Assembly: GCF_000192745.1 (NCBI RefSeq)
Contig: NC_015259.1
Coordinates: 697,001-761,000 of the forward strand
Origin: Polymorphum gilvum SL003B-26A1
GTDB taxonomy: Bacteria; Pseudomonadota; Alphaproteobacteria; Rhizobiales; Stappiaceae
DNA: 64,000 bases
Reading direction: 5' to 3'
Made by a program: the position numbers and the translations under genes. Shown here piece by piece: positions 1-64,000 of the stretch. Under the pieces are notes generated by a model. The model had not been told where the DNA came from. It ran no database searches and saw only the letters and a list, made by a program, of their open reading frames with translations. Positions within the stretch are counted from its first letter, which is position 1; each line of letters starts with the position of its first letter.

Positions 1-1
1 G

Positions 2-301
2 CGCTACATCGTGCGCGAGGACACGACTCACCGGCGTGCGCCTGACCACTGGCGGGGCGAGGTACGGCATCGACTCTACAAGGGAGCCGATGCGCCGGAA
101 GCCTATCGCATTCCGATGCGCCTGGATCGGGAGCACTACGATCACCGCCTCCGCCGCGCGGTCGAGCAAGAAGGCACGGTGGACCTGTCGTCGCAAGAAC
201 AGGCCGAATTCGATCCGGTGCTCGAAGCCTCGCTCGAATCCTTCCCGGCCTCCGATCCCCCGGCCTGGACGGGCGTGAGGATAGCCGGGAAAGAACAATG
301 A
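2..301 (+). CDS. C-terminal part of a small hypothetical protein (cut by window edge)
   Basis: The reading frame is open to the first base, so the true start may lie outside the window; a GTG at 11 is the first possible internal start. The C-terminal part contains the phrase ESFPASDPPAW, which recurs in short proteobacterial proteins of unknown function. The protein is charged and has no membrane segment. It ends 33 bases before the rhomboid gene on the same strand and may share its transcript. Function unknown. Confidence 0.55.
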   Translation, partial: RYIVREDTTHRRAPDHWRGEVRHRLYKGADAPEAYRIPMRLDREHYDHRLRRAVEQEGTVDLSSQEQAEFDPVLEASLESFPASDPPAWTGVRIAGKEQ

Positions 302-334
302 ACGGAATGTCTAGCGCGAGCGAGGATCTGCCGC

Positions 335-1087
335 TTGTTTCCCTATCTTGACAGCGTCGCGCGCCGCTACCCGCCCGTCATGGTATGGGCGGTCATCGGC
401 GTAAACGTTCTCGCGTTTCTCTATCAGACCAGCCTGCCGCCGCGCGTGCTGGACCGGTTCCTGTTCGAGTTCGCGCTGGTGCCCTCGCGCTTCTTCGGAC
501 AGCTAAGCCTCGTCGCCCCGTCGGACTGGACCCCGTTCCTGACCAATATCTTCCTGCACGGGGGCTGGCTGCACCTCATATTGAACATGTGGACGCTCTG
601 GATCTTCGGCCCCGCCGTCGAAGATCGGCTTGGACCGGGTAGATTCACGCTGTTCTATCTGTTCTGTGGTGTGGCAGCCGGACTGGCTCACGCGCTGGCG
701 AACCCCGACTCAGTCGTTCCCGCGCTTGGCGCATCGGGGGCGATCGCGGGCGTGATCGGTTGCTACGCACGCATGTTTCCGGCGGCTCGGCTGGTAGTGA
801 TCGTGCCGATTCTGTTCATTCCCCTCTTCTTCGAAGTGCGCGCGGTCATTTTCGCGATGATCTGGTTTTTCATGCAGGTCATTCCCGGCTTTCTGTCGCT
901 CGGCAGCGATCAGGCCACGGGCGGGATCGCCTGGTGGGCGCATATCGGCGGGTTTCTCGCCGGTTGGCTTGTAACGCCACTCCTGCGAAGGCGCGCCGAT
1001 GCCTATCGCCACTATTATCGCGACGAGGGCATCTATGGCTTTCTGCCGGATGGCCGACGGGAAGGAGGACAAGGTCCATGGACATAA
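335..1087 (+). CDS. Rhomboid-family intramembrane serine protease
   Basis: This is a polytopic membrane protein of 250 residues. Rhomboids cleave transmembrane substrates inside the bilayer with a Ser-His dyad. The GASG motif places the nucleophile at Ser134, and the WWAHIGG motif supplies His203 in a later membrane helix. HLILNMWTLWIFG near residues 78-90 matches the conserved His/Asn region of the family. The chosen start is TTG at 335, because the upstream ATG at 298 is in another frame. The 3' end overlaps the next protease gene by 10 bases, which indicates translational coupling. Substrate unknown. Confidence 0.85.
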   Translation: MFPYLDSVARRYPPVMVWAVIGVNVLAFLYQTSLPPRVLDRFLFEFALVPSRFFGQLSLVAPSDWTPFLTNIFLHGGWLHLILNMWTLWIFGPAVEDRLGPGRFTLFYLFCGVAAGLAHALANPDSVVPALGASGAIAGVIGCYARMFPAARLVVIVPILFIPLFFEVRAVIFAMIWFFMQVIPGFLSLGSDQATGGIAWWAHIGGFLAGWLVTPLLRRRADAYRHYYRDEGIYGFLPDGRREGGQGPWT

Positions 1088-1920
1088 TGCAGCTGTTCTG
1101 GCTGTTCTTCATCATTTCGGCGCTGCAGCCGGTTCTGCAGCGCCGATATCTTGAGGCGATGCGCACACGTAAGATCGCCAACATCGAGAAGAAGCGCGGC
1201 AGTCGCGTCATTCTGCTGATTCATCGGCAGGAGACTATGAACCTGCTTGGTTTCCCCCTGATGCGCTACATCGACGTCAATGACTCGGAGGAAGTCCTGC
1301 GCGCGATCCAGATGACCGACGACGAAGTGCCGCTCGACATCGTGCTGCACACACCGGGCGGCCTTGTGCTGGCGGCAACACAGATTGCCCGCGCCATTCA
1401 GGGACACAAGGGCAAGGTCACAGTGTTTGTGCCACACTACGCGATGTCCGGTGGCACGCTGATCGCACTCGCTGCCGACGAGATCGTGATGTGCGAACAT
1501 TCCGTGCTGGGACCCGTCGATCCGCAACTTGGCCAGCTGCCTGCTGCCTCGCTCATCAAGGTCGTCGAGGAGAAACCCATCGCCGAGATCGACGACCAGA
1601 CCCTGATCATGGCCGATGTCGGTCGCAAGGCCATTGCGCAGATCGAGGCGTTCGCAAAACACTTGCTGTCCGACAAAATGGACGAGAACCGCGCGGCGTC
1701 CGTGGCGGCGAAGCTGGCGACGGGCACTTGGACCCACGACTATCCCATCTCTGCCGATGAGGCCCGCGACATGGGCCTGCCCGTTGGAACGGACATGCCC
1801 AAGGAAATACTGGAGCTGATGACGCTCTATCCGCAGCCGGTTCGGCGCCAGGGCGGTGGCGTGGAATACCTGCCCGAGCCGCGGCAGCGAGAGGCGCGCC
1901 GCGCCATGTCCACGCGCTGA
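1078..1920 (+). CDS. SDH-family (ClpP/crotonase-fold) membrane-anchored serine protease
   Basis: This 280-residue protein belongs to the serine dehydrogenase proteinase family, related to SppA and ClpP. One N-terminal hydrophobic segment (residues 3-20) anchors it. The core has LHTPGG, then HYAMSGGT with candidate nucleophile Ser124, then a GPVDPQLG segment, all typical of the family. The ATG at 1078 follows a GGAGG Shine-Dalgarno sequence at the end of the rhomboid gene and overlaps that gene. The pairing with a rhomboid and a thioredoxin suggests an envelope protein-quality-control unit. The function is inferred from family only. Confidence 0.82.
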   Translation: MDIMQLFWLFFIISALQPVLQRRYLEAMRTRKIANIEKKRGSRVILLIHRQETMNLLGFPLMRYIDVNDSEEVLRAIQMTDDEVPLDIVLHTPGGLVLAATQIARAIQGHKGKVTVFVPHYAMSGGTLIALAADEIVMCEHSVLGPVDPQLGQLPAASLIKVVEEKPIAEIDDQTLIMADVGRKAIAQIEAFAKHLLSDKMDENRAASVAAKLATGTWTHDYPISADEARDMGLPVGTDMPKEILELMTLYPQPVRRQGGGVEYLPEPRQREARRAMSTR

Positions 1921-1972
1921 ATGCTTGCATCAGCCGGCCGCCAAGACCGGCTCGTCAACGAAAGGATACAGG

Positions 1973-2395
1973 ATGCCCACGGTCGCTTGCCCGCAGTGCA
2001 ATTCCACCAATAGGGTGCCGCAAGAGCGCCTGACCGATAATCCCAATTGCGGACGCTGCGGCGCGCCTCTCTTTCAAGGCAGGCCCGTCACGCTTACAGC
2101 GGCTAATTTTGACCGTCATGCGAATGCCGAACTGCCATTGCTGGTCGATTTCTGGGCCGAGTGGTGCGGGCCATGCAAGATGATGGCGCCCCAATTCGAG
2201 GCGGCGGCGCAGTCGCTCGAACCAAATTTCCGCCTTGGTAAGCTCGATACGGAAGCCGAACAGAAGATCGCCGGCCGCCACGGGATCCGCGGCATTCCCA
2301 CCATGATCCTGTTCAGTAGCGGGAAGGAAATTGCGAGAACGAGCGGTGCAATGCCTGCCGCGCAGATAGCGCAGTGGGCGCGCTCGCACGTCTAG
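1973..2395 (+). CDS. trxC: Thioredoxin 2 (TrxC type, zinc-binding)
   Basis: This 140-residue thiol-disulfide reductase is cytoplasmic. The N-terminus carries two CxxC pairs (Cys6/Cys9 and Cys26/Cys29) that form the zinc site distinguishing TrxC from TrxA. The catalytic WCGPC motif lies at residues 64-68, and the cis-proline region GIPTMILF follows. The ATG at 1973 is preceded by AAAGGATACAGG. It lies between the protease pair and the antiporter on the same strand, an order like that reported for trx and kefB in stress-tolerance islands. Confidence 0.92.
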   Translation: MPTVACPQCNSTNRVPQERLTDNPNCGRCGAPLFQGRPVTLTAANFDRHANAELPLLVDFWAEWCGPCKMMAPQFEAAAQSLEPNFRLGKLDTEAEQKIAGRHGIRGIPTMILFSSGKEIARTSGAMPAAQIAQWARSHV

Positions 2396-2443
2396 AGTTT
2401 ACAGGTATTGGCCTTACCTGCGCCATGCCATCAGGAGAAGAAC

Positions 2444-3622
2444 ATGCATGGCGTGACCGGATTTGTCGAAAGTGCGGCCTTGTTGGTCTTTGCCGCGTTC
2501 GTGCTCGTGACGATATGTTCACGGATCGGCGTGCCCAGCATTGTCGGTTACATTCTTGCCGGCATAGTCATCGGACCTGCCGGCCTCGGCCTGATTGCGG
2601 AGAGCGCTGCCCTGAGCAGCATTGGCGAGATCGGAGTGGTACTCCTGCTGTTCGCTCTTGGCCTGGAATTCTCGTTCGAGAAGCTCGTAACGCTCAGGAA
2701 GCATGTCTTCGGTCTTGGAGCCGTGCAGGTTGTAGTCACGACGATAACGGTGTCGTTGGTAGCGAGTCTGATCTTCGATCTCGCGCCCGTCCCCGCAATC
2801 CTCATCGGCGGGGCCGTTGCCATGTCATCCACGGCCATGTGCCTCAAGGTGCTCGCAAGCGCGAACGCTCTGGGATCGGCCCAAGGACGTCTGGCCATTG
2901 CAGTGCTTCTGTTTCAAGACTTGGCAGCTGTCGCATTCCTGCTTCTGCACGATTCGATGAGTGGAGCCGCCGAAGGGTATGGCGTGATAACGGTCGTCGC
3001 CAGTGCAATGGCATTGGTTGCAGCTCTGTTCATTGCCCGTGGCCCGTTGCAGGTGCTTGCCCGTTGGGTAGCGTCGCGTGGCGATCCGGAACTTGCCCAG
3101 CTCCTCGCGCTCACCATTGCACTAGGGTCTGCGATTGTCGCGGCCTCCGCCGGTCTTTCTCCGGCACTCGCCGCATTCGCGGCCGGCATGATTATCGGTG
3201 AGGGTGACGCGCGCCATGCTGTCGAGAACGAGATTCGGCCCTTCCGCGATTTGTTTGTCGGGATTTTCTTTGTCGGCATCGGAACGCAATTGCCACTTTG
3301 GATCATTCCATCTGTATGGCCTGTGGTGCTGATCTGGCTCGCGATCATATTCGCGGGCAAGACGCTGATCGTTTTGCTCGTCGCCCGATCATTCGGCGAG
3401 TCGCTTCAGACCTCATGGCGAACTGGAATCATTCTCGCTCATGGGGGCGAGTTTAGTCTCATGCTGCTTTCAACTTCGATGGCATCGAACCTCATTCATG
3501 GAAATGTTGGGGCTCCTCTTTTGCTCGGGTTAGGCTTCAGCATGATCGGAGGGAGTTGGATGATCAATAGAGCGGCAGTAAAAAACTCCGATCTGAACAA
3601 GAAATCTAATAATACGTTCTAA
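2444..3622 (+). CDS. KefB-like cation:proton antiporter lacking a C-terminal RCK domain
   Basis: This CPA2-family Na+(K+)/H+ exchanger has 392 residues and about a dozen hydrophobic segments. Family motifs include GYILAGIVIGPAGLG near residues 36-50 and LLFALGLEFSFEKL. AGGAGAAGAAC directly precedes the ATG at 2444. Full KefB/KefC proteins carry a cytosolic TrkA-N/RCK domain of about 200 residues, which is missing here; the protein ends in an Asn/Lys-rich tail. The last codons and about 180 bases after the stop are AT-rich, unlike the rest of the gene, so the tail may mark a recombination joint that removed the regulatory domain. Confidence 0.85.
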   Translation: MHGVTGFVESAALLVFAAFVLVTICSRIGVPSIVGYILAGIVIGPAGLGLIAESAALSSIGEIGVVLLLFALGLEFSFEKLVTLRKHVFGLGAVQVVVTTITVSLVASLIFDLAPVPAILIGGAVAMSSTAMCLKVLASANALGSAQGRLAIAVLLFQDLAAVAFLLLHDSMSGAAEGYGVITVVASAMALVAALFIARGPLQVLARWVASRGDPELAQLLALTIALGSAIVAASAGLSPALAAFAAGMIIGEGDARHAVENEIRPFRDLFVGIFFVGIGTQLPLWIIPSVWPVVLIWLAIIFAGKTLIVLLVARSFGESLQTSWRTGIILAHGGEFSLMLLSTSMASNLIHGNVGAPLLLGLGFSMIGGSWMINRAAVKNSDLNKKSNNTF

Positions 3623-3810
3623 ATTAGAAACTTCTCGCCTTAATAAAAATAAATGTTGGAAATACATCGGATAATAATCCGCCGAAAGGCGCGCCAAGAT
3701 GTCAATCGTTCAAGAGGTATAATTTATGACCAAGTTCATTGAATAAGAGGCGATATGGTCATTACCTTGGAGGGTCTGTTATAGCTTGGAGCGGAGGGTG
3801 GTCATTGTAA

Positions 3811-3843
3811 CAGCAAAGAAGCCCCGCCTTGCGGCGGGGCTTC
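3811..3843 (-). terminator. Rho-independent terminator of the excisionase gene
   Basis: A perfect 11-bp stem (GAAGCCCCGCC pairing with GGCGGGGCTTC) with a 4-base loop spans 3818-3843. On the minus strand it is followed by a short T run. It lies just past the stop of the excisionase-like gene. Confidence 0.8.
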
Positions 3844-3863
3844 GGTCGAGGATAGGGGCCGTG

Positions 3864-4085
3864 TCAGGCCGCAGGCTTCAACGGCTTGGGAGCCATGCGC
3901 TGGCTCTCCAGCCATTTGTTGAACTCGGCGCGGTCGATATAGACCCGGCCACCGATCTTCAGCAGCGCGGGTTTCAGTCCATTCGTCTCCGCATGGAATA
4001 TCCACCAGCGCAGCGTGGCTTCCGTGATGAACGGCGCTTCCGCCGCCACCTGCTTCACGGTCGCCAGGTCCCGATAGTCAACCAT
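3864..4085 (-). CDS. Excisionase/AlpA-like helix-turn-helix DNA-binding protein
   Basis: This 73-residue protein reads like a MerR/Xis-type DNA-binding domain. It has a helix-turn-helix at LATVKQVAAEAP with ITEATLRWWIFH, then a wing (LLKIGGRVYIDRAEFNKWLE) typical of the excisionase family. It lies directly downstream of the integrase on the same strand, separated by about 50 bases. The likely role is a recombination directionality factor or regulator of the island's integrase. Confidence 0.75.
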   Translation of the reverse strand: MVDYRDLATVKQVAAEAPFITEATLRWWIFHAETNGLKPALLKIGGRVYIDRAEFNKWLESQRMAPKPLKPAA

Positions 4086-4138
4086 GACAACCTCATGGTT
4101 CGAGGGGCCTCAAAAGGAGCAGGAACCTTTTTTATGCC

Positions 4139-5269
4139 TCAGAACATCTTTTCATTCAATTCCCTGACCACGCCCTTGACGTGGCTCTCTGACAGGTGGG
4201 CATAGCGCCGGACCATCTGAAGGGTCCGGTGGCCAAGGATTTCCGCGATTTCGACGAGGCTGGCCCCGTTCATGGCGAGGTAGCTTGCCGTCGAGTGCCG
4301 CAGGTCGTGGAAGCGGAAGTCGTTGATCTTGGCCGCGTCGCGGGCGTTCTCCCACGCCTTGCGGATGTCGATCGGCTCTTGGCCGTCCCGGCGCGGGAAC
4401 AGCCAGCGGGTGTCGGCCGGGGGCTCCAGCTCGTCATAGAACCTGTTGACCGTCTCGACCTGATCTTCCAGCAGGTCGCGTAGGTGGTGGACAACAGGCA
4501 CCGCCCGCGTGTCACCGTTCTTGGTATCCCGCAGGATGGCCGTGTCGCGGGTCAGGTCCAGATCGTCCAGCGTCAGACCGAGGATTTCGCTCTTTCGCGC
4601 GCCGGTCGAGAGGGCGAACACGACCACGGGATAGAGGTGCTCGTTGTCGCTGGCCTTGCAGGCGTCGAGCAAACGCTTGCGTTCCTCGTCGCTCAGGTAA
4701 CGGGTGCGTTCGTTCCTGATCTTGGTGATCCGGTTCACGCCGTCGAGTGGGCTTGAGGCCGTCCAGCCCCATTGGATCGCGTATTTGAACAACACCGCCA
4801 GCGTGTCGCGGTAGTGCTTCAGGGTTTTGCGGCTCTTCGGCTTGGGCGCTGCCTTCGGCTTGTCCGCCTCTGCATCCTCGTCCGCCTTGCGGCGGCCGTC
4901 GCCAGCGGCGGCCAGCTCCGCCATCTTCTCGCTGACCATATCGGCGGTGATGTAGGCGAGGGCGTAGCTCCCCAACGCCTTCTCCCAATAGGCCAGGAAG
5001 GAGCCTTCCGCCCGCTTGGTGCTCTCTGCCCGGTGGATGAACACTTCCTTGCGGAAGCGGTCGATAACGTCCTGAAGGGTCTTGGTCGCCGCCGTTCGGA
5101 CGACGTTCTTGACTTCACCCTTGCGGATGCCGCTTTCGGTGTCCTGCGCCCACTGCTTGGCGTCCGTCAGGCGCTTGAAGGTCTTCACCTGCATCGGGAA
5201 GCCCTTCATCCGCACCATGACCCGATAGGACGGGCCTTTCTTGCCTTCGCGCTTCTGGATCGTTGCCAT
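4139..5269 (-). CDS. int: Tyrosine-family site-specific integrase
   Basis: This 376-residue phage-type integrase starts at the ATG (MATIQKREGKKG); an upstream in-frame start would add 25 residues without a ribosome site. The N-terminal arm-binding domain (residues 1-60) is followed by a SAM-like core-binding domain with an acidic insertion near residues 130-150. Catalytic residues visible are Arg225 (GARKSEILGL), His321 and Arg324 (FHDLRHS), the LGHRT box, and Tyr356 (RRYAHLSE). It reads away from the tRNA-fMet fragment about 180 bases upstream, so the attachment site is next to int. It probably integrated the left-hand island into initiator tRNA-Met. Confidence 0.92.
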   Translation of the reverse strand: MATIQKREGKKGPSYRVMVRMKGFPMQVKTFKRLTDAKQWAQDTESGIRKGEVKNVVRTAATKTLQDVIDRFRKEVFIHRAESTKRAEGSFLAYWEKALGSYALAYITADMVSEKMAELAAAGDGRRKADEDAEADKPKAAPKPKSRKTLKHYRDTLAVLFKYAIQWGWTASSPLDGVNRITKIRNERTRYLSDEERKRLLDACKASDNEHLYPVVVFALSTGARKSEILGLTLDDLDLTRDTAILRDTKNGDTRAVPVVHHLRDLLEDQVETVNRFYDELEPPADTRWLFPRRDGQEPIDIRKAWENARDAAKINDFRFHDLRHSTASYLAMNGASLVEIAEILGHRTLQMVRRYAHLSESHVKGVVRELNEKMF

Positions 5270-5298
5270 GTGAGCCTCGGGAGCCGGGGAAATGGGCG

Positions 5299-5334
5299 AT
5301 GTGCCAAACCGTTTTTGGCACATTTTTGGCACAC
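5299..5334. promoter_or_regulatory. Repeated TTTGGCACA arm-type sites upstream of int
   Basis: Two tandem copies of TTTTTGGCACA (from 5312 and 5323) and one inverted copy (TGTGCCAAA from 5300) lie between the integrase start and the tRNA fragment. Tandem short repeats of this kind next to an att core are typical integrase arm-binding sites; they could also autoregulate int. Confidence 0.5.
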
Positions 5335-5450
5335 TGAAAACCAAAAACTCTCAACAAGAGCCTGAAGGGCTCATCGGAAAAATGATGTGATTTCAATGCT
5401 ATGATTGTTGAGAAGTGTTGACAGAGTGTGCCGAGAATGGCTTTTCGCTT

Positions 5451-5497
5451 GGCTCATAACCTGAAGGTCGTAGGTTCAAATCCTACCCCCGCAACCA
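5451..5497 (+). other. 3' fragment of initiator tRNA-Met: att site of an integrated island
   Basis: From GGCTCATAACC onward the sequence matches the anticodon loop (CAT), variable region, T arm (GGTTCAAATCC) and acceptor 3' end with encoded CCA of an alphaproteobacterial initiator tRNA. Upstream of 5451 the pairing half of the anticodon stem and the whole D arm are absent, so this is not a tRNA gene but the 3' duplicate left by integration. The geometry (non-tRNA DNA on the 5' side) puts the inserted island to the left, with the intact tRNA outside the window. Confidence 0.85.
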
Positions 5498-5533
5498 AGT
5501 TTACCTCAGAATATCAGTGACTTATGATAACGC

Positions 5534-5560
5534 CTCGATCTCTGGATCGAGTGCGTTTTT
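5534..5560 (+). terminator. Terminator downstream of the tRNA-fMet fragment
   Basis: A 7-bp stem CTCGATC/GATCGAG with a TCTG loop is followed by TGCGTTTTT. It sits 37 bases after the CCA end, where a native tRNA terminator would be expected, which suggests that sequence right of 5497 was originally next to the tRNA. Confidence 0.6.
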
Positions 5561-5566
5561 GCGCCC

Positions 5567-5586
5567 AGGGGCAATTTAGGGGCAGT
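5567..5586. repeat. Short tandem AGGGGCA(A/G)T repeat (possible integrase arm sites)
   Basis: AGGGGCAAT and AGGGGCAGT occur 11 bases apart in the 200-base gap between the tRNA fragment and repA. They resemble arm-type integrase sites, but no integrase gene lies beside them. The rest of 5498-5711 holds no gene. Confidence 0.3.
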
Positions 5587-5711
5587 TGCTCCCAACGGCT
5601 GCCCACAATTCTCCGTCAAATCCAGCAGGGGCGCTGCCCCTAGGGCTTTGCGAAGATTGCGCGCCACTCGGACGGCGCTTGTGGTATCGTGATAAGAACA
5701 AATGACGAACT

Positions 5712-6770
5712 ATGAGGTATCGCCATCGGATGAAGACTGTGCGTCCGCCAGCAACCGCCGCCAGTCAGGCAGGCTCGCTCAAGCACACCATCGACCGGCT
5801 TCGCGAGACCATCGAGCGGACAGCTCCGAACCCCTCCATGCGCCCAGCCCCGGCGAACGACAACCAGCCGGACTTCTTCGTTCCCTCACTCTGCGACATC
5901 CCCGTCAAGGACGGTATCGGCCTGATGGACATCGCCGTGTTCCGGCTCTCGAAAAGCCAGACGCGGAAGGGTGATACGATCCGCTACGAACTTGCTGATG
6001 CGGTCGTGGAGGTGAAGGGCGGTGCCGATGGCATGGCTACCGTCTATGACTATGACATCGTGCTGATGATGATCAGTCACCTGGCCGACGCCATGCGGCG
6101 TTACCGCGCTGGCCTTGGAGACATGCCCTCGGCAAAGTTCCGACCGCACAGCGCCGAGATATTCAAGTTCTGTCGGATGCCCTTCGGCGGCCGCCAATAC
6201 GAAGCGTTGGAGCAGGCCCTCGACAGGCTGCAAGGCACCTACATCAAGATTTCGGTCGCCGACCGCCGGAAGGCCGGCCGGCGTGCCGGATACTTTCCAC
6301 TCATCGCCGGCGCTACCGTCGCGACGCGCACCGACACGGGCCGGGTCGGGTCTTTGGAGATCACCATCCCCGACTGGATTTATCAGGGTGTGACCGGCCA
6401 CCAGAAGCCCGAGATTCTGACGGTCAACGCGGACTATTTCCTCATCAGAAAGGGACTGGCCCGATTCATCTATCGCCTCGCCCGCAAAGCGGCTGGCACC
6501 GGTGAGGCGGCGTACTCCTTCGAGACCGTGCATGCCCGTTGCGGGACGACGCGGCAGCTCAAGAAGTTCGCCCATGAGCTACGTCAGCTCATCGCGGCCA
6601 ATGACTTGCCAGACTATGAATTGGCCGAGGCCAATGGCAAGGACGGTCCCCTTCTGCTCATCACGTCCCGAGCTAACCGGCCGCGGCCTGATCCTTCTGG
6701 AGTCCGCAATAGACAGTCCCACGACCTTTCCGTACGTAGCCGTTCGCCTAAAATCGCGGCCTGTGGATAG
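5712..6770 (+). CDS. repA: RepA-family replication initiator protein
   Basis: This 352-residue protein matches the plasmid replication-initiator A family (RPA) found on alphaproteobacterial plasmids and some integrative elements. The central part (about residues 60-300) carries winged-helix-like segments such as SAEIFKFCRMPFGGRQYEALEQ. The C-terminus is Arg-rich and its codons overlap one inverted iteron at 6702-6716. Four iterons start right after the stop, so the protein probably binds its own 3' region as origin. In an integrated element it may allow replication of the excised circle. Confidence 0.85.
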   Translation: MRYRHRMKTVRPPATAASQAGSLKHTIDRLRETIERTAPNPSMRPAPANDNQPDFFVPSLCDIPVKDGIGLMDIAVFRLSKSQTRKGDTIRYELADAVVEVKGGADGMATVYDYDIVLMMISHLADAMRRYRAGLGDMPSAKFRPHSAEIFKFCRMPFGGRQYEALEQALDRLQGTYIKISVADRRKAGRRAGYFPLIAGATVATRTDTGRVGSLEITIPDWIYQGVTGHQKPEILTVNADYFLIRKGLARFIYRLARKAAGTGEAAYSFETVHARCGTTRQLKKFAHELRQLIAANDLPDYELAEANGKDGPLLLITSRANRPRPDPSGVRNRQSHDLSVRSRSPKIAACG

Positions 6771-6960
6771 GCTGTCTATTGCGGACCCGTCACTGTCCAT
6801 TGCGGACCGAAGCGCTGTCTATTGCGGACCGGAGCCTGTCTATTGCGGACCTGGCCTTCCGCTGATCGCGGCGGTTTGCGTCAATTTCCGATGATCAGAC
6901 GAGGTTAAAACCAATTAAAACAAATATTAAAACACTTAAAACGCTGCCGCCTGTGGAAAA
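6702..6960. other. Iteron-type origin of replication (oriV)
   Basis: Four direct iterons CTGTC(T/C)ATTGCGGAC begin at 6772, 6793, 6815 and 6836 (period 21-22 bases, two helical turns). A fifth is inverted at 6702-6716 inside the end of repA. A DnaA-box-like TGTGGATAG lies at 6762 and another, TGTGGAAAA, at 6952. Between them is an AT-rich stretch with four TTAAAAC units (6905, 6915, 6927, 6936), a plausible unwinding element. This matches a classic iteron origin. Confidence 0.85.
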
Positions 6961-7234
6961 ACTCTGCAGTCCAACCTGCCTGGTCTCTACCAGTTCTTCT
7001 TCGGCAACGCCAACCTCGTTTGTACCTGCGGAGCGGTGCTCAATGCCATCAGCGGCATTCCGTCGGACACGGCGAAGGCGCTGTGCGGTCGGCAAAGGGG
7101 CTCTCGAATGGGGTCCGAATGGGTGATGCCAGCCGAATGCCGCTGGCAAACCGCCTGCAAGCCTTACCAGGAACAAGCTGTCGTGTTTGGCAGTCCTTCT
7201 GCCTGCTGCAAGGAGGGCCGTTTCAGTTCTCGGT
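6961..7234. other. Non-coding stretch, nothing recognised
   Basis: Open frames cross this stretch on both strands but none has a good start and family resemblance. It separates the origin from the end of the small membrane-protein gene. Confidence 0.4.
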
Positions 7235-7465
7235 TCAGGCGTTATCCTGATCCGACTGCCTGCCTTCACGCTTCGCCTTCTGGATTTCCTGATACTGCCG
7301 GGACTGCTCTGCAATCTGCTCCGATCTCGCCCGAGCCGCATTGTGTCCCTCATCGAACTGCTCGCGCCAGCTTTTCGACTTCGGCAGGCGCCTCAGATAC
7401 CAGCGCATGAAGAGATAGCAGAGCGGCGCGGCAATAAGCGCGCCTATGACCAGACTTCCACTCAT
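7235..7465 (-). CDS. Small single-span membrane protein downstream of VirD4
   Basis: This 76-residue protein has one N-terminal transmembrane segment (residues 4-22, GSLVIGALIAAPLCYLFM) followed by a charged, probably helical tail rich in Arg, Glu and Gln. It lies 90 bases downstream of the first VirD4-like gene on the same strand and may be co-transcribed. Family not recognised. Confidence 0.55.
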   Translation of the reverse strand: MSGSLVIGALIAAPLCYLFMRWYLRRLPKSKSWREQFDEGHNAARARSEQIAEQSRQYQEIQKAKREGRQSDQDNA

Positions 7466-7555
7466 CCTTTTGACCTCGCTATTCTGGCGGCGTCGCGATT
7501 GCCCCCACCGTATCGCTCTTGAAGGGGCGCGAGGCGCAACAGGAGCCGTTTCTGT

Positions 7556-9571
7556 TCATTCGTCGAAGCTCGGCGGTGTTGGAGGGCGGCGCAGCGGCTC
7601 CGATGATCCAGCGGGCCGCTCAGGCGCTCCGCCGTCCCCTTCATCGGCATTCTTGGTTGCTTCGGGCGCACCGGCCTTGCGGGCGCGCATGCGCGCTTGC
7701 AGTGCCGCCAGCTCCGCCTGGTAGTCGGCATCCCCTTGCAGATCGGCGTCTTCCGGCGATGCGGTGACGGACGCTTCCGCCTCCGGCTCTTCGTCCTCCG
7801 GCGCCGGGTCCATGACTGGAGTTGGTCCGGGGCGCGGGGCGCGGTGTATCTCGTCGCCGAGTTTGTTTTTCTGCTCGACCACCCAGTCTTGCAGATCCTC
7901 ATCGGCGTAGTAGGGCTTGAACATCCGGGCGCGGATCGTCAGCCCGTCCTGGATGATGACGCAATCCTCACGGAACTCAGGCCCCATCAGTTGCTGTGGC
8001 GAGGCCACCCAATCTTCGCCGCCCCACAGGTCCTTGCGCTTGCCGAGGCGGTTCGCGACATGCTCTGCCGTCGTCTGATCATTCGGGCGGAAATAGACCT
8101 GGCACCGGCAATTGGCGATGAGGCTTTCCCATTTCTGGTAGACCTCCTTCAGCTGCGCCATGTCCTGGGTGAACAGCCACAGCCGGATGCGGTAGCTCCG
8201 CGTGATCGCCACCGCGTCCTCGATGATGCGCATGTAGCCGAGTTGCGGCATCTCGTCGAAGTAGAACGTCATCGGCCAGTTGGGATAGCTCTTTGGCAGG
8301 TCCGCGTCGGTCGCGTTCTCCTCGTCGAGCATCCTGCGGACCCGGATCGCTTCGCTCAAATGCTGGCCCAGCATGACGCGCAGCACCGTGCGCATCGAAC
8401 TCATCTTCTCCGGCGACACAATCAAGTAGATCGAAGCTGCCCGGCCGACTTGGGCCTCCTCAGCTGCTTCGTCGTAGTACCAACCCGGTGGGCGGCCGGC
8501 CTTCGCAGCTTGCATGACCCAGCTGTTGTCCTCGCGGAGAATGGTCTCCACTGACCAGCCCGGCGTCGAGCTGGAGGTTACGGCCACCACGTCGTCGGAG
8601 CGCCACACCGCCAGCTGCGTGCGCAGCGTCGTCGTGATCGAGGCGCGCAGCGCCTCCGATTGCGTCTCGATGATGTTGCCCAGCTCTTGCAGTCGTTCGT
8701 CGTCCGACCCTTGGAGATCCTCGACCATCGCGTCGAAATCGGCCTTGCTCGCCGCCAGCAGGCGGCAGACTTCGCGCATGTTGCGCCGCTCGCGCGGCCG
8801 GCGGTGCATGACGTAGAAGATCAAGCCCGTCAGTAAGTCGCGGGCGGCATCGTCCCAGAACGGCTCCTTGCTCTGTGGCACGACCAGCAATTCGGCGAGA
8901 AGCCGCGCGTCGTCCCAGCCCTTCACCCGATCAAGCGGGTTGTAGCAGTCGGAATCGGGCTCGCCCGGCGCCCATTTATAGACCTGGCCGTAAAGGTCCC
9001 GACGCCATGCCGTCTCGCGGTAGTTCTCGCCCTTGGGATCGAGCACTACCACCGGCCCCTCGAACTCCAGCAGCGTGCGCAGGATGAACCGCTGCCCCTT
9101 GCCAGAGCCGGTCGGCGCCACCGTCAGAAGGTGGCCTTCGCCGTGAAACATGACCGGCAGCCTTACGGGCTCGCCGTTCGACCGCTGCCTCGGCATGTAG
9201 CCCAGCTCCAGATAGTCCACCGGAAAGGCCGTGCCCTTGTGCGAGAATATCCCCGCCCGCAGCAGGTCATCATCGCTCGCCCATGCCTGTGCTTGTCCGA
9301 GGTGCTGGATGCGGTCGCGGTTCGCCTTGGTCATCATCGGGATGACTTGGCGCAGCGTCGTGCGCGCCTCCTCGATCTGACCCTGCGCCAGTTGGCGGTA
9401 GAGAATGTCCCTGTAGACCGAGTCCAGCTGAGGGTCGTTAGCGACCATCACGAACGCCTCGCGCCACGCCGGATCGAGCGTTTCCACTAGGATACGCAGA
9501 TGCGACTTGCCGGCGTCCGGGTCTACCGGCCGGTCTTTCTTTCCACCCCCGAACAGCTTGCCGAACACCAT
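7556..9571 (-). CDS. VirD4/TraG-type coupling protein, soluble form (first copy)
   Basis: This 671-residue type IV coupling ATPase would link a relaxase-DNA complex to a secretion channel. Walker A is APTGSGKGQ at residues 152-160. Walker B is FYFDEMPQLGYM near residues 434-446, and the VLDPKGENYRETAWRR motif follows Walker A. Unlike classical VirD4 and the second copy in this window, it has no N-terminal transmembrane segment and starts with a basic, Gly-rich leader. The C-terminal 110 residues are acidic and Pro-rich. It is transcribed away from ardC. Confidence 0.88.
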   Translation of the reverse strand: MVFGKLFGGGKKDRPVDPDAGKSHLRILVETLDPAWREAFVMVANDPQLDSVYRDILYRQLAQGQIEEARTTLRQVIPMMTKANRDRIQHLGQAQAWASDDDLLRAGIFSHKGTAFPVDYLELGYMPRQRSNGEPVRLPVMFHGEGHLLTVAPTGSGKGQRFILRTLLEFEGPVVVLDPKGENYRETAWRRDLYGQVYKWAPGEPDSDCYNPLDRVKGWDDARLLAELLVVPQSKEPFWDDAARDLLTGLIFYVMHRRPRERRNMREVCRLLAASKADFDAMVEDLQGSDDERLQELGNIIETQSEALRASITTTLRTQLAVWRSDDVVAVTSSSTPGWSVETILREDNSWVMQAAKAGRPPGWYYDEAAEEAQVGRAASIYLIVSPEKMSSMRTVLRVMLGQHLSEAIRVRRMLDEENATDADLPKSYPNWPMTFYFDEMPQLGYMRIIEDAVAITRSYRIRLWLFTQDMAQLKEVYQKWESLIANCRCQVYFRPNDQTTAEHVANRLGKRKDLWGGEDWVASPQQLMGPEFREDCVIIQDGLTIRARMFKPYYADEDLQDWVVEQKNKLGDEIHRAPRPGPTPVMDPAPEDEEPEAEASVTASPEDADLQGDADYQAELAALQARMRARKAGAPEATKNADEGDGGAPERPAGSSEPLRRPPTPPSFDE

Positions 9572-9928
9572 CCGCCCTCCGCCCGCAGACCAGACCCCCT
9601 CTTGTTCTGTCGATTCCTTGTACCCCGATTTGCCTGATCTTCCTATGACTTGAGTGCTGCCCGAGGTTGACGTTTCAGGGTCGCCGCGGCTGTCAGGCGC
9701 CGATTGTTACCAGTGGCCATAAGCCCTCGATGCCTTGCGCCAATGGGCATCATGACAGTCTCCCAAATGGCCCCGCCGCCCCCTGACGGTGGGGCTGTTC
9801 GGACTCTGGGCTCCAAATCCCCTGTTGGCGAAGTTCCTCTGATCCTTGCCGCTGACCGCTGCCCACGAGCCGTCCTCAGGTGTGGCTGACCTGGCAGGGA
9901 CGCCGTGCGGCGCAACGGCGGTCGGTCA
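9572..9928. other. Divergent intergenic region between VirD4 copy 1 and ardC leader
   Basis: This stretch should hold the promoter of the minus-strand coupling-protein gene and the start of the ardC leader. No convincing open frame or named motif is seen. Confidence 0.4.
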
Positions 9929-10123
9929 GTTTCTTCCCCTGCGGCCGAGGCCGCATTCCTCGCGGCGCTGCGCTCCAAGAAACAGCCCGCCCACCGTCTT
10001 CCGGTTCCCTCCAGCCCGTGCGTTTCCCGGTCAGGGCTTCGCCCTTCCTCGCCTCTTGGGGTGCGCCGTCCGTCTTGGCCCTGCCTCTCCGGTCGCCATC
10101 GGACGGCCGCGATGGGCGCGGTC
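9929..10123 (+). promoter_or_regulatory. Structured repeat leader, copy A (upstream of ardC)
   Basis: Module 1 (9929-9983) is closed by GTTTCTT/AAGAAAC and contains the hairpin TGCGGCC-GA-GGCCGCA. Module 2 (10105-10123) is GGCCGCG/CGCGGTC with loop ATGGG, ending about 10 bases before the Shine-Dalgarno of ardC. The same two modules recur before three other genes in the window with compensatory changes. The role is unknown; it could be a regulatory RNA or a single-stranded-DNA promoter. Confidence 0.65.
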
Positions 10124-10144
10124 GCAAAGACAAGGAGAGGAACC

Positions 10145-11053
10145 ATGACCGCACAACGCATCGACGTTTACACCCAGGTCACGAACAACATCATCGCCGC
10201 CATCGAGGCGGGCGCGGGCGACTGGCAGATGCCCTGGCACCGCAGCGGCGAGGGCCTGAACCGCCCCGTCAACATCGACACCGCCAAAGCCTATCGCGGC
10301 ATCAACGTCGTCAGCCTGTGGGCCGCAGGACAAGCCCGCGGCTTCAGCACGGGCACCTGGGGCACCTACCGCCAATGGCAGAACAAGGGCTGTCAGGTCC
10401 GCAAGGGCGAGAAGTCGAGCTTGGTGGTCTTCTACCGCGAGTTCGACGTGGAAGAGCAGAACGACGACGGCACGACCGAGCACGGCAAGCGCCTCATGGC
10501 ACGCGCAAGCTGGGTCTTCAACGCCGACCAGGTGGACGGCTACGAGGCTCCCGCGCTCCCCGAGCCCAAGGACCCCGTGCAGGTCATCGACGCGGCCGAG
10601 CGCTTCGTCACCGGCACCGGCGCCACCATCCGCCACGGCGGCACCCGCGCCTTCTACCGTCCGTCGGACGACATCATCCAGATGCCCGAACGCGAGCGCT
10701 TCCTCGGCACCGAGACCAGCACGGCGACCGAGAGCTACTACGCCACGATGCTGCACGAACTGACCCACTGGACGGGAAACGATCGCCGCTGCGACCGGCA
10801 ATTCGGCAAACGCTTCGGCGATGACGCCTACGCCATGGAGGAACTCGTGGCCGAACTTGGCGCGGCGTTCCTGTGCGCCGATCTGGGCGTGACGCTCACC
10901 CAGCGCCCGGATCACGCCGCCTACATCGACAACTGGCTGAAGGTGCTCAAGGCCGACAAGAAGGCCATCTTCACCGCCGCCTCGCAGGCAGCCAAGGCCA
11001 CGGACTTCCTCGGTGGCCTGCAATCCGACGACATCACCGAGGCCGCCGCTTAG
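10145..11053 (+). CDS. ardC: ArdC-like antirestriction protein (zincin-fold)
   Basis: This 302-residue protein has an N-terminal ssDNA-binding ArdC domain (residues 1-130, with WQMPWHRSGEGLNRPVNI and GTWGTYRQWQNKG) and a C-terminal metallopeptidase-like domain. The HELTH motif at residues 204-208 supplies zinc ligands. ArdC proteins protect entering conjugative DNA against restriction. The ATG at 10145 follows AAGGAGAGG. The gene carries leader copy A, which may time its expression. Confidence 0.9.
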   Translation: MTAQRIDVYTQVTNNIIAAIEAGAGDWQMPWHRSGEGLNRPVNIDTAKAYRGINVVSLWAAGQARGFSTGTWGTYRQWQNKGCQVRKGEKSSLVVFYREFDVEEQNDDGTTEHGKRLMARASWVFNADQVDGYEAPALPEPKDPVQVIDAAERFVTGTGATIRHGGTRAFYRPSDDIIQMPERERFLGTETSTATESYYATMLHELTHWTGNDRRCDRQFGKRFGDDAYAMEELVAELGAAFLCADLGVTLTQRPDHAAYIDNWLKVLKADKKAIFTAASQAAKATDFLGGLQSDDITEAAA

Positions 11054-11232
11054 GCGGCCTCACCATCTCCTCTTTCGTACAGGCATCCTAAGATGCGGCG
11101 ACGACGGCACGCCAAACGCATCAGAATCAGCATAATCGGCAATCTGATAGAAAAATGGTGCAACAAACGCCCGTTGACGTGCAACGATGCTCGCGATATG
11201 CTCAACAAAAGTCAGAGTGAAGGTGGTGGAGG

Positions 11233-12432
11233 ATGGAGCATTTCCCGATCGTGCAGGCACTGTGTCGAGCTGCCTTGGCGCAGCCCACGGCAGCTGCGCG
11301 CAAGCAGGTTGAGCGCCTGCGCGACGCGTTGAGCCAGGCCGGGGACAAGAAAGCCGCGTCTGCGATCGCGGCGCTTCTCACAAATGCCGACAAAATGATT
11401 GAGGTCGCTCCAAGCCGTCTCTCACGGTCTCGTGCAGAAATGCCGGGAGAGGCGCTCACGCCTAAAACGCAGCTGCCAGTTGACCGCGAGACAGCAGCCC
11501 CCCTAGTCGATGTGATCTTTCCGAAAGACATCAACTCAGCGCCGCCGCTCTTCAATGCGACAGTCGCCGAGGCCATCCGATCGATCATCGACGAGTGGAG
11601 GAATTTTGCTGAGCTTCAGGAAATGGACGTTCAGCCATCGCGAACGTGTCTGATCTATGGCGCTCCAGGAACCGGCAAGACCCGTCTTGCTCTTTGGATC
11701 GCGGCTCAGCTGGAAATGCCTATTGTACTCGCTCGTATCGACGGGCTTGTCTCCTCATTCCTGGGAACCACATCCCGCAACATCGGTAGCCTGTTTGCGT
11801 TTGCCAATCGCTACCGCTGTATCCTGCTGCTAGATGAGTTCGATGCTGTTGCCAAGCTCCGGGACGACCCGCAGGAAGTTGGAGAGATCAAGAGGGTCGT
11901 GAACTCACTCCTCCAGAATCTCGATGCACGGCGCGACGTCGGTATCACCATCGGCATCACGAACCATCAGAACCTGCTCGATCCAGCCGTCTGGCGGCGT
12001 TTCGAGGTTCAGCTTGAGATTCCAAAGCCCGACTTCCACGTTCGTGTCGAGATTGCGCGGAGCTTCATGCCGCCGGTGCAGGCGCCCGAAGGACATCTCC
12101 GGTTGCTCGCCTGGTTCACGGAAGGCGCGACCGGTGCAGAAATCGAAGCCCTGGTCCGCACCTACAAGAAGTCGATCGCGATGCGTAGTGGCGAACCGAA
12201 GCACCTACTCGATACGCTGCGACAGTTCGCAACCCTCAACAGCGCCCGTCTAGACCCCAAGCGGCGCGAACTTCTGTTTGCCGAGAACCGGGTGCTCTTT
12301 AAGGAATGGAGCCGGGATGACCAGCTTCAACTAAGCTACGAAGACATTGGCAAGGTCGCCGGCAAGGATAAATCCACGATTAGTAGACAGATCGGAAAGT
12401 CGGCCTCTGCCTACGGTGACGAAAGGGGATGA
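11233..12432 (+). CDS. ietA: IetA-like AAA ATPase of an IetAS pair
   Basis: This 399-residue protein has Walker A GAPGTGKT at residues 143-150 and Walker B ILLLDE at residues 197-202, followed by sensor-1-like ITNHQN and arginine-finger-like WRRFE segments. The last 40 residues (YEDIGKVAGKDKSTISRQ) look like a helix-turn-helix. It ends 3 bases before a subtilase gene. An AAA ATPase followed by a subtilisin-like protease matches IetAS, first described on the Agrobacterium Ti plasmid pTiC58 as a stability/incompatibility toxin-antitoxin pair and later listed among antiphage systems. IetA is the antitoxin in that model. Confidence 0.8.
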   Translation: MEHFPIVQALCRAALAQPTAAARKQVERLRDALSQAGDKKAASAIAALLTNADKMIEVAPSRLSRSRAEMPGEALTPKTQLPVDRETAAPLVDVIFPKDINSAPPLFNATVAEAIRSIIDEWRNFAELQEMDVQPSRTCLIYGAPGTGKTRLALWIAAQLEMPIVLARIDGLVSSFLGTTSRNIGSLFAFANRYRCILLLDEFDAVAKLRDDPQEVGEIKRVVNSLLQNLDARRDVGITIGITNHQNLLDPAVWRRFEVQLEIPKPDFHVRVEIARSFMPPVQAPEGHLRLLAWFTEGATGAEIEALVRTYKKSIAMRSGEPKHLLDTLRQFATLNSARLDPKRRELLFAENRVLFKEWSRDDQLQLSYEDIGKVAGKDKSTISRQIGKSASAYGDERG

Positions 12433-12435
12433 CCC

Positions 12436-14970
12436 ATGGCAGCACCCGTACAAATTATCCTCAACCAGGACAGCTTTGAAGAAGTCCGCGACAAGGGCGG
12501 CGGCGGGCCGAAGAAAGACTTCTTCGCTCATGAGGATCGCGACTTTGTGCGCCATAAGGCCGCCATTTCCGGTCAGCTCGCCAGTGTCGCCGATTCGTTA
12601 AGCCGGCGGTCGACGGGGAACATAGGCATCCTCAAGCTCGTCCTGCGGCGCTCCGCCTGGGCCAAGAGCCACCGGCCCGTCCGGGCTTTGTTCAAGCCCG
12701 AACTCACCCCTGTTGTCGGCGGCGGTGATCTGGGTGAAATCTTCGTGGAAGCCCGTCCTACAGCCCTCCGTCGTATTCAAGCTGCCGTTGAGAGCGCTGA
12801 GACCACGACCCAGGTCAAGCGCGATCCGAACAGCGGCAAGCTTGTGCCGCACCCCAGCGGCGCCCGAAGCGAAACCGGCGCGATCGAGCGCATCGAGCTA
12901 TATGGACCTTCCGACCGTCGCCGCTTTTCTGTTGAGGAAGCCGTGGATTGGCTGGCGAACCCCATGACGGGGAGTGCCTACCATGTGGAGCTTTTCGATG
13001 TGCCGCCGCCTCGCGCGCAGTGGGATGCGGTCGATCAGGACCGACAACTCCTCTACCGCACATTCGTCGAGGGCCTCCAATCCCTCGGACAGGGGCTCGT
13101 TGCCGAGCGGTTGACGACACCGCGCCGGGATCGCGCACAAATTTCGCTCCGCATTGAAAAATCGCCCAGCCCACCCGCGCTGTTCCTTCAGCGGTCGGCG
13201 GATCGCCGCTCCGGCCGGGAAGTTGCTCCCTTCGATCCTAATATAGACCGGCACAAGCGGCTCCTGACGTTCCTCGACAACCATCCCCTAGTTCGCCGCA
13301 TCGAGCTTCCGCCGATCATCACTCGCACCATCATCGACGAGCACCTTTCCGCGCGCTCATCCACAGCTAGTGGGCGCATCCGCCCAACGACGGTCACACT
13401 GCCTGAGCCGGTGACGGCGCGGGCCTATCCGAAGATGGCGGTCATCGACGGCGGGGTATCCGGCGGGCTTGATGCTTGGGTCGTTGATCGTTGGGACACC
13501 TTGGCGGATGAGGACAAGAGCCTCGCTCACGGCACCTTTATCGCCGGCCTTGCCGTCGGAGGCAACGCCCTCAACGGCGGTGCCATCTGTCCGGAGCCGG
13601 ACGGCGTCGCTCTTGTCGACATCGCCATCTTCCCGGATGAGAACAAGCCGGTCTTCCAGAACTATTATCCGAGCGGAGTCGGAGACTTTTTCGATGAAAT
13701 CGGCAATGCCGTCACCGACGCGAGCACCCGGCACGCAACGCGGATCTACAATCTAAGTCTGAATGTCCAACATCAGGCAGAGCCTGACCAGTACGGCTAT
13801 CTCGCAGCCCGGCTCGATGCCATCGCCGAACAAAATGACGCGATTTTTTTCATTTCGGCAGGGAACACTGCGCCGCAGGACACGCGTCCAGAATGGCCCG
13901 CCGATGAGACCCATGCCTTGGTCGCTCTCGCGTCTGCGAGGAACGATGGCCTCCTGATGCCGGCGGAGAGCATCCGCAGCGTCTCGGTCGCAGCCCTCAA
14001 TCCGCCAGGCTTGGCGACCTGCATTCCTCATGCCCCTGCGCGATACTCCCGACGAGGGCCGGGCCTCCGAGCTGGCGTGAAGCCTGACCTCGCGCATATT
14101 GGTGGTACCGGCTCACCGCAGTCGCCGCTCGGCCACGGTCTTTTTTCCCTCTTACCTGACGGCGCTGTCGGCGATGGCTGCGGCACGAGCTACGCTGCAC
14201 CGCTCGTGGCCAAGACCGCTGCCATGCTTGATCACAGCATCGAAGGCGACGTCTCGCGCGAGACGATCATCGGTTTGCTGATGCACCACGCACGCATACC
14301 TGAGCCCCTCACATCGAAGGCGCTTTCGGGCATCGCCCGCGACCTTGCCGGTTTCGGAATGCCGCCGAGCGCCAATGAGATACTTGAAGGCAGTGACCAT
14401 GCAATCACGCTCGTCTTCGCTCACCGTCTGCGTAGGGACCAACAGGTTTCGTTCCAGTTCAGCTGGCCACCCTCGCTCGTGACACCTGAAGGCAAATGCC
14501 GTGGGCAGGCACGCTTGACGCTCGTTTCCTCGCCACCGCTCGATACCAGCTTCGGGGCTGAATTCGTCCGGGTGAACATCGAAGCCGCCCTCCAGCAGGA
14601 GGACTTTGACAAGACTGGTAAGCCGGGCTGGAGAGGACGGCTGGAGGCCGCCTACCTACCAGGGCGCGCCAACGGACCCGCTGTCGAAGCCGAACGCATC
14701 GAGCATGGTTTCAAGTGGAGTCCTACCAAGATGTTCACGAAGAACATGCGTGGCGTGGGAAAGTCGTCGAACTGGCGCATGTTCGTCAGCTATCTAACGC
14801 GGGCCGGGGAGACGATACCCGATGAAGGCGTGCCGTTCACGGCGATCCTGACAATCTCTGATCCCGCAGGTTCGGCTGCCGTCTTCAACGAGATGCGGGC
14901 GCAGCTTGCCCGCACTGGCGTCAGGATTGAAGACATCCGAACAGCTGCGAGGGTTTCTACGCGCGTCTGA
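12436..14970 (+). CDS. ietS: IetS-like subtilisin-family (S8) serine protease
   Basis: This 844-residue protein has a complete S8 catalytic triad: Asp338 (AVIDGG), His365 (AHGTFIAG) and Ser585 (GCGTSYAAP). The oxyanion Asn is likely in FFISAGNTA. About 330 N-terminal and 200 C-terminal residues flank the protease core and may sense or bind a partner. There is no signal peptide, so it acts in the cytosol, fitting a toxin or defence effector held by the ATPase encoded just upstream. The gene is intact. Its substrate is unknown. Confidence 0.82.
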   Translation: MAAPVQIILNQDSFEEVRDKGGGGPKKDFFAHEDRDFVRHKAAISGQLASVADSLSRRSTGNIGILKLVLRRSAWAKSHRPVRALFKPELTPVVGGGDLGEIFVEARPTALRRIQAAVESAETTTQVKRDPNSGKLVPHPSGARSETGAIERIELYGPSDRRRFSVEEAVDWLANPMTGSAYHVELFDVPPPRAQWDAVDQDRQLLYRTFVEGLQSLGQGLVAERLTTPRRDRAQISLRIEKSPSPPALFLQRSADRRSGREVAPFDPNIDRHKRLLTFLDNHPLVRRIELPPIITRTIIDEHLSARSSTASGRIRPTTVTLPEPVTARAYPKMAVIDGGVSGGLDAWVVDRWDTLADEDKSLAHGTFIAGLAVGGNALNGGAICPEPDGVALVDIAIFPDENKPVFQNYYPSGVGDFFDEIGNAVTDASTRHATRIYNLSLNVQHQAEPDQYGYLAARLDAIAEQNDAIFFISAGNTAPQDTRPEWPADETHALVALASARNDGLLMPAESIRSVSVAALNPPGLATCIPHAPARYSRRGPGLRAGVKPDLAHIGGTGSPQSPLGHGLFSLLPDGAVGDGCGTSYAAPLVAKTAAMLDHSIEGDVSRETIIGLLMHHARIPEPLTSKALSGIARDLAGFGMPPSANEILEGSDHAITLVFAHRLRRDQQVSFQFSWPPSLVTPEGKCRGQARLTLVSSPPLDTSFGAEFVRVNIEAALQQEDFDKTGKPGWRGRLEAAYLPGRANGPAVEAERIEHGFKWSPTKMFTKNMRGVGKSSNWRMFVSYLTRAGETIPDEGVPFTAILTISDPAGSAAVFNEMRAQLARTGVRIEDIRTAARVSTRV

Positions 14971-15178
14971 GACGTGGTTCGGCAGGGCAAGCCTTCTCCT
15001 GCTTGCGCTCGCCGAGGTGTTCCGCGTCAGCCCGCGAATGGGGTTATCTCCGCAACGCCACCATCGCGGCCATTCCGATACCATCATGGCTAATCAATTC
15101 GGCGAGAAGGCCGATTGCGGTCGCGGAGCCAGGACCAATGGTGCTCACCGTCGATGCCATTGGCTAGACTGTCTGTGG

Positions 15179-15706
15179 CTAGTCAGCGCTTTGAAACTCA
15201 ATTGCTGCGAGCTTGCCTTCCACGGCAGCGCGGGCATTGTGCATGGCCTTCTCGGGGAGCTTCCGGAAGGCGCTGGCTATCGCGAGAGCGAGTGCAAGGC
15301 CGATGCCGGCGCCGATCAGACCGGCGAACAACGCCCCCCGGAACATGCCTAGGCTCAGGACCCCACCCAGAACCGGCAATACGACGATGTTGAGGACGCT
15401 GCCAGCCTTCATCAGCCGACCGACCGTGTTGGCGCCATCGCCGGTCAGGGCGACCATCGCTGAAAACTCACCGTTTCCGTGATCCTTGAGTTTTCCGCTG
15501 ATCTTGATGTTGTAGCCGACCTCGGCGCCTGTCTTCCGGTCGAAGGCATTCCGCTGTTGCTGCGGAAAGGCGCGTCCCGTGCCGGAGAAGCTGCCATCCG
15601 AGGTTTGCTCGAATATCCCGCCAAATGCCGCTTCCACGGCCTTCATGGTTGCGGCCGTCGCCTGCGCGAGAGTCGTGTCTCGCTCAAGGGTGAAGCGCCG
15701 CGTCAT
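15179..15706 (-). CDS. Membrane protein of unknown function with a Gly-rich two-helix region
   Basis: This 175-residue protein starts at MTRRFTLER, behind AGGAAGTGACG. The first 95 residues are soluble; residues 100-145 form two hydrophobic segments separated by a short turn (VLNIVVLPVLGG, then ALFAGLIGAGIGLALALAIA). It lies 18 bases downstream of the secreted-protein gene on the same strand, so the two form a pair. Family not recognised. Confidence 0.6.
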   Translation of the reverse strand: MTRRFTLERDTTLAQATAATMKAVEAAFGGIFEQTSDGSFSGTGRAFPQQQRNAFDRKTGAEVGYNIKISGKLKDHGNGEFSAMVALTGDGANTVGRLMKAGSVLNIVVLPVLGGVLSLGMFRGALFAGLIGAGIGLALALAIASAFRKLPEKAMHNARAAVEGKLAAIEFQSAD

Positions 15707-15724
15707 CGTCACTTCCTGCATGGG

Positions 15725-16180
15725 TCACCCGCCCGACCGTTTCGTGCTGTCCACGAACAGTCTCGTCTGCTGGTCCACGAAGAACACCGGCATGGGCGTG
15801 TGGCCCTGAACCGCCACCGCATAGCCTTCGCCCTCGCGGTGGAACACATGGCAAAGCCGCGTGCCGGGCGCGATGTCTGAGCCCGCCTCTGCCGTGAGGC
15901 ATAGCTCTCCCTGCCCATCGACGGACCATGTCCCCTGAATGAACAGCCCGATGCGAGTTATTCGCCCCCGGCCGCCCGTGGACAGATCGAAAGTGACCTG
16001 GTCAGCGGTTGGGGCATGAATGGCCCAATGCTGATCGATAAAGGTGCGGCGCACCTCAAGTTCGGGGACGCGGTCGGCTCGGTTCGTCTCTTGAGCCTGC
16101 GCACTGGCAATACCGATGGTCAGCACAGCGCCGACGAGCGCCGCATGAATACGGCTGAAAGAGCGGGAAGCCTTCGACAT
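15725..16180 (-). CDS. Secreted/periplasmic protein of unknown function
   Basis: This 151-residue protein starts at MSKASRSF. It has a clear signal peptide (basic n-region, hydrophobic core ALVGAVLTIGIASA, likely cleavage after AQA). The mature part has alternating beta-like segments, including LFIQGTWSVDGQGELCLT. That resembles small periplasmic proteins with a GxW...C motif, and two Cys could form a disulfide. It heads a two-gene unit with the membrane protein downstream. Function unknown. Confidence 0.6.
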   Translation of the reverse strand: MSKASRSFSRIHAALVGAVLTIGIASAQAQETNRADRVPELEVRRTFIDQHWAIHAPTADQVTFDLSTGGRGRITRIGLFIQGTWSVDGQGELCLTAEAGSDIAPGTRLCHVFHREGEGYAVAVQGHTPMPVFFVDQQTRLFVDSTKRSGG

Positions 16181-16284
16181 GGGAGCCTCACGAGAAGGAG
16201 AAAGGGATATTGATCGCTCTGGACCCATTAGCCGCAGTTGAAAACCCACGTTGCGCGGCTGCCACAGACCCTTCGGCAAATCGA

Positions 16285-16303
16285 GTTACAGAATGGGCAA
16301 TAC
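16285..16303. repeat. Left 19-bp repeat flanking the small recombinase gene
   Basis: GTTACAGAATGGGCAATAC here is matched in reverse complement at 17005-17023 (16 of 19 identical). The two copies bracket the recombinase gene, one about 90 bases before the start and one 30 bases after the stop. Confidence 0.55.
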
Positions 16304-16389
16304 TGTCGCTCGCTCGGGCGGTCCTGCGTTACGATTCAAGAAGTTGAAACAGCGACGGAGGGACGGCCTTCAATCACGCGCGAGGCGAT

Positions 16390-16974
16390 ATGGACTGGAG
16401 CCTGTTCGACCCGGCCGGTCATCGGAAATACCTGACCGAGGCCGAACGGCGGGCCTTCATCAGGGCTGCGAAGAACCAGGCGCCGGAGGTCTACACGCTC
16501 TGCCTTGTGCTGAAGGACACGGGCTGCCGCCTCTCCGAGGCGCTCGCGTTGACTGCCGACCATATCGACATGCGGGCGGGCGTCATCGTCTTCCGAAGCC
16601 TGAAGAAGCGCCGTATCGGCGTGCATCGGGCCGTACCGGTGTCGCCGACAGTGCTGGCCGAACTCGACCGCGTGCACAACGTGCGCGCCGCTCAGGGTGC
16701 GCCCGATGGTGGCGCGTCGGCGCGGCTTTGGCCATGGCACCGTATGACAGGGCACCGTCGCGTGAAGGAAGTCATGGCGGCGGCCGGCGTTAGCGGGCCG
16801 CACGCGACGGCGAAGGGCTTGCGCCACGGCTTTGGCGTGGCCGCGCTGGAGCGCGGCATCCCGATCACCCTGCTTCAGAAGTGGCTCGGCCACGCCAAGC
16901 TGGCGACCACGGCGATCTACGGCGACGCTGTCGGCGCCGAAGAGCGACGGATGGCCCGGAAGCTCTGGGATTAA
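16390..16974 (+). CDS. Compact tyrosine recombinase (catalytic domain only)
   Basis: This 194-residue protein contains only the tyrosine-recombinase catalytic domain. It has Arg in TGCRLSEAL (about residue 48), a Lys in the beta-hairpin, the GLRHG box (about residue 140), the WLGHAKLATTAIY box with the Tyr nucleophile near residue 176, and no arm or core-binding domain. Single-domain recombinases of this size occur on proteobacterial plasmids and integrative elements. The flanking inverted repeats could be its recombination sites. The substrate is unproven. Confidence 0.8.
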   Translation: MDWSLFDPAGHRKYLTEAERRAFIRAAKNQAPEVYTLCLVLKDTGCRLSEALALTADHIDMRAGVIVFRSLKKRRIGVHRAVPVSPTVLAELDRVHNVRAAQGAPDGGASARLWPWHRMTGHRRVKEVMAAAGVSGPHATAKGLRHGFGVAALERGIPITLLQKWLGHAKLATTAIYGDAVGAEERRMARKLWD

Positions 16975-17004
16975 CTGGATTTTTCGATCTTGATTTCTGT
17001 GACT

Positions 17005-17023
17005 GAATTGCCCATTCCGTCAC
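17005..17023. repeat. Right 19-bp inverted repeat flanking the small recombinase gene
   Basis: GAATTGCCCATTCCGTCAC is the inverted partner of 16285-16303. This copy is itself bracketed by CTGTGAC (upstream) and GTCACAG (overlapping its end), giving a palindrome with a 15-base centre, the size class of tyrosine-recombinase core sites. Confidence 0.5.
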
Positions 17024-17082
17024 AGAGGGGAAGGGCTGGGCCAAGAGGCAGAGGTCGAGCGTTTCCAGCAACGCCTAGCCGT

Positions 17083-17113
17083 GAAAAAGCCGCCCCCTTG
17101 CGGGGACGGCTCC
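17083..17113 (-). terminator. Terminator of the minus-strand membrane gene
   Basis: A 10-bp GC-rich stem (AGCCGTCCCC with GGGGGCGGCT, one wobble) is followed by TTTTT on the minus strand, just past the stop at 17118. Confidence 0.75.
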
Positions 17114-17117
17114 TTCG

Positions 17118-17489
17118 TTATCGACCAGCGTAGCTGTCGTTGATGGCGTCATTCGCTGCGACACAGGTCACAGCGGTGATCGCACCGACCGCGCCCAGCC
17201 CGACCATAGCCATGGCCACCGCCCCAACGCTCACGGCCAGGCCACTGAGCATGGTTCCAGCTAGGATCACGACCCACATAACCAGGCCAGTCAACACGGT
17301 GCCGGCCGCGGCCTGCTCCGAGCCGAGCAGCGCGACGGCCAGCCAGCCGGCAATCGCAACGATCGCCAGACCGCCGCCAGCGACGAGCCAGGCCGCCCCC
17401 TCCGGGAGGGAGAGGCCGAGCAGGAAACCGCCAAAGATGGCGGCGATGATAGCGACGATCGCAAGAGCTTTTGCAAGGTCCTTGGACAT
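17118..17489 (-). CDS. Small polytopic membrane protein
   Basis: This protein of about 123 residues starts at MSKDLAKAL and has four hydrophobic segments rich in Gly, Ala and Val, ending ANDAINDSYAGR. An alternative ATG at 17507 adds six residues. The ribosome site is weak for both. Its upstream region is cut by an IS481 copy 117 bases before the start, so the native promoter may be lost. Function unknown. Confidence 0.5.
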   Translation of the reverse strand: MSKDLAKALAIVAIIAAIFGGFLLGLSLPEGAAWLVAGGGLAIVAIAGWLAVALLGSEQAAAGTVLTGLVMWVVILAGTMLSGLAVSVGAVAMAMVGLGAVGAITAVTCVAANDAINDSYAGR

Positions 17490-17605
17490 TAAAATTAACC
17501 GCCGCATTCCAGCGGGCAGTTCCTTCACGTTGGTGTGGAAGATGTGCACGCCGAAACGATGCTTACGCCGCCGCTGGGGCGGGGTTGAGATGTCAAACGC
17601 TAGAG

Positions 17606-18709
17606 TGTGCACTTAACCTTCTTTCCGTGCTATCGTTGGAAAGGAGGAAGATCCCATGGGACAATCATCAACAGCAAGGCAGGCCTCGCCTCGTGATGCC
17701 GCCAGCAAGGTGGCGCAGCAGCGTTTGAGCGTGCTTGAGCTGGCGAGGGAACTCGGCAACGTCGCCGAGGCCTGCCGTCAGCGAGGCATGGACCGGACCA
17801 GCTTCTACGAGTGGAAGCGCCGGTTTCAGACGCAAGGGTTCGACGGGCTGAAGGACCTGCCGCCGATCCACAAGAGCCATCCGCAGACGACGGCGCCCGA
17901 GGTGGTGGACAGGATCAAGGAGCTTGCGCTGGCGCATCCCGCCTATGGCTGTAATCGGCACGAGGCGATGCTGGCGCTGGAAGGTGTCCGGGTGTCGTCG
18001 ATCACCATCCAGAAGATCCTCAACGAAAGCGGCCTCGGCACCAAGGTCGAGCGCTGGCTGGCGCTGGAGGCACAGAACGCCGAGACGGCCATCGAGATCA
18101 CGCCCGAACAGGCCGCCTTCCTGGAGAAGCTGAACCCCTGCTTCCGGGAAAGGCACGTGGAATCAAGCGCGCCGGGCGAGCTCCTGTCGGCCGACACGTT
18201 CTTCGTGGGCAGTCTCAAGGGCGTCGGCAAGGTCTATCTGCACGCCGTGGTCGATACCTTCGGCAGCTACGCCTTCGGCTTCCTGCACGTCTCCAAGCAG
18301 CCCGAGGCGGCGGTCGCAGTACTGCACAACGACGTGCTGCCCTTCTACCGCCATCTCGATTTGCCGGTGAAAGCCGTGCTGACCGACAATGGCCGCGAGT
18401 TCTGCGGGACGGACCGGCATCCTTACGAGCTCTATCTCGACCTCAATGGCATCGAGCACCGCCGCACGAAGGTGAAGACGCCAAAGACCAACGGCTTCGT
18501 CGAGCGCTTCAACGGCACGGTGCTGGACGAGTTCTTCCGGGTGAAGATGCGCGAGACTTTCTACGAGACCGTCGAAGCCCTGCAGGCCGATCTCGACGCC
18601 TGGCTCGTCCACTACAACACAGAGCGCCCGCATCTGGGCTACCGCAACCAAGGCAGACGGCCTGTCGAAACCGTCATGTCATTCGTTAGCCAAGAAGGTT
18701 AAGTGGACA
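17606..18709 (+). mobile_element. IS481-family insertion sequence, copy 1 (1104 bases)
   Basis: The ends TGTGCACTTAACCTTCTT and (reverse) TGTCCACTTAACCTTCTT bound the element. The same 1104-base element with identical transposase lies inverted at 45096-46199. No target duplication is visible here (GCTAGAG versus GCTTGTC), unlike copy 2, so this copy's flanks have been rearranged. Confidence 0.9.
17656..18702 (+). CDS. IS481-family transposase, copy 1
   Basis: This 348-residue protein has an N-terminal helix-turn-helix (VAEACRQRGMDRTSFYEWKRRF) and a DDE integrase core: Asp in SADTFFVG, Asp in LTDNGREF, Glu in GFVERFNG. The ATG follows GGAGGAAGATCCC. It appears intact and its product is identical to the copy at 45103-46149. 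Confidence 0.93.
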   Translation: MGQSSTARQASPRDAASKVAQQRLSVLELARELGNVAEACRQRGMDRTSFYEWKRRFQTQGFDGLKDLPPIHKSHPQTTAPEVVDRIKELALAHPAYGCNRHEAMLALEGVRVSSITIQKILNESGLGTKVERWLALEAQNAETAIEITPEQAAFLEKLNPCFRERHVESSAPGELLSADTFFVGSLKGVGKVYLHAVVDTFGSYAFGFLHVSKQPEAAVAVLHNDVLPFYRHLDLPVKAVLTDNGREFCGTDRHPYELYLDLNGIEHRRTKVKTPKTNGFVERFNGTVLDEFFRVKMRETFYETVEALQADLDAWLVHYNTERPHLGYRNQGRRPVETVMSFVSQEG

Positions 18710-19019
18710 GCTTGTCGGGCGGCGGCGGTGAAACCCAGACATTTGGCTCCCGTGGATGTGGCGGTGAAACCCAGACGATTTCTACCTCCGACGTAAACTC
18801 CGAAATTATAGTTTCCAGACGACGTATTTCTTCGTCGAGCACAGTGAAAAGCTGTTCCCTGTAGAGGCTTGTCTCAAGAACAGGAGGCTCAAGGGAGCAG
18901 GACTGCGACGTGAAATGCTGCCCCGTGCGTTGCGGCTCCTGTCCCCTTGCGTCGAAGCTGATCAACGCAGGGACCATGCTAAGCGATATTCCAAGGAAAA
19001 TCTTAACGCCAATGAACAT
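18699..19019 (-). pseudogene. Secreted small protein truncated by IS481 copy 1
   Basis: The frame encodes a signal-peptide-like N-terminus (FIGVKIFLGISLSMVPALIS), then a helical region. It then runs into the IS481 end, which supplies its stop codon. The last native part contains the repeat VWVSPP twice, from two copies of GGCGGTGAAACCCAGAC (about 18726 and 18763). The original C-terminus is not in the window. Function unknown. Confidence 0.45.
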
Positions 19020-19203
19020 AAAAACTCTTGCCTTTGATGTAATGAATTACGCGTCCACTTATATAGATCGATACTAGTTGCGCTTCTGACACAGAAAAAA
19101 ATTCCAGCAGATATTCAGATAAATTGGCCAAATACAGCCACCAATCCAATTACAATCAAAATTATATTGTGTTACAGTTGAGTATAATTGAAAACAATTT
19201 TGT

Positions 19204-22200
19204 TTGTTGAGTGTGTTTCATTTGCCGCGAGTTGGACTTTGGCTTGGTCATGTGCTTTGTGCAGCGCTGGTTCTGACTGGCATGCCGGTATCAGCCGGCG
19301 GATCGACGGCGTTTCCAGGTGCGCCGTTCATGGCTGCCGACAGCGAGCTTTCCGCCTCATCTGGCTTCTCGACTGACCGCTTGGAGCGGCGCCCATCCTC
19401 GGCACTCGGCGGGGTCTTTCTCGATTGGGACCGTGATCTGCGTTCCGTTGGTGACGGCGTCAACAACCGTACGGCTACCCGCGCGGTGCGCGCCGTTGCC
19501 GAGCGGCGGTTGACCTGTCTCGCTGAGGACCGTTTGGCCACCGGCCTTGCGGTGTTCGAGGGTGGCGATGCGCCGATGGAGGGCGATGACCTCTTGTCCG
19601 TCTTTCAAAGTCATCTGACCCGCAATCTCGCCGCTGAAGGAACGAGTACCGCACGCAACTTGGTGCGCCGGCTTTGGGTAGGCGATGGGGAGGCCAGCGA
19701 TCTCGTTACCGAACTGGCCTTCAGCGGCGTCCGTGCCGCCGCTGAGGCGGCACGCTCCACGGGAGCCGCGTCCGACCTGCATGCCTTGGCGCATTTGGAA
19801 CTGGACTACACTCTGTCGAGCAGTGGCCGCCCCATCTGGTCGGCCATCGCCGTGCAACCGCTCTACGAGACCGGCGACAGCCATCACAGCGCCTTCGCCC
19901 AACTCGGCATGACGCGCGAGGCGGCGGCATCCACATACAATGCCGGCCTCGCCTATCGTGGCCTCACTCCCGACCGCCAATGGCTCATCGGCCCCAATGC
20001 GTTCTTCGACTACAGTACCCAGCGTAGCCACACGCGGTTCAGCATCGGTCTCGATGCCAAGTCCGAGCGATTTGGCCTATCAGCCAACCGCTATTTCCGC
20101 CTCAAAGACTGGAAGGACAGCCGCTTCGGCTATGAGGAGCGCGCCTTGTCGGGTTACGACCTGGAGATCTCAGGCCGCTTGCCGGGGGCGCCGAACGTCG
20201 AACTGTTCGCCCGCCAGTTCTTGTGGTGGCGCGATGGCGAGACCAATCTCACTGGCCGACAGTACGCCGTTGAATACAGCCCCGTCCCGGTGCTCCGCAT
20301 GCGTCTGGCCCTCGTCGACCCCAATGACGCGTCACGATATGCTGAGGCCGGCACACAGCTGCGCTACCGTTTCGGTGTGCCGTTGTCCGAGCAGCTGCGC
20401 GTCGTTGATGCGCCCGAAAGCTCCGTCCTCGATCGCCGCTACGAGAAGGTCCGGCGCGAGAACATCATCCGCACTCAGGAGCGTCTGAAGGCCGAGCTGC
20501 GCGGCACGGTCACCGAGACAGTCGGCGCCAACACCATTATTTCCGCCGGACTGACGTTCGCGGCTAGCGTTGGCGGAACTGTGCCCGTGGCCGCCACAAT
20601 TGTGGTCGCCGACACGCCGGGCGCTGTGCTGCGCATCCGCTTCGGCAGCGGCGCGTTGCTCACCGTCGGCCAGAACTCCACCGTCGAGATCGGGGTCGGC
20701 GTTATCACGCTCATATCGGGACTGTTCCAGTACACGTCGGGGTCGGTCGCTCACGTCATCAATGTGCCAGGCGGCACCATCGAATTGCTGGGTACCGACA
20801 TTGACGCACGATCCGCCGCAGGCATCTCGACCGTTCGGGTTCGCGATGGTGCAATCCGTGCTCGCGCCTCGGCCGGGCCAATTCAGGAAGCTACTGCACG
20901 GGATATGGTGGTGCTCGGCGGTGGCAGTGTCTCACCGGTCGCAGCGGGCACTCCGACCTTCGAGGACCACGCCGAGAGCGTCAGCTTGAGGCTTGACTGG
21001 GTCGGCACCCCGCTGACGGAGAGCAAGGTCGCTCCCTATCCGGTGGCCGCGCCCGCTGTCGCCGCCACTGCCACCACCGTAGGCCAGACCGCTGCTCTAG
21101 CCTTGAACTTCTCGCGGCCCGTCACTGTCAGCGGCGCGCCGCGCATGACGCTGACCATCAACGGCACGCCTCGCACCGCCGACTATGCCTCGGGCTCCGG
21201 CAGCGCAACGCTCTTGTTCACCTACACGCTGCTCCCCGGCGACGATGGTGCATCATCGGCCACGATCACCAGCATCGACCTCAACGGCGGCGACATCCTG
21301 ACCGGCACGTTGCCGGCCGTCGTCACGTTCGCAGACACAGTCGTGGATCTCGGCAGCGGCAGTCCCATCCTGCCGTCGCCTGCCGCAGTGGTCTCCACCA
21401 ACGCCGTCTCGCCCACCGACGTGGTGCCGATCCCCTTCACCATCACCTTCAACCAGCCGATGACCGGCGACCCGCTCACCCTCGGCGAACTCGTCGTCGT
21501 CAACGGCACCGCGGCCAACCTCGCCACCGCTGACAACATCGTCTACACGGTCGAGGTGACCCCCACCGCGCAAGGTACGGTCAGCGTTCAAGTCCCGGCG
21601 AACGCCGCTCGCAATCCGTCAGGCATGGGTCATCCTGCTTCCAATGTCGCCTCCGTCTCCTATGCGACTTGGTTGCCCCTCGCGCTCAACCTGAGTGCGG
21701 CCGGAGCCACCGTGCTCCGTATCGATACCGCTGATGGCTCGCAATGGGAGGTTGACTGGGGCGATGGTACGGTTGAGCTGGTTAACTCCGGCAGCAACCG
21801 ATCCCACGCCTATGCGGCCCCTTTCAACGGCAGCGTTCGCGTCCGATCGACCACAGGCGCAGCAATCACTCGTCTCCAATCAAATACCGCCGCGGAGCCC
21901 GGCTGGGCCTTTAACGTCGCCGACCTTCCGGCAGGTCTGACCCACTTGCAAATCACCGTGCCGAATACAATCAGCGGTGACATCGCCGACCTGCCGACCG
22001 GTCTGACCCACTTGCAGGTCACGGGGTCGAACAGCCTCCTTGGCAATATCACCGAACTACCGGCTAGATTGACCTACTTGAACCTTCAAGGGGCCAACGT
22101 CTCGTTCGTCGGCGACATCGCCGCCCTTCCGGCCGGTCTGACCTACCTGAACGTTCAGGGGCCGAACACCTCACTCAGCGGCAACGTCGCCGCCTTGCCG

Positions 22201-22614
22201 TCCAGTCTGACCTACTTGAACGTCACGGGTTCGAACACCCTTAGCGGCGACGTCGCCGCCCTGCCGGCCGGCCTTACCCACCTGCGGCTCTTCGGATCGA
22301 CCACCCTCGGCGGCGACTTGGCCGACCTGCCGGCCGGGGTGAATTTCATGACCGTCATGGGGGCGAATACGCTCACGATGTCCGGGACCATATGGGCAGC
22401 CGCCACGTCCATGAGACAGGTACGAATCAATGGGACTGTTCCCAAGCCGTCGAGCTTCACGGATAACCTGCTCATCGCTCTTTCATCTGTCGGGACTTGG
22501 ACGAATGAACGTCTGATTGACTTGCAAGAGCCGGGCGTCGGCGCACGAACGGCGGCTTCAGACGCAGCGGTAGCCACCCTGACGGGCCTCGGAGTTACGG
22601 TGGAGACGCACTAA
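19204..22614 (+). CDS. Large outer-membrane/surface protein: inverse-autotransporter-like barrel, FecR-like and leucine-rich repeat domains
   Basis: This protein of about 1136 residues starts at TTG 19204 or GTG 19213, and then has a signal peptide ending near VSAGG. Residues 190-420 resemble the intimin/invasin inverse-autotransporter barrel (AIAVQPLYETGDSHHSAFAQLG, LAYRGL, IGPNAFFDY, SIGLDAKSERFGLSANRYFRL, AGTQLRYRFG). Residues 470-580 resemble a FecR-type domain (TVGQNSTVEIGVG, GGTIELLGTDIDAR). Two SwmB/Ig-like beta domains follow to about 820. Residues 905-1045 carry about six 24-residue repeats of the form LPAGLTHLxxxGxNTLxGDxA. Upstream DNA is AT-rich. It is probably an adhesin or surface-display protein. 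Confidence 0.65.
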   Translation: MLSVFHLPRVGLWLGHVLCAALVLTGMPVSAGGSTAFPGAPFMAADSELSASSGFSTDRLERRPSSALGGVFLDWDRDLRSVGDGVNNRTATRAVRAVAERRLTCLAEDRLATGLAVFEGGDAPMEGDDLLSVFQSHLTRNLAAEGTSTARNLVRRLWVGDGEASDLVTELAFSGVRAAAEAARSTGAASDLHALAHLELDYTLSSSGRPIWSAIAVQPLYETGDSHHSAFAQLGMTREAAASTYNAGLAYRGLTPDRQWLIGPNAFFDYSTQRSHTRFSIGLDAKSERFGLSANRYFRLKDWKDSRFGYEERALSGYDLEISGRLPGAPNVELFARQFLWWRDGETNLTGRQYAVEYSPVPVLRMRLALVDPNDASRYAEAGTQLRYRFGVPLSEQLRVVDAPESSVLDRRYEKVRRENIIRTQERLKAELRGTVTETVGANTIISAGLTFAASVGGTVPVAATIVVADTPGAVLRIRFGSGALLTVGQNSTVEIGVGVITLISGLFQYTSGSVAHVINVPGGTIELLGTDIDARSAAGISTVRVRDGAIRARASAGPIQEATARDMVVLGGGSVSPVAAGTPTFEDHAESVSLRLDWVGTPLTESKVAPYPVAAPAVAATATTVGQTAALALNFSRPVTVSGAPRMTLTINGTPRTADYASGSGSATLLFTYTLLPGDDGASSATITSIDLNGGDILTGTLPAVVTFADTVVDLGSGSPILPSPAAVVSTNAVSPTDVVPIPFTITFNQPMTGDPLTLGELVVVNGTAANLATADNIVYTVEVTPTAQGTVSVQVPANAARNPSGMGHPASNVASVSYATWLPLALNLSAAGATVLRIDTADGSQWEVDWGDGTVELVNSGSNRSHAYAAPFNGSVRVRSTTGAAITRLQSNTAAEPGWAFNVADLPAGLTHLQITVPNTISGDIADLPTGLTHLQVTGSNSLLGNITELPARLTYLNLQGANVSFVGDIAALPAGLTYLNVQGPNTSLSGNVAALPSSLTYLNVTGSNTLSGDVAALPAGLTHLRLFGSTTLGGDLADLPAGVNFMTVMGANTLTMSGTIWAAATSMRQVRINGTVPKPSSFTDNLLIALSSVGTWTNERLIDLQEPGVGARTAASDAAVATLTGLGVTVETH

Positions 22615-23434
22615 GGTCTGTTGAGATTCAGGATTCCACTTTGGGCTTGATCGTGCTTCAAGCTTTGGATGGAACGATTCGTACTGACTGACGCCCAGTG
22701 GGCGAAAATGGAACCGCATTGTCTGGGCAAGCCGACGGACCCCGGACGCAGCGGCAGCGACAACCGGCGCTTCGTCGAAGCGGTTCTGTGGATTGTGCGG
22801 ACGGGAAGTCCGTGGCGTGATCTGCCGGCTTTCTTCGGCAACTGGAACACCGTCTTCAAGCGATACCGAGATTGGGTCAAAGCCGATGTTTTCGTGCGGC
22901 TTTTCGAGGCCTGCTCGGAGGAGCCGGACATGGAATACGCCATGGTCGATGCCACCATCGTCAAGGTCCACCGCCATGGCCAGGGCGCAAAAGGGGGACT
23001 CAGAGCCAGGCCATAGGCCGCTCCAAGGGCGGCATGACCACCAAGATCCTCGCGCTCACCGATGCCCTCGGCAATCTCGTGCGCTTCGTCCTGCTGCCCG
23101 GCCATCGCTTCGACACGGTCGGCGTGCCGCCGCTCATCGAAGGCCTCTCTTTCGACGCGCTGATCGCCGACAAGGCTTTCGACAGCAATGCCATCATCGC
23201 CGACCTCGACGAGCGCGGCGCCAAGGTCGTCATCTCCCAGCACCCGCGCCGCGCCAAGCCGCTGCCGCTCGATACCGAGATGTACAAATGGCGTCACCTC
23301 ATCGAGAATTTCTTCTGCAAGCTCAAGGAGTTCAAACGCATCGCCATGCGCGCTGACAAAACCGACACAAGCTTTATCGCCATCATTCATCTCGCAGCCG
23401 CCGTGATAAACTCCCGATGAATCTCAACAGACCT
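22614..23434 (+). mobile_element. IS5-family (IS427-type) insertion sequence, 821 bases
   Basis: The ends AGGTCTGTTGAGATTCA are perfectly inverted at the two sides. The target was CTAG, with TA duplicated (22612-22613 and 23435-23436). The insertion split the stop codon of the surface-protein gene but recreated a stop (TAG to TAA). Confidence 0.92.
22669..23420 (+). CDS. IS5/IS427 transposase made by programmed frameshift
   Basis: OrfA (22669-23016) carries the N-terminal domain and the first catalytic Asp (MVDATIVKVHRHG). OrfB continues in the -1 frame from about 22990 to 23420 with IADKAFDS and the HLIENFFCKLKEFKRIA region holding the Glu. The switch site is AAAAGGGGGA at 22988-22998. The fused product would be about 250 residues. 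Two-frame organisation is normal for this subgroup, so the element may be active. Confidence 0.85.
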
Positions 23435-23622
23435 TAGTCAGTCGGCTGGCAGAAGGTGAGGTCAGTTTCGGAGGGGAACGTCTTCCCCTGCCTGCAACCG
23501 CCTTCGGCGTTTTCCGTCACCCCTTCGAGCAGGGCTGTCGCCCCGCAACGCTCCGTCAGGCAGAAGCGCTTGCGCGCATGCGCATAAACCTTCGTGACCG
23601 AACCATCTTGATACCGCTTCAT
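23434..23622 (-). CDS. Small cysteine-containing hypothetical protein
   Basis: This frame of 62 codons (MKRYQDGSVTKVYAHARK) has four Cys in spaced positions and no membrane segment. Its stop lies in the TA duplication of the IS; before the insertion it would have ended at the TAG sharing the CTAG with the convergent surface-protein gene. The coding case rests on the start context and length only. Confidence 0.35.
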   Translation of the reverse strand: MKRYQDGSVTKVYAHARKRFCLTERCGATALLEGVTENAEGGCRQGKTFPSETDLTFCQPTD

Positions 23623-24047
23623 CGCCGTACGTCGCCCTGCGCGATCATCGGCGCCACTCGGTCATGATCCCGTAATTACCGCCGCACCGGGACCCGCGCT
23701 TCACTACCCTGTGCGGCGGCAGCGGTCGGCCCTTTGGGCCGCGGTTGATTTGTTGATCGCGCTGCGCGCGGAACCTCTCTGGCCAGCTTGTGCCGACCTC
23801 GCCGGGCTTGCCCAAGGTCGCCGTCCGGCCTGCCCGCTCCGTTCGCTGCGCTCCCGTGTTGGCCGGATTGCACCCCTTTGGGGCGGCTCTCTTGGAGCCC
23901 GTCGGAGGTCGGCGCGACGCCGCCAGGCCGACGGCACTCACTGAATATCACTGGTTCTCCTGTCGTCGCTCGCCGCTGGGCAGAGGTTCAGGCGCGGGGC
24001 GTGTGTGTCCTGTGCCGCCTGTAACGACTGCACGGAGGATTGAGCCA
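23623..24047 (+). promoter_or_regulatory. Long hairpin-rich leader upstream of the DUF2958 gene
   Basis: Over 400 non-coding bases hold several short GC hairpins, such as GGCC-CTTTG-GGCC near 23728, CGACCT/AGGTCG near 23795-23820, and CACCCC/GGGGC near 23871. It does not contain the GTTTCTT-type module of the four shared leaders. It may be a second kind of structured 5' region. Confidence 0.35.
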
Positions 24048-24440
24048 ATGAATGACACGACGACGAACCTTGGCAGCGCTGCCGCGCTGCTGACCGACGG
24101 GCAACGCGCCCGGATGCGTGCCAAGGGGCGCGAGAACGCCGCGCGCATCGAGGATGACGGCGACACGCACGATTTTTGGCCTGTGGTGAAGCTGTTCTGC
24201 CCATGGGGCGCGGCGACGTGGCTGCTGTCCGAACTCGACCCCGAGGACGAGGACATCGCCTTTGGCCTCTGCGATTTGGGCATGGGCAGCCCCGAATTGG
24301 GAAGCGTCCGCCTGTCGGAGCTTGCCGCCATCCGTGGCCCCGGTGGCCTGACCATCGAGCGCGACCAGCATTTCACGCCGAACAAGAGCCTGACGGCCTA
24401 CGCCGACGAAGCCCGACAACACGGTTTCATCCGCGCCTGA
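24048..24440 (+). CDS. DUF2958 family protein
   Basis: This 130-residue protein has the family signature FWPVVKLFCPWGAATWLLSE, then DPEDEDIAFGLCDLGMGSPELG and a SELAAIRGP segment. DUF2958 genes are common on conjugative plasmids and integrative elements next to ParB-like and ArdC-like genes; their role is unknown. The ATG at 24048 follows GGAGGATTGAGCCA. It heads a unit with the ParB gene 57 bases downstream, with a GCGCCCG/CGGGCGC hairpin between. Confidence 0.88.
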   Translation: MNDTTTNLGSAAALLTDGQRARMRAKGRENAARIEDDGDTHDFWPVVKLFCPWGAATWLLSELDPEDEDIAFGLCDLGMGSPELGSVRLSELAAIRGPGGLTIERDQHFTPNKSLTAYADEARQHGFIRA

Positions 24441-24497
24441 CCAAACCGCGCCCGTGCCTCGGCGCGGGCGCTCATTCAATCGAAAGGAATCCTACCC

Positions 24498-26339
24498 ATG
24501 ACCATCCAGACCATCCCCCTGAACAAGCTGACCGTCGCTGACGGCAACAACCCCCGCCGCAGCATGGATGCTGCCGCCCTCGACGGGCTGGCAGCATCCA
24601 TCAAAGCCGACGGCCTTCTGCAAAACCTTGTTGTCCGCAAGGACGGGCGGAAGTTCCGCATCGTGTCGGGCGAGCGGCGCTATCGCGCCCTGTCGCTGTT
24701 GGCCGAGCGTGGCGACATCGGGAAGGATTATCCCGTTGCCGTCGAGGTACGTGGCGGACTGACCGAGGCCGACGCGTTGCGGCTGGCCACCGTCGAGAAT
24801 ATCCAGCGGGAGCAGCTTGCCCCCATGGACGAGGCCGAGGCGTTCGCCGCCCTGTTGGGCGAGGGTGCCAGCCTTGAGGACGTGGCCGCGAAAGCGGGCG
24901 TGTCGGTGCTGACCGTCAAGCGCCGCGTGGCACTCGCCTCACTCTGTGAAGAGGCCAAAGCGTTGGTGCGGGAGGGCGAGTTTTCCCTGTCGATTGCCGA
25001 GGCGCTGACCTTGGCCACCCATGACCAGCAACGCGCCCTCATCGAGCGGTTGGAGCAGGGGTATCACTACGATGCCGACGATGTGCGCGGCATGTTGACG
25101 GGCGAAAAGCCCGCCGTGGCGCTGGCCATCTTTCCGATGGAGCAGTACGAGGGCACCGTCACCGCCGACCTGTTCGCCGCCGACGACAACACCTTCTTTG
25201 ACGATGCCGAGCAGTTCTTCCGCTTGCAGTCGCAAGCAGTCGAGGCGCTGGCCGCGCATCACCGCGAAGCGGGTGCGGCTTTCGTGGAGTTGCTGACGGA
25301 GGGCTATGCGCCGTGGTGGCAGTACCGCGAGGCCGACACCGAGCAGGATGAAGCGGGCGGCGTGGTCATCCACTTCAAGCCGAGCGGTCGGGTGGAAGTG
25401 CGCGAAGGGCTTGTCCGCCGCGACGTGCGTCCGAGCGTGGCCGAGGCGACGGCGGCAGCGCCCGCAACGCCCAAGCCGCAACCCGAATACACGGGGCCTG
25501 TGGTGCGGATGGTCGCCGCTCATAAGAGCATGGCCGTGATGGAAGCCTTGCTGGCCGATGCCCGCAAGGCCAAGGAAGTCGCCGCCATCCAGATGATGCG
25601 CGGTATCCGCTATCACGGACGCATCGCCGTCGATGCCCACCCCGCGCTGGCGTATTTCTGCACGAGCGACAACCCGCCCGTCAGCTACAGCGCCGTGGAA
25701 CGGACAGCGCAGGAGTTCGTCGCGGCGCTGGGTTTGGAGGGCGGCAAGCGCCACCCTTACGCCCGCCCGAGCCGTGGCGCATGGGATGTGCTGTTGGGCG
25801 ACGACAAGAGCGCCGAGCAGCTTTACGCGGCGGTCAAGTCGCTGTCCGACAGCAAGCTTGAACAGCTTCACCTGCTGCTGACGGCGCTGGCCTTCGGGCA
25901 GGAGAGCATGGAGGCGCTCGACACCACCGACAGCCTGTTCAATCAGGTGGCCGTGGATTTGGGCGTGGATATGCGCGACCGCTGGGTGCCCGACGAGGAC
26001 TTCCTCTATCGCCGCCGCAAGGAGCACTTGGAAGCCATCGCCCGCGAGAGCGGGGCGGTATCCCGCCTCGGCAAGCTCAAGGACTACACCAAGGGCAAGC
26101 TGGCGGATGCGCTGGCCAAGCACTTCCAGCGCTGCGCCGAGAATGACGCGACCCTGCCCGCCGACCTGCGGGAGCAGGGGCGGAACTGGCTGCCCGGAGC
26201 CATGCTGTTCCCCGCCGTGACGGCGGATGCGCCCGCCGAGCAGGAGGCCGAGGACATCGAGGCGGACGAACACGACGACAATGCCGACCCGTCCGACATC
26301 GAGGCCGACGAGGACGACCTCGCGCAAGCGGCGGCCTGA
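24498..26339 (+). CDS. parB: Large ParB/RepB/Spo0J-family protein
   Basis: This 613-residue protein has a ParB N-terminal CTPase-like domain (NNPRRS near residue 17, GERRYRAL near 58, TVENIQREQLAPMDEAEAF near 98) and a helix-turn-helix (LEDVAAKAGVSVLTVKRRVA near 132). A long C-terminal region of about 400 residues is unlike chromosomal ParB, and the last 40 residues are strongly acidic. It is more than twice the usual ParB length. It lies far from the disrupted parA gene, so it may act as a regulator or nuclease-like factor rather than a segregation protein. Confidence 0.85.
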   Translation: MTIQTIPLNKLTVADGNNPRRSMDAAALDGLAASIKADGLLQNLVVRKDGRKFRIVSGERRYRALSLLAERGDIGKDYPVAVEVRGGLTEADALRLATVENIQREQLAPMDEAEAFAALLGEGASLEDVAAKAGVSVLTVKRRVALASLCEEAKALVREGEFSLSIAEALTLATHDQQRALIERLEQGYHYDADDVRGMLTGEKPAVALAIFPMEQYEGTVTADLFAADDNTFFDDAEQFFRLQSQAVEALAAHHREAGAAFVELLTEGYAPWWQYREADTEQDEAGGVVIHFKPSGRVEVREGLVRRDVRPSVAEATAAAPATPKPQPEYTGPVVRMVAAHKSMAVMEALLADARKAKEVAAIQMMRGIRYHGRIAVDAHPALAYFCTSDNPPVSYSAVERTAQEFVAALGLEGGKRHPYARPSRGAWDVLLGDDKSAEQLYAAVKSLSDSKLEQLHLLLTALAFGQESMEALDTTDSLFNQVAVDLGVDMRDRWVPDEDFLYRRRKEHLEAIARESGAVSRLGKLKDYTKGKLADALAKHFQRCAENDATLPADLREQGRNWLPGAMLFPAVTADAPAEQEAEDIEADEHDDNADPSDIEADEDDLAQAAA

Positions 26340-26347
26340 CCGTCCGA

Positions 26348-26380
26348 GGAAGCCCGCCCTGCGGGGCGGGCTTCCTTTCG
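26348..26380 (+). terminator. Terminator after the ParB gene
   Basis: A perfect 12-bp stem GGAAGCCCGCCC/GGGCGGGCTTCC with loop TGCG is followed by TTTCGTT, 9 bases past the stop. Confidence 0.85.
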
Positions 26381-26413
26381 TTCTCTCGTCAATTCGTTAC
26401 TGGCAGGTTCGTC

Positions 26414-26599
26414 ATGCCCATCATCGTCACCCTCGCGGTCATCGTCCTAGCCGCTTTCGTCAGCACCAGCACAGGCAGCGCCGACGCCTTCATTGCGGTG
26501 CTGTTCGTCGGCCCGTTCGCGGCTGTCGGGCTGTTCTATGTCCTGATGCTCGTCGGTTGGCTTGTGAAGGCGATCCGAAACGGGTCGGATTCCCGCTGA
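26414..26599 (+). CDS. Small two-span membrane protein
   Basis: This 61-residue protein has two hydrophobic stretches (IIVTLAVIVLAAFV and AVLFVGPFAAVGLFYVLMLVGWLV) and a basic tail. The Shine-Dalgarno is weak (CAGGTTCGTC). It is free-standing after the ParB terminator. Function unknown. Confidence 0.45.
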   Translation: MPIIVTLAVIVLAAFVSTSTGSADAFIAVLFVGPFAAVGLFYVLMLVGWLVKAIRNGSDSR

Positions 26600-26893
26600 C
26601 CGTACCCTCGGGTGCGCCGTGCCAATGCAGGTGCGGCGTGCGCCGTTTACTCGTCTGCCGCCTTGGCGTCGTGACGGGGGCAAGGGCGGCTTCTCGACAT
26701 CACCGATGAACGCGACTGGCCGACATCGGCCAGCGGGATCTGATGCCGCCGCGCCGCTTTGTCGGATGAAGGGCGGCCGAGGTCGCCAAGGCTGAGCTTC
26801 CTGACTGTTTGGGTCGGTCAGCACCCATCTGCGTCCTTTCCTGTCATGGCCACATCTGAGCCCGTCGCCCGGCCCCGCAACGGCGCGCGGTCG
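26600..26893. other. Non-coding region before leader copy C
   Basis: This GC-rich stretch has no convincing gene. A promoter for the DUF736 transcript is expected here, but I could not identify it. Confidence 0.4.
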
Positions 26894-27050
26894 GTTTCTT
26901 CCCCTGCGGCTGCGCCGCATTCCTCGCGGGCGCTTCGCTCCAAGAAACAGCCCGCTTGCCGTCTCCCACTGCGTTTAAGCCCTTCGGGTGCGGGGCCGTG
27001 CTTCGACGGTCTCTGTCATGGGCCATGGAAAGGTCGCGATGGGCGCGACC
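26894..27050 (+). promoter_or_regulatory. Structured repeat leader, copy C (upstream of DUF736)
   Basis: Module 1 (26894-26948) is closed by GTTTCTT/AAGAAAC with inner hairpin TGCGGC-TGC-GCCGCA. Module 2 (27032-27050) is GGTCGCG-ATGGG-CGCGACC, a perfect stem that differs from copies E and F by a T-A in place of C-G. The Shine-Dalgarno of DUF736 follows 14 bases later. Confidence 0.65.
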
Positions 27051-27080
27051 GCCAGAACCAAACTTAAGGAGACTTTCATC

Positions 27081-27377
27081 ATGGCAACCATCGGCACCTT
27101 CACCAAGACCGACAGCGGCTTCACCGGCACCATCCAGACCCTCGGCCTCAAGGCCACCAAGGTCGCGATCGCCGGCGTCGAGAAGACCAACGACTCCGCC
27201 CCCGACTTCCGCGTCAAGGCGGGCACCGTTGAGATCGGCGCGGCCTGGCACCGCACCAGCAAGGGCGGCAACGAGTACATCTCGGTCAAGCTGGACGACC
27301 CGAGCTTCGTCGCCCCGATCTACGCCAACCTGGTCGAGCAGCAGGACAAGGGCTTCGCCCTCATCTGGAGCCGCTGA
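27081..27377 (+). CDS. DUF736 family protein
   Basis: This 98-residue protein fits DUF736: IGTFTKTDSGFTGTIQTLGL at the start, then APDFRVKAGTVEIGAAWHR and a YISVKLDDPSFVAPIYANL segment. DUF736 proteins are near-universal cargo on alphaproteobacterial plasmids and integrative elements; function unproven. The ATG at 27081 follows AAGGAGACTTTCATC. It has leader copy C. Confidence 0.9.
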   Translation: MATIGTFTKTDSGFTGTIQTLGLKATKVAIAGVEKTNDSAPDFRVKAGTVEIGAAWHRTSKGGNEYISVKLDDPSFVAPIYANLVEQQDKGFALIWSR

Positions 27378-27444
27378 CCGCAGGCGACGTCGCCCGCCAC
27401 ACGGCGGGCGGCACTGCCTCGCCGATAGTTTAACGATTTAACGA

Positions 27445-27924
27445 ATGGACGATTTCATCATGCTCACTTTGACCGACATCCATCTGCAACGCCTGCACGC
27501 CGAGGCCGCACGTCTCGCCGAAGACACCGACGACCCTGACGACTGGGATGCGTGGAAAGAAGCCGACGGCGTCGCGACCGGCTTCAAGCTCGCGCTTCAG
27601 GAGGTCGCCCGCGAGGCGGCCAACCCCGAACCGACGCCGCCCATGCCAGCCATCAGCTACGACGATTGGCTGGCTTCCAATCGCCCCGTCCGCAATACCA
27701 TCCGAACGGATGCGCCCTTCGATGGCCTGATGTTCGAGACTTTCGGCCCCGAACTCGATGCCGTGAAGGCCGCCGACCCGGCCTGCGTCTGGACGCTCGT
27801 CAGCGGCGATGACGACGACGGTCTCTACCTTCTGAGTGGCTTCCACTTCGTCAACCGTCTTGGCTACCTTATCACCGAGTGCCCTCGGGCCGGCGAAGGT
27901 CAGCTCGCAATCCGCCTCGATTGA
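27445..27924 (+). CDS. Conserved-looking hypothetical protein
   Basis: This 159-residue acidic protein could also start at 27460 (MLTLTDIHLQRL), since neither ATG has a strong ribosome site. The N-terminal third is helical and Glu/Asp-rich. The C-terminal part has alternating beta-like segments (CVWTLVSGDDDDGLYLLSGFHFVNRLGY). It follows DUF736 by 67 bases and ends at a strong terminator, so the two are probably one transcript. Family not recognised. Confidence 0.6.
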   Translation: MDDFIMLTLTDIHLQRLHAEAARLAEDTDDPDDWDAWKEADGVATGFKLALQEVAREAANPEPTPPMPAISYDDWLASNRPVRNTIRTDAPFDGLMFETFGPELDAVKAADPACVWTLVSGDDDDGLYLLSGFHFVNRLGYLITECPRAGEGQLAIRLD

Positions 27925-27937
27925 ACTTCCACCAACC

Positions 27938-27968
27938 GCCCCCGTCGCTTCGGCAGCGGGGGCTTTTT
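27938..27968 (+). terminator. Terminator after the DUF736 unit
   Basis: Stem GCCCCCG/CGGGGGC with a 12-base loop is followed by TTTTT. Confidence 0.85.
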
Positions 27969-28242
27969 GGTCGGAGCTGCGAACCGCCCTCACTCTGCCT
28001 ATTGTGCTTTTTTTACAGGCTGCGAGCTTCATTGAGATTGAGTTCAAGCAATAAGCGTCGACACTAGGCAAAAATTCGCAGTTATATTTAAAATAGATCG
28101 ACATAGTTATGTTTTTTATTTATAAACAAAGAAATGTTTCATTTCTTTTTTATATGTGTCGACATTTAGGCGAAATGCGCACCCTTCTCTTTTCGACTTT
28201 CAACAGGAGGCTCGCCGCAACAGATTGCGGCGATTTCTATAC

Positions 28243-28809
28243 ATGTCTAAGTCAAAACTGGACACTCTGGACGAGATCGAGAACGCTCTGGCCTGGGAGC
28301 GCGGCATCGTCAAAGCGCTCGAAGATTCCCTCATGAAAGAGCGCGAAGTGATCGGCGCGCTCGAAGCTACGAGGGCGATGATATACCACGGACTCGAAGC
28401 GGCGAGGGCGGCTGGCTGCGGTGAAACGTTCGGTTCCAAAGGTCCGAAGCCGGGCGACATCATGCTCGACGGATCGGTCTATGTCGGGGTTTCGCCTGAC
28501 ACTGGACTTGCGCTTTTCGCGATGCCGTACGACGTGTCTGGCTCTCACACGTGGCCGGAGGCACGCGACCTGGCGGCGCAGCAGGCTCACGGAGGCCACG
28601 AGAACTGGCGGCTGCCGACGCTGGCCGAACTCACCCTGCTGCATCGTCTTCAGGAAGACGGTGTCATCGGGGGCCTGACGGAGTGGTGGTACTGGACGTC
28701 TGACCAGTTCCACAGTCATGCCGCGTGGTCCAAGTACCTGTACGACGGCAGCGAAGAGCCCGTCGACAAGAAGCGCAGCCTCCTCGTCCGGTGCGTCCGG
28801 AACGGCTAG
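28243..28809 (+). CDS. DUF1566-like protein with coiled N-terminus
   Basis: This protein of about 188 residues starts at MSKSKLDTL; a GTG at 28156 in frame would add 29 residues, and no start has a clear ribosome site. Residues 5-50 are helical and probably coiled-coil. Residues 110-185 resemble the C-type-lectin-like DUF1566/Lcl domain (GGHENWRLPTLAEL, EWWYWTSDQ, RSLLVRCVRNG). About 270 bases upstream are AT-rich, unlike the surroundings, suggesting separate acquisition. Function unknown. Confidence 0.6.
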   Translation: MSKSKLDTLDEIENALAWERGIVKALEDSLMKEREVIGALEATRAMIYHGLEAARAAGCGETFGSKGPKPGDIMLDGSVYVGVSPDTGLALFAMPYDVSGSHTWPEARDLAAQQAHGGHENWRLPTLAELTLLHRLQEDGVIGGLTEWWYWTSDQFHSHAAWSKYLYDGSEEPVDKKRSLLVRCVRNG

Positions 28810-28832
28810 TCGCCTCAACACTTGAACGGTTT

Positions 28833-28860
28833 CCCTCCCGCGTACGCGGGAGGGATTTTT
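28833..28860 (+). terminator. Terminator after the DUF1566-like gene
   Basis: A perfect 10-bp stem CCCTCCCGCG/CGCGGGAGGG with a 2-base centre is followed by ATTTTT. Confidence 0.88.
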
Positions 28861-29145
28861 CTTGGTGCAGCTGAGGACGCCTCCGTCGCCCTGACGGTGG
28901 GGCCTCTTCGTGCTCTCCGGTCGCCGTGCTTCGGCGGGCGAACGCATCCAGTCCCGACCCCTTCCGGTCCGTTGCCCGTCCTAAGGAGGTTCCGCGTGCC
29001 TGGCGGACGGCGCCTTGCCGTCCATGACCCGCCCGCGCCAGCGGGCAAGCCCGCCCGTGTTGGTCAGGACGGCGGCGGCTCATGCCGCCCGCCCTTTCGG
29101 TCGCGTCCGTCAGGACGAGCAACCAACGATCGAAAGGAGATCATC
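28861..29145 (+). promoter_or_regulatory. Hairpin-rich leader of a different type
   Basis: This non-coding leader contains GACGGC-GCCTT-GCCGTC and GCCCGC-GCCA-GCGGGC stems and ends in AAAGGAGATCATC before the next ATG. It lacks module 1 of the shared leader, so it is related in position but not clearly in sequence. Confidence 0.35.
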
Positions 29146-29511
29146 ATGGGACTGGATATGTACGCCTTCACCACCGCCGAAGCCGTCGAGGCCGAAGTGG
29201 ACTTCACCGCCGAGACCGCCGCCGAACTCGCCTATTGGCGAAAGCACCCCAACCTGCATGGCTGGATGGAGCAGCTCTACCGCGAGAAGGGCGGGCAGGA
29301 CGACACCTTCAACTGCGTGAACGTCGCGCTGACGGTGGACGACCTCGACCGGCTGGAGGCAGACATCGAGGCGAACGCACTGCCGCACACCGAGGGCTTC
29401 TTCTTCGGCACGACGCGCCCCGATGAGATCGAGCTCGACCTCGACTTCATCGCCAAAGCGCGCGCGGCCATCGCCGAAGGGAAGACGGTGTTCTACACAT
29501 CATGGTGGTGA
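29146..29511 (+). CDS. Small conserved element protein (MGLDMYAF family)
   Basis: This 121-residue acidic protein begins MGLDMYAFTT and has ELAYWRKHPNLHGWMEQLYREKGG, FNCVNVALTVDDLDRLE, EGFFFG and a C-terminal VFYTSWW. Proteins of this layout occur on phages and mobile elements and are sometimes labelled phosphoglycerate kinase, which nothing here supports. The Shine-Dalgarno AAAGGAGA is strong. Function unknown. Confidence 0.75.
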   Translation: MGLDMYAFTTAEAVEAEVDFTAETAAELAYWRKHPNLHGWMEQLYREKGGQDDTFNCVNVALTVDDLDRLEADIEANALPHTEGFFFGTTRPDEIELDLDFIAKARAAIAEGKTVFYTSWW

Positions 29512-29532
29512 GCCGCTTGCACCATCGACGAA

Positions 29533-29556
29533 GCCGCCCGGTAACGGGCGGCTTTT
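29533..29556 (+). terminator. Terminator after the MGLDMYAF gene
   Basis: Stem GCCGCCCG/CGGGCGGC with loop GTAA is followed by TTTT. Confidence 0.85.
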
Positions 29557-29849
29557 GTCGTGTGGTGGGTTGGCTGACGGACGCCATGAGTCACCGCCGA
29601 ACAGGCCGAAGGACACGCACTGGCTCAGCCTCGGTGAGCAGGCCGATGGGGACACCTGCCTCCCGCTGATCGTCGCCTTGCCCGGCAGGCGCCTGGAGCC
29701 CCGATGCCGCCGTCCGGCATGTCAGACTGCGAGACAGCCGGCGTGTTCAGCCGGGGCCTTTCCATCCTTCCTCTGGCCGTGACCGGCGGGCCTTCCTGAC
29801 CTGGGCGAACGTGGCGTCGGCGGCGCCCGCCGCAACGGCTCGCGCCCGA

Positions 29850-30002
29850 CTTTCTTCCCCGGCGCCTGCGGCGCCTTCCTCGCGGTCGCTTCGCTCAAGA
29901 AAGACGGGCCTCGCCGTCCTCCACTTCGTTCCGGCCCTGCGGGTGCGGCTGGCCGCCTTTGCCGCCGCCTTTCGTCGCCCATGGAAGGCCGCGGTCGCGG
30001 CC
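29850..30002 (+). promoter_or_regulatory. Structured repeat leader, copy E
   Basis: Module 1 (29850-29903) is closed by CTTTCTT/AAGAAAG, swapping the G-C pair of copies A and C for C-G. The inner hairpin GGCGCC-TGC-GGCGCC keeps pairing despite changed bases. Module 2 (29987-30002) is GGCCGCG-GT-CGCGGCC. It precedes AAGGAGGAAAGATC and the next small gene. Confidence 0.65.
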
Positions 30003-30026
30003 AGGACAACGGAAGGAGGAAAGATC

Positions 30027-30245
30027 ATGAACCGACTGAACACCACCGACAGCTTTCTGGACCTGACCTGGGACGAGTACGTCATCGAGGTCGAGGACAA
30101 CTACCTGCTGGAGACGGGCGACGACATTGACGAGGACCAGTACGCCGACATCGTCCGCGCCTACGACCGGGGCCTGAGCCCGATCGGCTGCGCCATCGCC
30201 CTGATGGACCTGCGGCGCCACCAGGGTCGACCGCTGGCCGCCTGA
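30027..30245 (+). CDS. Small acidic hypothetical protein with leader copy E
   Basis: This 72-residue, strongly acidic protein (DLTWDEYVIEVEDNYLLETGDD) has no membrane segment. It has a strong ribosome site (GGAAGGAGG) and its own terminator. Family not recognised. Its shared leader links it to ardC and DUF736, so it may be used early after transfer. Confidence 0.6.
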   Translation: MNRLNTTDSFLDLTWDEYVIEVEDNYLLETGDDIDEDQYADIVRAYDRGLSPIGCAIALMDLRRHQGRPLAA

Positions 30246-30265
30246 CCCAGCCGCGACCGCGCACC

Positions 30266-30295
30266 CAGCCCCGTCGGGTATCCCGGCGGGGCTTC
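30266..30295 (+). terminator. Weak terminator after the small acidic gene
   Basis: Stem AGCCCCG/CGGGGCT with a 12-base loop is followed by TCGTC rather than a T run. Confidence 0.5.
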
Positions 30296-30626
30296 GTCAT
30301 ATCCGTGCGAGGTCACTGCTGCCGCTGGGGCGCGACGGCACGATGCCGGTTTCCCTCGGGAGGGTTTTCGATGCTGCCAGCTTCGGCGGTCTTTGTTTGC
30401 ATCACTCTGTGGACCCTTGGCCACCGAGCGGTGACCTGCCAACGCCATGGCCGCGCATCCCTGCGGTCACTTGTGAGACGTCTCGGTCGCCGTACTGCGA
30501 AACTGCCCATGACGGCGTCTTACCGACAGATGCATCCTCCTTGCGACCCCATCCGACAACCGGCGGCGGCCTTTCGTTCTTGGCTGTCATGGCGTCACCC
30601 GTGTGCGGCGCAACCTCTCTCCCCGA
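30296..30626. other. Non-coding stretch before interrupted leader F
   Basis: No convincing gene; short frames here lack ribosome sites. It leads into the first half of leader copy F. Confidence 0.4.
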
Positions 30627-31005
30627 CTTTCTTCCCCTGCGGCTGACGCCGCATTCCTCGCGGGGCATGTGTGGACACCCACCCTGTCAAGAAGAAGTGC
30701 ATTTGAAATGAATAAATCCGGCAGAGTGCTCACATGTGTCCGGCCTCTGATATCGCAGCACAAACACTGCGGGGCCCTGATGAAATCCGCAAACCTAGGT
30801 CCCTATCAAGAAATCGCATACGTTACGATGCATCCACGCGAACGGGTTTTCCTGGTTTCCGGTTCAAACCGGTATTCATCATTTACAGTGCACGCCCTCC
30901 CGAACTGGTGATCAGCCTATCAGTTAAGCCGCGGCTGCGGCTTGCTCCGGCTGATAAGCTGTATTTCTCGCCAAAACTGCCCATGAAATTCTGGCCATCT
31001 TGTTA

Positions 31006-32059
31006 GAGCGTTTTGTGTGGTTTCGGAATCAAGAGGGATTCCCAAATTTGCGGGATCGTGATTCAAGATGAGGGCTGGTGAAGGAGGCCAGCCCTCATGG
31101 CCAAATCCTTGTCCGTTGATCTGCGCCGCCGTGTTGTCGAAGCCGTAGAAGCCGGTGCGTCGCGCCGAGCTGCGGCGGCTCGGTTCGGGGTTGGCGTGTC
31201 GTCGGCGATCCGGTGGGTCGAGCGCGCGCGGACGCGCGGGCACGTCGAAGCCGACAAGCGGGGCGGCAATCATCGCTCTCACCGGATCGACGCGCACCGC
31301 GGCCTGATCCTGGAATGGATCGATCAGACGCCGGATCTGACCTTGGCGGAGATCGCCGAGCGGCTGGATGCGGCCGTGGCCTATCGTCCGACGCCGAGCA
31401 TCGTCTGCCGGTTCTTCCAGCGTCACGGCGTGACGCGGAAAAAAAGACTGCGCACGCCGCCGAGCAAGCGCGTGCCGACGTAGCCCGGCGCCGCCTCGCC
31501 TGGTTCGAGAGGCAGCCCGATCTCGACCCGGAGCGACTGGTGTTCATCGACGAGTGCGGGACCTCGACCAAGATGGCCCGGATGTATGGCCGTGCGGCCC
31601 GCGGCGAGCGGTGCCGGGCGCCGGTTCCCCACGGTCACTGGAAGACGACCACCTTCGTCGGAGCCCTCCGCCTGTCCGGCATGACCGCGCCGATGACCCT
31701 GGACGGTGCCATGAGCGGCGCCGCCTTCCTCGCCTATGTCGACCAGGTCCTGGTCCCGACCCTGCGGCCCGGCGACATCGTGGTGATGGACAACCTGCCG
31801 GCCCACAAGCCGCCGGCGATCCGCGCGGCGATCGAGCGAGCAGGCGCGGAACTCTGCTTCCTGCCGCCCTACAGTCCGGACTTCAACCCGATCGAAATGG
31901 CCTTCTCGAAGGTCAAGGCTCTCCTGAAGAAGACGGCCGCGCGGACCGTCACCAGCCTCTGGGACGCCATCCGTGACGCCATCGACGCCGTCACCACGGA
32001 CGATTGCCGAGGATTCTTCACCGCTGCCGGGTATGAACCAGAATGATGGGAATCTGCTC
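31006..32059 (+). mobile_element. IS630-family insertion sequence, copy 1 (1054 bases)
   Basis: It is flanked by duplicated TA (31004-31005 and 32060-32061) and starts GAGCGTTTTG, ending CTGCTC. Its coding sequences and ends match copy 2 at 41465-42518 in the same orientation. Confidence 0.92.
31097..32046 (+). CDS. IS630-family transposase, two frames joined by -1 frameshift
   Basis: OrfA (31097-31483) holds the paired helix-turn-helix domains. OrfB in the -1 frame continues to 32046 with the DDE core: [28 protein letters not shown] and [18 protein letters not shown]. The switch is at a run of seven A at 31439-31445. The joined product is about 317 residues, normal for the family. Confidence 0.88.
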
Positions 32060-33227
32060 TAGCTAGCGCAACTGTTGCAAGCCGCGCTGGCTTCTTGGCA
32101 AGCAACCTGTTCGCCCATGCATAAAGCGGTGTCGGCTGACCGGCTCGTACCCTTCTGATGACTGATGTTGCACCGAGCACAAGGAGCGCGCGTAGGTGCC
32201 GGTCTCCCGCTTTGCTGATACGGCCATTACGCACCCGACCACCTGTCGAAGCGGATTTCGGTGTCAGGCCGAGCCATGCAGCAAAAGCGCGTCCTGATTG
32301 AAACGACGACAGGTTCGTTATGGTGGCGACCAATGCGGTTGCGGTTATAAATCCGATGCCGGGGATCGTCGCCAGCCTCCGGCTGTCTTCGCTCGTTCGA
32401 TGCCATAACCGCAATTTGCGTTCCAGGTCCTTGATCTGTTCGTTGATCTTCTTGATCTGCTCCGCATAAATGACAATCATTTCGCGAACGAGCTTTGGAA
32501 CCTTCGCCTCATCGATTTCGGCCCCTAAGGTTCGGCCGATGAGCTCGGATACCCTCTCAATCCCCTGTGGGGCAACAATCCCAAGCTCGGCCAAATGGCC
32601 ACGCAACGCATTTATCAGCATTGTCCGCTGCCGCACGAGCAAGGCTCTTGTGCGATGAATCATCAGTACGGATTGCTGTTCTACTGATTTAGCCGGGACA
32701 AAGCGCATTGTTGGCCGTGTCAACGCCTCGCAGATGGCTTCGGCATCAACAGCGTCGTTCTTTCCGCGCTTGACGTAGGGCTTCACATACATCGCATTCA
32801 TCATTTTGACGCGATGGCCGAGCCTGGTCAGCTCACGTGCCCAGTGATGGGCTGACCCACAAGATTCAAGTCCAACCAGACTTGCTGGCAGCTTTTCAAA
32901 ATAGGAGAGAAATTCAGAGCGCCGTAGCTTTTTGGCGATCACTTCACCAGTTTCATTATCTATGGCGTGCACCTGAAAAACACGCTTAGCGATATCAATA
33001 CCTATTGTCAGGCCGGACATTCAAAAACCCTTTCATTATTCATTTCGGCAATCAATTTAGTTTGCCGTTTAGCAGTGGTGGGTGTCCACATCATCAAGAA
33101 AGTCGCGCTTCGAGGTCCTTCGCGTTGCTGCGGCCCTGCGGGTGCACCGACCCACTCAGGCGACGCCGGTCATGACGCCAACGAAGGCCGCGACGGTCGC
33201 GGCCGAAAACCACAAGGAGGAATGATC

Positions 33228-33437
33228 ATGTTGCCAAGCCGAGAACCCCGTCATGGATACTACTCGCAGGACTATGAAGCGCTGGTCCGCCAGGCTCTGC
33301 GCGAAGCCGGGATCGAGACCCCGGACTTTTGGATGACGCTCCATATAGACATCTCGTGGACCATCGGGCGCCCCGTGGAAGTCTGCATCGAGCAAATCCT
33401 GGCGAAGGTCGCCGCCGGTCAGACCGGCCCGTGCTGA
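33228..33437 (+). CDS. Small hypothetical protein behind leader copy F
   Basis: This 69-residue protein starts at ATG 33228, eight bases after AAGGAGG; another in-frame ATG at 33222 is too close to that site. It contains DYEALVRQALREAGIETPDFWMTLH. Its leader is split by ISs, so expression may be altered. Family not recognised. Confidence 0.55.
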   Translation: MLPSREPRHGYYSQDYEALVRQALREAGIETPDFWMTLHIDISWTIGRPVEVCIEQILAKVAAGQTGPC

Positions 33438-33450
33438 GCCCATCATCCAT

Positions 33451-33480
33451 CCCGCCGGGTTTGTCCTCGGCGGGCTTTTC
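33451..33480 (+). terminator. Terminator after the small gene
   Basis: Stem CCCGCCG/CGGCGGG with a 10-base loop is followed by CTTTTC. Confidence 0.8.
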
Positions 33481-33984
33481 GCATGGCAATCCGTCGCCCC
33501 ATCCGGCCGGTCGCGACGGCGCTGACGCGCCGCCGACCGCCCGCTGGTGCTGTGCCGGGTTCCGGCGGCGGATGTTGTTGGTGGCCGTTGGCACGTGTTG
33601 AGGCTTGTGATTCAGAGCGATTGCGGTTAGTCTCGCGTTATCCATCGTTGGCATTAAGTATCTGACCTGTCAGTCCGAATCCACTCCGCCCTGTGGACCG
33701 ACCCCATAAGTGGGGGAGGGTTTTCGCGTCACAGGGGGGAGGCAAGATGGATGTTGGTCTACAAAAATACCTGACGGGCGGCCTGCGGCCAGCCCCTCCG
33801 CTCGCCCCTGACGGGGACGACCGACGGCATTGTTTTTCGCCCAACAGGCTCCGCATTCGACCCCCTGCCGGGGTCTCAAGCGTCGCCATCTTGCCTCGCC
33901 ATTCGGCCCTGCGGCCTCAAGGGAGGGAGAGTCACGGCACCCTGATCCTCCCCTTCCGGGACTGTTGAACGGGGAGGCACCGGC
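33481..33984. other. Candidate oriT region upstream of mobC/relaxase
   Basis: This 500-base non-coding interval lies immediately upstream of the relaxosome genes, where oriT of MOBP-type elements usually lies. It contains the inverted repeat CCCCA-TAAG-TGGGG (33701-33714) followed by GGAGGG and TTTT, the only nick-hairpin-like motif I see. The position is suggestive; the nick site is not identified. Confidence 0.4.
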
Positions 33985-34545
33985 ATGGCAGGACGCAGAC
34001 CGAAAGCCCCCGAGGATCGCCGCGATGTCGTCGCCCGCATCCGCCTGACCCGCGCCGAGCAGCGCGCCATCCAGCAGCGCGCCGTCGAGGCCGGCGTCAC
34101 CTTCGCCGACTATGTCCGTGAGACCGCGATGGGTCGGAAACCCCGGGCCAAGCCGGCGAAAGCAAAGGCCATCGAGGACGTGTTCTACGAACTGGGGCGG
34201 ATCGCCAACAACCTCGCCCAGCTCGAAGCCGCCACCGGCGATGAGACCTACCGGCCATGGGCGGTCTATGTCGGCAAGGAGATGGTCGAGCGCCTGACCG
34301 ACCGCGCCGACCTGGCGCCCGTCCTCATGAGCCACGTCGAGGCCGTCAACGGCATCGGCCACCTGATCAACAGCCTCGCCCGCCGCGCCAACTCCGGCAA
34401 GGACATCGACGACGAGGAACGCGACGAGGCGCTCACCATCCTGAAGGACGTGCTCGCCCCGATCCACAAGGCTGTCGCCAAGGGGCCGAAGGGACGGGAG
34501 CCGGAGGGCAAGCCCGATGGCCCGGAGGGCAGCGATGCGCTTTAA
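33985..34545 (+). CDS. mobC: MobC-like relaxosome accessory protein
   Basis: This 186-residue basic protein has a ribbon-helix-helix-like N-terminus (RIRLTRAEQRAIQQRAVEAGVTFADYVRETAMG) and a helical centre with ELGRIANNLAQLEA, the hallmark of MobC-type proteins that open oriT DNA and recruit relaxase. It overlaps the relaxase start by 11 bases. GGGGAGG precedes the ATG. Confidence 0.85.
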   Translation: MAGRRPKAPEDRRDVVARIRLTRAEQRAIQQRAVEAGVTFADYVRETAMGRKPRAKPAKAKAIEDVFYELGRIANNLAQLEAATGDETYRPWAVYVGKEMVERLTDRADLAPVLMSHVEAVNGIGHLINSLARRANSGKDIDDEERDEALTILKDVLAPIHKAVAKGPKGREPEGKPDGPEGSDAL

Positions 34546-36232
34546 GGTGCCCGCCCGTCAGCCGGAGAGCTTCCGAGGCTCGGCACTCTATCTCGCCGGC
34601 CAGATCAAGGGGCTCTCCCCCGACCGGGTGGAGTTCGTCGAGACCCGCAACCTTTTGACCGACGACCCGCGCGCAGCGGCGGCCGTCATGGATGCGACGG
34701 CCGCGAAATCCGTCCGCTGTAAGCAGCCGGCCTATCACTTCATGATCACCTTCGACCCGAAGGACGCGGCGGCGGGGAAGGTGACGCCGGAGGTAAAGCG
34801 CAAGGTCGCCCAGCAGGTCATCGAGCGGATGGGCCTGACGGAGCATCAGCTCCTGGTCTACAGCCACCGCGACACGGAACACCCCCACCTGCATTTTCTG
34901 GTCAACCGGGTGCATCCCGAGAAGCACGTCGCCTATGACCGGCATCAGGACGGGCGGCGGCTGACCGGCATCGTGCAGGAGCTGGCGCAGGAGCATGGCC
35001 TCAACATCCTGCGCAACCGCGAGTACGAGCGCCAACTCGGCCGGGACGTGGTGGAGGACTTCGGCCCCACCGTCTCTGACGCCGAATACTGGCAGGCGCG
35101 GCGGGAGCAGCGCGAGGCGCAGATCCCCTTCGCCAAGGACGACATCGCCGACCTGCGCCGACGCCTGAAGGACGATTTCATCCGCGCCCGCGACTGGGAT
35201 GACCTGGCCCAGCGGCTCGCCGACAAGGGCGTCACCCTGGAGCGCAAGGGGCAGGGGCTGATCCTCACCGACGGGGAGCGCTTCGCCAAGCTGTCCGACA
35301 TGGGCAAGGGTGTCCGCTTCCATACCCTGGAGGAACGCTTCGCGGAGAGCTTCGACGACCACATGGCGCGGCGGGCCGCGCGTGTTGCACAGCGGGATCG
35401 GGGCAAAGAGGAGCCGACGCCCGATACGTCGGGCATGGCCCCGCCCGAGCGGCGCACCGTGGAGGGCATGTTCGCCGAGGAGCCGGACCGCGACCCGGCC
35501 GAGGCGGCCGTGCGGCGCTTCGACGAAGCCGACATGGACTTCCGCTACTGGAGCCAGATCGAGGCGTCCTACCGGACAGCCGCGGGCAAGGTGCGCTATG
35601 CGGAGCGTCAGCAGTCCTTCGCCGAGAAGCAGGTGCCCCGTGACGAGGCATGGCTTCAGAAGCGCGACCGCAGCCTCGACGACATTCTGGGCAAGGTCTA
35701 CCGGGATGCCGTCAAGGCCCGCGCGGTCTGGGATGACCTGGAGGAGAAGTTCGGCATCCGCGACGCCGAACGCATGATCGAGAAGGACCCCTTCATCCTG
35801 GGGGCGGTGCGCGGGATGCGGCTGGGCGACACGCGGACGGCCGACCGCAAGGAGGCCAGGCGCTACTACCGCTACATCATCGAGCGCCGCCGCCGGTGGC
35901 GGGATGCCCGGAACCGGCTGGAGCATACGCGCTCTGAGATCGAGCAGGCCAGGCGGCGGGTGAAGCAGGCCATCCGCGACTACGAGATGCTACAGCAGAT
36001 CGCGGGCAGCCCGCAGGTGCTGAAGGAGACGATGCTGGAGAAGATCAAGGCGCGGGCGCGGGCACTGTCGCGCGTGACCGAGAAGGCCATCCAACGCAGC
36101 CGCCTGTCGGACGAGCGGCGCGAACAGCTCCATCGCGCTTGGCGCGTGGCCAAGGAACGCAAACTTGAGCGGGAGCGGAAGCGCGAACGGGGCCGGGCGT
36201 TCGGGCTCGACCTGACGCTGTTCGATAAATGA
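34535..36232 (+). CDS. MobA/VirD2-type (MOBP) relaxase
   Basis: The chosen start, MRFKVPARQ, gives 565 residues; an upstream in-frame ATG at 34517 adds six. The metal-binding motif III is HRDTEHPHLHFLVNRV near residues 110-125, the usual HxDxxHPHxH form. The N-terminal relaxase domain would nick oriT through a Tyr. The C-terminal 300 residues are highly charged and helical and may bind the coupling protein. It overlaps mobC, so the two are translated together. Confidence 0.87.
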   Translation: MRFKVPARQPESFRGSALYLAGQIKGLSPDRVEFVETRNLLTDDPRAAAAVMDATAAKSVRCKQPAYHFMITFDPKDAAAGKVTPEVKRKVAQQVIERMGLTEHQLLVYSHRDTEHPHLHFLVNRVHPEKHVAYDRHQDGRRLTGIVQELAQEHGLNILRNREYERQLGRDVVEDFGPTVSDAEYWQARREQREAQIPFAKDDIADLRRRLKDDFIRARDWDDLAQRLADKGVTLERKGQGLILTDGERFAKLSDMGKGVRFHTLEERFAESFDDHMARRAARVAQRDRGKEEPTPDTSGMAPPERRTVEGMFAEEPDRDPAEAAVRRFDEADMDFRYWSQIEASYRTAAGKVRYAERQQSFAEKQVPRDEAWLQKRDRSLDDILGKVYRDAVKARAVWDDLEEKFGIRDAERMIEKDPFILGAVRGMRLGDTRTADRKEARRYYRYIIERRRRWRDARNRLEHTRSEIEQARRRVKQAIRDYEMLQQIAGSPQVLKETMLEKIKARARALSRVTEKAIQRSRLSDERREQLHRAWRVAKERKLERERKRERGRAFGLDLTLFDK

Positions 36233-36315
36233 GGCTTCCTACCGCGCGGCTTTCGCATCGCAGGTGCCGAACCGGCTGGTAGGATTGAGAGGAACAACAA
36301 AAAGGGGAGCAGCGT

Positions 36316-36933
36316 ATGCCCAGCAAGAAGAAGGTCACCGCCGCGAACTCGGCATTTCAGATCAAGGTTCAGTTAATCGGCATTGAGCCGGAAATCTGGC
36401 GTCGCATCATTGTTCCGGGCACGCTGACACTGCGGGAACTTCACGCCGTCCTGCAAGGGGCCATGGGCTGGCAGGACTACCACCTGCACATGTTCGAGAT
36501 CGAGGGAAAGCGCTTCGAGGTGCCGGAGAACGACAAGTTCGGGCCGGAGGACGGTTATGCGGACGAGCGGAAGCAAACGCTGGCGAAAATCCTCACAAAG
36601 GGAATGGAGTTCCTTTACGTCTACGATTTCGGCGACAACTGGAAGCACCTGATCACAGTCGAGGATGTCGCGGCGCCCGCCTCCGCGCGCCATTTCATGC
36701 CGCGCTGCATCGCCGGCACGCGCGCATGTCCGCCGGAGGATTGTGGTGGGGACTATCGCTATCCGGAGTTTCTGGACGCATTGGCCGATCCCGGCCACCC
36801 CGAACACCGGGACATGGTGGATTGGGCGGGCGGCTTCGAGCCGGAGGTGTTCAGCTTGTCGCAGGCAAACGCGCTGATTGGTGCGGTCTGTGCGCTTTAC
36901 GCGGAACGAGGCTGGGGCTTCCGTCAGCCATGA
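36316..36933 (+). CDS. Plasmid pRiA4b ORF-3-like protein
   Basis: This 205-residue protein shows the family layout: FQIKVQLIGIEPEIWRRIIVPG at the start, LHAVLQGAMGWQDYHLHMFE, FLYVYDFGDNWKHLITVE, and a Cys cluster CIAGTRACPPEDCGG. The family is widespread on mobile elements and has no proven function. It lies 83 bases downstream of the relaxase with its own AAAGGGGAG site. Confidence 0.88.
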   Translation: MPSKKKVTAANSAFQIKVQLIGIEPEIWRRIIVPGTLTLRELHAVLQGAMGWQDYHLHMFEIEGKRFEVPENDKFGPEDGYADERKQTLAKILTKGMEFLYVYDFGDNWKHLITVEDVAAPASARHFMPRCIAGTRACPPEDCGGDYRYPEFLDALADPGHPEHRDMVDWAGGFEPEVFSLSQANALIGAVCALYAERGWGFRQP

Positions 36934-36974
36934 CCACCTTGAACGTGGGAAGTTTGGTGGCCTGCATTAGCTGC

Positions 36975-37307
36975 TTACCGGCATTCTTTCGGACTGATGA
37001 GCAACAGTGCTTGGTCCCGGCTTTCCGGTTCGATAGCCACGCGCAGGTCTTGTGTGTCGCACCATCCCAGAAACTCTGACAGCGCGCGGGTTCCCAGGAA
37101 TGCACTGTCAAGCGGAAGCCCAAGAATACGGCCGCCGCGCGACATGCAGGATTGGATCCCCTGCAGCACGTCCTCGGCTTTCATTCGCGCCAGGCTTTCG
37201 CCGGCGCGTATTTCGCGCCCAATCATTGCTTGATTGAAGTCCCTGGCTGATTGGAGGATGTCTTCTGTTGCGTCCGCTTCTCGCCACTTGTCTGCCAAAC
37301 ACTGCAT
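36975..37307 (-). CDS. Hypothetical protein
   Basis: This 110-residue protein starts at MQCLADKWREAD behind GGGAG. It is soluble and helical in its first half (ILQSARDFNQAMIGREIRAGESLARMKAEDVLQGIQSCM). A longer frame upstream overlaps the divergent gene and is rejected. Family not recognised. Confidence 0.5.
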   Translation of the reverse strand: MQCLADKWREADATEDILQSARDFNQAMIGREIRAGESLARMKAEDVLQGIQSCMSRGGRILGLPLDSAFLGTRALSEFLGWCDTQDLRVAIEPESRDQALLLISPKECR

Positions 37308-37385
37308 GGCACAATAACTCCCAAAATTCTTGCAGTGCCTTATGTGACCGAGCCCGAATATCGCGAATGACAGGGAGGACGAAAA

Positions 37386-37772
37386 ATGAACATGCTTGCG
37401 CTCGTTTACCAAGGACTTCCCCATATTGACGATATCGCGCCTATATCTGGTGATGACGGCGCTTGCCTCGACGAGATACGAGCCGTGCTGGACCGCTACG
37501 GGAAGACCGACCGCTTCGGTATCTGCCTTCTGCACCAGCATTTCGCGATCGGGGATGGCGAGATTCTGGTGGAAACCTGCGATGAGGAAGAGCGGACGCT
37601 GACGCTGCGGCCAGTGAGCAAAAACAGCCTGCCCGCCCAATCTGTCGTGGAGACCGTATGGCGGTTCGACAGGCCGGGAGCATCGGCAGCGTGCTGGAAG
37701 GCGTGCGTCGCCGATGGGCCAGCCGGTTCCCATCGGAAAAAGCACGTTCAGGGCCGGACACTGACACCTTGA
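37386..37772 (+). CDS. Hypothetical protein
   Basis: This 128-residue protein (MNMLALVYQGLPHIDDIAPISGDD) has a good Shine-Dalgarno (GGGAGGAC). Acidic and His-containing segments (RFGICLLHQHFAIGDGEILVETCDEEERTLTLRPV) suggest a compact fold. It is divergent from the preceding gene with 78 bases between starts. Similar proteins occur on mobile elements; function unknown. Confidence 0.6.
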   Translation: MNMLALVYQGLPHIDDIAPISGDDGACLDEIRAVLDRYGKTDRFGICLLHQHFAIGDGEILVETCDEEERTLTLRPVSKNSLPAQSVVETVWRFDRPGASAACWKACVADGPAGSHRKKHVQGRTLTP

Positions 37773-37794
37773 TGGTGTCATTACGGAACGAAGG

Positions 37795-38133
37795 CTATTC
37801 GTAGGCGAACATCTGCTGAAGAAGGTCGGCGACCTCGCGACAACGCGGCTCCGGGAGGCGTCCGAGATGCTTGGCGAGGCGCGCCTTGTCCACTGTCCGT
37901 ATCTGGTCGAGAACCACTTGTCCTTTCTTGCGCTGGAAGGTGACATCGACGCGGCTCGGGTAGTCCCGCCGCACGGAAGTCATGGGAGCGATGATGACCG
38001 TCCGGATGTGCCGGTTCATCTCGTCCGGCGAGATGACCAGGCAAGGCCGGGTCTTCTTGATCTCTGACCCCAGTGTGGGGTCGAGATTCACCAGATACAC
38101 GTCATAACGCCGGACATCCGCTACCACTCCCAT
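37795..38133 (-). CDS. mazF: MazF-type endoribonuclease toxin
   Basis: This protein of about 112 residues has the MazF/PemK fold signature RRYDVYLVNLDPTLGSEIKKTRPCLVISPDE, the central VIIAPMTS strand and VLDQIRTVDKARL. MazF toxins cleave mRNA. ATG 38133 or GTG 38127 both fit; GTG has better spacing to AAGGAGG. It overlaps mazE, so antitoxin and toxin are coupled. The pair probably stabilises the element. Confidence 0.9.
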   Translation of the reverse strand: MGVVADVRRYDVYLVNLDPTLGSEIKKTRPCLVISPDEMNRHIRTVIIAPMTSVRRDYPSRVDVTFQRKKGQVVLDQIRTVDKARLAKHLGRLPEPRCREVADLLQQMFAYE

Positions 38134-38378
38134 TCCTCCTTGTCCCAATCATGATCCATCGTGTCGGGGACAAGCAGGGCATCGTCCTTGGCGGCAGCCA
38201 TCTTCGCGAACGCGCCATCCCAGCCATCGCGAGTACGGCGGGCGGGCGCCAGCACCACAATGCCGTGCTCGACGCGCATCTCGATTTGCTCGCCGAAGCC
38301 GCATTCCTTGATGACCGAGCTTGGAATCCGCACGCCCTTGGAATTGCCGATCGGAACCAGATTCACTTTCATTGCCAT
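38121..38378 (-). CDS. mazE: MazE-type antitoxin (AbrB-like)
   Basis: This 85-residue protein has an N-terminal SpoVT/AbrB swapped-hairpin DNA-binding domain (VNLVPIGNSKGVRIPSSVIKECGFGEQIEMRVEHGIVVL) and an acidic C-terminal tail that would block MazF. It precedes mazF with a 13-base overlap. It is likely autoregulated through the AT-rich upstream region. Confidence 0.9.
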   Translation of the reverse strand: MAMKVNLVPIGNSKGVRIPSSVIKECGFGEQIEMRVEHGIVVLAPARRTRDGWDGAFAKMAAAKDDALLVPDTMDHDWDKEEWEW

Positions 38379-38451
38379 ATCCTCCTATGTAGTAACAATG
38401 TAATTACTTTGGGCGAGCATGTCAATGGTTCGACAGTCCCGGTCCAGGAGG

Positions 38452-38811
38452 CTACAGCCCGTCGCCTGTCCAGAAGGGGATGCCGTTCCGGCGGTCATGC
38501 CAGCCGATGGTGAACCCAATGTGGGCTTCCCGGTCGCTTGTGACGACGGTCGCCGTGCAGCGCCTATAGTCGCGGCTGGCGCCGCTTCGGACTTCCGATG
38601 CGGCGTATAGACCGAGGACGGTCCGACCTCCCTGCGCTTCGAGCGCGGTGCGAACCTGGTCCAAAGAGCGTGCTTCGTCGCAGCGGGGCAACTCCATCGG
38701 ACTTCCATGCGCGTCGCGGTGCAGGAACACAGCGAGCGGGATGGCCCAGACTGTGGCGATGAGCAGGCCGAGGAAGGCATATCCGCCGATATCTTCATTG
38801 AACGATTTCAT
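38452..38811 (-). CDS. Single-span membrane protein downstream of VirD4 copy 2
   Basis: This 119-residue protein has a transmembrane segment near residues 10-30 (YAFLGLLIATVWAIPLAVFL) and a soluble C-terminal part with two Cys. It starts 15 bases after the coupling-protein stop, behind AAAGGATG, and so belongs to the same operon. It could be a small transfer accessory protein; family not recognised. Confidence 0.6.
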   Translation of the reverse strand: MKSFNEDIGGYAFLGLLIATVWAIPLAVFLHRDAHGSPMELPRCDEARSLDQVRTALEAQGGRTVLGLYAASEVRSGASRDYRRCTATVVTSDREAHIGFTIGWHDRRNGIPFWTGDGL

Positions 38812-38826
38812 CCTTTCATCCTTTCG

Positions 38827-40422
38827 TTATTTCATCATGTCGGCGGAGATGAGCGCGCCGGGATCGTCCTCGGCCGCCTCCATCCGCCAGGGCATCCAGC
38901 GCCCCTTGAAGGCGCGCTCCTCGAAGTAGCGGAGCTTCTGTGCCAGGATCGGGCGGCATCCCTGCACGAACAGAAGTTGGCAGCTCTCGGGCAGCAGCAT
39001 GATTTCGGACGGTGCCAGCAACTGCCGCCCGATCTCGCTGTGCTGTTCGCTGTAGTTCGATGCCAGCCCGAGCCAGGGGAACTGCCCGCTCTTGCCGCCG
39101 CTGGAGACCCTAACGGTGCGTTGGCCGAGCATCGCTGAGAGCAACAGCGCCGTCTCATCGTCCTGGACATTGAAGGCTTGCCGCACCGCGCAGTTGGCGA
39201 TCATCGAGCGCCACTTGCGATAGGTTTTCTGGAGCTGGTCGAGGTCCTGGACGAACAGCCACAGGTGCGCGCCGTAGCCAGCCAGGTAGCCGATGCCGTC
39301 TTCGATCGGCCGCATCGGCCCGAGAGCGGGCAGCTCATCGAGCAGGAACAGCACCGGATGCCGGGGTATCCGCTTGTTGCGTGTCATCGCGGCCGTGGTG
39401 AGCCCGACCATCAGGCGCAGGAAGGGCTGGTAGACGGAGACGTACTCCGGCGGGATGATCAGGAAAACGGACATGACGCCGTTCTTCAGGTCTTCGAGCC
39501 GGAAGGTGGAGCGGCTGGTGATCGCCCCGAGCTGGGGGCTGTCGAACACCTCCGTCCGCGTCTGCGCCGTCGATATGACGGCCGAGCGCTCCTTGTCCTC
39601 CTTCTGCGAGAACCCCTGCGCGATCCGTTGCACAATGGGGTGCTTGGCATCGGCCATGCCGACGAGCACGCCGTCAAATCCCTCGCGCGACCGCATGAGC
39701 AGAACCCGCAGCTCGCGCAGGTTCCGGCGGCCGGGCGGCAGATCATGGGCGATATGGAGCAGCAGGCCGGTGACGAGCACCCGCGCCTCGCGCTCCCAGT
39801 GGTTCGGTTCGTGATTTTCCGGCGCGACAATCATCTCGGCGATCAGCCGTGCGTCATCCACATCGTTGACGGTGCCCGCGCGGATGAACTCGACCGGGTT
39901 GTAGCAGGCGCTTTCGATGTCCGGATCGAAAGGCGCGAAGGCATGCACCGGCCCGAGCGTGCCGCGGTGCCGCGCCGTGATGCGATAGTTCTCTCCCTTG
40001 ATGTCCGTCACCACCACCGAACCCGGATGGTCGAGCAGGTTGGGGATGACGACACCGACGCCCTTGCCGGAACGGGTCGGCGCAAAGGTGAGCAGGTGGC
40101 CCGGCCGGTCGAAGCGGACGAAGCGTCCGCCCTTCTTGCCGAGGATGACGCCGCGTGACCGCAGGCCTGCGCGACCGATGTCGGCCGTCGTCGCAAACGC
40201 GGCCGTGCCGTGCGCGTCGCTCGGTCGGCGGAAGAGGCTATAGGCGAAGAAGAGGATTCCGGCGAAGGCGATGCTTCCCGCCATTCCCAGCACGAGCAGC
40301 CTGTCGGTGCCGACGGTGAGGTTGTCGATGAGAGCCCACATCAGCGCCGCGATCAGCAGGCAGATGGGTAGCTCGAATAGGGCGAATCTGGCGAGACGCC
40401 ATAGCAGACGAAAATGTCCCAT
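38827..40422 (-). CDS. VirD4/TraG-type coupling protein, membrane form (second copy)
   Basis: This 531-residue type IV coupling protein has two N-terminal transmembrane segments (residues 12-33 and 41-64). Walker A APTRSGKGVG lies at 114-123, the VTDIKGENYRITARHRG motif follows, and Walker B VLFLLDELPALGPM lies further on. The ATG at 40422 follows CCAAGGAGTGTGCT. Upstream are a long hairpin and a lux-box-like palindrome, so expression is probably quorum-controlled. This is the canonical partner for the relaxase 2.6 kb away. Confidence 0.9.
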   Translation of the reverse strand: MGHFRLLWRLARFALFELPICLLIAALMWALIDNLTVGTDRLLVLGMAGSIAFAGILFFAYSLFRRPSDAHGTAAFATTADIGRAGLRSRGVILGKKGGRFVRFDRPGHLLTFAPTRSGKGVGVVIPNLLDHPGSVVVTDIKGENYRITARHRGTLGPVHAFAPFDPDIESACYNPVEFIRAGTVNDVDDARLIAEMIVAPENHEPNHWEREARVLVTGLLLHIAHDLPPGRRNLRELRVLLMRSREGFDGVLVGMADAKHPIVQRIAQGFSQKEDKERSAVISTAQTRTEVFDSPQLGAITSRSTFRLEDLKNGVMSVFLIIPPEYVSVYQPFLRLMVGLTTAAMTRNKRIPRHPVLFLLDELPALGPMRPIEDGIGYLAGYGAHLWLFVQDLDQLQKTYRKWRSMIANCAVRQAFNVQDDETALLLSAMLGQRTVRVSSGGKSGQFPWLGLASNYSEQHSEIGRQLLAPSEIMLLPESCQLLFVQGCRPILAQKLRYFEERAFKGRWMPWRMEAAEDDPGALISADMMK

Positions 40423-40423
40423 A

Positions 40424-40590
40424 GCACACTCCTTGGTGTTTACTGTTCCCAAGGGCTTATGGGCCGGGTGCCGATTTGTTTGGCTGACGTGTGGTAATTC
40501 GTCTCGATTAAGACAATAATGGAAGTGTTGCCGACCCTTCCAGCACACTCCGAGAAGTGACTGTTCCCAGGGGGTCGGCAACGCCTTCCT
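40424..40590 (-). promoter_or_regulatory. Long inverted repeat and duplicated segment in the VirD4 copy 2 leader
   Basis: GTTGCCGACCC (40527-40537) is the exact inverse of 40572-40582, with an outer GGAAG/CTTCC pair. A split motif, GCACACTCC then ACTGTTCCCA, occurs at 40424/40442 and again at 40543/40560. The copy nearest the gene contains the ribosome site. This could sequester or mimic the ribosome site. Confidence 0.45.
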
Positions 40591-40623
40591 GTACTTCATG
40601 TCGGAATCGCAAGCGGCTTACAT

Positions 40624-40645
40624 AACCTGTGAATCTTCACAGGTT
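40624..40645. promoter_or_regulatory. lux-box-like palindrome upstream of VirD4 copy 2
   Basis: AACCTGTGA-N4-TCACAGGTT is a perfect palindrome of 22 bases, about 200 bases upstream of the coupling-protein start. It matches the box before the LuxI gene at 43523-43544 in sequence and spacing, so the LuxR protein encoded nearby is its likely ligand. Confidence 0.75.
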
Positions 40646-40668
40646 GTAGTCTGGCGTTATTTCTCTAT

Positions 40669-40700
40669 ATGACGAAATCGTCCTTGCGTTATTTCGTCAT
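40669..40700 (-). terminator. Hairpin at the end of the parA unit
   Basis: ATGACGAAAT and ATTTCGTCAT form a perfect 10-bp inverted repeat with a 12-base loop at the stop of the ribbon-helix-helix gene. It lacks a T run, so it may be an attenuating hairpin or operator. Confidence 0.45.
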
Positions 40701-40924
40701 CCGCGCCGCTGCTTCACCAGATCGAAGCCTTCGCGCAGCAGGTCCACCATCGAGATGCCGTGCACAGCCGCGTAGGCTTTGTACTCGCGGTGAAACTCCG
40801 GACTGACCTTGAAGTTGAGCGGCTTCTGGGCGCCGCTTTCCGCGCGGTCGAGATTGTGCACGACCTGCATGGGCGCGGGCGGCAGACCTTTGCCATTGCG
40901 ACGCGGTGGGAGAATCTTCGTCAT
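40697..40924 (-). CDS. Ribbon-helix-helix protein downstream of parA (ParG/CopG-like)
   Basis: This 75-residue protein has a disordered basic N-terminus and a C-terminal ribbon-helix-helix (KPLNFKVSPEFHREYKAYAAVHGISMVDLLREGFDLV). Its ATG lies one base after the parA stop, as in parA-parG-type partition modules. Because parA is broken by IS630, this protein may now be expressed abnormally or alone. Confidence 0.75.
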   Translation of the reverse strand: MTKILPPRRNGKGLPPAPMQVVHNLDRAESGAQKPLNFKVSPEFHREYKAYAAVHGISMVDLLREGFDLVKQRRG

Positions 40925-41464
40925 CCTATGCCGCCTCCCTGCCGGTGCGCGTCTCGATGATGTCGGCCAGTTCCTGGGCGATGGCCGCCGCGCGTTCGTT
41001 GAGAGAGGGAAAGCGCGTTTCCGTCGGTGCGCGGCCTTCGTCGCTGGCGCGGCGGAAGCCGGTCTTCTCCGGCAGCACGTTCGTCAGATGCCGGTATCCG
41101 GCCTGCCGCACATAGGCGCTGGCCTCCGCAAGCTCGGCTTCGCTGTCGCCGACGCGGCAGAAGGCGACGGCGATCCTGTCGGCGGGCACGCCTTTCTTGG
41201 TCAGCTCATGGGCGAGCAGCACGGTCGGTTCGAGATCGTCCAACGCGAGTCCGGTCGGCAGCACGACGAGCGTGCTGGCCTCGGCAATCTGGTGCGTGCC
41301 CATGGTCGCGTGCGGCGGGCCGTCGAGGATCATCAGGTCGTATCCGGCCGCCGCCTTCACGGCCTGGCCGACGGTGCCGAAGCGTTCGACCGCGACCACC
41401 GGCTCGACGCTGCGCTGAAGGCGCCGCGCCTGCCAGCTGAAGCTAGTGCCCTGCTGGATGTCTA

Positions 41465-42518
41465 GAGCGTTTTGTGTGGTTTCGGAATCAAGAGGGATTC
41501 CCAAATTTGCGGGATCGTGATTCAAGATGAGGGCTGGTGAAGGAGGCCAGCCCTCATGGCCAAATCCTTGTCCGTTGATCTGCGCCGCCGTGTTGTCGAA
41601 GCCGTAGAAGCCGGTGCGTCGCGCCGAGCTGCGGCGGCTCGGTTCGGGGTTGGCGTGTCGTCGGCGATCCGGTGGGTCGAGCGCGCGCGGACGCGCGGGC
41701 ACGTCGAAGCCGACAAGCGGGGCGGCAATCATCGCTCTCACCGGATCGACGCGCACCGCGGCCTGATCCTGGAATGGATCGATCAGACGCCGGATCTGAC
41801 CTTGGCGGAGATCGCCGAGCGGCTGGATGCGGCCGTGGCCTATCGTCCGACGCCGAGCATCGTCTGCCGGTTCTTCCAGCGTCACGGCGTGACGCGGAAA
41901 AAAAGACTGCGCACGCCGCCGAGCAAGCGCGTGCCGACGTAGCCCGGCGCCGCCTCGCCTGGTTCGAGAGGCAGCCCGATCTCGACCCGGAGCGACTGGT
42001 GTTCATCGACGAGTGCGGGACCTCGACCAAGATGGCCCGGATGTATGGCCGTGCGGCCCGCGGCGAGCGGTGCCGGGCGCCGGTTCCCCACGGTCACTGG
42101 AAGACGACCACCTTCGTCGGAGCCCTCCGCCTGTCCGGCATGACCGCGCCGATGACCCTGGACGGTGCCATGAGCGGCGCCGCCTTCCTCGCCTATGTCG
42201 ACCAGGTCCTGGTCCCGACCCTGCGGCCCGGCGACATCGTGGTGATGGACAACCTGCCGGCCCACAAGCCGCCGGCGATCCGCGCGGCGATCGAGCGAGC
42301 AGGCGCGGAACTCTGCTTCCTGCCGCCCTACAGTCCGGACTTCAACCCGATCGAAATGGCCTTCTCGAAGGTCAAGGCTCTCCTGAAGAAGACGGCCGCG
42401 CGGACCGTCACCAGCCTCTGGGACGCCATCCGTGACGCCATCGACGCCGTCACCACGGACGATTGCCGAGGATTCTTCACCGCTGCCGGGTATGAACCAG
42501 AATGATGGGAATCTGCTC
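41465..42518 (+). mobile_element. IS630-family insertion sequence, copy 2 (1054 bases)
   Basis: It is flanked by TA duplications (41463-41464, 42519-42520). It has the same length, coding sequences and orientation as copy 1, so the pair are direct repeats about 10.5 kb apart. It interrupts parA. Confidence 0.93.
41556..42505 (+). CDS. IS630-family transposase, copy 2
   Basis: It has the same two-frame structure as copy 1, with the same run of seven A at the switch. OrfA 41556-41942 and the downstream -1 frame to 42505 encode products identical to copy 1. Confidence 0.88.
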
Positions 42519-42810
42519 TAGGTCCGCGATCTTCACGTTCCAGCCTGCGAGCGCGTACTCACGGGCGATCAGCCGCGCCAGCGTGCTTTTGCCGACGCCG
42601 CCCTTCTGGGAAATGGTTCCGATGAAAAGGGTCATGTCCATTCTTTCTTGTTCTTGTTTTGTCGAAAGGACGAATTCAGTAAATGATGACATACACATTT
42701 CGTTATTTCACGAATTTTCGTTCAACTTCATAAGTATTCACCTATTCACATGAGAGGACCGTCAGGACATTCGATCGACCGTCATCGGCTTTCTGGACCA
42801 TATCCGCGAC

Positions 42811-43503
42811 GTGGAGGACGTTGCGTCTCTTGAAGCCGCATTCTCGAAATCGCTCTGGGATCTGGGCTTCCGAGAGTGGGCCTATCAGGTCATTCGCACG
42901 GACGCGCTACCGGACGAGAAGCCGCTCATCCTGACCACCTTCCCCGACGCCTGGTACAGCCACTACATCGACAACGGCTACCACCGTGTCGATCCGGTCA
43001 TCCTGAACGGACCGTCGCAGGTCGCACCCTTCACCTGGAGCGCCATGTCCTTTGGTATGGAGCCGTCACCCGAACAGCGCAGGCTCTTCGCTGAAGCGAC
43101 CGAGTTCGGGTTGGGGGAGGGGGTCGGCATTCCGATCCATGGCGCCCGCGGTTCGCTCGCGATGGCATCCATGGTGTCCGACCATGGCGCGAGGGGCCTT
43201 GCCCGCCTGATGTCCACTGTCGGTAAGGACGTTCACCTGATGTCGCTCGCCTTCCACAATCACGCCCGCGAGCTTCTCGCCCTTGGGCGTTCCGGCCGGA
43301 CCACCGTCAGCCTGACGCGGCGGGAGCGCGAATGCCTTCTGTGGATAGCTGCCGGGAAGTCCGCCTGGGAAATCTCCCGCATCCTCGGCATCTCCGCCCG
43401 GACGGTCTATTTCCACCTCGACAACGTCCGCGCCAAGATGGGCGTGACCAATGTCTACCATGCGGTCGTCAAGGCCATCATGGAGGGCATGATTTCCCCG
43501 TGA
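42811..43503 (+). CDS. LuxR/TraR-family quorum-sensing regulator
   Basis: From GTG 42811 this has 230 residues: an autoinducer-binding domain (WAYQVIRTD, FPDAWYSHYIDNGYHRVDPVILNG, FTWSA) and a C-terminal GerE helix-turn-helix (LTRRERECLLWIAAGKSAWEISRILGISARTVYFHLDNVRAKMG). The open frame extends upstream to 42754 and the extra residues (TVIGFLDHIRD) continue the N-terminal helix of the family. A non-standard ATT start at 42769 behind AGGACCGTCAGG is therefore possible. It lies just upstream of the LuxI gene and would bind the two lux-like boxes. Confidence 0.9.
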   Translation: MEDVASLEAAFSKSLWDLGFREWAYQVIRTDALPDEKPLILTTFPDAWYSHYIDNGYHRVDPVILNGPSQVAPFTWSAMSFGMEPSPEQRRLFAEATEFGLGEGVGIPIHGARGSLAMASMVSDHGARGLARLMSTVGKDVHLMSLAFHNHARELLALGRSGRTTVSLTRRERECLLWIAAGKSAWEISRILGISARTVYFHLDNVRAKMGVTNVYHAVVKAIMEGMISP

Positions 43504-43522
43504 AACCGCTTTACTCGCCAGT

Positions 43523-43544
43523 AACCTGTGACGGTTCACAGGAT
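43523..43544 (+). promoter_or_regulatory. lux-box-like palindrome upstream of the luxI gene
   Basis: AACCTGTGA-N4-TCACAGGAT lies 56-77 bases before the synthase start and shares 17 of 18 defined bases with the box at 40624. It suggests autoinduction of the synthase. Confidence 0.75.
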
Positions 43545-43572
43545 GGCAGCGCACGCGATCTCTGGCTGAATG

Positions 43573-43591
43573 CTCCCAAACAATTTGGGAG
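43573..43591 (+). promoter_or_regulatory. Hairpin overlapping the luxI ribosome site
   Basis: CTCCCAAA-CAA-TTTGGGAG is a perfect 8-bp stem whose 3' arm contains most of the GGGAGGG Shine-Dalgarno (43587-43593). Folding would hide it and limit synthase translation. Confidence 0.55.
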
Positions 43592-43599
43592 GGAAGCCA

Positions 43600-44220
43600 T
43601 TGCTTCACATCATATCGAAAGAGAACGCACACCTGCATTGGGATGCGCTCGCGTCCATGCACCAGCTCCGCCGGAGCGTCTTCAGGGAACGGCTTGGCTG
43701 GGATGTCACTGTTGTCAACGGGCTGGAGCTCGACCAGTTCGACCTGCCGGACGCGCATTACCTTGTTCACACTGCGCTGGACGGCCGCGTGAACGCCTGC
43801 ACGCGGCTCCTGCCGACGACAGGTCCGTACCTGCTGGCCGATGTGTTCCCGGAGCTGGTGGACGGGGAGATGCCGTGCGCGCACGACATCTGGGAAAGCA
43901 CCCGCTTCTGTGCCGATCAGGCGACGGCGCCGGCGAACATCGCGGCCGTCCTCATGGCCGGGATGCTGGAATTTGGCCAGTTCACCGGGCTCCGCGCCTA
44001 TGTGTCGGTGTCCGACATCCGCATGGAGCCGATCATGCGCCGGGCCGGCTGGAACCCCATCCGCCTTGGCAAGACCATGGAGACCGGCACCGACACGGCT
44101 GCGGCTGAGTGGCTGGAGGTGTCGTCCGAGTATCTGGCGCGTGTACGCAAGCGTGCTGGCGCGACGGGCTCCCTCATCGCCAACCTTGCCGAGCTTCGTC
44201 AGGAAAGGGTTGCGGCATGA
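43600..44220 (+). CDS. LuxI/TraI-family acyl-homoserine-lactone synthase
   Basis: With the TTG start at 43600 behind GGGAGGGAAGCCA the product has 206 residues and begins MLHIISKEN like other family members; ATG 43570 would add ten. Conserved LuxI residues are present: LRRSVFRERLGWDV (Arg, Phe, Trp), ELDQFDLPDAHYLV (Glu, Asp, Asp), ACTRLLPT (Arg) and DIWESTRFC (Glu, Arg). It would make an acyl-homoserine lactone from S-adenosylmethionine and acyl-ACP; the acyl chain cannot be told. It is coupled to the next gene by ATGA. Confidence 0.92.
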   Translation: MLHIISKENAHLHWDALASMHQLRRSVFRERLGWDVTVVNGLELDQFDLPDAHYLVHTALDGRVNACTRLLPTTGPYLLADVFPELVDGEMPCAHDIWESTRFCADQATAPANIAAVLMAGMLEFGQFTGLRAYVSVSDIRMEPIMRRAGWNPIRLGKTMETGTDTAAAEWLEVSSEYLARVRKRAGATGSLIANLAELRQERVAA

Positions 44221-44402
44221 CCCACGATACCGAATGGCCGGCATCCTCGCCGCATAGCGGTGAACATCAGTCCCGCATCGAAGCCAATCGCCTCGCGTGG
44301 TGCATCCGGTATCTTGCGGACGAAGCCCGTCGCAGCGGATTCGACGAGACGGCGGCAGCGTTGGAGGCTGTAAAACTGCCTCGCAAAAACGACCGTTCAT
44401 GA
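44217..44402 (+). CDS. Small protein translationally coupled to luxI
   Basis: This 61-residue acidic protein has an ATG overlapping the synthase stop (ATGA). It contains RIEANRLAWCIRYLADEARRSGFDETAAALEAV, a single helical region, and no membrane segment. The position suggests a modulator of the LuxR/LuxI circuit such as an antiactivator, but there is no family evidence. Confidence 0.6.
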   Translation: MTHDTEWPASSPHSGEHQSRIEANRLAWCIRYLADEARRSGFDETAAALEAVKLPRKNDRS

Positions 44403-44419
44403 GGGCGCGGTCGATTTGA

Positions 44420-44455
44420 GAAAGGCGGAACCAGTTTCCGCCTTTCGTCTTTTTC
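44420..44455 (+). terminator. Terminator of the luxR-luxI unit
   Basis: GAAAGGCGGAA/TTCCGCCTTTC, a perfect 11-bp stem, is followed by GTCTTTTT. Confidence 0.88.
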
Positions 44456-44507
44456 TCAAAACTCATCCCGAAACCTGATAAACTAAACACGTTTCAATTA
44501 ACGGAAT

Positions 44508-45083
44508 TTGAGAAGAGTGAATATTGGTTATGCCCGAGTATCTACCGCGGAACAGAATCTGACCCTCCAAACCGACGCCCTTGAGGCGGCCGGGTGCGAA
44601 CGGGTCTTCGTCGAGACCGCTTCCGGCGCGCAGCGCGACCGTCCGGAGCTTGAGCGTGCGCTCGACTTTATGAGGCCCGGCGACACACTTGTCGTCTGGA
44701 AGCTCGACCGCCTGGCCCGGTCCATGCGGCAGCTCATCGACACGGTGGAGCTTCTCCACTCGAAGGGCATGGGCTTCCTTTCCATGACCGAGGCCATCGA
44801 CACGACGACCGCCGGCGGCATGCTGGTGTTCCACATCTTCGGCGCGCTGGCACAGTTCGAGCGCGCAATCATCCGCGAGCGCACAAGAGCTGGACTGGAT
44901 GCCGCCCGTGCCCGTGGCCGCAAGGGCGGCCGTCGACCGAAACTATCCCAATCGGACATCCGCGACGCCAGAGCCCTCTTGCGCGACCCTGAGGTAAGCG
45001 TCGCGGAAGTGGCCAAACGCCTTAATGTGTCGCCCGCTACACTATACCGGCACCTACCGGGCGGGCGAGCGGGTGCAGTCTGA
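44508..45083 (+). CDS. Serine recombinase (resolvase/invertase family)
   Basis: This 191-residue protein starts at TTG 44508. Its catalytic domain has the Ser nucleophile at residue 12 (YARVSTAEQ), the GDTLVVWKLDRLARS motif and the long E helix (GALAQFERAIIRERTRAGL). A C-terminal Hin-like helix-turn-helix follows (VSVAEVAKRLNVSPATLYRHL). Such enzymes resolve multimers or invert DNA. It ends 12 bases before IS481 copy 2. No paired res sites were recognised. Confidence 0.88.
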   Translation: MRRVNIGYARVSTAEQNLTLQTDALEAAGCERVFVETASGAQRDRPELERALDFMRPGDTLVVWKLDRLARSMRQLIDTVELLHSKGMGFLSMTEAIDTTTAGGMLVFHIFGALAQFERAIIRERTRAGLDAARARGRKGGRRPKLSQSDIRDARALLRDPEVSVAEVAKRLNVSPATLYRHLPGGRAGAV

Positions 45084-45095
45084 ACGTCACTTATC

Positions 45096-46199
45096 TGTCC
45101 ACTTAACCTTCTTGGCTAACGAATGACATGACGGTTTCGACAGGCCGTCTGCCTTGGTTGCGGTAGCCCAGATGCGGGCGCTCTGTGTTGTAGTGGACGA
45201 GCCAGGCGTCGAGATCGGCCTGCAGGGCTTCGACGGTCTCGTAGAAAGTCTCGCGCATCTTCACCCGGAAGAACTCGTCCAGCACCGTGCCGTTGAAGCG
45301 CTCGACGAAGCCGTTGGTCTTTGGCGTCTTCACCTTCGTGCGGCGGTGCTCGATGCCATTGAGGTCGAGATAGAGCTCGTAAGGATGCCGGTCCGTCCCG
45401 CAGAACTCGCGGCCATTGTCGGTCAGCACGGCTTTCACCGGCAAATCGAGATGGCGGTAGAAGGGCAGCACGTCGTTGTGCAGTACTGCGACCGCCGCCT
45501 CGGGCTGCTTGGAGACGTGCAGGAAGCCGAAGGCGTAGCTGCCGAAGGTATCGACCACGGCGTGCAGATAGACCTTGCCGACGCCCTTGAGACTGCCCAC
45601 GAAGAACGTGTCGGCCGACAGGAGCTCGCCCGGCGCGCTTGATTCCACGTGCCTTTCCCGGAAGCAGGGGTTCAGCTTCTCCAGGAAGGCGGCCTGTTCG
45701 GGCGTGATCTCGATGGCCGTCTCGGCGTTCTGTGCCTCCAGCGCCAGCCAGCGCTCGACCTTGGTGCCGAGGCCGCTTTCGTTGAGGATCTTCTGGATGG
45801 TGATCGACGACACCCGGACACCTTCCAGCGCCAGCATCGCCTCGTGCCGATTACAGCCATAGGCGGGATGCGCCAGCGCAAGCTCCTTGATCCTGTCCAC
45901 CACCTCGGGCGCCGTCGTCTGCGGATGGCTCTTGTGGATCGGCGGCAGGTCCTTCAGCCCGTCGAACCCTTGCGTCTGAAACCGGCGCTTCCACTCGTAG
46001 AAGCTGGTCCGGTCCATGCCTCGCTGACGGCAGGCCTCGGCGACGTTGCCGAGTTCCCTCGCCAGCTCAAGCACGCTCAAACGCTGCTGCGCCACCTTGC
46101 TGGCGGCATCACGAGGCGAGGCCTGCCTTGCTGTTGATGATTGTCCCATGGGATCTTCCTCCTTTCCAACGATAGCACGGAAAGAAGGTTAAGTGCACA
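45096..46199 (-). mobile_element. IS481-family insertion sequence, copy 2 (1104 bases, inverted)
   Basis: Its ends are as in copy 1. It is flanked by a 7-bp direct duplication ACTTATC (45089-45095 and 46200-46206), so it is an intact simple insertion. It lies opposite in orientation to copy 1, 26 kb apart. Confidence 0.92.
45103..46149 (-). CDS. IS481-family transposase, copy 2
   Basis: This 348-residue protein is identical in sequence to the product at 17656-18702, with the same helix-turn-helix and DDE residues. It appears intact. Confidence 0.93.
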   Translation of the reverse strand: MGQSSTARQASPRDAASKVAQQRLSVLELARELGNVAEACRQRGMDRTSFYEWKRRFQTQGFDGLKDLPPIHKSHPQTTAPEVVDRIKELALAHPAYGCNRHEAMLALEGVRVSSITIQKILNESGLGTKVERWLALEAQNAETAIEITPEQAAFLEKLNPCFRERHVESSAPGELLSADTFFVGSLKGVGKVYLHAVVDTFGSYAFGFLHVSKQPEAAVAVLHNDVLPFYRHLDLPVKAVLTDNGREFCGTDRHPYELYLDLNGIEHRRTKVKTPKTNGFVERFNGTVLDEFFRVKMRETFYETVEALQADLDAWLVHYNTERPHLGYRNQGRRPVETVMSFVSQEG

Positions 46200-47332
46200 A
46201 CTTATCCGGCCGAAATACGGTTGTTGGCGACTTCACATAGCGTCCGGAACCGGTCCGCTACGTCCTGTGTCACAATCTGCTTTGGGTCCGTCCCCATCTT
46301 TGCAAGCAATAGCCGCATCGGTCTGGTCTTGTGAAAGTCCAAGCCGGCTGTCTTGAATGCATCTTCGAAGCGCTTCGCGATACGCGGAATTTTGTCGTTC
46401 ACCTTGAGGGAGACGCCTTTTAGCTCTTTTGCGTAACTTTCATGTACCAGGGTTTCGTACACCTTGGGATCAATCAGGTCTTCCATATCGGCTTCCTTCG
46501 GCGGCGACGAGCCGAACGCATCTGCAATGAAGATCACGTTCTTGTCGCTGATGAGCTTCGACTTCACCAGCTCATCGCGTGTGGTCTTCGCGTCCTTCTC
46601 ATGATCGAGAAGGGCCAGCACGTTCAATTGCTCCGATGAAAGCAAGGCGACCATGTAGGGGATCTTCTGTGCACCGCCTGCTGGCGTGATCGTGATGTCC
46701 CCTCTCAGCCCACCTCCGCCGTTGGAATTCAGGTATTCGGAGATCGAGGACAATGCCCAGTAGTCGGTGACGCCTTCGACAACAAGATTGTTCGGCCCAA
46801 TGAATAGGCTCTGTGCCAGGTCGTAGCCAAGCGCTGCTTGCAGCGGAAACAGTGTCCGCGCGTCCCCAGAGGGGTCGTTCGACACGGTGGTTCCGACTTC
46901 TTCAGCAATGCTGACCGTGCGAACGGTATCTAGCCGGTGCGTCGGAACCATGAACGGGGAATGTGTCGTATACAGAATCTGGTTCTTAAAGTCGGCCTCG
47001 AAGTGGTTCAGCAAATCTCGTTGCGATTTTGCATGAAGATAAAGCCCCGGTTCATCGAGGAGAAGGATAGCGTCTTCGGCCGCACCGCCTTTCGTGTCGG
47101 CTGCAAAAGTCACATAGAACGAAAAGAACCACTGAAAGCCGCGACTCCGTTCGTTGAGGTTTACCTCGACATCGAAGGTAGCATTCGGGTCGGATACGAA
47201 GGTGTTGATATGCTCGGCATCCGTATCGAACCGGACCTTCAACGGGCGGTCTTTCCAAAGCCGGCGGATTTCTGACGTAATAACTGCGCTAGCCCGATTG
47301 GCGAGCTGGTTGCGCGTCTCATGTTCTTTCTG

Positions 47333-48555
47333 TGTATAAGTTATGACTTGATCTGACAGGCGGCATCGTGAAGCTGAGGTGAGAGCCGAGGCCGGGCGTG
47401 GAGCGGTTGGGGTGGCGTAACGCCCGGCCTCGGCGTTGGAGGACGTCGAGATGACCAAGGACCAGAAGATCATTCGTGCGAAGGTGGGGCTGCTGGAGCT
47501 CGCCCGGCAGCTCGGCAATGTAAGCCAGGCCTGCAAGATGATGGGCTATTCACGGGACAGCTTCTATCGCTTCAAGGAGCTCTACGAGACCGGGGGCGAG
47601 ATGGCGCTGCAGGAACTCAGCCGGCGCAAGCCGCTTCTGGCGAACCGGGTGGCGCCGGAGGTGGAAGCGCTGGTCATCGAGCTGGCGCTGGAGCTGCCGG
47701 CCTATGGACAGGTGCGGATCGCCAACGAGCTGCGCAAGCGCGGGCATTCGATCTCGCCGGCGGGCGTGCGCGGCGTCTGGCAGCGCAATGACCTGGAGAC
47801 GATGAAGAAGCGCCTGAAGGCGCTGGAGGCGAAAGTCGCCCAGGACGGGATCGTGCTGACCGAGAGCCAACTCGCCGCCCTCGAGAAGGCCAAGGCCGAC
47901 AAGGAAGCCCATGGCGAGTTCGAGAGCGAATGCCCGGGCTACTGCGGCGCGCAGGACACCTTTTACGTTGGCAACATGAAAGGCGTGGGACGGATCTATC
48001 AGCAGACTTTCGTCGACACCTACTCGAAGGTGGCCTTCGCCAAGCTCTACGACCGCAAGACGCCGATCACGGCGGCCGATCTCCTGAACGACCGCGTGGT
48101 GCCGTTCTTCGATGCCCAGGAGGTAAAGCTGTGCCGGGTGCTGACCGACCGCGGCACGGAGTTCTGCGGCAACCCCGAGCGCCACGAATACGAGCTCTAC
48201 CTCGCGGTCGAGGATATCGACCATTCCAGGACGAAGGCGAAGAGCCCGCAGACGAACGGCATCGTGGAGCGGTTCCACAAGACCGTGCTCGAGGAGTTCT
48301 ACCGCGTCGTGTTCCGAAAGAAGATCTATCGGTCCGTGGACGAGCTGCAAGCCGACCTCGACGACTGGATCAGGAGCTACAACGAGCAGCGTGAGCACCA
48401 GGGCAGATGGTGCTTCGGCAAGACGCCGATGCAGACATTTCTTGACGCCAAGCCGCTCGCAAAGGAGAAAATGATCGCAGCCTGATCGGCATCCGACAGG
48501 CGCGACCCGACCGACATCCAGATGTCAACTGTCCGACGAAGTCTAAACTTCTACA
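47333..48555 (+). mobile_element. IS481-type insertion sequence (1223 bases)
   Basis: The imperfect terminal repeats begin TGTA(T/G)AAGTT and continue GACTT..TC.GACAG. The element is flanked by a 7-bp duplication CTTTCTG (47326-47332 and 48556-48562). It is different from the other IS481 pair in this window and breaks the OLD-family gene. Confidence 0.9.
47451..48485 (+). CDS. IS481-type transposase
   Basis: This 344-residue protein has an N-terminal helix-turn-helix ([22 protein letters not shown]) and a DDE core: Asp in [11 protein letters not shown], Asp in [10 protein letters not shown], Glu in [24 protein letters not shown] precedes the ATG; TTG 47436 would add five residues. It is intact. 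Confidence 0.93.
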
Positions 48556-49454
48556 CTTTCTGGCCAAGGAGGCTTTGCAGTTCCTGAGGTCGAAGTCCCG
48601 CAACCTTGCACATCTTCTCGAAATTGACGTCGGCAGGCGTCTGCTGGTTCTGTTCTTTTCGCTGAAGAAATTCCGCGACATTTTGGTGGCCGTTCAGTTC
48701 GGGATATTCATCCAGATACATGAATACGGGCATCTGTGCGATCGCCCATTGGCGCGCGTTCTTTTCGCCTTCTATGTCCCCGGCGATTGTGTTGGCGAGG
48801 TCCTCCAGCTCGGCCACATGAGCGTCCTGTGTGTCGGTAAGTTCGGCATCGGCTGTAGCCATTGCCTGGCGCAACGCAGCAAGAGCAGGCTTCGCCTTGT
48901 TGGCCCATGCAAGCGCATCTGCCGACGGGGCAACGTCCGCGTCAAACTTGTCAGCGGCAGCCTCCAGAACGGTACGCACTTGTTCGTCCAGCTTGGCGGC
49001 TTTGGCTTTTACTGCTGGAACGATCTTGCGAATTTTCGACTTGATCGCGGCAGCATCAAATTCTTGGGCGGACACGCCCTCGAATCCCACTGTCCTCCTG
49101 TCGCCATAAGCGCGGCCAATTCGGACCGCTATGGCGGTTCCACCGCGCGCCCATAGCTTGCCCAGTTCAGTCCTGTCCGCGTTGTCCAACTCCCACAACG
49201 TGGCGACGACAGGGGTGGTGTCGGAACACTCCTCAAGTCTGCGATGCCGGGGAAAATCCTTCACCTTGCTGAGCGCCTTGAAGCCGTCGCTCGGGTTCAA
49301 GCTGTGAAGCGCGCGCAGTAGGTTGGATTTGCCGCTTTCATTCCGGCCGAGAAGTGAGGTGAGTTGGCCGACATGAATAAGCCCGCTGTCGGTGATCGAG
49401 CGGTAGTTCTGGATACGGAACTGCTTGAGCTTCATGATCGGCCCTTCCTTGCGT

Positions 49455-49697
49455 CTAATGCTTCATGTCTTTGGGCGGGTTGGGGTCATTGCCAGGCGCA
49501 ACCGTATCGGAATCGCGCCACTTTCCGTCGCGGCCCTGAATCCGCACTTCGCCGCCTCCCGCCTTTTCCACGACCTGCTTGGCCGCACGTTCGGCATCCG
49601 CCTGTCGTTCATGGACGCTACTGGCCCGCTCCGCGCCAGCGCCTTTCACAGCCCAGCCCTTCGGGTGTTTGACCACATACCGGTCGTTCTTCGACAT
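49455..49697 (-). CDS. DUF2188 family protein
   Basis: This 80-residue protein (MSKNDRYVVKHPKGWAVKGAGAERASSVHERQADAERAAKQVVEKAGGGEVRIQGRDGKWRD when read in pieces) fits the DUF2188 family of small proteins with a WAVK strand, a helix and a final I-Q-G/RDG strand. It precedes the OLD gene by 19 bases on the same strand and probably shares its transcript. Function unknown. Confidence 0.8.
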   Translation of the reverse strand: MSKNDRYVVKHPKGWAVKGAGAERASSVHERQADAERAAKQVVEKAGGGEVRIQGRDGKWRDSDTVAPGNDPNPPKDMKH

Positions 49698-49798
49698 CGC
49701 TCTCTCCAAATGCGTTGACGGCGATTCCCCTATGGGATAAGAAAGTATACGGGCAGTGTTTCGCTGTCAATAAAGTTACTGTACGGATCGGAGCGCAC

Positions 49799-50677
49799 AT
49801 GTCGGGAGGTGGCCCAGAGCTACGGTGGGGGGTCGAGCAACGGCTTGAGTTTATTGAGTTCCGCCTCTTCTGGGAGGGCGGCATCAACCGCTCAGACATC
49901 ACCGGATTTTTCGGCGTATCGGTGCCGCAGGCGTCGAAGGACCTGACCCAGTACCAGGAACTCGCGCCCGATAACGTGCGGTATGACCGCAGCGAGAAGC
50001 GCTACTTCGCGACCGAGTCGTTCCGCCCGCGCTTCCTGAAACCGGACGCAGATCGCTACCTCGCGCAGCTTCTGTTCGCGGCCGATCCCGCTCTCCACGG
50101 TGAGCGGACATGGCTGACCAGCCCCCCGAGCGTGGATACCATGCCCGTGCCGCATCGCCGGGTGGACATCGCTGTCCTCCGTATGATCCTGGCTGCGGTC
50201 CGGGGCCAAGCCTCGGTTGAGGTTCTCTATCAGTCGATGAACGAGCAGCGGCCGGAGCCTGTTTGGAGGCGTATCAGCCCTCATGCCTTCGGCAGCGATG
50301 GCTTTCGCTGGCACGTCCGCGCCTTCTGTCACATCGACAACAGGTTCAAGGATTTCCTTCTCTCGCGATGCCTTGAGGTCCGGTCGCTCGGGGAGCCCGG
50401 GGCGCGACCCGAAGAAGATAAGCAGTGGGCAGTTTTCTTCGACGTGGAACTTTCGCCCAATCCGAAGATCGGCGAGAATCAGAGAAAGATAATCGCGCAG
50501 GATTACGGCATGCGCGACGACAGTATCGCAATCCCCGTCAGGCGGGCGCTGCTTTACTACTTCCGAAAACGCTTGCGTTTGGACGTGGCGGATGTCCTCG
50601 ACGATCCACACGAGACGCCCGTCGTCGTCACCAACCGTGTGGAATTTGATGCCGCCTTGGCTGAGGCGATGCAGTGA
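49799..50677 (+). CDS. WYL-domain transcription regulator (BrxR/CapW type)
   Basis: This 292-residue protein starts at MSGGGPELRW. The N-terminal winged helix is RLEFIEFRLFWEGGINRSDITGFF...SVPQASKDLTQYQ. The central WYL domain has VEVLYQSM, then WRRISPHAFGSDGFRWHVRAFCHIDNRFKDFLLSR, and a C-terminal WCX-like domain follows. This is the layout of BrxR/CapW repressors that head antiphage islands. It is divergent from the DUF2188-OLD unit and lies directly before hsdM, so it probably controls both. Confidence 0.88.
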   Translation: MSGGGPELRWGVEQRLEFIEFRLFWEGGINRSDITGFFGVSVPQASKDLTQYQELAPDNVRYDRSEKRYFATESFRPRFLKPDADRYLAQLLFAADPALHGERTWLTSPPSVDTMPVPHRRVDIAVLRMILAAVRGQASVEVLYQSMNEQRPEPVWRRISPHAFGSDGFRWHVRAFCHIDNRFKDFLLSRCLEVRSLGEPGARPEEDKQWAVFFDVELSPNPKIGENQRKIIAQDYGMRDDSIAIPVRRALLYYFRKRLRLDVADVLDDPHETPVVVTNRVEFDAALAEAMQ

Positions 50678-50732
50678 AACGGGGAGACGCCGGCTTGAAG
50701 GTCAAGAACAACATTATGAGGTGGGGCAAATC

Positions 50733-52271
50733 ATGCTGACCGGCGAAATCCGGAGCCAGATCGACAGCATCTGGAACGACTTCTGGGCAGGCGGCGTCGC
50801 CAATCCGCTCTCCGTCATGGAGCAGATGACCTATCTGCTGTTCATCAAGCGTCTGGACGACCTGCACACCGTTGAAGAGCGCAAGAGCCAGACGCTCAAG
50901 ATTCCAATGGAGCGCCGTATCTTCCCGGAGGGGCGGGACGATAAGGGCCGCCCCTATGACGATCTCCGTTGGTCGCGGTTCAAGAACTTCGAGCCACGCG
51001 AGATGATGGACGTGGTCGACGAGCACGTCTTTCCGTTCCTGCGCGCGCTCAACGGAAGTCAGTCCAGCTACGGCAAGCTGATGCGTGACGCCCGCCTTGG
51101 GTTCTCCAATCCGGCGCTGCTGGCGAAGGTGGTCGAGAAGCTCGATCGCATCCCCATGGAGGATCGCGACACCAAAGGCGACGTATATGAGTACATGCTC
51201 GCGAAGATCGCGAGCGCCGGTCAGAATGGCCAGTTCCGCACACCACGGCACATCATCCGGCTGATGGTCGAGATGACCGCGCCGAAGCCCACCGACGCGA
51301 TCTGTGACCCCGCCGCCGGCACCTGCGGCTTCCTCGTAGCCGCTGGTGAGTATCTTCGCGAAAAGCATCCCGAACTGATGCGCGACCCTGCATTGCGGAA
51401 GCATTTCCACGAGGGTCTGTTCCACGGGTTCGATTTCGACACCACCATGCTGCGCATCGGCGCCATGAACATGACGCTGCACGGCGTCGAGAACCCGAAT
51501 GTTACCTATCGCGACAGCCTGGCCGAGGACCATGCCGAGGACGCGGGTGCCTATTCCCTGGTGCTGGCGAATCCGCCTTTCGCCGGATCGCTCGATTACG
51601 AGGCGACCGCCAAGGATCTCCAGAAGATCGTCAAGACGAGGAAGACGGAGCTTCTGTTCATCGCGCTCTTCCTGCGTCTCCTGAAAACAGGAGGCAGGGC
51701 GGCGGTGATTGTGCCTGACGGCGTCCTGTTCGGTTCGTCCGGTGCGCACAAGGACATCCGCCGCATGCTTGTCGAGGACCACAAGCTCGATGCGGTCATC
51801 AAGCTGCCCTCGGGCGTGTTCCGTCCTTACGCGGGTGTGTCCACCGCAATCCTCCTCTTCACCAAGACTGGCGTCGGTGGCACCGAGAATGTCTGGTTCT
51901 ATGACGTGGCGGCCGACGGTCTCAGCCTCGATGACAAGCGTGCGGAACTCTTGCCGCCCGAAAAGCAGGGGCCGACACCTGCTCAGCCGCTGACCGAGGC
52001 AGAACACGAAAAGAACAATCTGCCCGACATCCTGGCCCGGTGGGGAAATCTCGCCGCCGAGGCTGAGCGCCCCCGCACCGCGCAGAGCTTCTTGGTACCA
52101 GTGGCCGATATCCGGGCGACCGGATCATGGGACCTGTCGCTCAACCGCTACAAGGAGGTGCAGCACGAAGAGGTCGCCTACCAATCCCCGAAGGAGATCG
52201 TCGCCGAGCTGCGTGCGATCGAGGCCGAAATCACCGAAGGTCTGGACCGGCTTGAGGAGATGCTGGGATGA
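50733..52271 (+). CDS. hsdM: Type I restriction-modification DNA methyltransferase subunit
   Basis: This 512-residue HsdM has the N-terminal domain WNDFWAGGVANPLSVMEQMTYLLFIKRLDD, the GQFRTPRHIIRLM segment, AdoMet motif I DPAAGTCGFL and catalytic motif IV NPPF. It methylates adenine within a site chosen by HsdS. ATG 50733 is preceded by GAGGTGGGGCAAATC. Its stop overlaps hsdS by ATGA. The matching HsdR subunit is absent from the window. Confidence 0.93.
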   Translation: MLTGEIRSQIDSIWNDFWAGGVANPLSVMEQMTYLLFIKRLDDLHTVEERKSQTLKIPMERRIFPEGRDDKGRPYDDLRWSRFKNFEPREMMDVVDEHVFPFLRALNGSQSSYGKLMRDARLGFSNPALLAKVVEKLDRIPMEDRDTKGDVYEYMLAKIASAGQNGQFRTPRHIIRLMVEMTAPKPTDAICDPAAGTCGFLVAAGEYLREKHPELMRDPALRKHFHEGLFHGFDFDTTMLRIGAMNMTLHGVENPNVTYRDSLAEDHAEDAGAYSLVLANPPFAGSLDYEATAKDLQKIVKTRKTELLFIALFLRLLKTGGRAAVIVPDGVLFGSSGAHKDIRRMLVEDHKLDAVIKLPSGVFRPYAGVSTAILLFTKTGVGGTENVWFYDVAADGLSLDDKRAELLPPEKQGPTPAQPLTEAEHEKNNLPDILARWGNLAAEAERPRTAQSFLVPVADIRATGSWDLSLNRYKEVQHEEVAYQSPKEIVAELRAIEAEITEGLDRLEEMLG

Positions 52272-53440
52272 CCATGGTGCCAATTGGTGATGTGACTGAA
52301 GTGAAGGGCGGAGGAACTCCGTCCAAGCGCAAACCAGAATACTACCAAGGCGATATCCCTTGGGTTACACCCAAGGACATGAAGGTATGGGATATATCCG
52401 ACGCAATCGACAAGATAACACCTGAGGCAGTGGCCGACAGCGCAACGAACCTAATTCCGGCGAGGTCCATTTTACTGGTCAACCGATCCGGCATTCTCAA
52501 GCATACGCTCCCTGTAGGCATCACGCGTCGCGAAGTTGCGATCAATCAGGATCTGAAAGCCCTGATTTGCTCTGACAGGGCACATCCAGAGTATCTCGCT
52601 CATATTGTAAAAGCGGCCGAACCCATCATCCTTAAATGGGTTCGCGCCACGACGGCCGATAACTTTCCGATTGATAGCCTGAAAGAGCTTAAGATACCGC
52701 TTCCGACCTTGGACGAGCAGAGACGTATTGCGGGAATACTTGATCAGGCGGATGCGCTGCGCCGCCTCCGCTCCCGCGCCCTCGACAAACTCAACACCCT
52801 CGGCCAGGCCATCTTTCATGAGATGTTCGGGGACCCGGCGACAAACCCGAAAGGTTGGCCAATGGGCGTCATTGGCGACCTGCTGAAGGAAGCAAAATAC
52901 GGCTCGTCCGGCAAGGCAAACTCTGAAGGGCGCGGTTTGCCGATGTTGCGCATGGGCAATGTAACCTACGACGGACGCATCGACTTGTCCGACCTGAAAC
53001 ACATTGAGCTGTCCGATAAGGAATTTGACAAGTACACGACACGCCCCGGCGACCTTCTTTTCAACCGAACCAACAGTAAGGAACTCGTCGGAAAGACTGC
53101 CGTAGTCACCCAGGCGGAACCTATGGCGATTGCTGGTTATCTTGTTCGCGGGCGGGCGAATGCACGAGGAAACACCCACTATATCAGCGGCTATCTGAAC
53201 TCGACCCACGGCAAGGCTGTGCTCCGCAACATGTGCAAGAATATTGTGGGTATGGCCAACATCAACGCGAAGGAGTTTCAATCCATTCCAACAGCGATTC
53301 CTCCTGTCGAAATTCAACGCGTTTACGCCGAGAAACTGATGTCCCTCAGAGCTGAAGAGGCCCAGTTTCAAGCATCCTTGGACATCGCTTCAACACTATT
53401 CGCCTCCCTCCAACATCGGGCTTTCAAGGGGGAGCTATAG
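52268..53440 (+). CDS. hsdS: Type I restriction-modification specificity subunit
   Basis: This 390-residue HsdS has two target-recognition domains (residues 1-150 and 195-345) and conserved helical spacers (LPTLDEQRRIAGILDQADALRRLRSRALDKLNTLGQAIFHEMFG and VEIQRVYAEKLMSLRAEEAQFQASLDIASTLFASLQHRAF, given as families). It recognises a bipartite site that cannot be deduced here. It is coupled to hsdM by overlap. It appears intact. Confidence 0.93.
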   Translation: MTMVPIGDVTEVKGGGTPSKRKPEYYQGDIPWVTPKDMKVWDISDAIDKITPEAVADSATNLIPARSILLVNRSGILKHTLPVGITRREVAINQDLKALICSDRAHPEYLAHIVKAAEPIILKWVRATTADNFPIDSLKELKIPLPTLDEQRRIAGILDQADALRRLRSRALDKLNTLGQAIFHEMFGDPATNPKGWPMGVIGDLLKEAKYGSSGKANSEGRGLPMLRMGNVTYDGRIDLSDLKHIELSDKEFDKYTTRPGDLLFNRTNSKELVGKTAVVTQAEPMAIAGYLVRGRANARGNTHYISGYLNSTHGKAVLRNMCKNIVGMANINAKEFQSIPTAIPPVEIQRVYAEKLMSLRAEEAQFQASLDIASTLFASLQHRAFKGEL

Positions 53441-53547
53441 ACGAAATGGATAGCTACCCGGACAACTTCGAGGACTTTTTGGCGACGACGGCGGAGATGC
53501 TGGTTGCGGATGGTTTGGTCGATGCTGCCGATCTTTTGAAGTCGGAC

Positions 53548-54826
53548 GGTTCTATCAACTCGACCCTTGCCGATTTTGACACCAGCATTTCCCCGGCAGA
53601 GTTGTGAAGCAGGCTCATGATCGGCGCGAAGACGACAGATTTCGGCTGTCGACCCGACGCCTCGGCCGATCCCGCTATGCCATCGCCGCCTTTTCGAGGC
53701 AGATCAGCCGTTTCACGTTATAGACGATGTTGGCCATGCCGATTTTCAGCGTGGCGCGAGCAATGCCGATCGTGCGGATCACGAGGCTCATTCTCGATTT
53801 CTGCTCGGCAAAGACATGCTCGACATGGCTGCGGATTTTCGATTTGCGGCCGTTGGCGATCGCTGTCCGACGCGGCATTGGCCGCCCCTTCGGCTTTTTC
53901 CGATGAACGCATGAGACGAAGCCGTTCTCGTCCATGAACATCTCGTTGGCCTTGGACCGATACGCCGTATCTGCCCAGACGTGGCTGGCTGTGTTGGACT
54001 TGTCGAGCAGCCCCTCACGCAGACGTGCGCCCTCATACGCCGCGGCGTCCGTGGCCTGCCACTTCCGGATCAGGCCGAACCGCCGGTCGATCGAGATGTG
54101 GTTTTGATACCCGAAGGCCGGGATCGCGATATCAACCGGCGGCTTGGTTCCATCAGGCCGCTCCTTCGCCTTCGAGAACTTGACGGTCCATCTGGCATCC
54201 CGATCCTTTTGCCGGAGTTTGGCCGGCTTGGCCTTCCATTCTTCCGGGATACGCCCCTCCTTGAGATCGTTCTTCTCATCCTCGGTATTGCGCTGCTTCG
54301 GCGCGGCGATCAGGCTGGCATCCACAATCTGCCCGCCCATGGCGATGTAGCCCGAGGCCCGCAGCGCGGCGTCGAACCGGTCGAACAAGGCTTGGATCGC
54401 ATCGGCTTTGGTGAGCTTCTCCCGGAACAGCCAGATCGTCCGCGCATCCGGAACGCGATCCGAAAGCCCAAGCCCGAGAAAGCGCATGAAAGACAATCGG
54501 TCGCTGATCAGGAACTCGGTCCGTTCATCCGACAGGCTATTGGCGGCCTGGATGACCAGCACCTTGAACATCATCACGGGGTCGAAGGGCGGTCGGCCGC
54601 CTTGGGATCCATCCGAATAGGCCAGCGCCTTCACCAGATCGGCCCGGAAAATCTCGAAATCAACCGCTCCGGCAAAGGCCTCGAGTTGATCGCCGAGGTC
54701 GCTCAGACGCTTCAACCGTTCGTCGATATCGAAAAATCCTGGCTGGCCCCGCATCCCGCATCATTCTCCTGTTCCAACGGAGGCATTGAATCAAAATCTC
54801 ACTGAAATGGCGAGGTTTTTAGAACT
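53548..54826 (-). mobile_element. IS5-family insertion sequence in the Abi gene
   Basis: The imperfect terminal repeats begin GGTTCTA at the left and (inverse) AGTTCTA at the right, with GATTTTGA shared further in. No clear target duplication is seen, so the ends are inferred from the reading-frame join and may shift by a base or two. Confidence 0.75.
53675..54754 (-). CDS. IS5-family transposase
   Basis: This 359-residue protein starts MRGQPGFFDIDERL. It has the IS5 N-terminal domain (RPPFDPVMMFKVLVIQAANSLSDE), the DDE residues (IVDASLIAAPKQRN, VWADTAYRSKANE) and the Tyr-Glu region near VEHVFAEQKSRMSL. It appears intact. Confidence 0.92.
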   Translation of the reverse strand: MRGQPGFFDIDERLKRLSDLGDQLEAFAGAVDFEIFRADLVKALAYSDGSQGGRPPFDPVMMFKVLVIQAANSLSDERTEFLISDRLSFMRFLGLGLSDRVPDARTIWLFREKLTKADAIQALFDRFDAALRASGYIAMGGQIVDASLIAAPKQRNTEDEKNDLKEGRIPEEWKAKPAKLRQKDRDARWTVKFSKAKERPDGTKPPVDIAIPAFGYQNHISIDRRFGLIRKWQATDAAAYEGARLREGLLDKSNTASHVWADTAYRSKANEMFMDENGFVSCVHRKKPKGRPMPRRTAIANGRKSKIRSHVEHVFAEQKSRMSLVIRTIGIARATLKIGMANIVYNVKRLICLEKAAMA

Positions 54827-56074
54827 GTCCAGTCGGCAGTCCATAGAGTCGAGGCCACCGGGTACGACAATTGGAACGGCGGCACGACAAATTGGACCAT
54901 TTATTTGCAGTTGAATCCAAAGGAGTATGCCCGCTTAGGCAACAAGAAAGATACGCTGGCCAATCAGATCAATAGCCGTTTGTCGCCTCTTCTGGAACAA
55001 GAAACGACTGATTGGTATTCAGTGGTCATTTCCCCGAAAATTCAACCAAAGTCGGATTGGAGAAAACCTGCTGGCGATATCCCAAGAAGCGCCAGAAAAA
55101 ATATTTTTGACGGCATGCGATTGGAGAATGTGAGTTGGTTTGGGTCCTTAGGGGACGTGGAGTTTCTGGGCCGTCTCTACGACCTAGAAAGTCTACCTTC
55201 CACAGATTCCCGATTTCAGGACGCAGCCGGCGATATCTGGCAGCACCGCGTAAACAACGACGACTGGCCCGAGGATTGGATTTTCGACGATTCTCGCTTT
55301 CGGTTGATGAGCGCTCCACCCGATGAGTTTCTTCGATTCTTGTGCGAGGTATTACATCCGGTTGTCAGACCGGATCGAAACGAAACGCTGAAGCTGCTGC
55401 AACACTTCAATGATCAGCTACGTCCGCATGGTTGGCATTTGATAGAGGAAGAGAAGATCGCCGGTCGTCCCCGTTATGTCGGTCAGGCGATTCGCAACCA
55501 TCATCACCGCTCTGTATCGCGGGCGCGTACCGTTGCGGATGCACTGGATGCCGCTTGGATGCAAAAGGAGATCGAGCGCGTCGAGAACGCCATAGATGCT
55601 GATCCAGCGTTAGCACTTGGCACCGCGAAAGAATTACTGGAAAGCTGCTGCAAAACGATCCTTACCAAACGAGGCGTTTCGTTCGGTAAATCGGATGATC
55701 TTCCAAAGCTAACGAAGGCTCTGACGAAAGAATTAAAGTTGGTGCCTGAAGGAATTCCTGATGCTGCGAAGGGAGCCGAGAACATCAGGTTGATACTCAG
55801 GAATCTGTCCGCGTTGACCCAGTACATGGCCGAGTTGCGGGGCCTTTATGGAACCGGACACGGCCGAGATGGAAAGCATAAGGGACTTGAACCCCGACAT
55901 GCGCGGCTCGCTGTCGCTTCGGCGGTGGCGTTCATCGATTGTCAACGGCGGAGCAAAAGTCGTCCATTGGGCGGCGTAAAAGTAGGCCACCTGACGCCGC
56001 ACGCGGGGAACGTCGGGAGGGCGTAGCCCGACCAGAGTTTCCCGCGTGCGGCGTTGGCGACTTTTTGAGGGGCT

Positions 56075-56845
56075 TCAGCCTGCCCTTCGGGCGCGGCTTT
56101 GAGCGAGACGATAGCTGTCGCCGTTCATCTCGAGGATGTTGACGTGGTGGGTCAGCCGGTCGAGCAGTGCGCCGGTCAGCCGTTCCGATCCCAGCGTCTC
56201 GGTCCATTCGTCGAATGGCAGATTGCTGGTGATCAGGGTGGCACCGCGTTCGTAGCGTTGCGCGATCAGCTCGAACAGCAATTCCGCCCCGGTCTTTGAC
56301 AATGGCACGAAGCCCAGTTCGTCGATGATCAGGAGCTTGTAGGCTGCCATCTGCTTCTGGAAACGCAGCAGACGTCGCTCGTCGCGCGCCTCCATCATCT
56401 CGCTGACCAGGGCAGCGGCGGTCGTGAAGCCGACGGACAAGCCCTTCTGGCAGGCGGCCAGACCGAGACCGAGCGCCACATGGGTCTTGCCCGTGCCGCT
56501 GGGGCCAAGCGCGATGACGTTCTCGCGCCGCTCGACCCATTCGCAGCGGGCCAGCTCCAGCACCTGCATCTTGTTGAGCTTCGGGATAGCGGCGAAGTCG
56601 AAGCTGTCGAGGCTTTTGACGACCGGGAACCTCGCCGCCTTGATGCGGCGTTCGACCTTGCGGCGATCCCGTTCGATCATCTCCTGCTCAGCAAGCCGAG
56701 TGAGGTATCCGACATGGTCCACGCCCTGTGTGGCGCAGAGCCGGGCCAGCTTCTGATACTCGCGCTGGAAGGTCGGCAGCTTGAGGGTCTTGAGCGTGTG
56801 GGAGAGCAGGATCGCAGGGGGATTGTCTGACGCTTGGGTGCTCAT
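56075..56845 (-). CDS. istB: IS21 helper ATPase IstB
   Basis: This 256-residue AAA+ protein has Walker A GPSGTGKTH, Walker B LLIIDELGFVPL and sensor-1 LITSNLPFDEW. Its ATG overlaps the istA stop (ATGA). It helps the transposase choose targets. Intact. Confidence 0.95.
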   Translation of the reverse strand: MSTQASDNPPAILLSHTLKTLKLPTFQREYQKLARLCATQGVDHVGYLTRLAEQEMIERDRRKVERRIKAARFPVVKSLDSFDFAAIPKLNKMQVLELARCEWVERRENVIALGPSGTGKTHVALGLGLAACQKGLSVGFTTAAALVSEMMEARDERRLLRFQKQMAAYKLLIIDELGFVPLSKTGAELLFELIAQRYERGATLITSNLPFDEWTETLGSERLTGALLDRLTHHVNILEMNGDSYRLAQSRARRAG

Positions 56846-58365
56846 GCGGCATCTCCCGCATGCGTCGACAGAAGCCGCATATAGGCCTTTGCCGATGTCT
56901 TCTCGACGGTGGCTCTTGGCAGGTACGGGTAGATGGACAGGTCCAGTCTCGGCGGCCGCCGCTCCACCTGGCACAGGAGAAGATGCTTGACGGCATCGAA
57001 GCCGATGGCCCCGATCTGGAGGGCCTGCTTCACCGCCACATGCAGATCGGCAAGCTCGAAGCTTTCCAGCAGCCGCAGCACCTGCACATACTCGCGCCGG
57101 CCATGCTTTGCCATGCGCGCTTCCATCAGGCGGCGCAGCGTGGCGAACGCCTCGGGCAGATCCCAGCCCTGAAGAGGAGCGGCCTGATCCAGCGCGTTGA
57201 TCTTCTGTTCGATCAGCGGCAGGTAATGCAGCGGGTCGAACACAACGTCTTCCCGTTCCCAGCTTCGAGGATGACGAGCGATGATCTCGCCACGGCAGCC
57301 GATCACCACCTCGTCGACATAGCCCCGGATCCATACATCCTGATGGCCGAAGGCGACCGGGACGGAGTAGTCGTTGGTCCTGTAGCGCACCAGCGCCTGG
57401 GAAGAGACCCGACCGCTGGCCTGATCGCAGGCCTCAAAAGGCGAAGCTGGCAGCGGCCGCATCGCCGCAAGATCGCGCTGCAGCCGTTCTGCGATCGTCT
57501 CGCTCTCGCCGCGCAGCCTGTCGCGCTGGCGCTTGCGGCATTGCTCTTCCAGCCAGGCGTTGAACTCATCCCACGTCGCAAAGCGCGGGATCGGCACCAT
57601 GAAGTTGCGACGGGCATAGCCGACGAGGCCTTCGACGCTTCCCTTGTCATTACCCTTGCCGGGGCGGCCATAGCGATCCCGGATCAGGTAGTGGGACAGG
57701 AAGCCGCTGAACAGCACTGTCCGCTTGCGCGTGCCATCGGCCAGGATCTTCGACACCAGGCAGCGGTCGTTGTCATAGACGATCGATTGTGGCACCGCCC
57801 CGAAGAAGGCGAACGCATGGACGTGGCCATCAATCCAGGCCTCTGACACCGCCGCCGGATAGGCCCGCACATAGCAGGCGTCGCTGTGCGGCAGGTCGAG
57901 CACAAAGAAGTGCGCCTTCTGCTCCACGCCGCCGATGACAACCACAGCCTCGCCAAAGTCAGCCTGCGCGTGGCCCGGCGGATGCGATAACGGCACGAAC
58001 ACTTCCTGCCGGCGCTGCTCCCGCTCGCGCATGTAGTCCTTGATGATCGTATAGCCGCCGGTGAACCCGCACTCAGCCCGCAACCGGTCGAACACACGCT
58101 TGGCCGTGTGGCGCTGCTTGCGCGGTACCTTCAGGTCTTCGTCCAGCCAATGATCAATGGTCGAAACAAAGGCGTCCAGCTTCGGCCGACGCACCGGGGC
58201 CTGACGGCGATAGCCCGGAGGCGTCGAATACGACAGCATCTTGGAAACGCTGTCGCGTGAGATATTGAAATGCTTCGCTGCCTGACGTCGGCTCATCCCC
58301 TCCGAGACCGCCAGACGCACCTTCAGATATAAGTCCACGGTGTAGATCCCCTGACCCTCCTGCAC
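56842..58365 (-). CDS. istA: IS21 transposase IstA
   Basis: This 507-residue protein has an N-terminal helix-turn-helix (VSEGMSRRQAAKHFNISRDSVSKML) and a DDE core with HAQADFGEA, IVYDNDRCLV and GNDKGSVEGLVGYARRN. The 5' start MQEGQGIYTVDLY is standard. Intact. Confidence 0.95.
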   Translation of the reverse strand: MQEGQGIYTVDLYLKVRLAVSEGMSRRQAAKHFNISRDSVSKMLSYSTPPGYRRQAPVRRPKLDAFVSTIDHWLDEDLKVPRKQRHTAKRVFDRLRAECGFTGGYTIIKDYMREREQRRQEVFVPLSHPPGHAQADFGEAVVVIGGVEQKAHFFVLDLPHSDACYVRAYPAAVSEAWIDGHVHAFAFFGAVPQSIVYDNDRCLVSKILADGTRKRTVLFSGFLSHYLIRDRYGRPGKGNDKGSVEGLVGYARRNFMVPIPRFATWDEFNAWLEEQCRKRQRDRLRGESETIAERLQRDLAAMRPLPASPFEACDQASGRVSSQALVRYRTNDYSVPVAFGHQDVWIRGYVDEVVIGCRGEIIARHPRSWEREDVVFDPLHYLPLIEQKINALDQAAPLQGWDLPEAFATLRRLMEARMAKHGRREYVQVLRLLESFELADLHVAVKQALQIGAIGFDAVKHLLLCQVERRPPRLDLSIYPYLPRATVEKTSAKAYMRLLSTHAGDAA

Positions 58366-58462
58366 ATGTTGCAGAAGGAAAATAGGTGGACGACTTTTAC
58401 GCCGCCCGCGGCAGGACTATCCCGCCGCTACCGTGGCCGAATTTTGCACCGCCGCTCTCACA

Positions 58463-59063
58463 TCTCGATGTCGCCCGCCGCCAGCCGGTCGATGCGACGC
58501 GCCTCGAGCGCTATCGCCGCGTCGTCGGCGACGATTTCTGGTCGATCGACATTCCCGGCTGGCGCCTGATCGGGTTGAACGCGCTTCTGCTTGGCCTCGA
58601 CCTGCCCGGCGAGGCGGAGCAGCAGGAAATGGTCAGGCGGGCATGTTCGACGCTCGGCGGCCGCGCGCTTGCACTCTTCCTGCACAAGCCGTTGATGGAC
58701 TTAAGCTACGACGAGATGCTCGCGAGCAACCGCTTCACCACCCACGGCCCGCGGCAGCGCCTGTTGGAGGCCTTGGGCGGCGCCGTCCCGGCGATCGTGG
58801 CCAGTGGCCATGTGCATCAGTACCGCGATAGCGAAGTGGCGGCCACGCGGCACGTGTGGGCGCCGGCGACGTCGTTCATGATCTCCGATCCCTGGCAGCC
58901 CGGTTATGGCCTGAAAGCGGTCGGCTATCTGATGCACGAGTTCGATCCCGACGGAAGCTGGCGCCACCGACTGGTCGGTGTGCGTGGTCTTGTCCATCAC
59001 GACCTAGCCGAGTTCCCTCAGGCCTATGGCGACGTCAGGCAATGGGGGCAGGGCAACGCCTGA
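58463..59063 (+). pseudogene. Metallophosphoesterase lacking its N-terminal half
   Basis: From the IS21 end the frame encodes DVARRQPVDATRLERYRRV, then WSIDIPGWRLIGLNALLLG and the conserved SGHVHQYRD motif (GHxH metal ligands). The N-terminal metal-binding motifs (DxH and GNHD) of the calcineurin-like family are missing. An in-frame ATG inside IS21 at 58386 makes it look like an open gene. It was probably cut when IS21 and the adjacent DNA rearranged. Confidence 0.8.
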
Positions 59064-59170
59064 GCGGAGGCAGCAGATCATGCGGGTCTGTCGGCAAGGA
59101 GACTGGTGCCATCTTTTATGCAGCCGGGGCACCTCCGAAAGATCCGCCCTTGTGGTAGTCGCTGCCGTGG

Positions 59171-60115
59171 TCATGTCTGCTCGGATTTGGCCAATTCGTC
59201 CGCGATCCACCGGGTGAAATGGCCGATGGCGGGATCCGCGCGGCGCTCGGGAGACGCCAGCAGATAGTAACCTCCGAGCCGTATGTCTGTGTCGAACAGT
59301 TCGTGCAGCGCTGCGGTTTCCAGTTCGCGCTGAGCGAGCACCCGGCTGACGAGGGCAATGCCCTGACCGGCGAGGGCGGCGTCGAAGCCGAGATTGGCGT
59401 CGCCCAGCCGTGGTCCGCTGAGCGGCCCCCGGACCTGTACCTGAGCAGCCTCGAACCAGTCGTGCCACTGGCGGTGGCTCTCCTCGTGAATGAGCGGCAA
59501 CATCGGCAGCCGTGCCAGGCTTTCCGGCATGCCGTTTTCTGTAAGCCAGCGGACCGAGGCGACGGGAAACATACGCGGCTGGACAAGACGGATCGCGCCG
59601 TCCGGCAGACCGTCAAAGGGACCGAAGCCGATCACGAGATCCGCTTCTGACCGGGCAAAATCAGGCAGGACCGACGTCGAGCGCAAGACGATGTCCGCGC
59701 CAGCGAGTTGCTTTTCGATCTCCGAGATTCGCGGCGTCAGCCAGCGCGATGCGAGGCCCGGCATGCTCCAGATTCGAATGCTGCCGCCGCGGGGGCGGGG
59801 GCGCAGTTCGGATGCAGTCGTGGCGATCGCCTGGAACGCGCGGCTCACGCTCGCCAGCAGGATCTCGCCCGCGTCGGTAAGCGCCACTCCGCGTGGACCG
59901 GCGGCCACAAGCTTGCAGCCCATCCAGGCCTCCAGATTGCGCACGTGCCGGCTGACCACGGTGTGGCTTACACCGATATCGTCGGCCGCCTTTCGCATAC
60001 TGCCGGTGCGGCCGACCGCTTCGAAGGCGCGCAGGAGGATCAGCGGCGGCAGGCGCGAAAGGGTTCTGGTCGCGCTATCGTTCGGACCTTTGACAGTCAT
60101 AGGGCTCCGGGCCAT
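59171..60115 (-). CDS. LysR-family regulator (GcvA-like)
   Basis: This 314-residue protein has an N-terminal helix-turn-helix (LILLRAFEAVGRTGSMRKAADDIGVSHTVVSRHVRNLEAWMG) and a substrate-binding domain with a GcvA-like layout (RSEADLVIGFGPFDG, LGFDAALAGQGIALVSRVLA). It is divergent from gabT, with about 100 bases between starts, the usual position of a LysR regulator and its target. Effector unknown. Confidence 0.9.
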   Translation of the reverse strand: MARSPMTVKGPNDSATRTLSRLPPLILLRAFEAVGRTGSMRKAADDIGVSHTVVSRHVRNLEAWMGCKLVAAGPRGVALTDAGEILLASVSRAFQAIATTASELRPRPRGGSIRIWSMPGLASRWLTPRISEIEKQLAGADIVLRSTSVLPDFARSEADLVIGFGPFDGLPDGAIRLVQPRMFPVASVRWLTENGMPESLARLPMLPLIHEESHRQWHDWFEAAQVQVRGPLSGPRLGDANLGFDAALAGQGIALVSRVLAQRELETAALHELFDTDIRLGGYYLLASPERRADPAIGHFTRWIADELAKSEQT

Positions 60116-60223
60116 GAAGAGCAGTGGAAACTATGATGCACCACACTGTGTAAATCAATGTCGTACCACCTGCCGCGCATCGTCCCTATCATCACGGCCG
60201 AAAACCAGTCTGGAGATCACACC

Positions 60224-61507
60224 GTGGACAATTCCTCTTTGCAGCAGCGCCGACAGGGTGCCATCCCGCGCGGCGTTTCGACCGCCTATCCGATCTTTGC
60301 GGCGCGGGCCGATAATTCCGAACTGTGGGACGTCGAGGGCAAGCGCTACATCGATTTCGCAGGGGGTATCGCGGTGTTGAACACCGGTCATAGGCATCCC
60401 AAGGTGATGGCGGCGGTCGCCCGTCAGCTCGACGCCTTCACCCATACCGCGTTCCAGGTCGCGCCCTACGAGCCGTATGTCGAGCTGTGCGAGCGGCTGA
60501 ACGCCCTGGCGCCGTTCAAGGGTCCTGCCAAATCGCTTCTGTTCACGACCGGCGCCGAAGCCGTCGAGAATGCCATCAAGATCGCTCGTGCCCACACAGG
60601 GCGTACCGGCGTCATCGCCTTTGCCGGCGGGTTCCACGGTCGCACCGCGTTGACCATGGCGCTGACCGGAAAGGTGGCGCCCTACAAGAGGAAGTTCGGC
60701 ATTTCTCCGGCCGGGATCTTCCACGCGCCATTCCCGTCGGACGAACTCGGCGTCAGCGTCGCCGATGCGCTCAAGAGCCTCGACTTCCTGTTCCGCGCCG
60801 ACATCGAGCCGAGCGAGGTCGCGGCCATCATCGTCGAGCCGGTCCAGGGGGAGGGCGGCTTTCTGCCGGCGCCGACTGAGCTGATCGCTGCACTGCGCGA
60901 CCTCTGCGATCGCCACGGCATGGTGCTGATCGCCGACGAAGTCCAGACCGGCTTCGCGCGCACCGGCAAGATGTTCGGCATCGAGCATTCGGGCGTCGAG
61001 CCCGATCTGATCACCGTGGCGAAGTCGCTTGCCGGAGGCTTTCCGCTGTCCGGGGTGATCGGCCGCGCCGAGATCATGGATGCGCCCGAGCCCGGCGGCC
61101 TCGGCGGCACCTACGCCGGCAGCCCAATCGCCTGCGTGGCGGCGCTCGCCGTCCTCGACGTCATCGCCGAGGAGAAGCTGATCGACCGCGCGAATGCCAT
61201 CGGTGCGCGGATCAAGGCCAGCCTCGAACGGGCGCGCATGCGCAACGACACCGTTGCGATTGCCGCGATCCGCGGACCCGGCGCCATGATCGCGTTCGAC
61301 GTCATTGCGCCCGGGGCGACGTGGACGCCGGATGCCGACGCAACGAAACGGGTCGTCAATGCCGCTCTGGACGACGGCCTCATCGTGCTGTCCTGTGGGG
61401 TTCACGCCAACACGATCCGCATTCTCAATCCCCTGACGATCAGCGACGAACTGCTCGACGAGGGGCTCGACAAGCTGACCCGGGCGCTGGTTGCCGCCAA
61501 GGCCTGA
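60224..61507 (+). CDS. gabT: 4-aminobutyrate aminotransferase
   Basis: With the GTG start at 60224 behind TGGAGATCACACC the product has 427 residues, the family length; ATG 60158 would add 22. PLP-dependent class III aminotransferase: PLP-phosphate motif LFTTGAEAVENAIKIAR, then FAGGFHGRT, LIADEVQTGFARTGK and Lys267 in VAKSLAGG. It converts GABA and 2-oxoglutarate to succinate semialdehyde and glutamate. The next gene oxidises that aldehyde. Confidence 0.92.
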   Translation: MDNSSLQQRRQGAIPRGVSTAYPIFAARADNSELWDVEGKRYIDFAGGIAVLNTGHRHPKVMAAVARQLDAFTHTAFQVAPYEPYVELCERLNALAPFKGPAKSLLFTTGAEAVENAIKIARAHTGRTGVIAFAGGFHGRTALTMALTGKVAPYKRKFGISPAGIFHAPFPSDELGVSVADALKSLDFLFRADIEPSEVAAIIVEPVQGEGGFLPAPTELIAALRDLCDRHGMVLIADEVQTGFARTGKMFGIEHSGVEPDLITVAKSLAGGFPLSGVIGRAEIMDAPEPGGLGGTYAGSPIACVAALAVLDVIAEEKLIDRANAIGARIKASLERARMRNDTVAIAAIRGPGAMIAFDVIAPGATWTPDADATKRVVNAALDDGLIVLSCGVHANTIRILNPLTISDELLDEGLDKLTRALVAAKA

Positions 61508-61529
61508 CGACAAGGAAAAGGAGTACGGC

Positions 61530-62981
61530 ATGCGGTCGCTTACCGATCCGACGCTGCTGAAATCCCAGTGCTATATCGACGGTTGCTTCGTGGGCGAGGG
61601 ACGCGTCGACGTCACCGACCCGGCCACCGGTCGGGTCCTCGCCAAGGTGCCCGACATGGGCGCCGACCAGGCTGTGCAGGCCGTCGAGGTTGCTGCGGCG
61701 GCGTTCAAGTCCTGGGCCGCCCTGACGGCCCGGGAGCGCAGCACGGTGCTGCGCGCCTGGTTCGACCTGATCATGGCCAACCGGGCGGACCTCGCCGCGA
61801 TCCTCACCAGCGAGCAGGGTAAGCCCTATCCTGAAGCATTGGGCGAGATCGACTATGCGGCGTCGTTCGTCGAGTTCTACGCCGAGGAGGCCAAGCGAGT
61901 GCTGGGCGAGATCCTGCCCTCGCACACCACTGATGCCCGCCTGCTGGTGCTGCGCCAGCCGATCGGCGTCGTCGCTGCGATCACGCCGTGGAACTTTCCG
62001 GCGGCCATGATCACCCGCAAGATCGCGCCGGCACTCGCCGCCGGATGCACGGTGGTTGTCAAGCCGGCGCCAGAAACGCCACTGACGGCCCTGGCGTTGG
62101 CCGAACTGGCCCATCGCGCCGGCTTCCCCAAAGGCACAGTGAACGTGCTGACCGGCGATGCCGTGGCCATCGGCGGCGTGCTTACCAGCCACCCCAAGGT
62201 CCGTTTCGTCGGCTTCACCGGTTCGACCGCTGTCGGCAAGCTGCTGATGGCTCAGGCGGCAACGACGGTCAAGAAGGTGGCGCTCGAACTCGGCGGCAAT
62301 GCGCCGTTCATCGTCTTCGACGATGCCGATCTCGATGCGGCCGTCGAGGGAGCGATTGCGTCGAAATACCGCAACATGGGTCAGACCTGCGTCTGTTCGA
62401 ACCGCTTCTACGTCCATGATGCGGTGTACGACGCCTTTGTCGACAAGCTGGCGGCGCGCGTGGCCACGCTCAAGGTCGGCAACGGCTTTGAAGAGGGTGT
62501 CGTCCAGGGACCGTTGATCAACGAGCGGGCGGTTTCCAAGGTCGAGCGGCACATTTCCGATGCGCTCGGCAAGGGAGCGCGGGTGGTGGCGGGCGGCAAA
62601 CGGCACACACTCGGCCACACCTTCTTCGAGCCTACGGTGATTGCGGATGCGGCAGAAGGCATGCAGATCGCGGCCGAGGAGACCTTCGGGCCCGTCGCGC
62701 CGGTCTTCCGCTTCCATGCCGAAGCCGAGGCGATCGCGGCTGCCAACAACACGGAGTCGGGGCTCGCCGCCTATTTCTACGCGCGGGACGTGGGGCGTAT
62801 CTTCCGGGTCCTGGAAGCGCTCGAGTACGGCATGGTCGGGGTCAATTCGGGTCGTATCTCGACCGAACTGGCGCCGTTTGGCGGCATCAAGGAAAGCGGC
62901 AACTCTCGCGAAGGATCGCACCACGGCATCGCCGAGTTCACAGAGCTGAAATACGCTTGCATCGGCGGTCTGACAGCCTGA
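61530..62981 (+). CDS. gabD: Succinate-semialdehyde dehydrogenase (NAD(P)+)
   Basis: This 483-residue aldehyde dehydrogenase has Glu253 (LELGGNAPF), nucleophile Cys287 (MGQTCVCSNRFYV, the GabD-type double Cys) and the NAD-binding ITPWNFPAAMI and GFTGSTAVGK motifs. AAGGAAAAGGAG precedes the ATG, 22 bases after gabT. It oxidises succinate semialdehyde to succinate, completing the GABA shunt. Confidence 0.93.
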   Translation: MRSLTDPTLLKSQCYIDGCFVGEGRVDVTDPATGRVLAKVPDMGADQAVQAVEVAAAAFKSWAALTARERSTVLRAWFDLIMANRADLAAILTSEQGKPYPEALGEIDYAASFVEFYAEEAKRVLGEILPSHTTDARLLVLRQPIGVVAAITPWNFPAAMITRKIAPALAAGCTVVVKPAPETPLTALALAELAHRAGFPKGTVNVLTGDAVAIGGVLTSHPKVRFVGFTGSTAVGKLLMAQAATTVKKVALELGGNAPFIVFDDADLDAAVEGAIASKYRNMGQTCVCSNRFYVHDAVYDAFVDKLAARVATLKVGNGFEEGVVQGPLINERAVSKVERHISDALGKGARVVAGGKRHTLGHTFFEPTVIADAAEGMQIAAEETFGPVAPVFRFHAEAEAIAAANNTESGLAAYFYARDVGRIFRVLEALEYGMVGVNSGRISTELAPFGGIKESGNSREGSHHGIAEFTELKYACIGGLTA

Positions 62982-63004
62982 TCGCCCGAACTCCAGGTCA
63001 TAGA

Positions 63005-63044
63005 CGGCAGGACACGCCGAGTGGCTTCGGTGCGTCCTGCTGTC
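63005..63044. terminator. Hairpin between gabD and the convergent LysR gene
   Basis: GGCAGGAC pairs with GTCCTGCT around an inner ACGCCGA/TTCGGTGC stem. It lies between convergent genes and may serve both. Confidence 0.5.
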
Positions 63045-63052
63045 TGGGTCTG

Positions 63053-63955
63053 TCAGCCGCTGCCAAGCGCTACGGAAATGAAGGCACGGAAGACGGCGGC
63101 GGCTTCTTGCATCGGCCGTTCACGGGCCCAGGCGAGGCCCACATCCATGCTCGGGATGCTGTCGACCAGCGTACGCAGTTCGATCCTCTGACCCTCCAGG
63201 GACCAAGGCCGGTAAACCATGTCCGACAGGATCGTGAGGCCCATGCCTGCCGCCACCATGGAGCGGACGGCCTCGACCGAGGACGTCACGAAAACCGTTT
63301 CCGGCTGCAGCCCGGCCCTTTCCCAGTAGCGCCCCGCCGTTTCGCTGGCCTCGTCGACCGTCAGCATGATGTAGGGTTCCTGCGCGACATCGGCCAGGGT
63401 GATGGCCGGAGCGGACAGCAGCGGATGATCGGAGGGCAGCCACAGTCGTCTACGCGAGCGGAACAGCGTTTCGTGGTCCAGGACGCGGTGGTTGGAGAGG
63501 TTCGAGGTCAGCATGACCGACAGATCGAGTTGGCCGTCGACCAGCGCCTCCTCGACGGCGCTTCGCGGCAGTTCGATCATGTCCAGCGTTATGCCCGGAT
63601 AGCTGCGGCGAAAGCGGGCGTAGTGGCGTGCCATGAAGTAGCCGGCGACCGTGTAAGTGACGCCGAGACGTACGCGCCCGGTGATGCGCGCGCCTTCGCC
63701 CAGAGGACTGCGTACGGCATCGTCGACCGCAGCGACGATGGCGCGGGCATGATTGAGAAAGCGCGCTCCCTCGGCGGTCATGGTCACGCCGGTGGGTCTG
63801 CGCTCAAGCAGCCGCACGCCGAGCTGAGTTTCCAACCCCTGGATCGCCGCCGTCACGGCCGACTGCGAGATGTTCATCTCCATGGCCGCGTGACTGATCT
63901 GGCCGGTTTCTGCGGCGGCTATGAAATATCGTACTTGCTTCAGGGTCAGGGTCAT
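63053..63955 (-). CDS. LysR-family regulator
   Basis: This 300-residue protein has helix-turn-helix TLKQVRYFIAAAETGQISHAAMEMNISQSAVTAAIQGLE (in parts) and a periplasmic-binding-like effector domain (GRVRLGVTYTVAGYFMARHYARF, LPSDHPLLSAPAI, GMGLTILSDMVYRPW). It is convergent with gabD; its own promoter region holds a palindrome. Target probably lies beyond the window edge or is itself. Confidence 0.9.
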   Translation of the reverse strand: MTLTLKQVRYFIAAAETGQISHAAMEMNISQSAVTAAIQGLETQLGVRLLERRPTGVTMTAEGARFLNHARAIVAAVDDAVRSPLGEGARITGRVRLGVTYTVAGYFMARHYARFRRSYPGITLDMIELPRSAVEEALVDGQLDLSVMLTSNLSNHRVLDHETLFRSRRRLWLPSDHPLLSAPAITLADVAQEPYIMLTVDEASETAGRYWERAGLQPETVFVTSSVEAVRSMVAAGMGLTILSDMVYRPWSLEGQRIELRTLVDSIPSMDVGLAWARERPMQEAAAVFRAFISVALGSG

Positions 63956-63963
63956 GGCGCGTC

Positions 63964-63986
63964 CGTATCGAAATTTTCGATACGGT
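63964..63986. promoter_or_regulatory. Palindromic operator upstream of the LysR gene
   Basis: CCGTATCGAAA-T-TTTCGATACGG is a perfect 11-bp inverted repeat, 9 bases before the LysR start. It is the right place and symmetry for an autoregulatory LysR site. Confidence 0.65.
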
Positions 63987-64000
63987 GATTTAAAATTTCG

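Follow-up and report, generated by a model that had tools for sequence, protein, structure and literature searches.

Lux-type boxes flanking a LuxR gene and a predicted quorum-sensing control of virD4 on a probable mobilizable element of Polymorphum gilvum

A self-contained quorum-sensing cassette is carried by a probable mobilizable element (element A) of the oil-soil bacterium Polymorphum gilvum SL003B-26A1, located in the 64,000-nucleotide stretch of DNA analysed here (the window). In the circuit that we consider probable, LuxR with its lactone would drive both luxI and virD4, and VirD4 would make use of a helper's mating pore. The features on which this reading is based are collected in Table 1.

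Table 1. Features of element A, with positions in the window
Feature	Position	Strand	Basis or remark
NikA-like relaxosome protein	33985..34545	+	Pfam PF21983
MobP/TraI-like relaxase, 571 aa	34517..36232	+	Pfam Relaxase over cut-off; NCBIfam NF041893
orf119, behind virD4	38452..38811	-	Present in most relatives
virD4, T4SS coupling protein, 531 aa	38827..40422	-	Pfam, NCBIfam
virD4 ribosome-binding region and small hairpin H2 (CTTGG/CCAAG)	40423..40458	-	Second motif copy
Hairpin H1, virD4 leader	40520..40589	-	Loop copies virD4 ribosome-binding region
lux-type box upstream of virD4	40624..40645	.	22-bp palindrome; position kept in 10/10 elements
Small gene, 75 aa, ribbon-helix-helix-like (RHH)	40697..40924	-	Inspection only
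parA	40926..42635	-	Split by IS630-type transposase insertion (about 41461-42521)
luxR, 244 aa from the apparent ATT start	42769..43503	+	Pfam; coding periodicity from ATT; Shine-Dalgarno-like stretch
lux-type box upstream of luxI	43523..43544	.	Position kept in 10/10 elements
luxI, acyl-homoserine-lactone synthase, likely TTG start	43600..44220	+	Pfam, NCBIfam, homologue start column
Small conserved orf, 61 aa	44217..44402	+	Overlaps luxI end; no NCBIfam family matched
Serine resolvase	44508..45083	+	Pfam; neighbour in relatives, identity varying

The two boxes and their genes

A preliminary description of this DNA had placed two matching boxes at 40624 and 43523, and both are present. The first reads AACCTGTGAATCTTCACAGGTT, a perfect 9+4+9 palindrome, and the second reads AACCTGTGACGGTTCACAGGAT. 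With up to three mismatches to the pattern ACCTGTGA-N4-TCACAGGT, the 64-kb window holds these two places only (four rows, counting both strands); 100 dinucleotide shuffles of the window gave a mean of 0.09 matches and a maximum of 2, so that none reached 4. In the whole genome (4,718,963 bases), element A's two boxes are the only sites with at most one mismatch, and the motif is rare in the 4.72 Mb. The exact 22-base pattern was found in just one of 87 family genomes, that of P. gilvum SL003B-26A1 itself. The search for further boxes that had been proposed gave none in the window at up to three mismatches and none at the relaxase or nikA promoters of element A even when five were allowed; the genome at three mismatches contains four more A-type sites (compared with one for a reversed control pattern), one of which is the luxI box of the sister element B.

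The box was rightly said to be unlike the classical tra box. It shares the half-sites ACCTGT/ACAGGT with the lux box ACCTGTAGGATCGTACAGGT, the 20-bp palindrome of Vibrio fischeri (PMC4444344), and the 20-bp lux-type pattern ACCTGT-N8-ACAGGT is exact in the virD4 box and has one change in the luxI box. Relative to the V. fischeri sequence, the inner bases are GA...TC in element A, whereas the C-type elements described below have (A)CCTACCC...GGGTAGG-like boxes.

The LuxR gene, between the two boxes, encodes both an autoinducer-binding domain (Pfam Autoind_bind, 6e-32) and a GerE domain (1e-19), and the LuxI gene, beside the 43523 box, encodes a synthase domain (Autoind_synth, 1e-36), all over the cut-off. 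Behind the 40624 box stands the gene for VirD4 (T4SS-DNA_transf, 7e-85).

Conservation of the layout and joint difference of LuxR and boxes

The same layout, that is luxR, a box, luxI, and a second box 212–217 bp before virD4 (212 bp from box centre to ATG in element A), was found in all ten elements with a close LuxI. These come from Polymorphum (three), Stappia, Oceanibaculum, Chelatococcus, Telmatospirillum and three Rhodospirillales metagenome bins; L050, which a check of the sequence showed to be the same contig as G004:C5, was counted once. The distance from box centre to luxI start is 66.5–71.5 bp in every one. Two deeper LuxI relatives (58% and 48%) show no VirD4 linkage in the DNA examined, and a palindrome precedes luxI in the 58% relative. 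VirB4 matches occur in G464, G466 and G468, as counted per genome rather than per element contig.

In element C of P. gilvum and in the related element L051, both boxes read CTACCCG...GGGTAG in place of ACCTGTGA-N4-TCACAGGT. The LuxR DNA-binding domains of these two are 86% alike, and either is 50–55% like that of element A, yet the L051 VirD4 is 95% like A's despite the differing LuxR and boxes. In the P. gilvum genome the best C-type box is element C's own. At three mismatches C-type boxes number three, against four for the reversed control, and are hence no rarer; by sequence the 1-mismatch site alone stands out, and the other box does so by position.

The LuxR tree places C and L051 in one clade (100/100), whereas the VirD4 tree groups them in 0/200 bootstraps. 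The LuxR and VirD4 trees had nine rows each, element B being left out because its luxR is split and its VirD4 runs past the edge of the sequence analysed, and the LuxI tree had ten. No starred branch of the VirD4 tree forces two changes, and an AU test does not reject a C plus L051 clade for VirD4 (p 0.083) or for LuxI (p 0.456). An exchange of the cassette between elements is therefore likely, because the identities are so unequal, but not proven, because the AU tests do not reject one clade. A single block exchange may have moved the inter-box stretch (RHH, parA, luxR) together with both boxes, in which case the joint change would be one event.

Operators near parA and RHH genes are common, and L051 differs from element A in its RHH protein (61%) and ParA (50%) as well. 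The palindromes could be bound by a different protein, such as RHH or ParA, and stand beside luxR and luxI by chance. We regard this as very improbable, since element C and L054 have both boxes and gave no ParA or RHH match, one box lies directly before luxI in all ten elements, and the half-sites match those of the lux box. The proposal that one LuxR acts on luxI and virD4 through matching boxes is, by contrast, well supported at the level of sequence by the ten conserved positions, the rarity of the boxes in the genome and the joint difference of LuxR and boxes, which supports a predicted control of both genes by LuxR. Autoinduction, also proposed earlier, follows from established LuxR/LuxI biology; density control of DNA transfer by this circuit is a step that we only infer.

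The luxR start and the virD4 leader

The luxR gene appears to start at ATT 42769 rather than at the first listed GTG, 42811. Coding periodicity begins at this ATT, and an ATH codon with a Shine-Dalgarno-like stretch stands at the luxR start in all ten elements, so that luxR appears to begin with ATT, ATC or ATA and never with ATG throughout the set. For luxI, TTG 43600 is the more likely start than ATG 43570, homologues having ATG or TTG at the equivalent column. We met no counterpart of a uniform non-AUG luxR start in the literature searched. The nearest likeness is Streptomyces sigR, where a non-canonical GTC start is repressed by IF3 and the weak start codon sets the level of the regulator (PMC5472188); luxR differs in that the codons are AUU, AUC or AUA and the gene product is a quorum-sensing regulator, whose level would be affected.

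The gap between the upstream box and virD4 is long because a conserved structured leader intervenes. Its hairpin lies 49–53 bp from the box in all ten elements, element C included. The hairpin covaries, and its loop is a copy of the same element's own ribosome-binding region. Of the five covariation measures for H1, one (further pair types) was equalled in 462 of 500 shuffles, in contrast to the remaining four, and some leaders of close relatives fit a neighbour's ribosome-binding region at least as closely as they fit their own. An Rfam scan of 38000–45000 with E up to 1 matched nothing, and a conserved leader peptide was rejected, as the reading frames vary among elements when compared by eye. 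Among VirD4 relatives further away, L070 (53%) carries a strong hairpin at roughly the same place, with a different sequence. Four of the six further relatives (40–53%) have no 8-bp inverted repeat with a 20–70-base loop in 560 bases, and L074 has a 9-bp inverted repeat elsewhere in its 560 bases, these stretches having been taken without worked-out gene starts in all five. The literature searched held no counterpart of a self-copying virD4 leader.

The position of the virD4 box bears on what LuxR would do there. It follows the RHH gene and precedes the virD4 ATG by 212–217 bp, and a lux box engineered between −35 and −10 allows repression by LuxR (PMC4444344); the site might mainly serve repression, or looping with the luxI site to control the intervening parA and luxR, with virD4 not activated by density. 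This alternative is unlikely, given that the box-hairpin distance is held at 49–53 bp even in element C, which has no parA or RHH match, and that the spacing suits a class II activated promoter, in which the box precedes the start by about 45 nt (PMC3907764).

Under activation of virD4 by LuxR, the circuit would run as follows. LuxR would be kept at a low level, probably through its AUU start in place of AUG, while LuxI would produce an acyl-homoserine lactone. At high density, LuxR-lactone on the luxI box would amplify the signal, and on the virD4 box it would switch on the coupling protein. The virD4 transcript would start some 45 bp downstream of the box centre, and the hairpin at its head, whose loop repeats the transcript's own ribosome-binding region, would add a further, translational layer. 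VirD4 would then pass the relaxase with its bound DNA into the pore of a conjugative element resident in the same cell; the trb-type cluster at C2:274-293 kb is a candidate helper.

A more far-reaching reading, somewhat less probable than its opposite, would put the coupling protein of a whole family of mobilizable elements under three stacked controls: an exchangeable quorum-sensing cassette, a LuxR started at AUU, AUC or AUA, and the self-copying virD4 leader. The operator specificity of the cassette would diverge between co-resident elements, and the hairpin copy would be kept matched as both copies diverge, serving as a decoy for translation or giving an element-specific regulator its second site.

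Mobility, known systems and meaning

Most likely, element A is integrated and mobilizable and lacks its own pore ATPase of the VirB4/TrbE type. It has a relaxase, a NikA-like protein and a coupling protein, and no mating-pore genes were found nearby in a search that covered the VirB4/TrbE family in the genome and the window proteins given to Pfam. The relaxase scores 139.8 bits against NF041893 (MobP), its best family in NCBIfam, which is below the curated cut-off of 250. With no VirB4/TrbE near element A (the genome's only two lie on the plasmid and on the chromosome about 450 kb away), the step under quorum-sensing control would be entry into the pore of a helper. A tyrosine integrase at 4142-5344, 97.8% identical to that on the Stappia contig, probably marks the end of element B. 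For element A there are no attachment repeats of at least 17 bases and only broken integrase pieces, and no tRNA was found in the window or in seven loci scanned. A plasmid origin was rejected: no LuxR, LuxI or, among the matches listed, VirD4 in PLSDB reaches 60% identity. The 20 listed of 36 PLSDB DNA near-matches to 36900-45100 cover only IS630 transposase or resolvase stretches, and 42 pattern matches in IMG/VR, scanned with the LuxI alignment, include no relative.

Element A may be decaying, with its parA split (ParA is unsplit in relatives) and its region rich in transposases. Together with the luxR of element B, split by an IS21-type element, this raises the question of a relic, in which boxes and genes are intact, the element is immobile and the circuit no longer controls transfer. 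We think this rather doubtful, though clearly less so than the alternatives above: LuxR, LuxI, VirD4 and the relaxase of element A are open at full length, no parA match was obtained in element C, and the module persists in relatives from several genera. A relic would concern the present-day output and is compatible with the proposed LuxR-box wiring.

The likeness to TraR/TraI that had been drawn stands as a way of working and fails as family membership, both proteins falling far below the NCBIfam equivalog cut-offs of 250 bits (LuxR, taken from GTG 42811, 89.5 bits for TraR; LuxI 130.1 bits for TraI). The Agrobacterium Ti plasmid also has a LuxR/LuxI pair on a mobile element with positive feedback, and boxes before the synthase gene and the coupling-protein operon (traCDG, with traAFBH divergent) (PMC3907764). 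However, 18-bp tra boxes there control relaxase, mating-pore and rep genes as well (PMC3907764), whereas element A has two lux-type boxes, the coupling protein alone and no pore genes found nearby. Boxes of 18 bp before trb, tra and rep operons are therefore not its pattern, as judged from the lux-type boxes found rather than from a scan for tra boxes. The ICESym-type elements of Mesorhizobium are likewise integrated and carry quorum-sensing genes, and mobilizable elements with virD4-like genes are also reported there; quorum sensing is described on the conjugative ICEs, and the sections of that paper drawn on here state none for the virD4-bearing mobilizable elements (PMC8627217). Integrative and mobilizable elements with their own relaxase and coupling protein recruit a foreign mating pore (strategy I, Figure 3 legend, PMC5704250), and the word quorum is absent from the text of that review.

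The genome paper, in its biosurfactant section, lists the LasR-LasI pairs SL003B_0642-0643 and SL003B_0701-0702, recalling a role of LasR in glycolipid synthesis (PMC3281065). Judged from their positions, the pairs probably belong to elements B and A, so that the assignment merits a second look. If our reading is true, mobilizable elements can use cell density, acting on the coupling protein alone, to set when they enter a pore borrowed from another element. The LuxI proteins of the three Polymorphum elements are 79–84% alike, and these elements may therefore share signals and yet keep their DNA targets private. Three related elements with two operator types on one chromosome offer a natural test of how sister quorum-sensing circuits may keep apart while perhaps sharing a signal.

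The two boxes and their conserved layout

The preliminary description had placed two lux-type boxes in the window, in what is here called element A, with a LuxR gene between them, luxI after the second box and virD4, the coupling protein gene, after the first. Both box sequences and this gene order were confirmed. Between the boxes, luxR is accompanied on the opposite strand by parA and a small 75-codon gene (RHH, ribbon-helix-helix-like by inspection).

Features of the window discussed in the text
Feature	Position	Strand	Remark
lux-type box before virD4	40624-40645		AACCTGTGAATCTTCACAGGTT
lux-type box before luxI	43523-43544		AACCTGTGACGGTTCACAGGAT
Hairpin H1 of virD4 leader	40520-40589	(-)	downstream of box
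virD4 leader	40423-40589	(-)	
Inverted repeat before luxI	43573-43591		CTCCCAAA/TTTGGGAG
PemK/MazF-type toxin gene	37795-38148	(-)	between relaxase and virD4
Further VirD4-like protein	7556-9571	(-)	671 aa
Tyrosine integrase	4142-5344	(-)	
OLD-like ATPase/TOPRIM nuclease gene	46202-49435		apparently interrupted by transposase
Transposase in OLD-like gene	47436-48485		
Type I restriction-modification genes	50592-53440		
AbiJ-like gene	54905-56026		

Allowing up to three mismatches, the pattern ACCTGTGA-N4-TCACAGGT occurs nowhere else in the 64-kb window, and a shuffled window gives a mean of 0.09 matches. With at most one mismatch, the two sites of element A are the only ones across both contigs of the genome (4,718,963 bases). 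At three mismatches there are four extra sites, of which one is the luxI box of sister element B, compared with one for a reversed control pattern. The exact pattern is present in one of 87 genomes of the family, P. gilvum itself. The genome is without any other target comparable in box quality to the luxI and virD4 boxes.

The module occurs three times on the P. gilvum chromosome (contig C2): as A, as B (C2:674-685 kb) and as C (C2:527-535 kb), the last with no parA or RHH match. The luxR gene of B is split by an insertion (L042:2676-5198, corresponding to C2:679.7-682.2 kb) that shares 96-100% identity with the IS21-type istA/istB of the window, yet the boxes and luxI of B are still present. 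We infer that LuxR-A could act in trans on the similar boxes of B. A tyrosine integrase in the window, 97.8% identical to that of the Stappia albiluteola contig, is probably the right end of B, in which case B would stand in tandem with A.

Genome contigs were scanned with four LuxI sequences, giving seven loci, of which one (L050) was the already-found Stappia contig (G004). The resulting set of ten elements comprises A, B and C, those of Stappia albiluteola, Oceanibaculum pacificum, Chelatococcus caeni and Telmatospirillum sp. J64-1, and three from Rhodospirillales metagenome bins. A box precedes both luxI and virD4 in all ten, some of the palindromes being imperfect. Throughout the set, the luxI box centre lies 66.5-71.5 bp from the luxI start, and the virD4 box centre lies 212-217 bp from the ATG and 49-53 bp from the leader hairpin H1. 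The latter distance fits a class II promoter as set out in passages of PMC3907764, suggesting that the virD4 promoter would be of this type, with its transcript start just before H1. The inverted repeat right before luxI includes the luxI Shine-Dalgarno sequence; repeats with 7-bp arms and partly changed letters were seen upstream of luxI at four of six other loci and, by eye, in element B.

Matched differences between LuxR and both boxes

In eight elements, all 16 boxes are 0-4 changes away from the A-type pattern. In element C and the Telmatospirillum element (L051), both boxes read CTACCCG...GGGTAG (AGCTACCCGTTCGGGTAGGT and AACTACCCGAGTGGGTAGGG in C, ACCTACCCGTTCGGGTAGGT and AACTACCCGAGTGGGTAGGA in L051). 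Between these two, the LuxR DNA-binding domains share 86% identity, compared with 50-55% between either of them and A, and the recognition stretch ISARTVYFHL is replaced by ISEETVKYH(F/L) in both. The LuxR tree joins C and L051 with a support of 100/100; they are joined in 0/200 bootstrap trees for VirD4 and in 14% for LuxI, while a single C + L051 clade was not rejected by the AU test for either VirD4 (p = 0.083) or LuxI (p = 0.456). Relative to A, L051 is 95% identical in VirD4 but 63% identical in LuxR, making a block exchange the simplest reading; identity is 61% for RHH and 50% for ParA. The exchanged block would span the virD4 box, RHH, parA, luxR and the luxI box. Even as a single event, such an exchange preserves the match between the two boxes, and between them and the enclosed LuxR.

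A finer trend fits this matched difference: LuxR proteins with SRILGIS (A and relative L052) go with symmetrical TGTGA/TCACA boxes, and those with AQILGIS (B, Stappia and relatives L049 and L053) with GACAGG in the right half of the box; relative L048, with TTCACAGG and TTTACAGG, departs from the trend. In its own genome, the C-type box is found at C with one and three mismatches and at one unrelated three-mismatch site. Since the reversed control (four sites) is no rarer, the C-type sequence alone is not significant at three mismatches, and position carries the case.

The luxR start codon and the virD4 leader

The luxR start as listed, GTG 42811, lacks conservation, four of the ten elements having GTA, GTC or GTT instead, and the coding frame extends upstream of it. 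Counted by codon position, pairwise differences are 196, 148 and 387 in the 14 codons ahead of the GTG column, and 379, 388 and 341 in the preceding 14 (a gap-free comparison, the outer stretch possibly misaligned in part). The codon at the boundary (42769 in A) is ATT in four elements, ATC in four, ATA in two and ATG in none, and a Shine-Dalgarno-like stretch of 4-8 bases ends 5-11 bases before it in all ten, the weakest (4 bases) being that of A. The upstream coding signal and this boundary make it very probable that luxR of this element family starts at AUU, AUC or AUA, which would keep LuxR scarce. Precedents for a non-AUG start are infC and pcnB. Start-codon control by IF3 is documented for sigR, with a GTC start (PMC5472188); for an AUU-type luxR start, no report was found among the ten best of 3,135 matches in the open-licence literature. 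ATG occupies the boundary column in L060, a locus whose LuxR/LuxI pair is 39%/58% identical and which has no VirD4 linkage in the DNA examined. An in-frame ATG lies 12-21 codons upstream of the GTG column of A in 25 of 28 LuxR loci that are more distant, and a GTG lies there in one; the remaining two have neither in the stretch scanned.

The H1 stem is paired in 94.3% of 192 cells (12 sequences, including two VirD4 relatives of 61%). Six of its 16 pairs show changes on both sides, and sliding the partner strand reduces pairing to 29-47%. Of the five covariation measures, four were reached by 0-2 of 500 shuffles, and the fifth, for further pair types, by 462. The two VirD4 relatives have no LuxR or LuxI match in the DNA examined, which makes it probable that the leader predates the quorum-sensing cassette. 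Scanning positions 38000-45000 against Rfam gave nothing with E ≤ 1.

The H1 loop repeats virD4's own ribosome-binding region. Aligned locally with that region, the loops scored 26-36, compared with a mean of ∼12 for base shuffles, of which at most 2 in 2000 reached the own score. With sequences grouped by type (groups set after inspection), own-group and other-group means were 32 versus ≤24 for A, 32 versus ≤16 for L054 and 30 versus ≤12.3 for L068/L069; two larger groups were less clear (32 versus 24 and 26.7 versus 23.2), and among close relatives single cross-scores can match or beat the own score. The higher own-group scores argue that the two copies stay matched while the sequence diverges. 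Our guesses are that the loop copy is a ribosome decoy, or that the copies are paired sites for an element-specific regulator.

Gene setting and predicted control of transfer

Farther out, element A carries orf119, a PRiA4-type gene, a MobP/TraI-like relaxase and a NikA-like protein, and a PemK/MazF-type toxin gene. Its parA is interrupted by an IS630-type transposase, and the element may be damaged. The VirB4/TrbE family has just two matches in the genome, both elsewhere: a plasmid-borne one and another at C2:283.8 kb, where it is part of a trb-type cluster that has a separate relaxase and TraG. Element A thus looks like a mobilizable element carrying its own relaxase and coupling protein and no pore, a strategy described for such elements in passages of PMC5704250. 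Across eight genomes with such elements, a VirB4 match was found in five and none in three, several being drafts in which absence is weak evidence.

The trb-type conjugation cluster just mentioned (L044, C2:274-293 kb), whose relaxase is of the DUF3363 type, is a candidate helper. Plasmid C1 has a further LuxI-like gene (L041:12548-13117; 34% identity) some 2-3 kb away from the plasmid's TrbE gene, and may hold another quorum-sensing set. The Stappia contig has, at its far end (L079), a 60% relative of the further VirD4-like protein of the window. The OLD-like, type I restriction-modification and AbiJ-like genes are defence cargo.

Conjugation under quorum sensing, mobilizable elements that bring a coupling protein, and lux boxes have all been described before. 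Among the matches listed from the open-licence literature, including passages of PMC5704250, PMC4886583, PMC8627217, PMC13133039 and PMC3907764, none was found to describe a pore-less element with its virD4 under a quorum-sensing cassette. The two-box layout would give luxI autoinduction and density-dependent virD4. This resembles TraR/TraI, where tra boxes also govern an operon with traG (passages of PMC3907764); unlike in that system, the predicted target here is the coupling protein alone.
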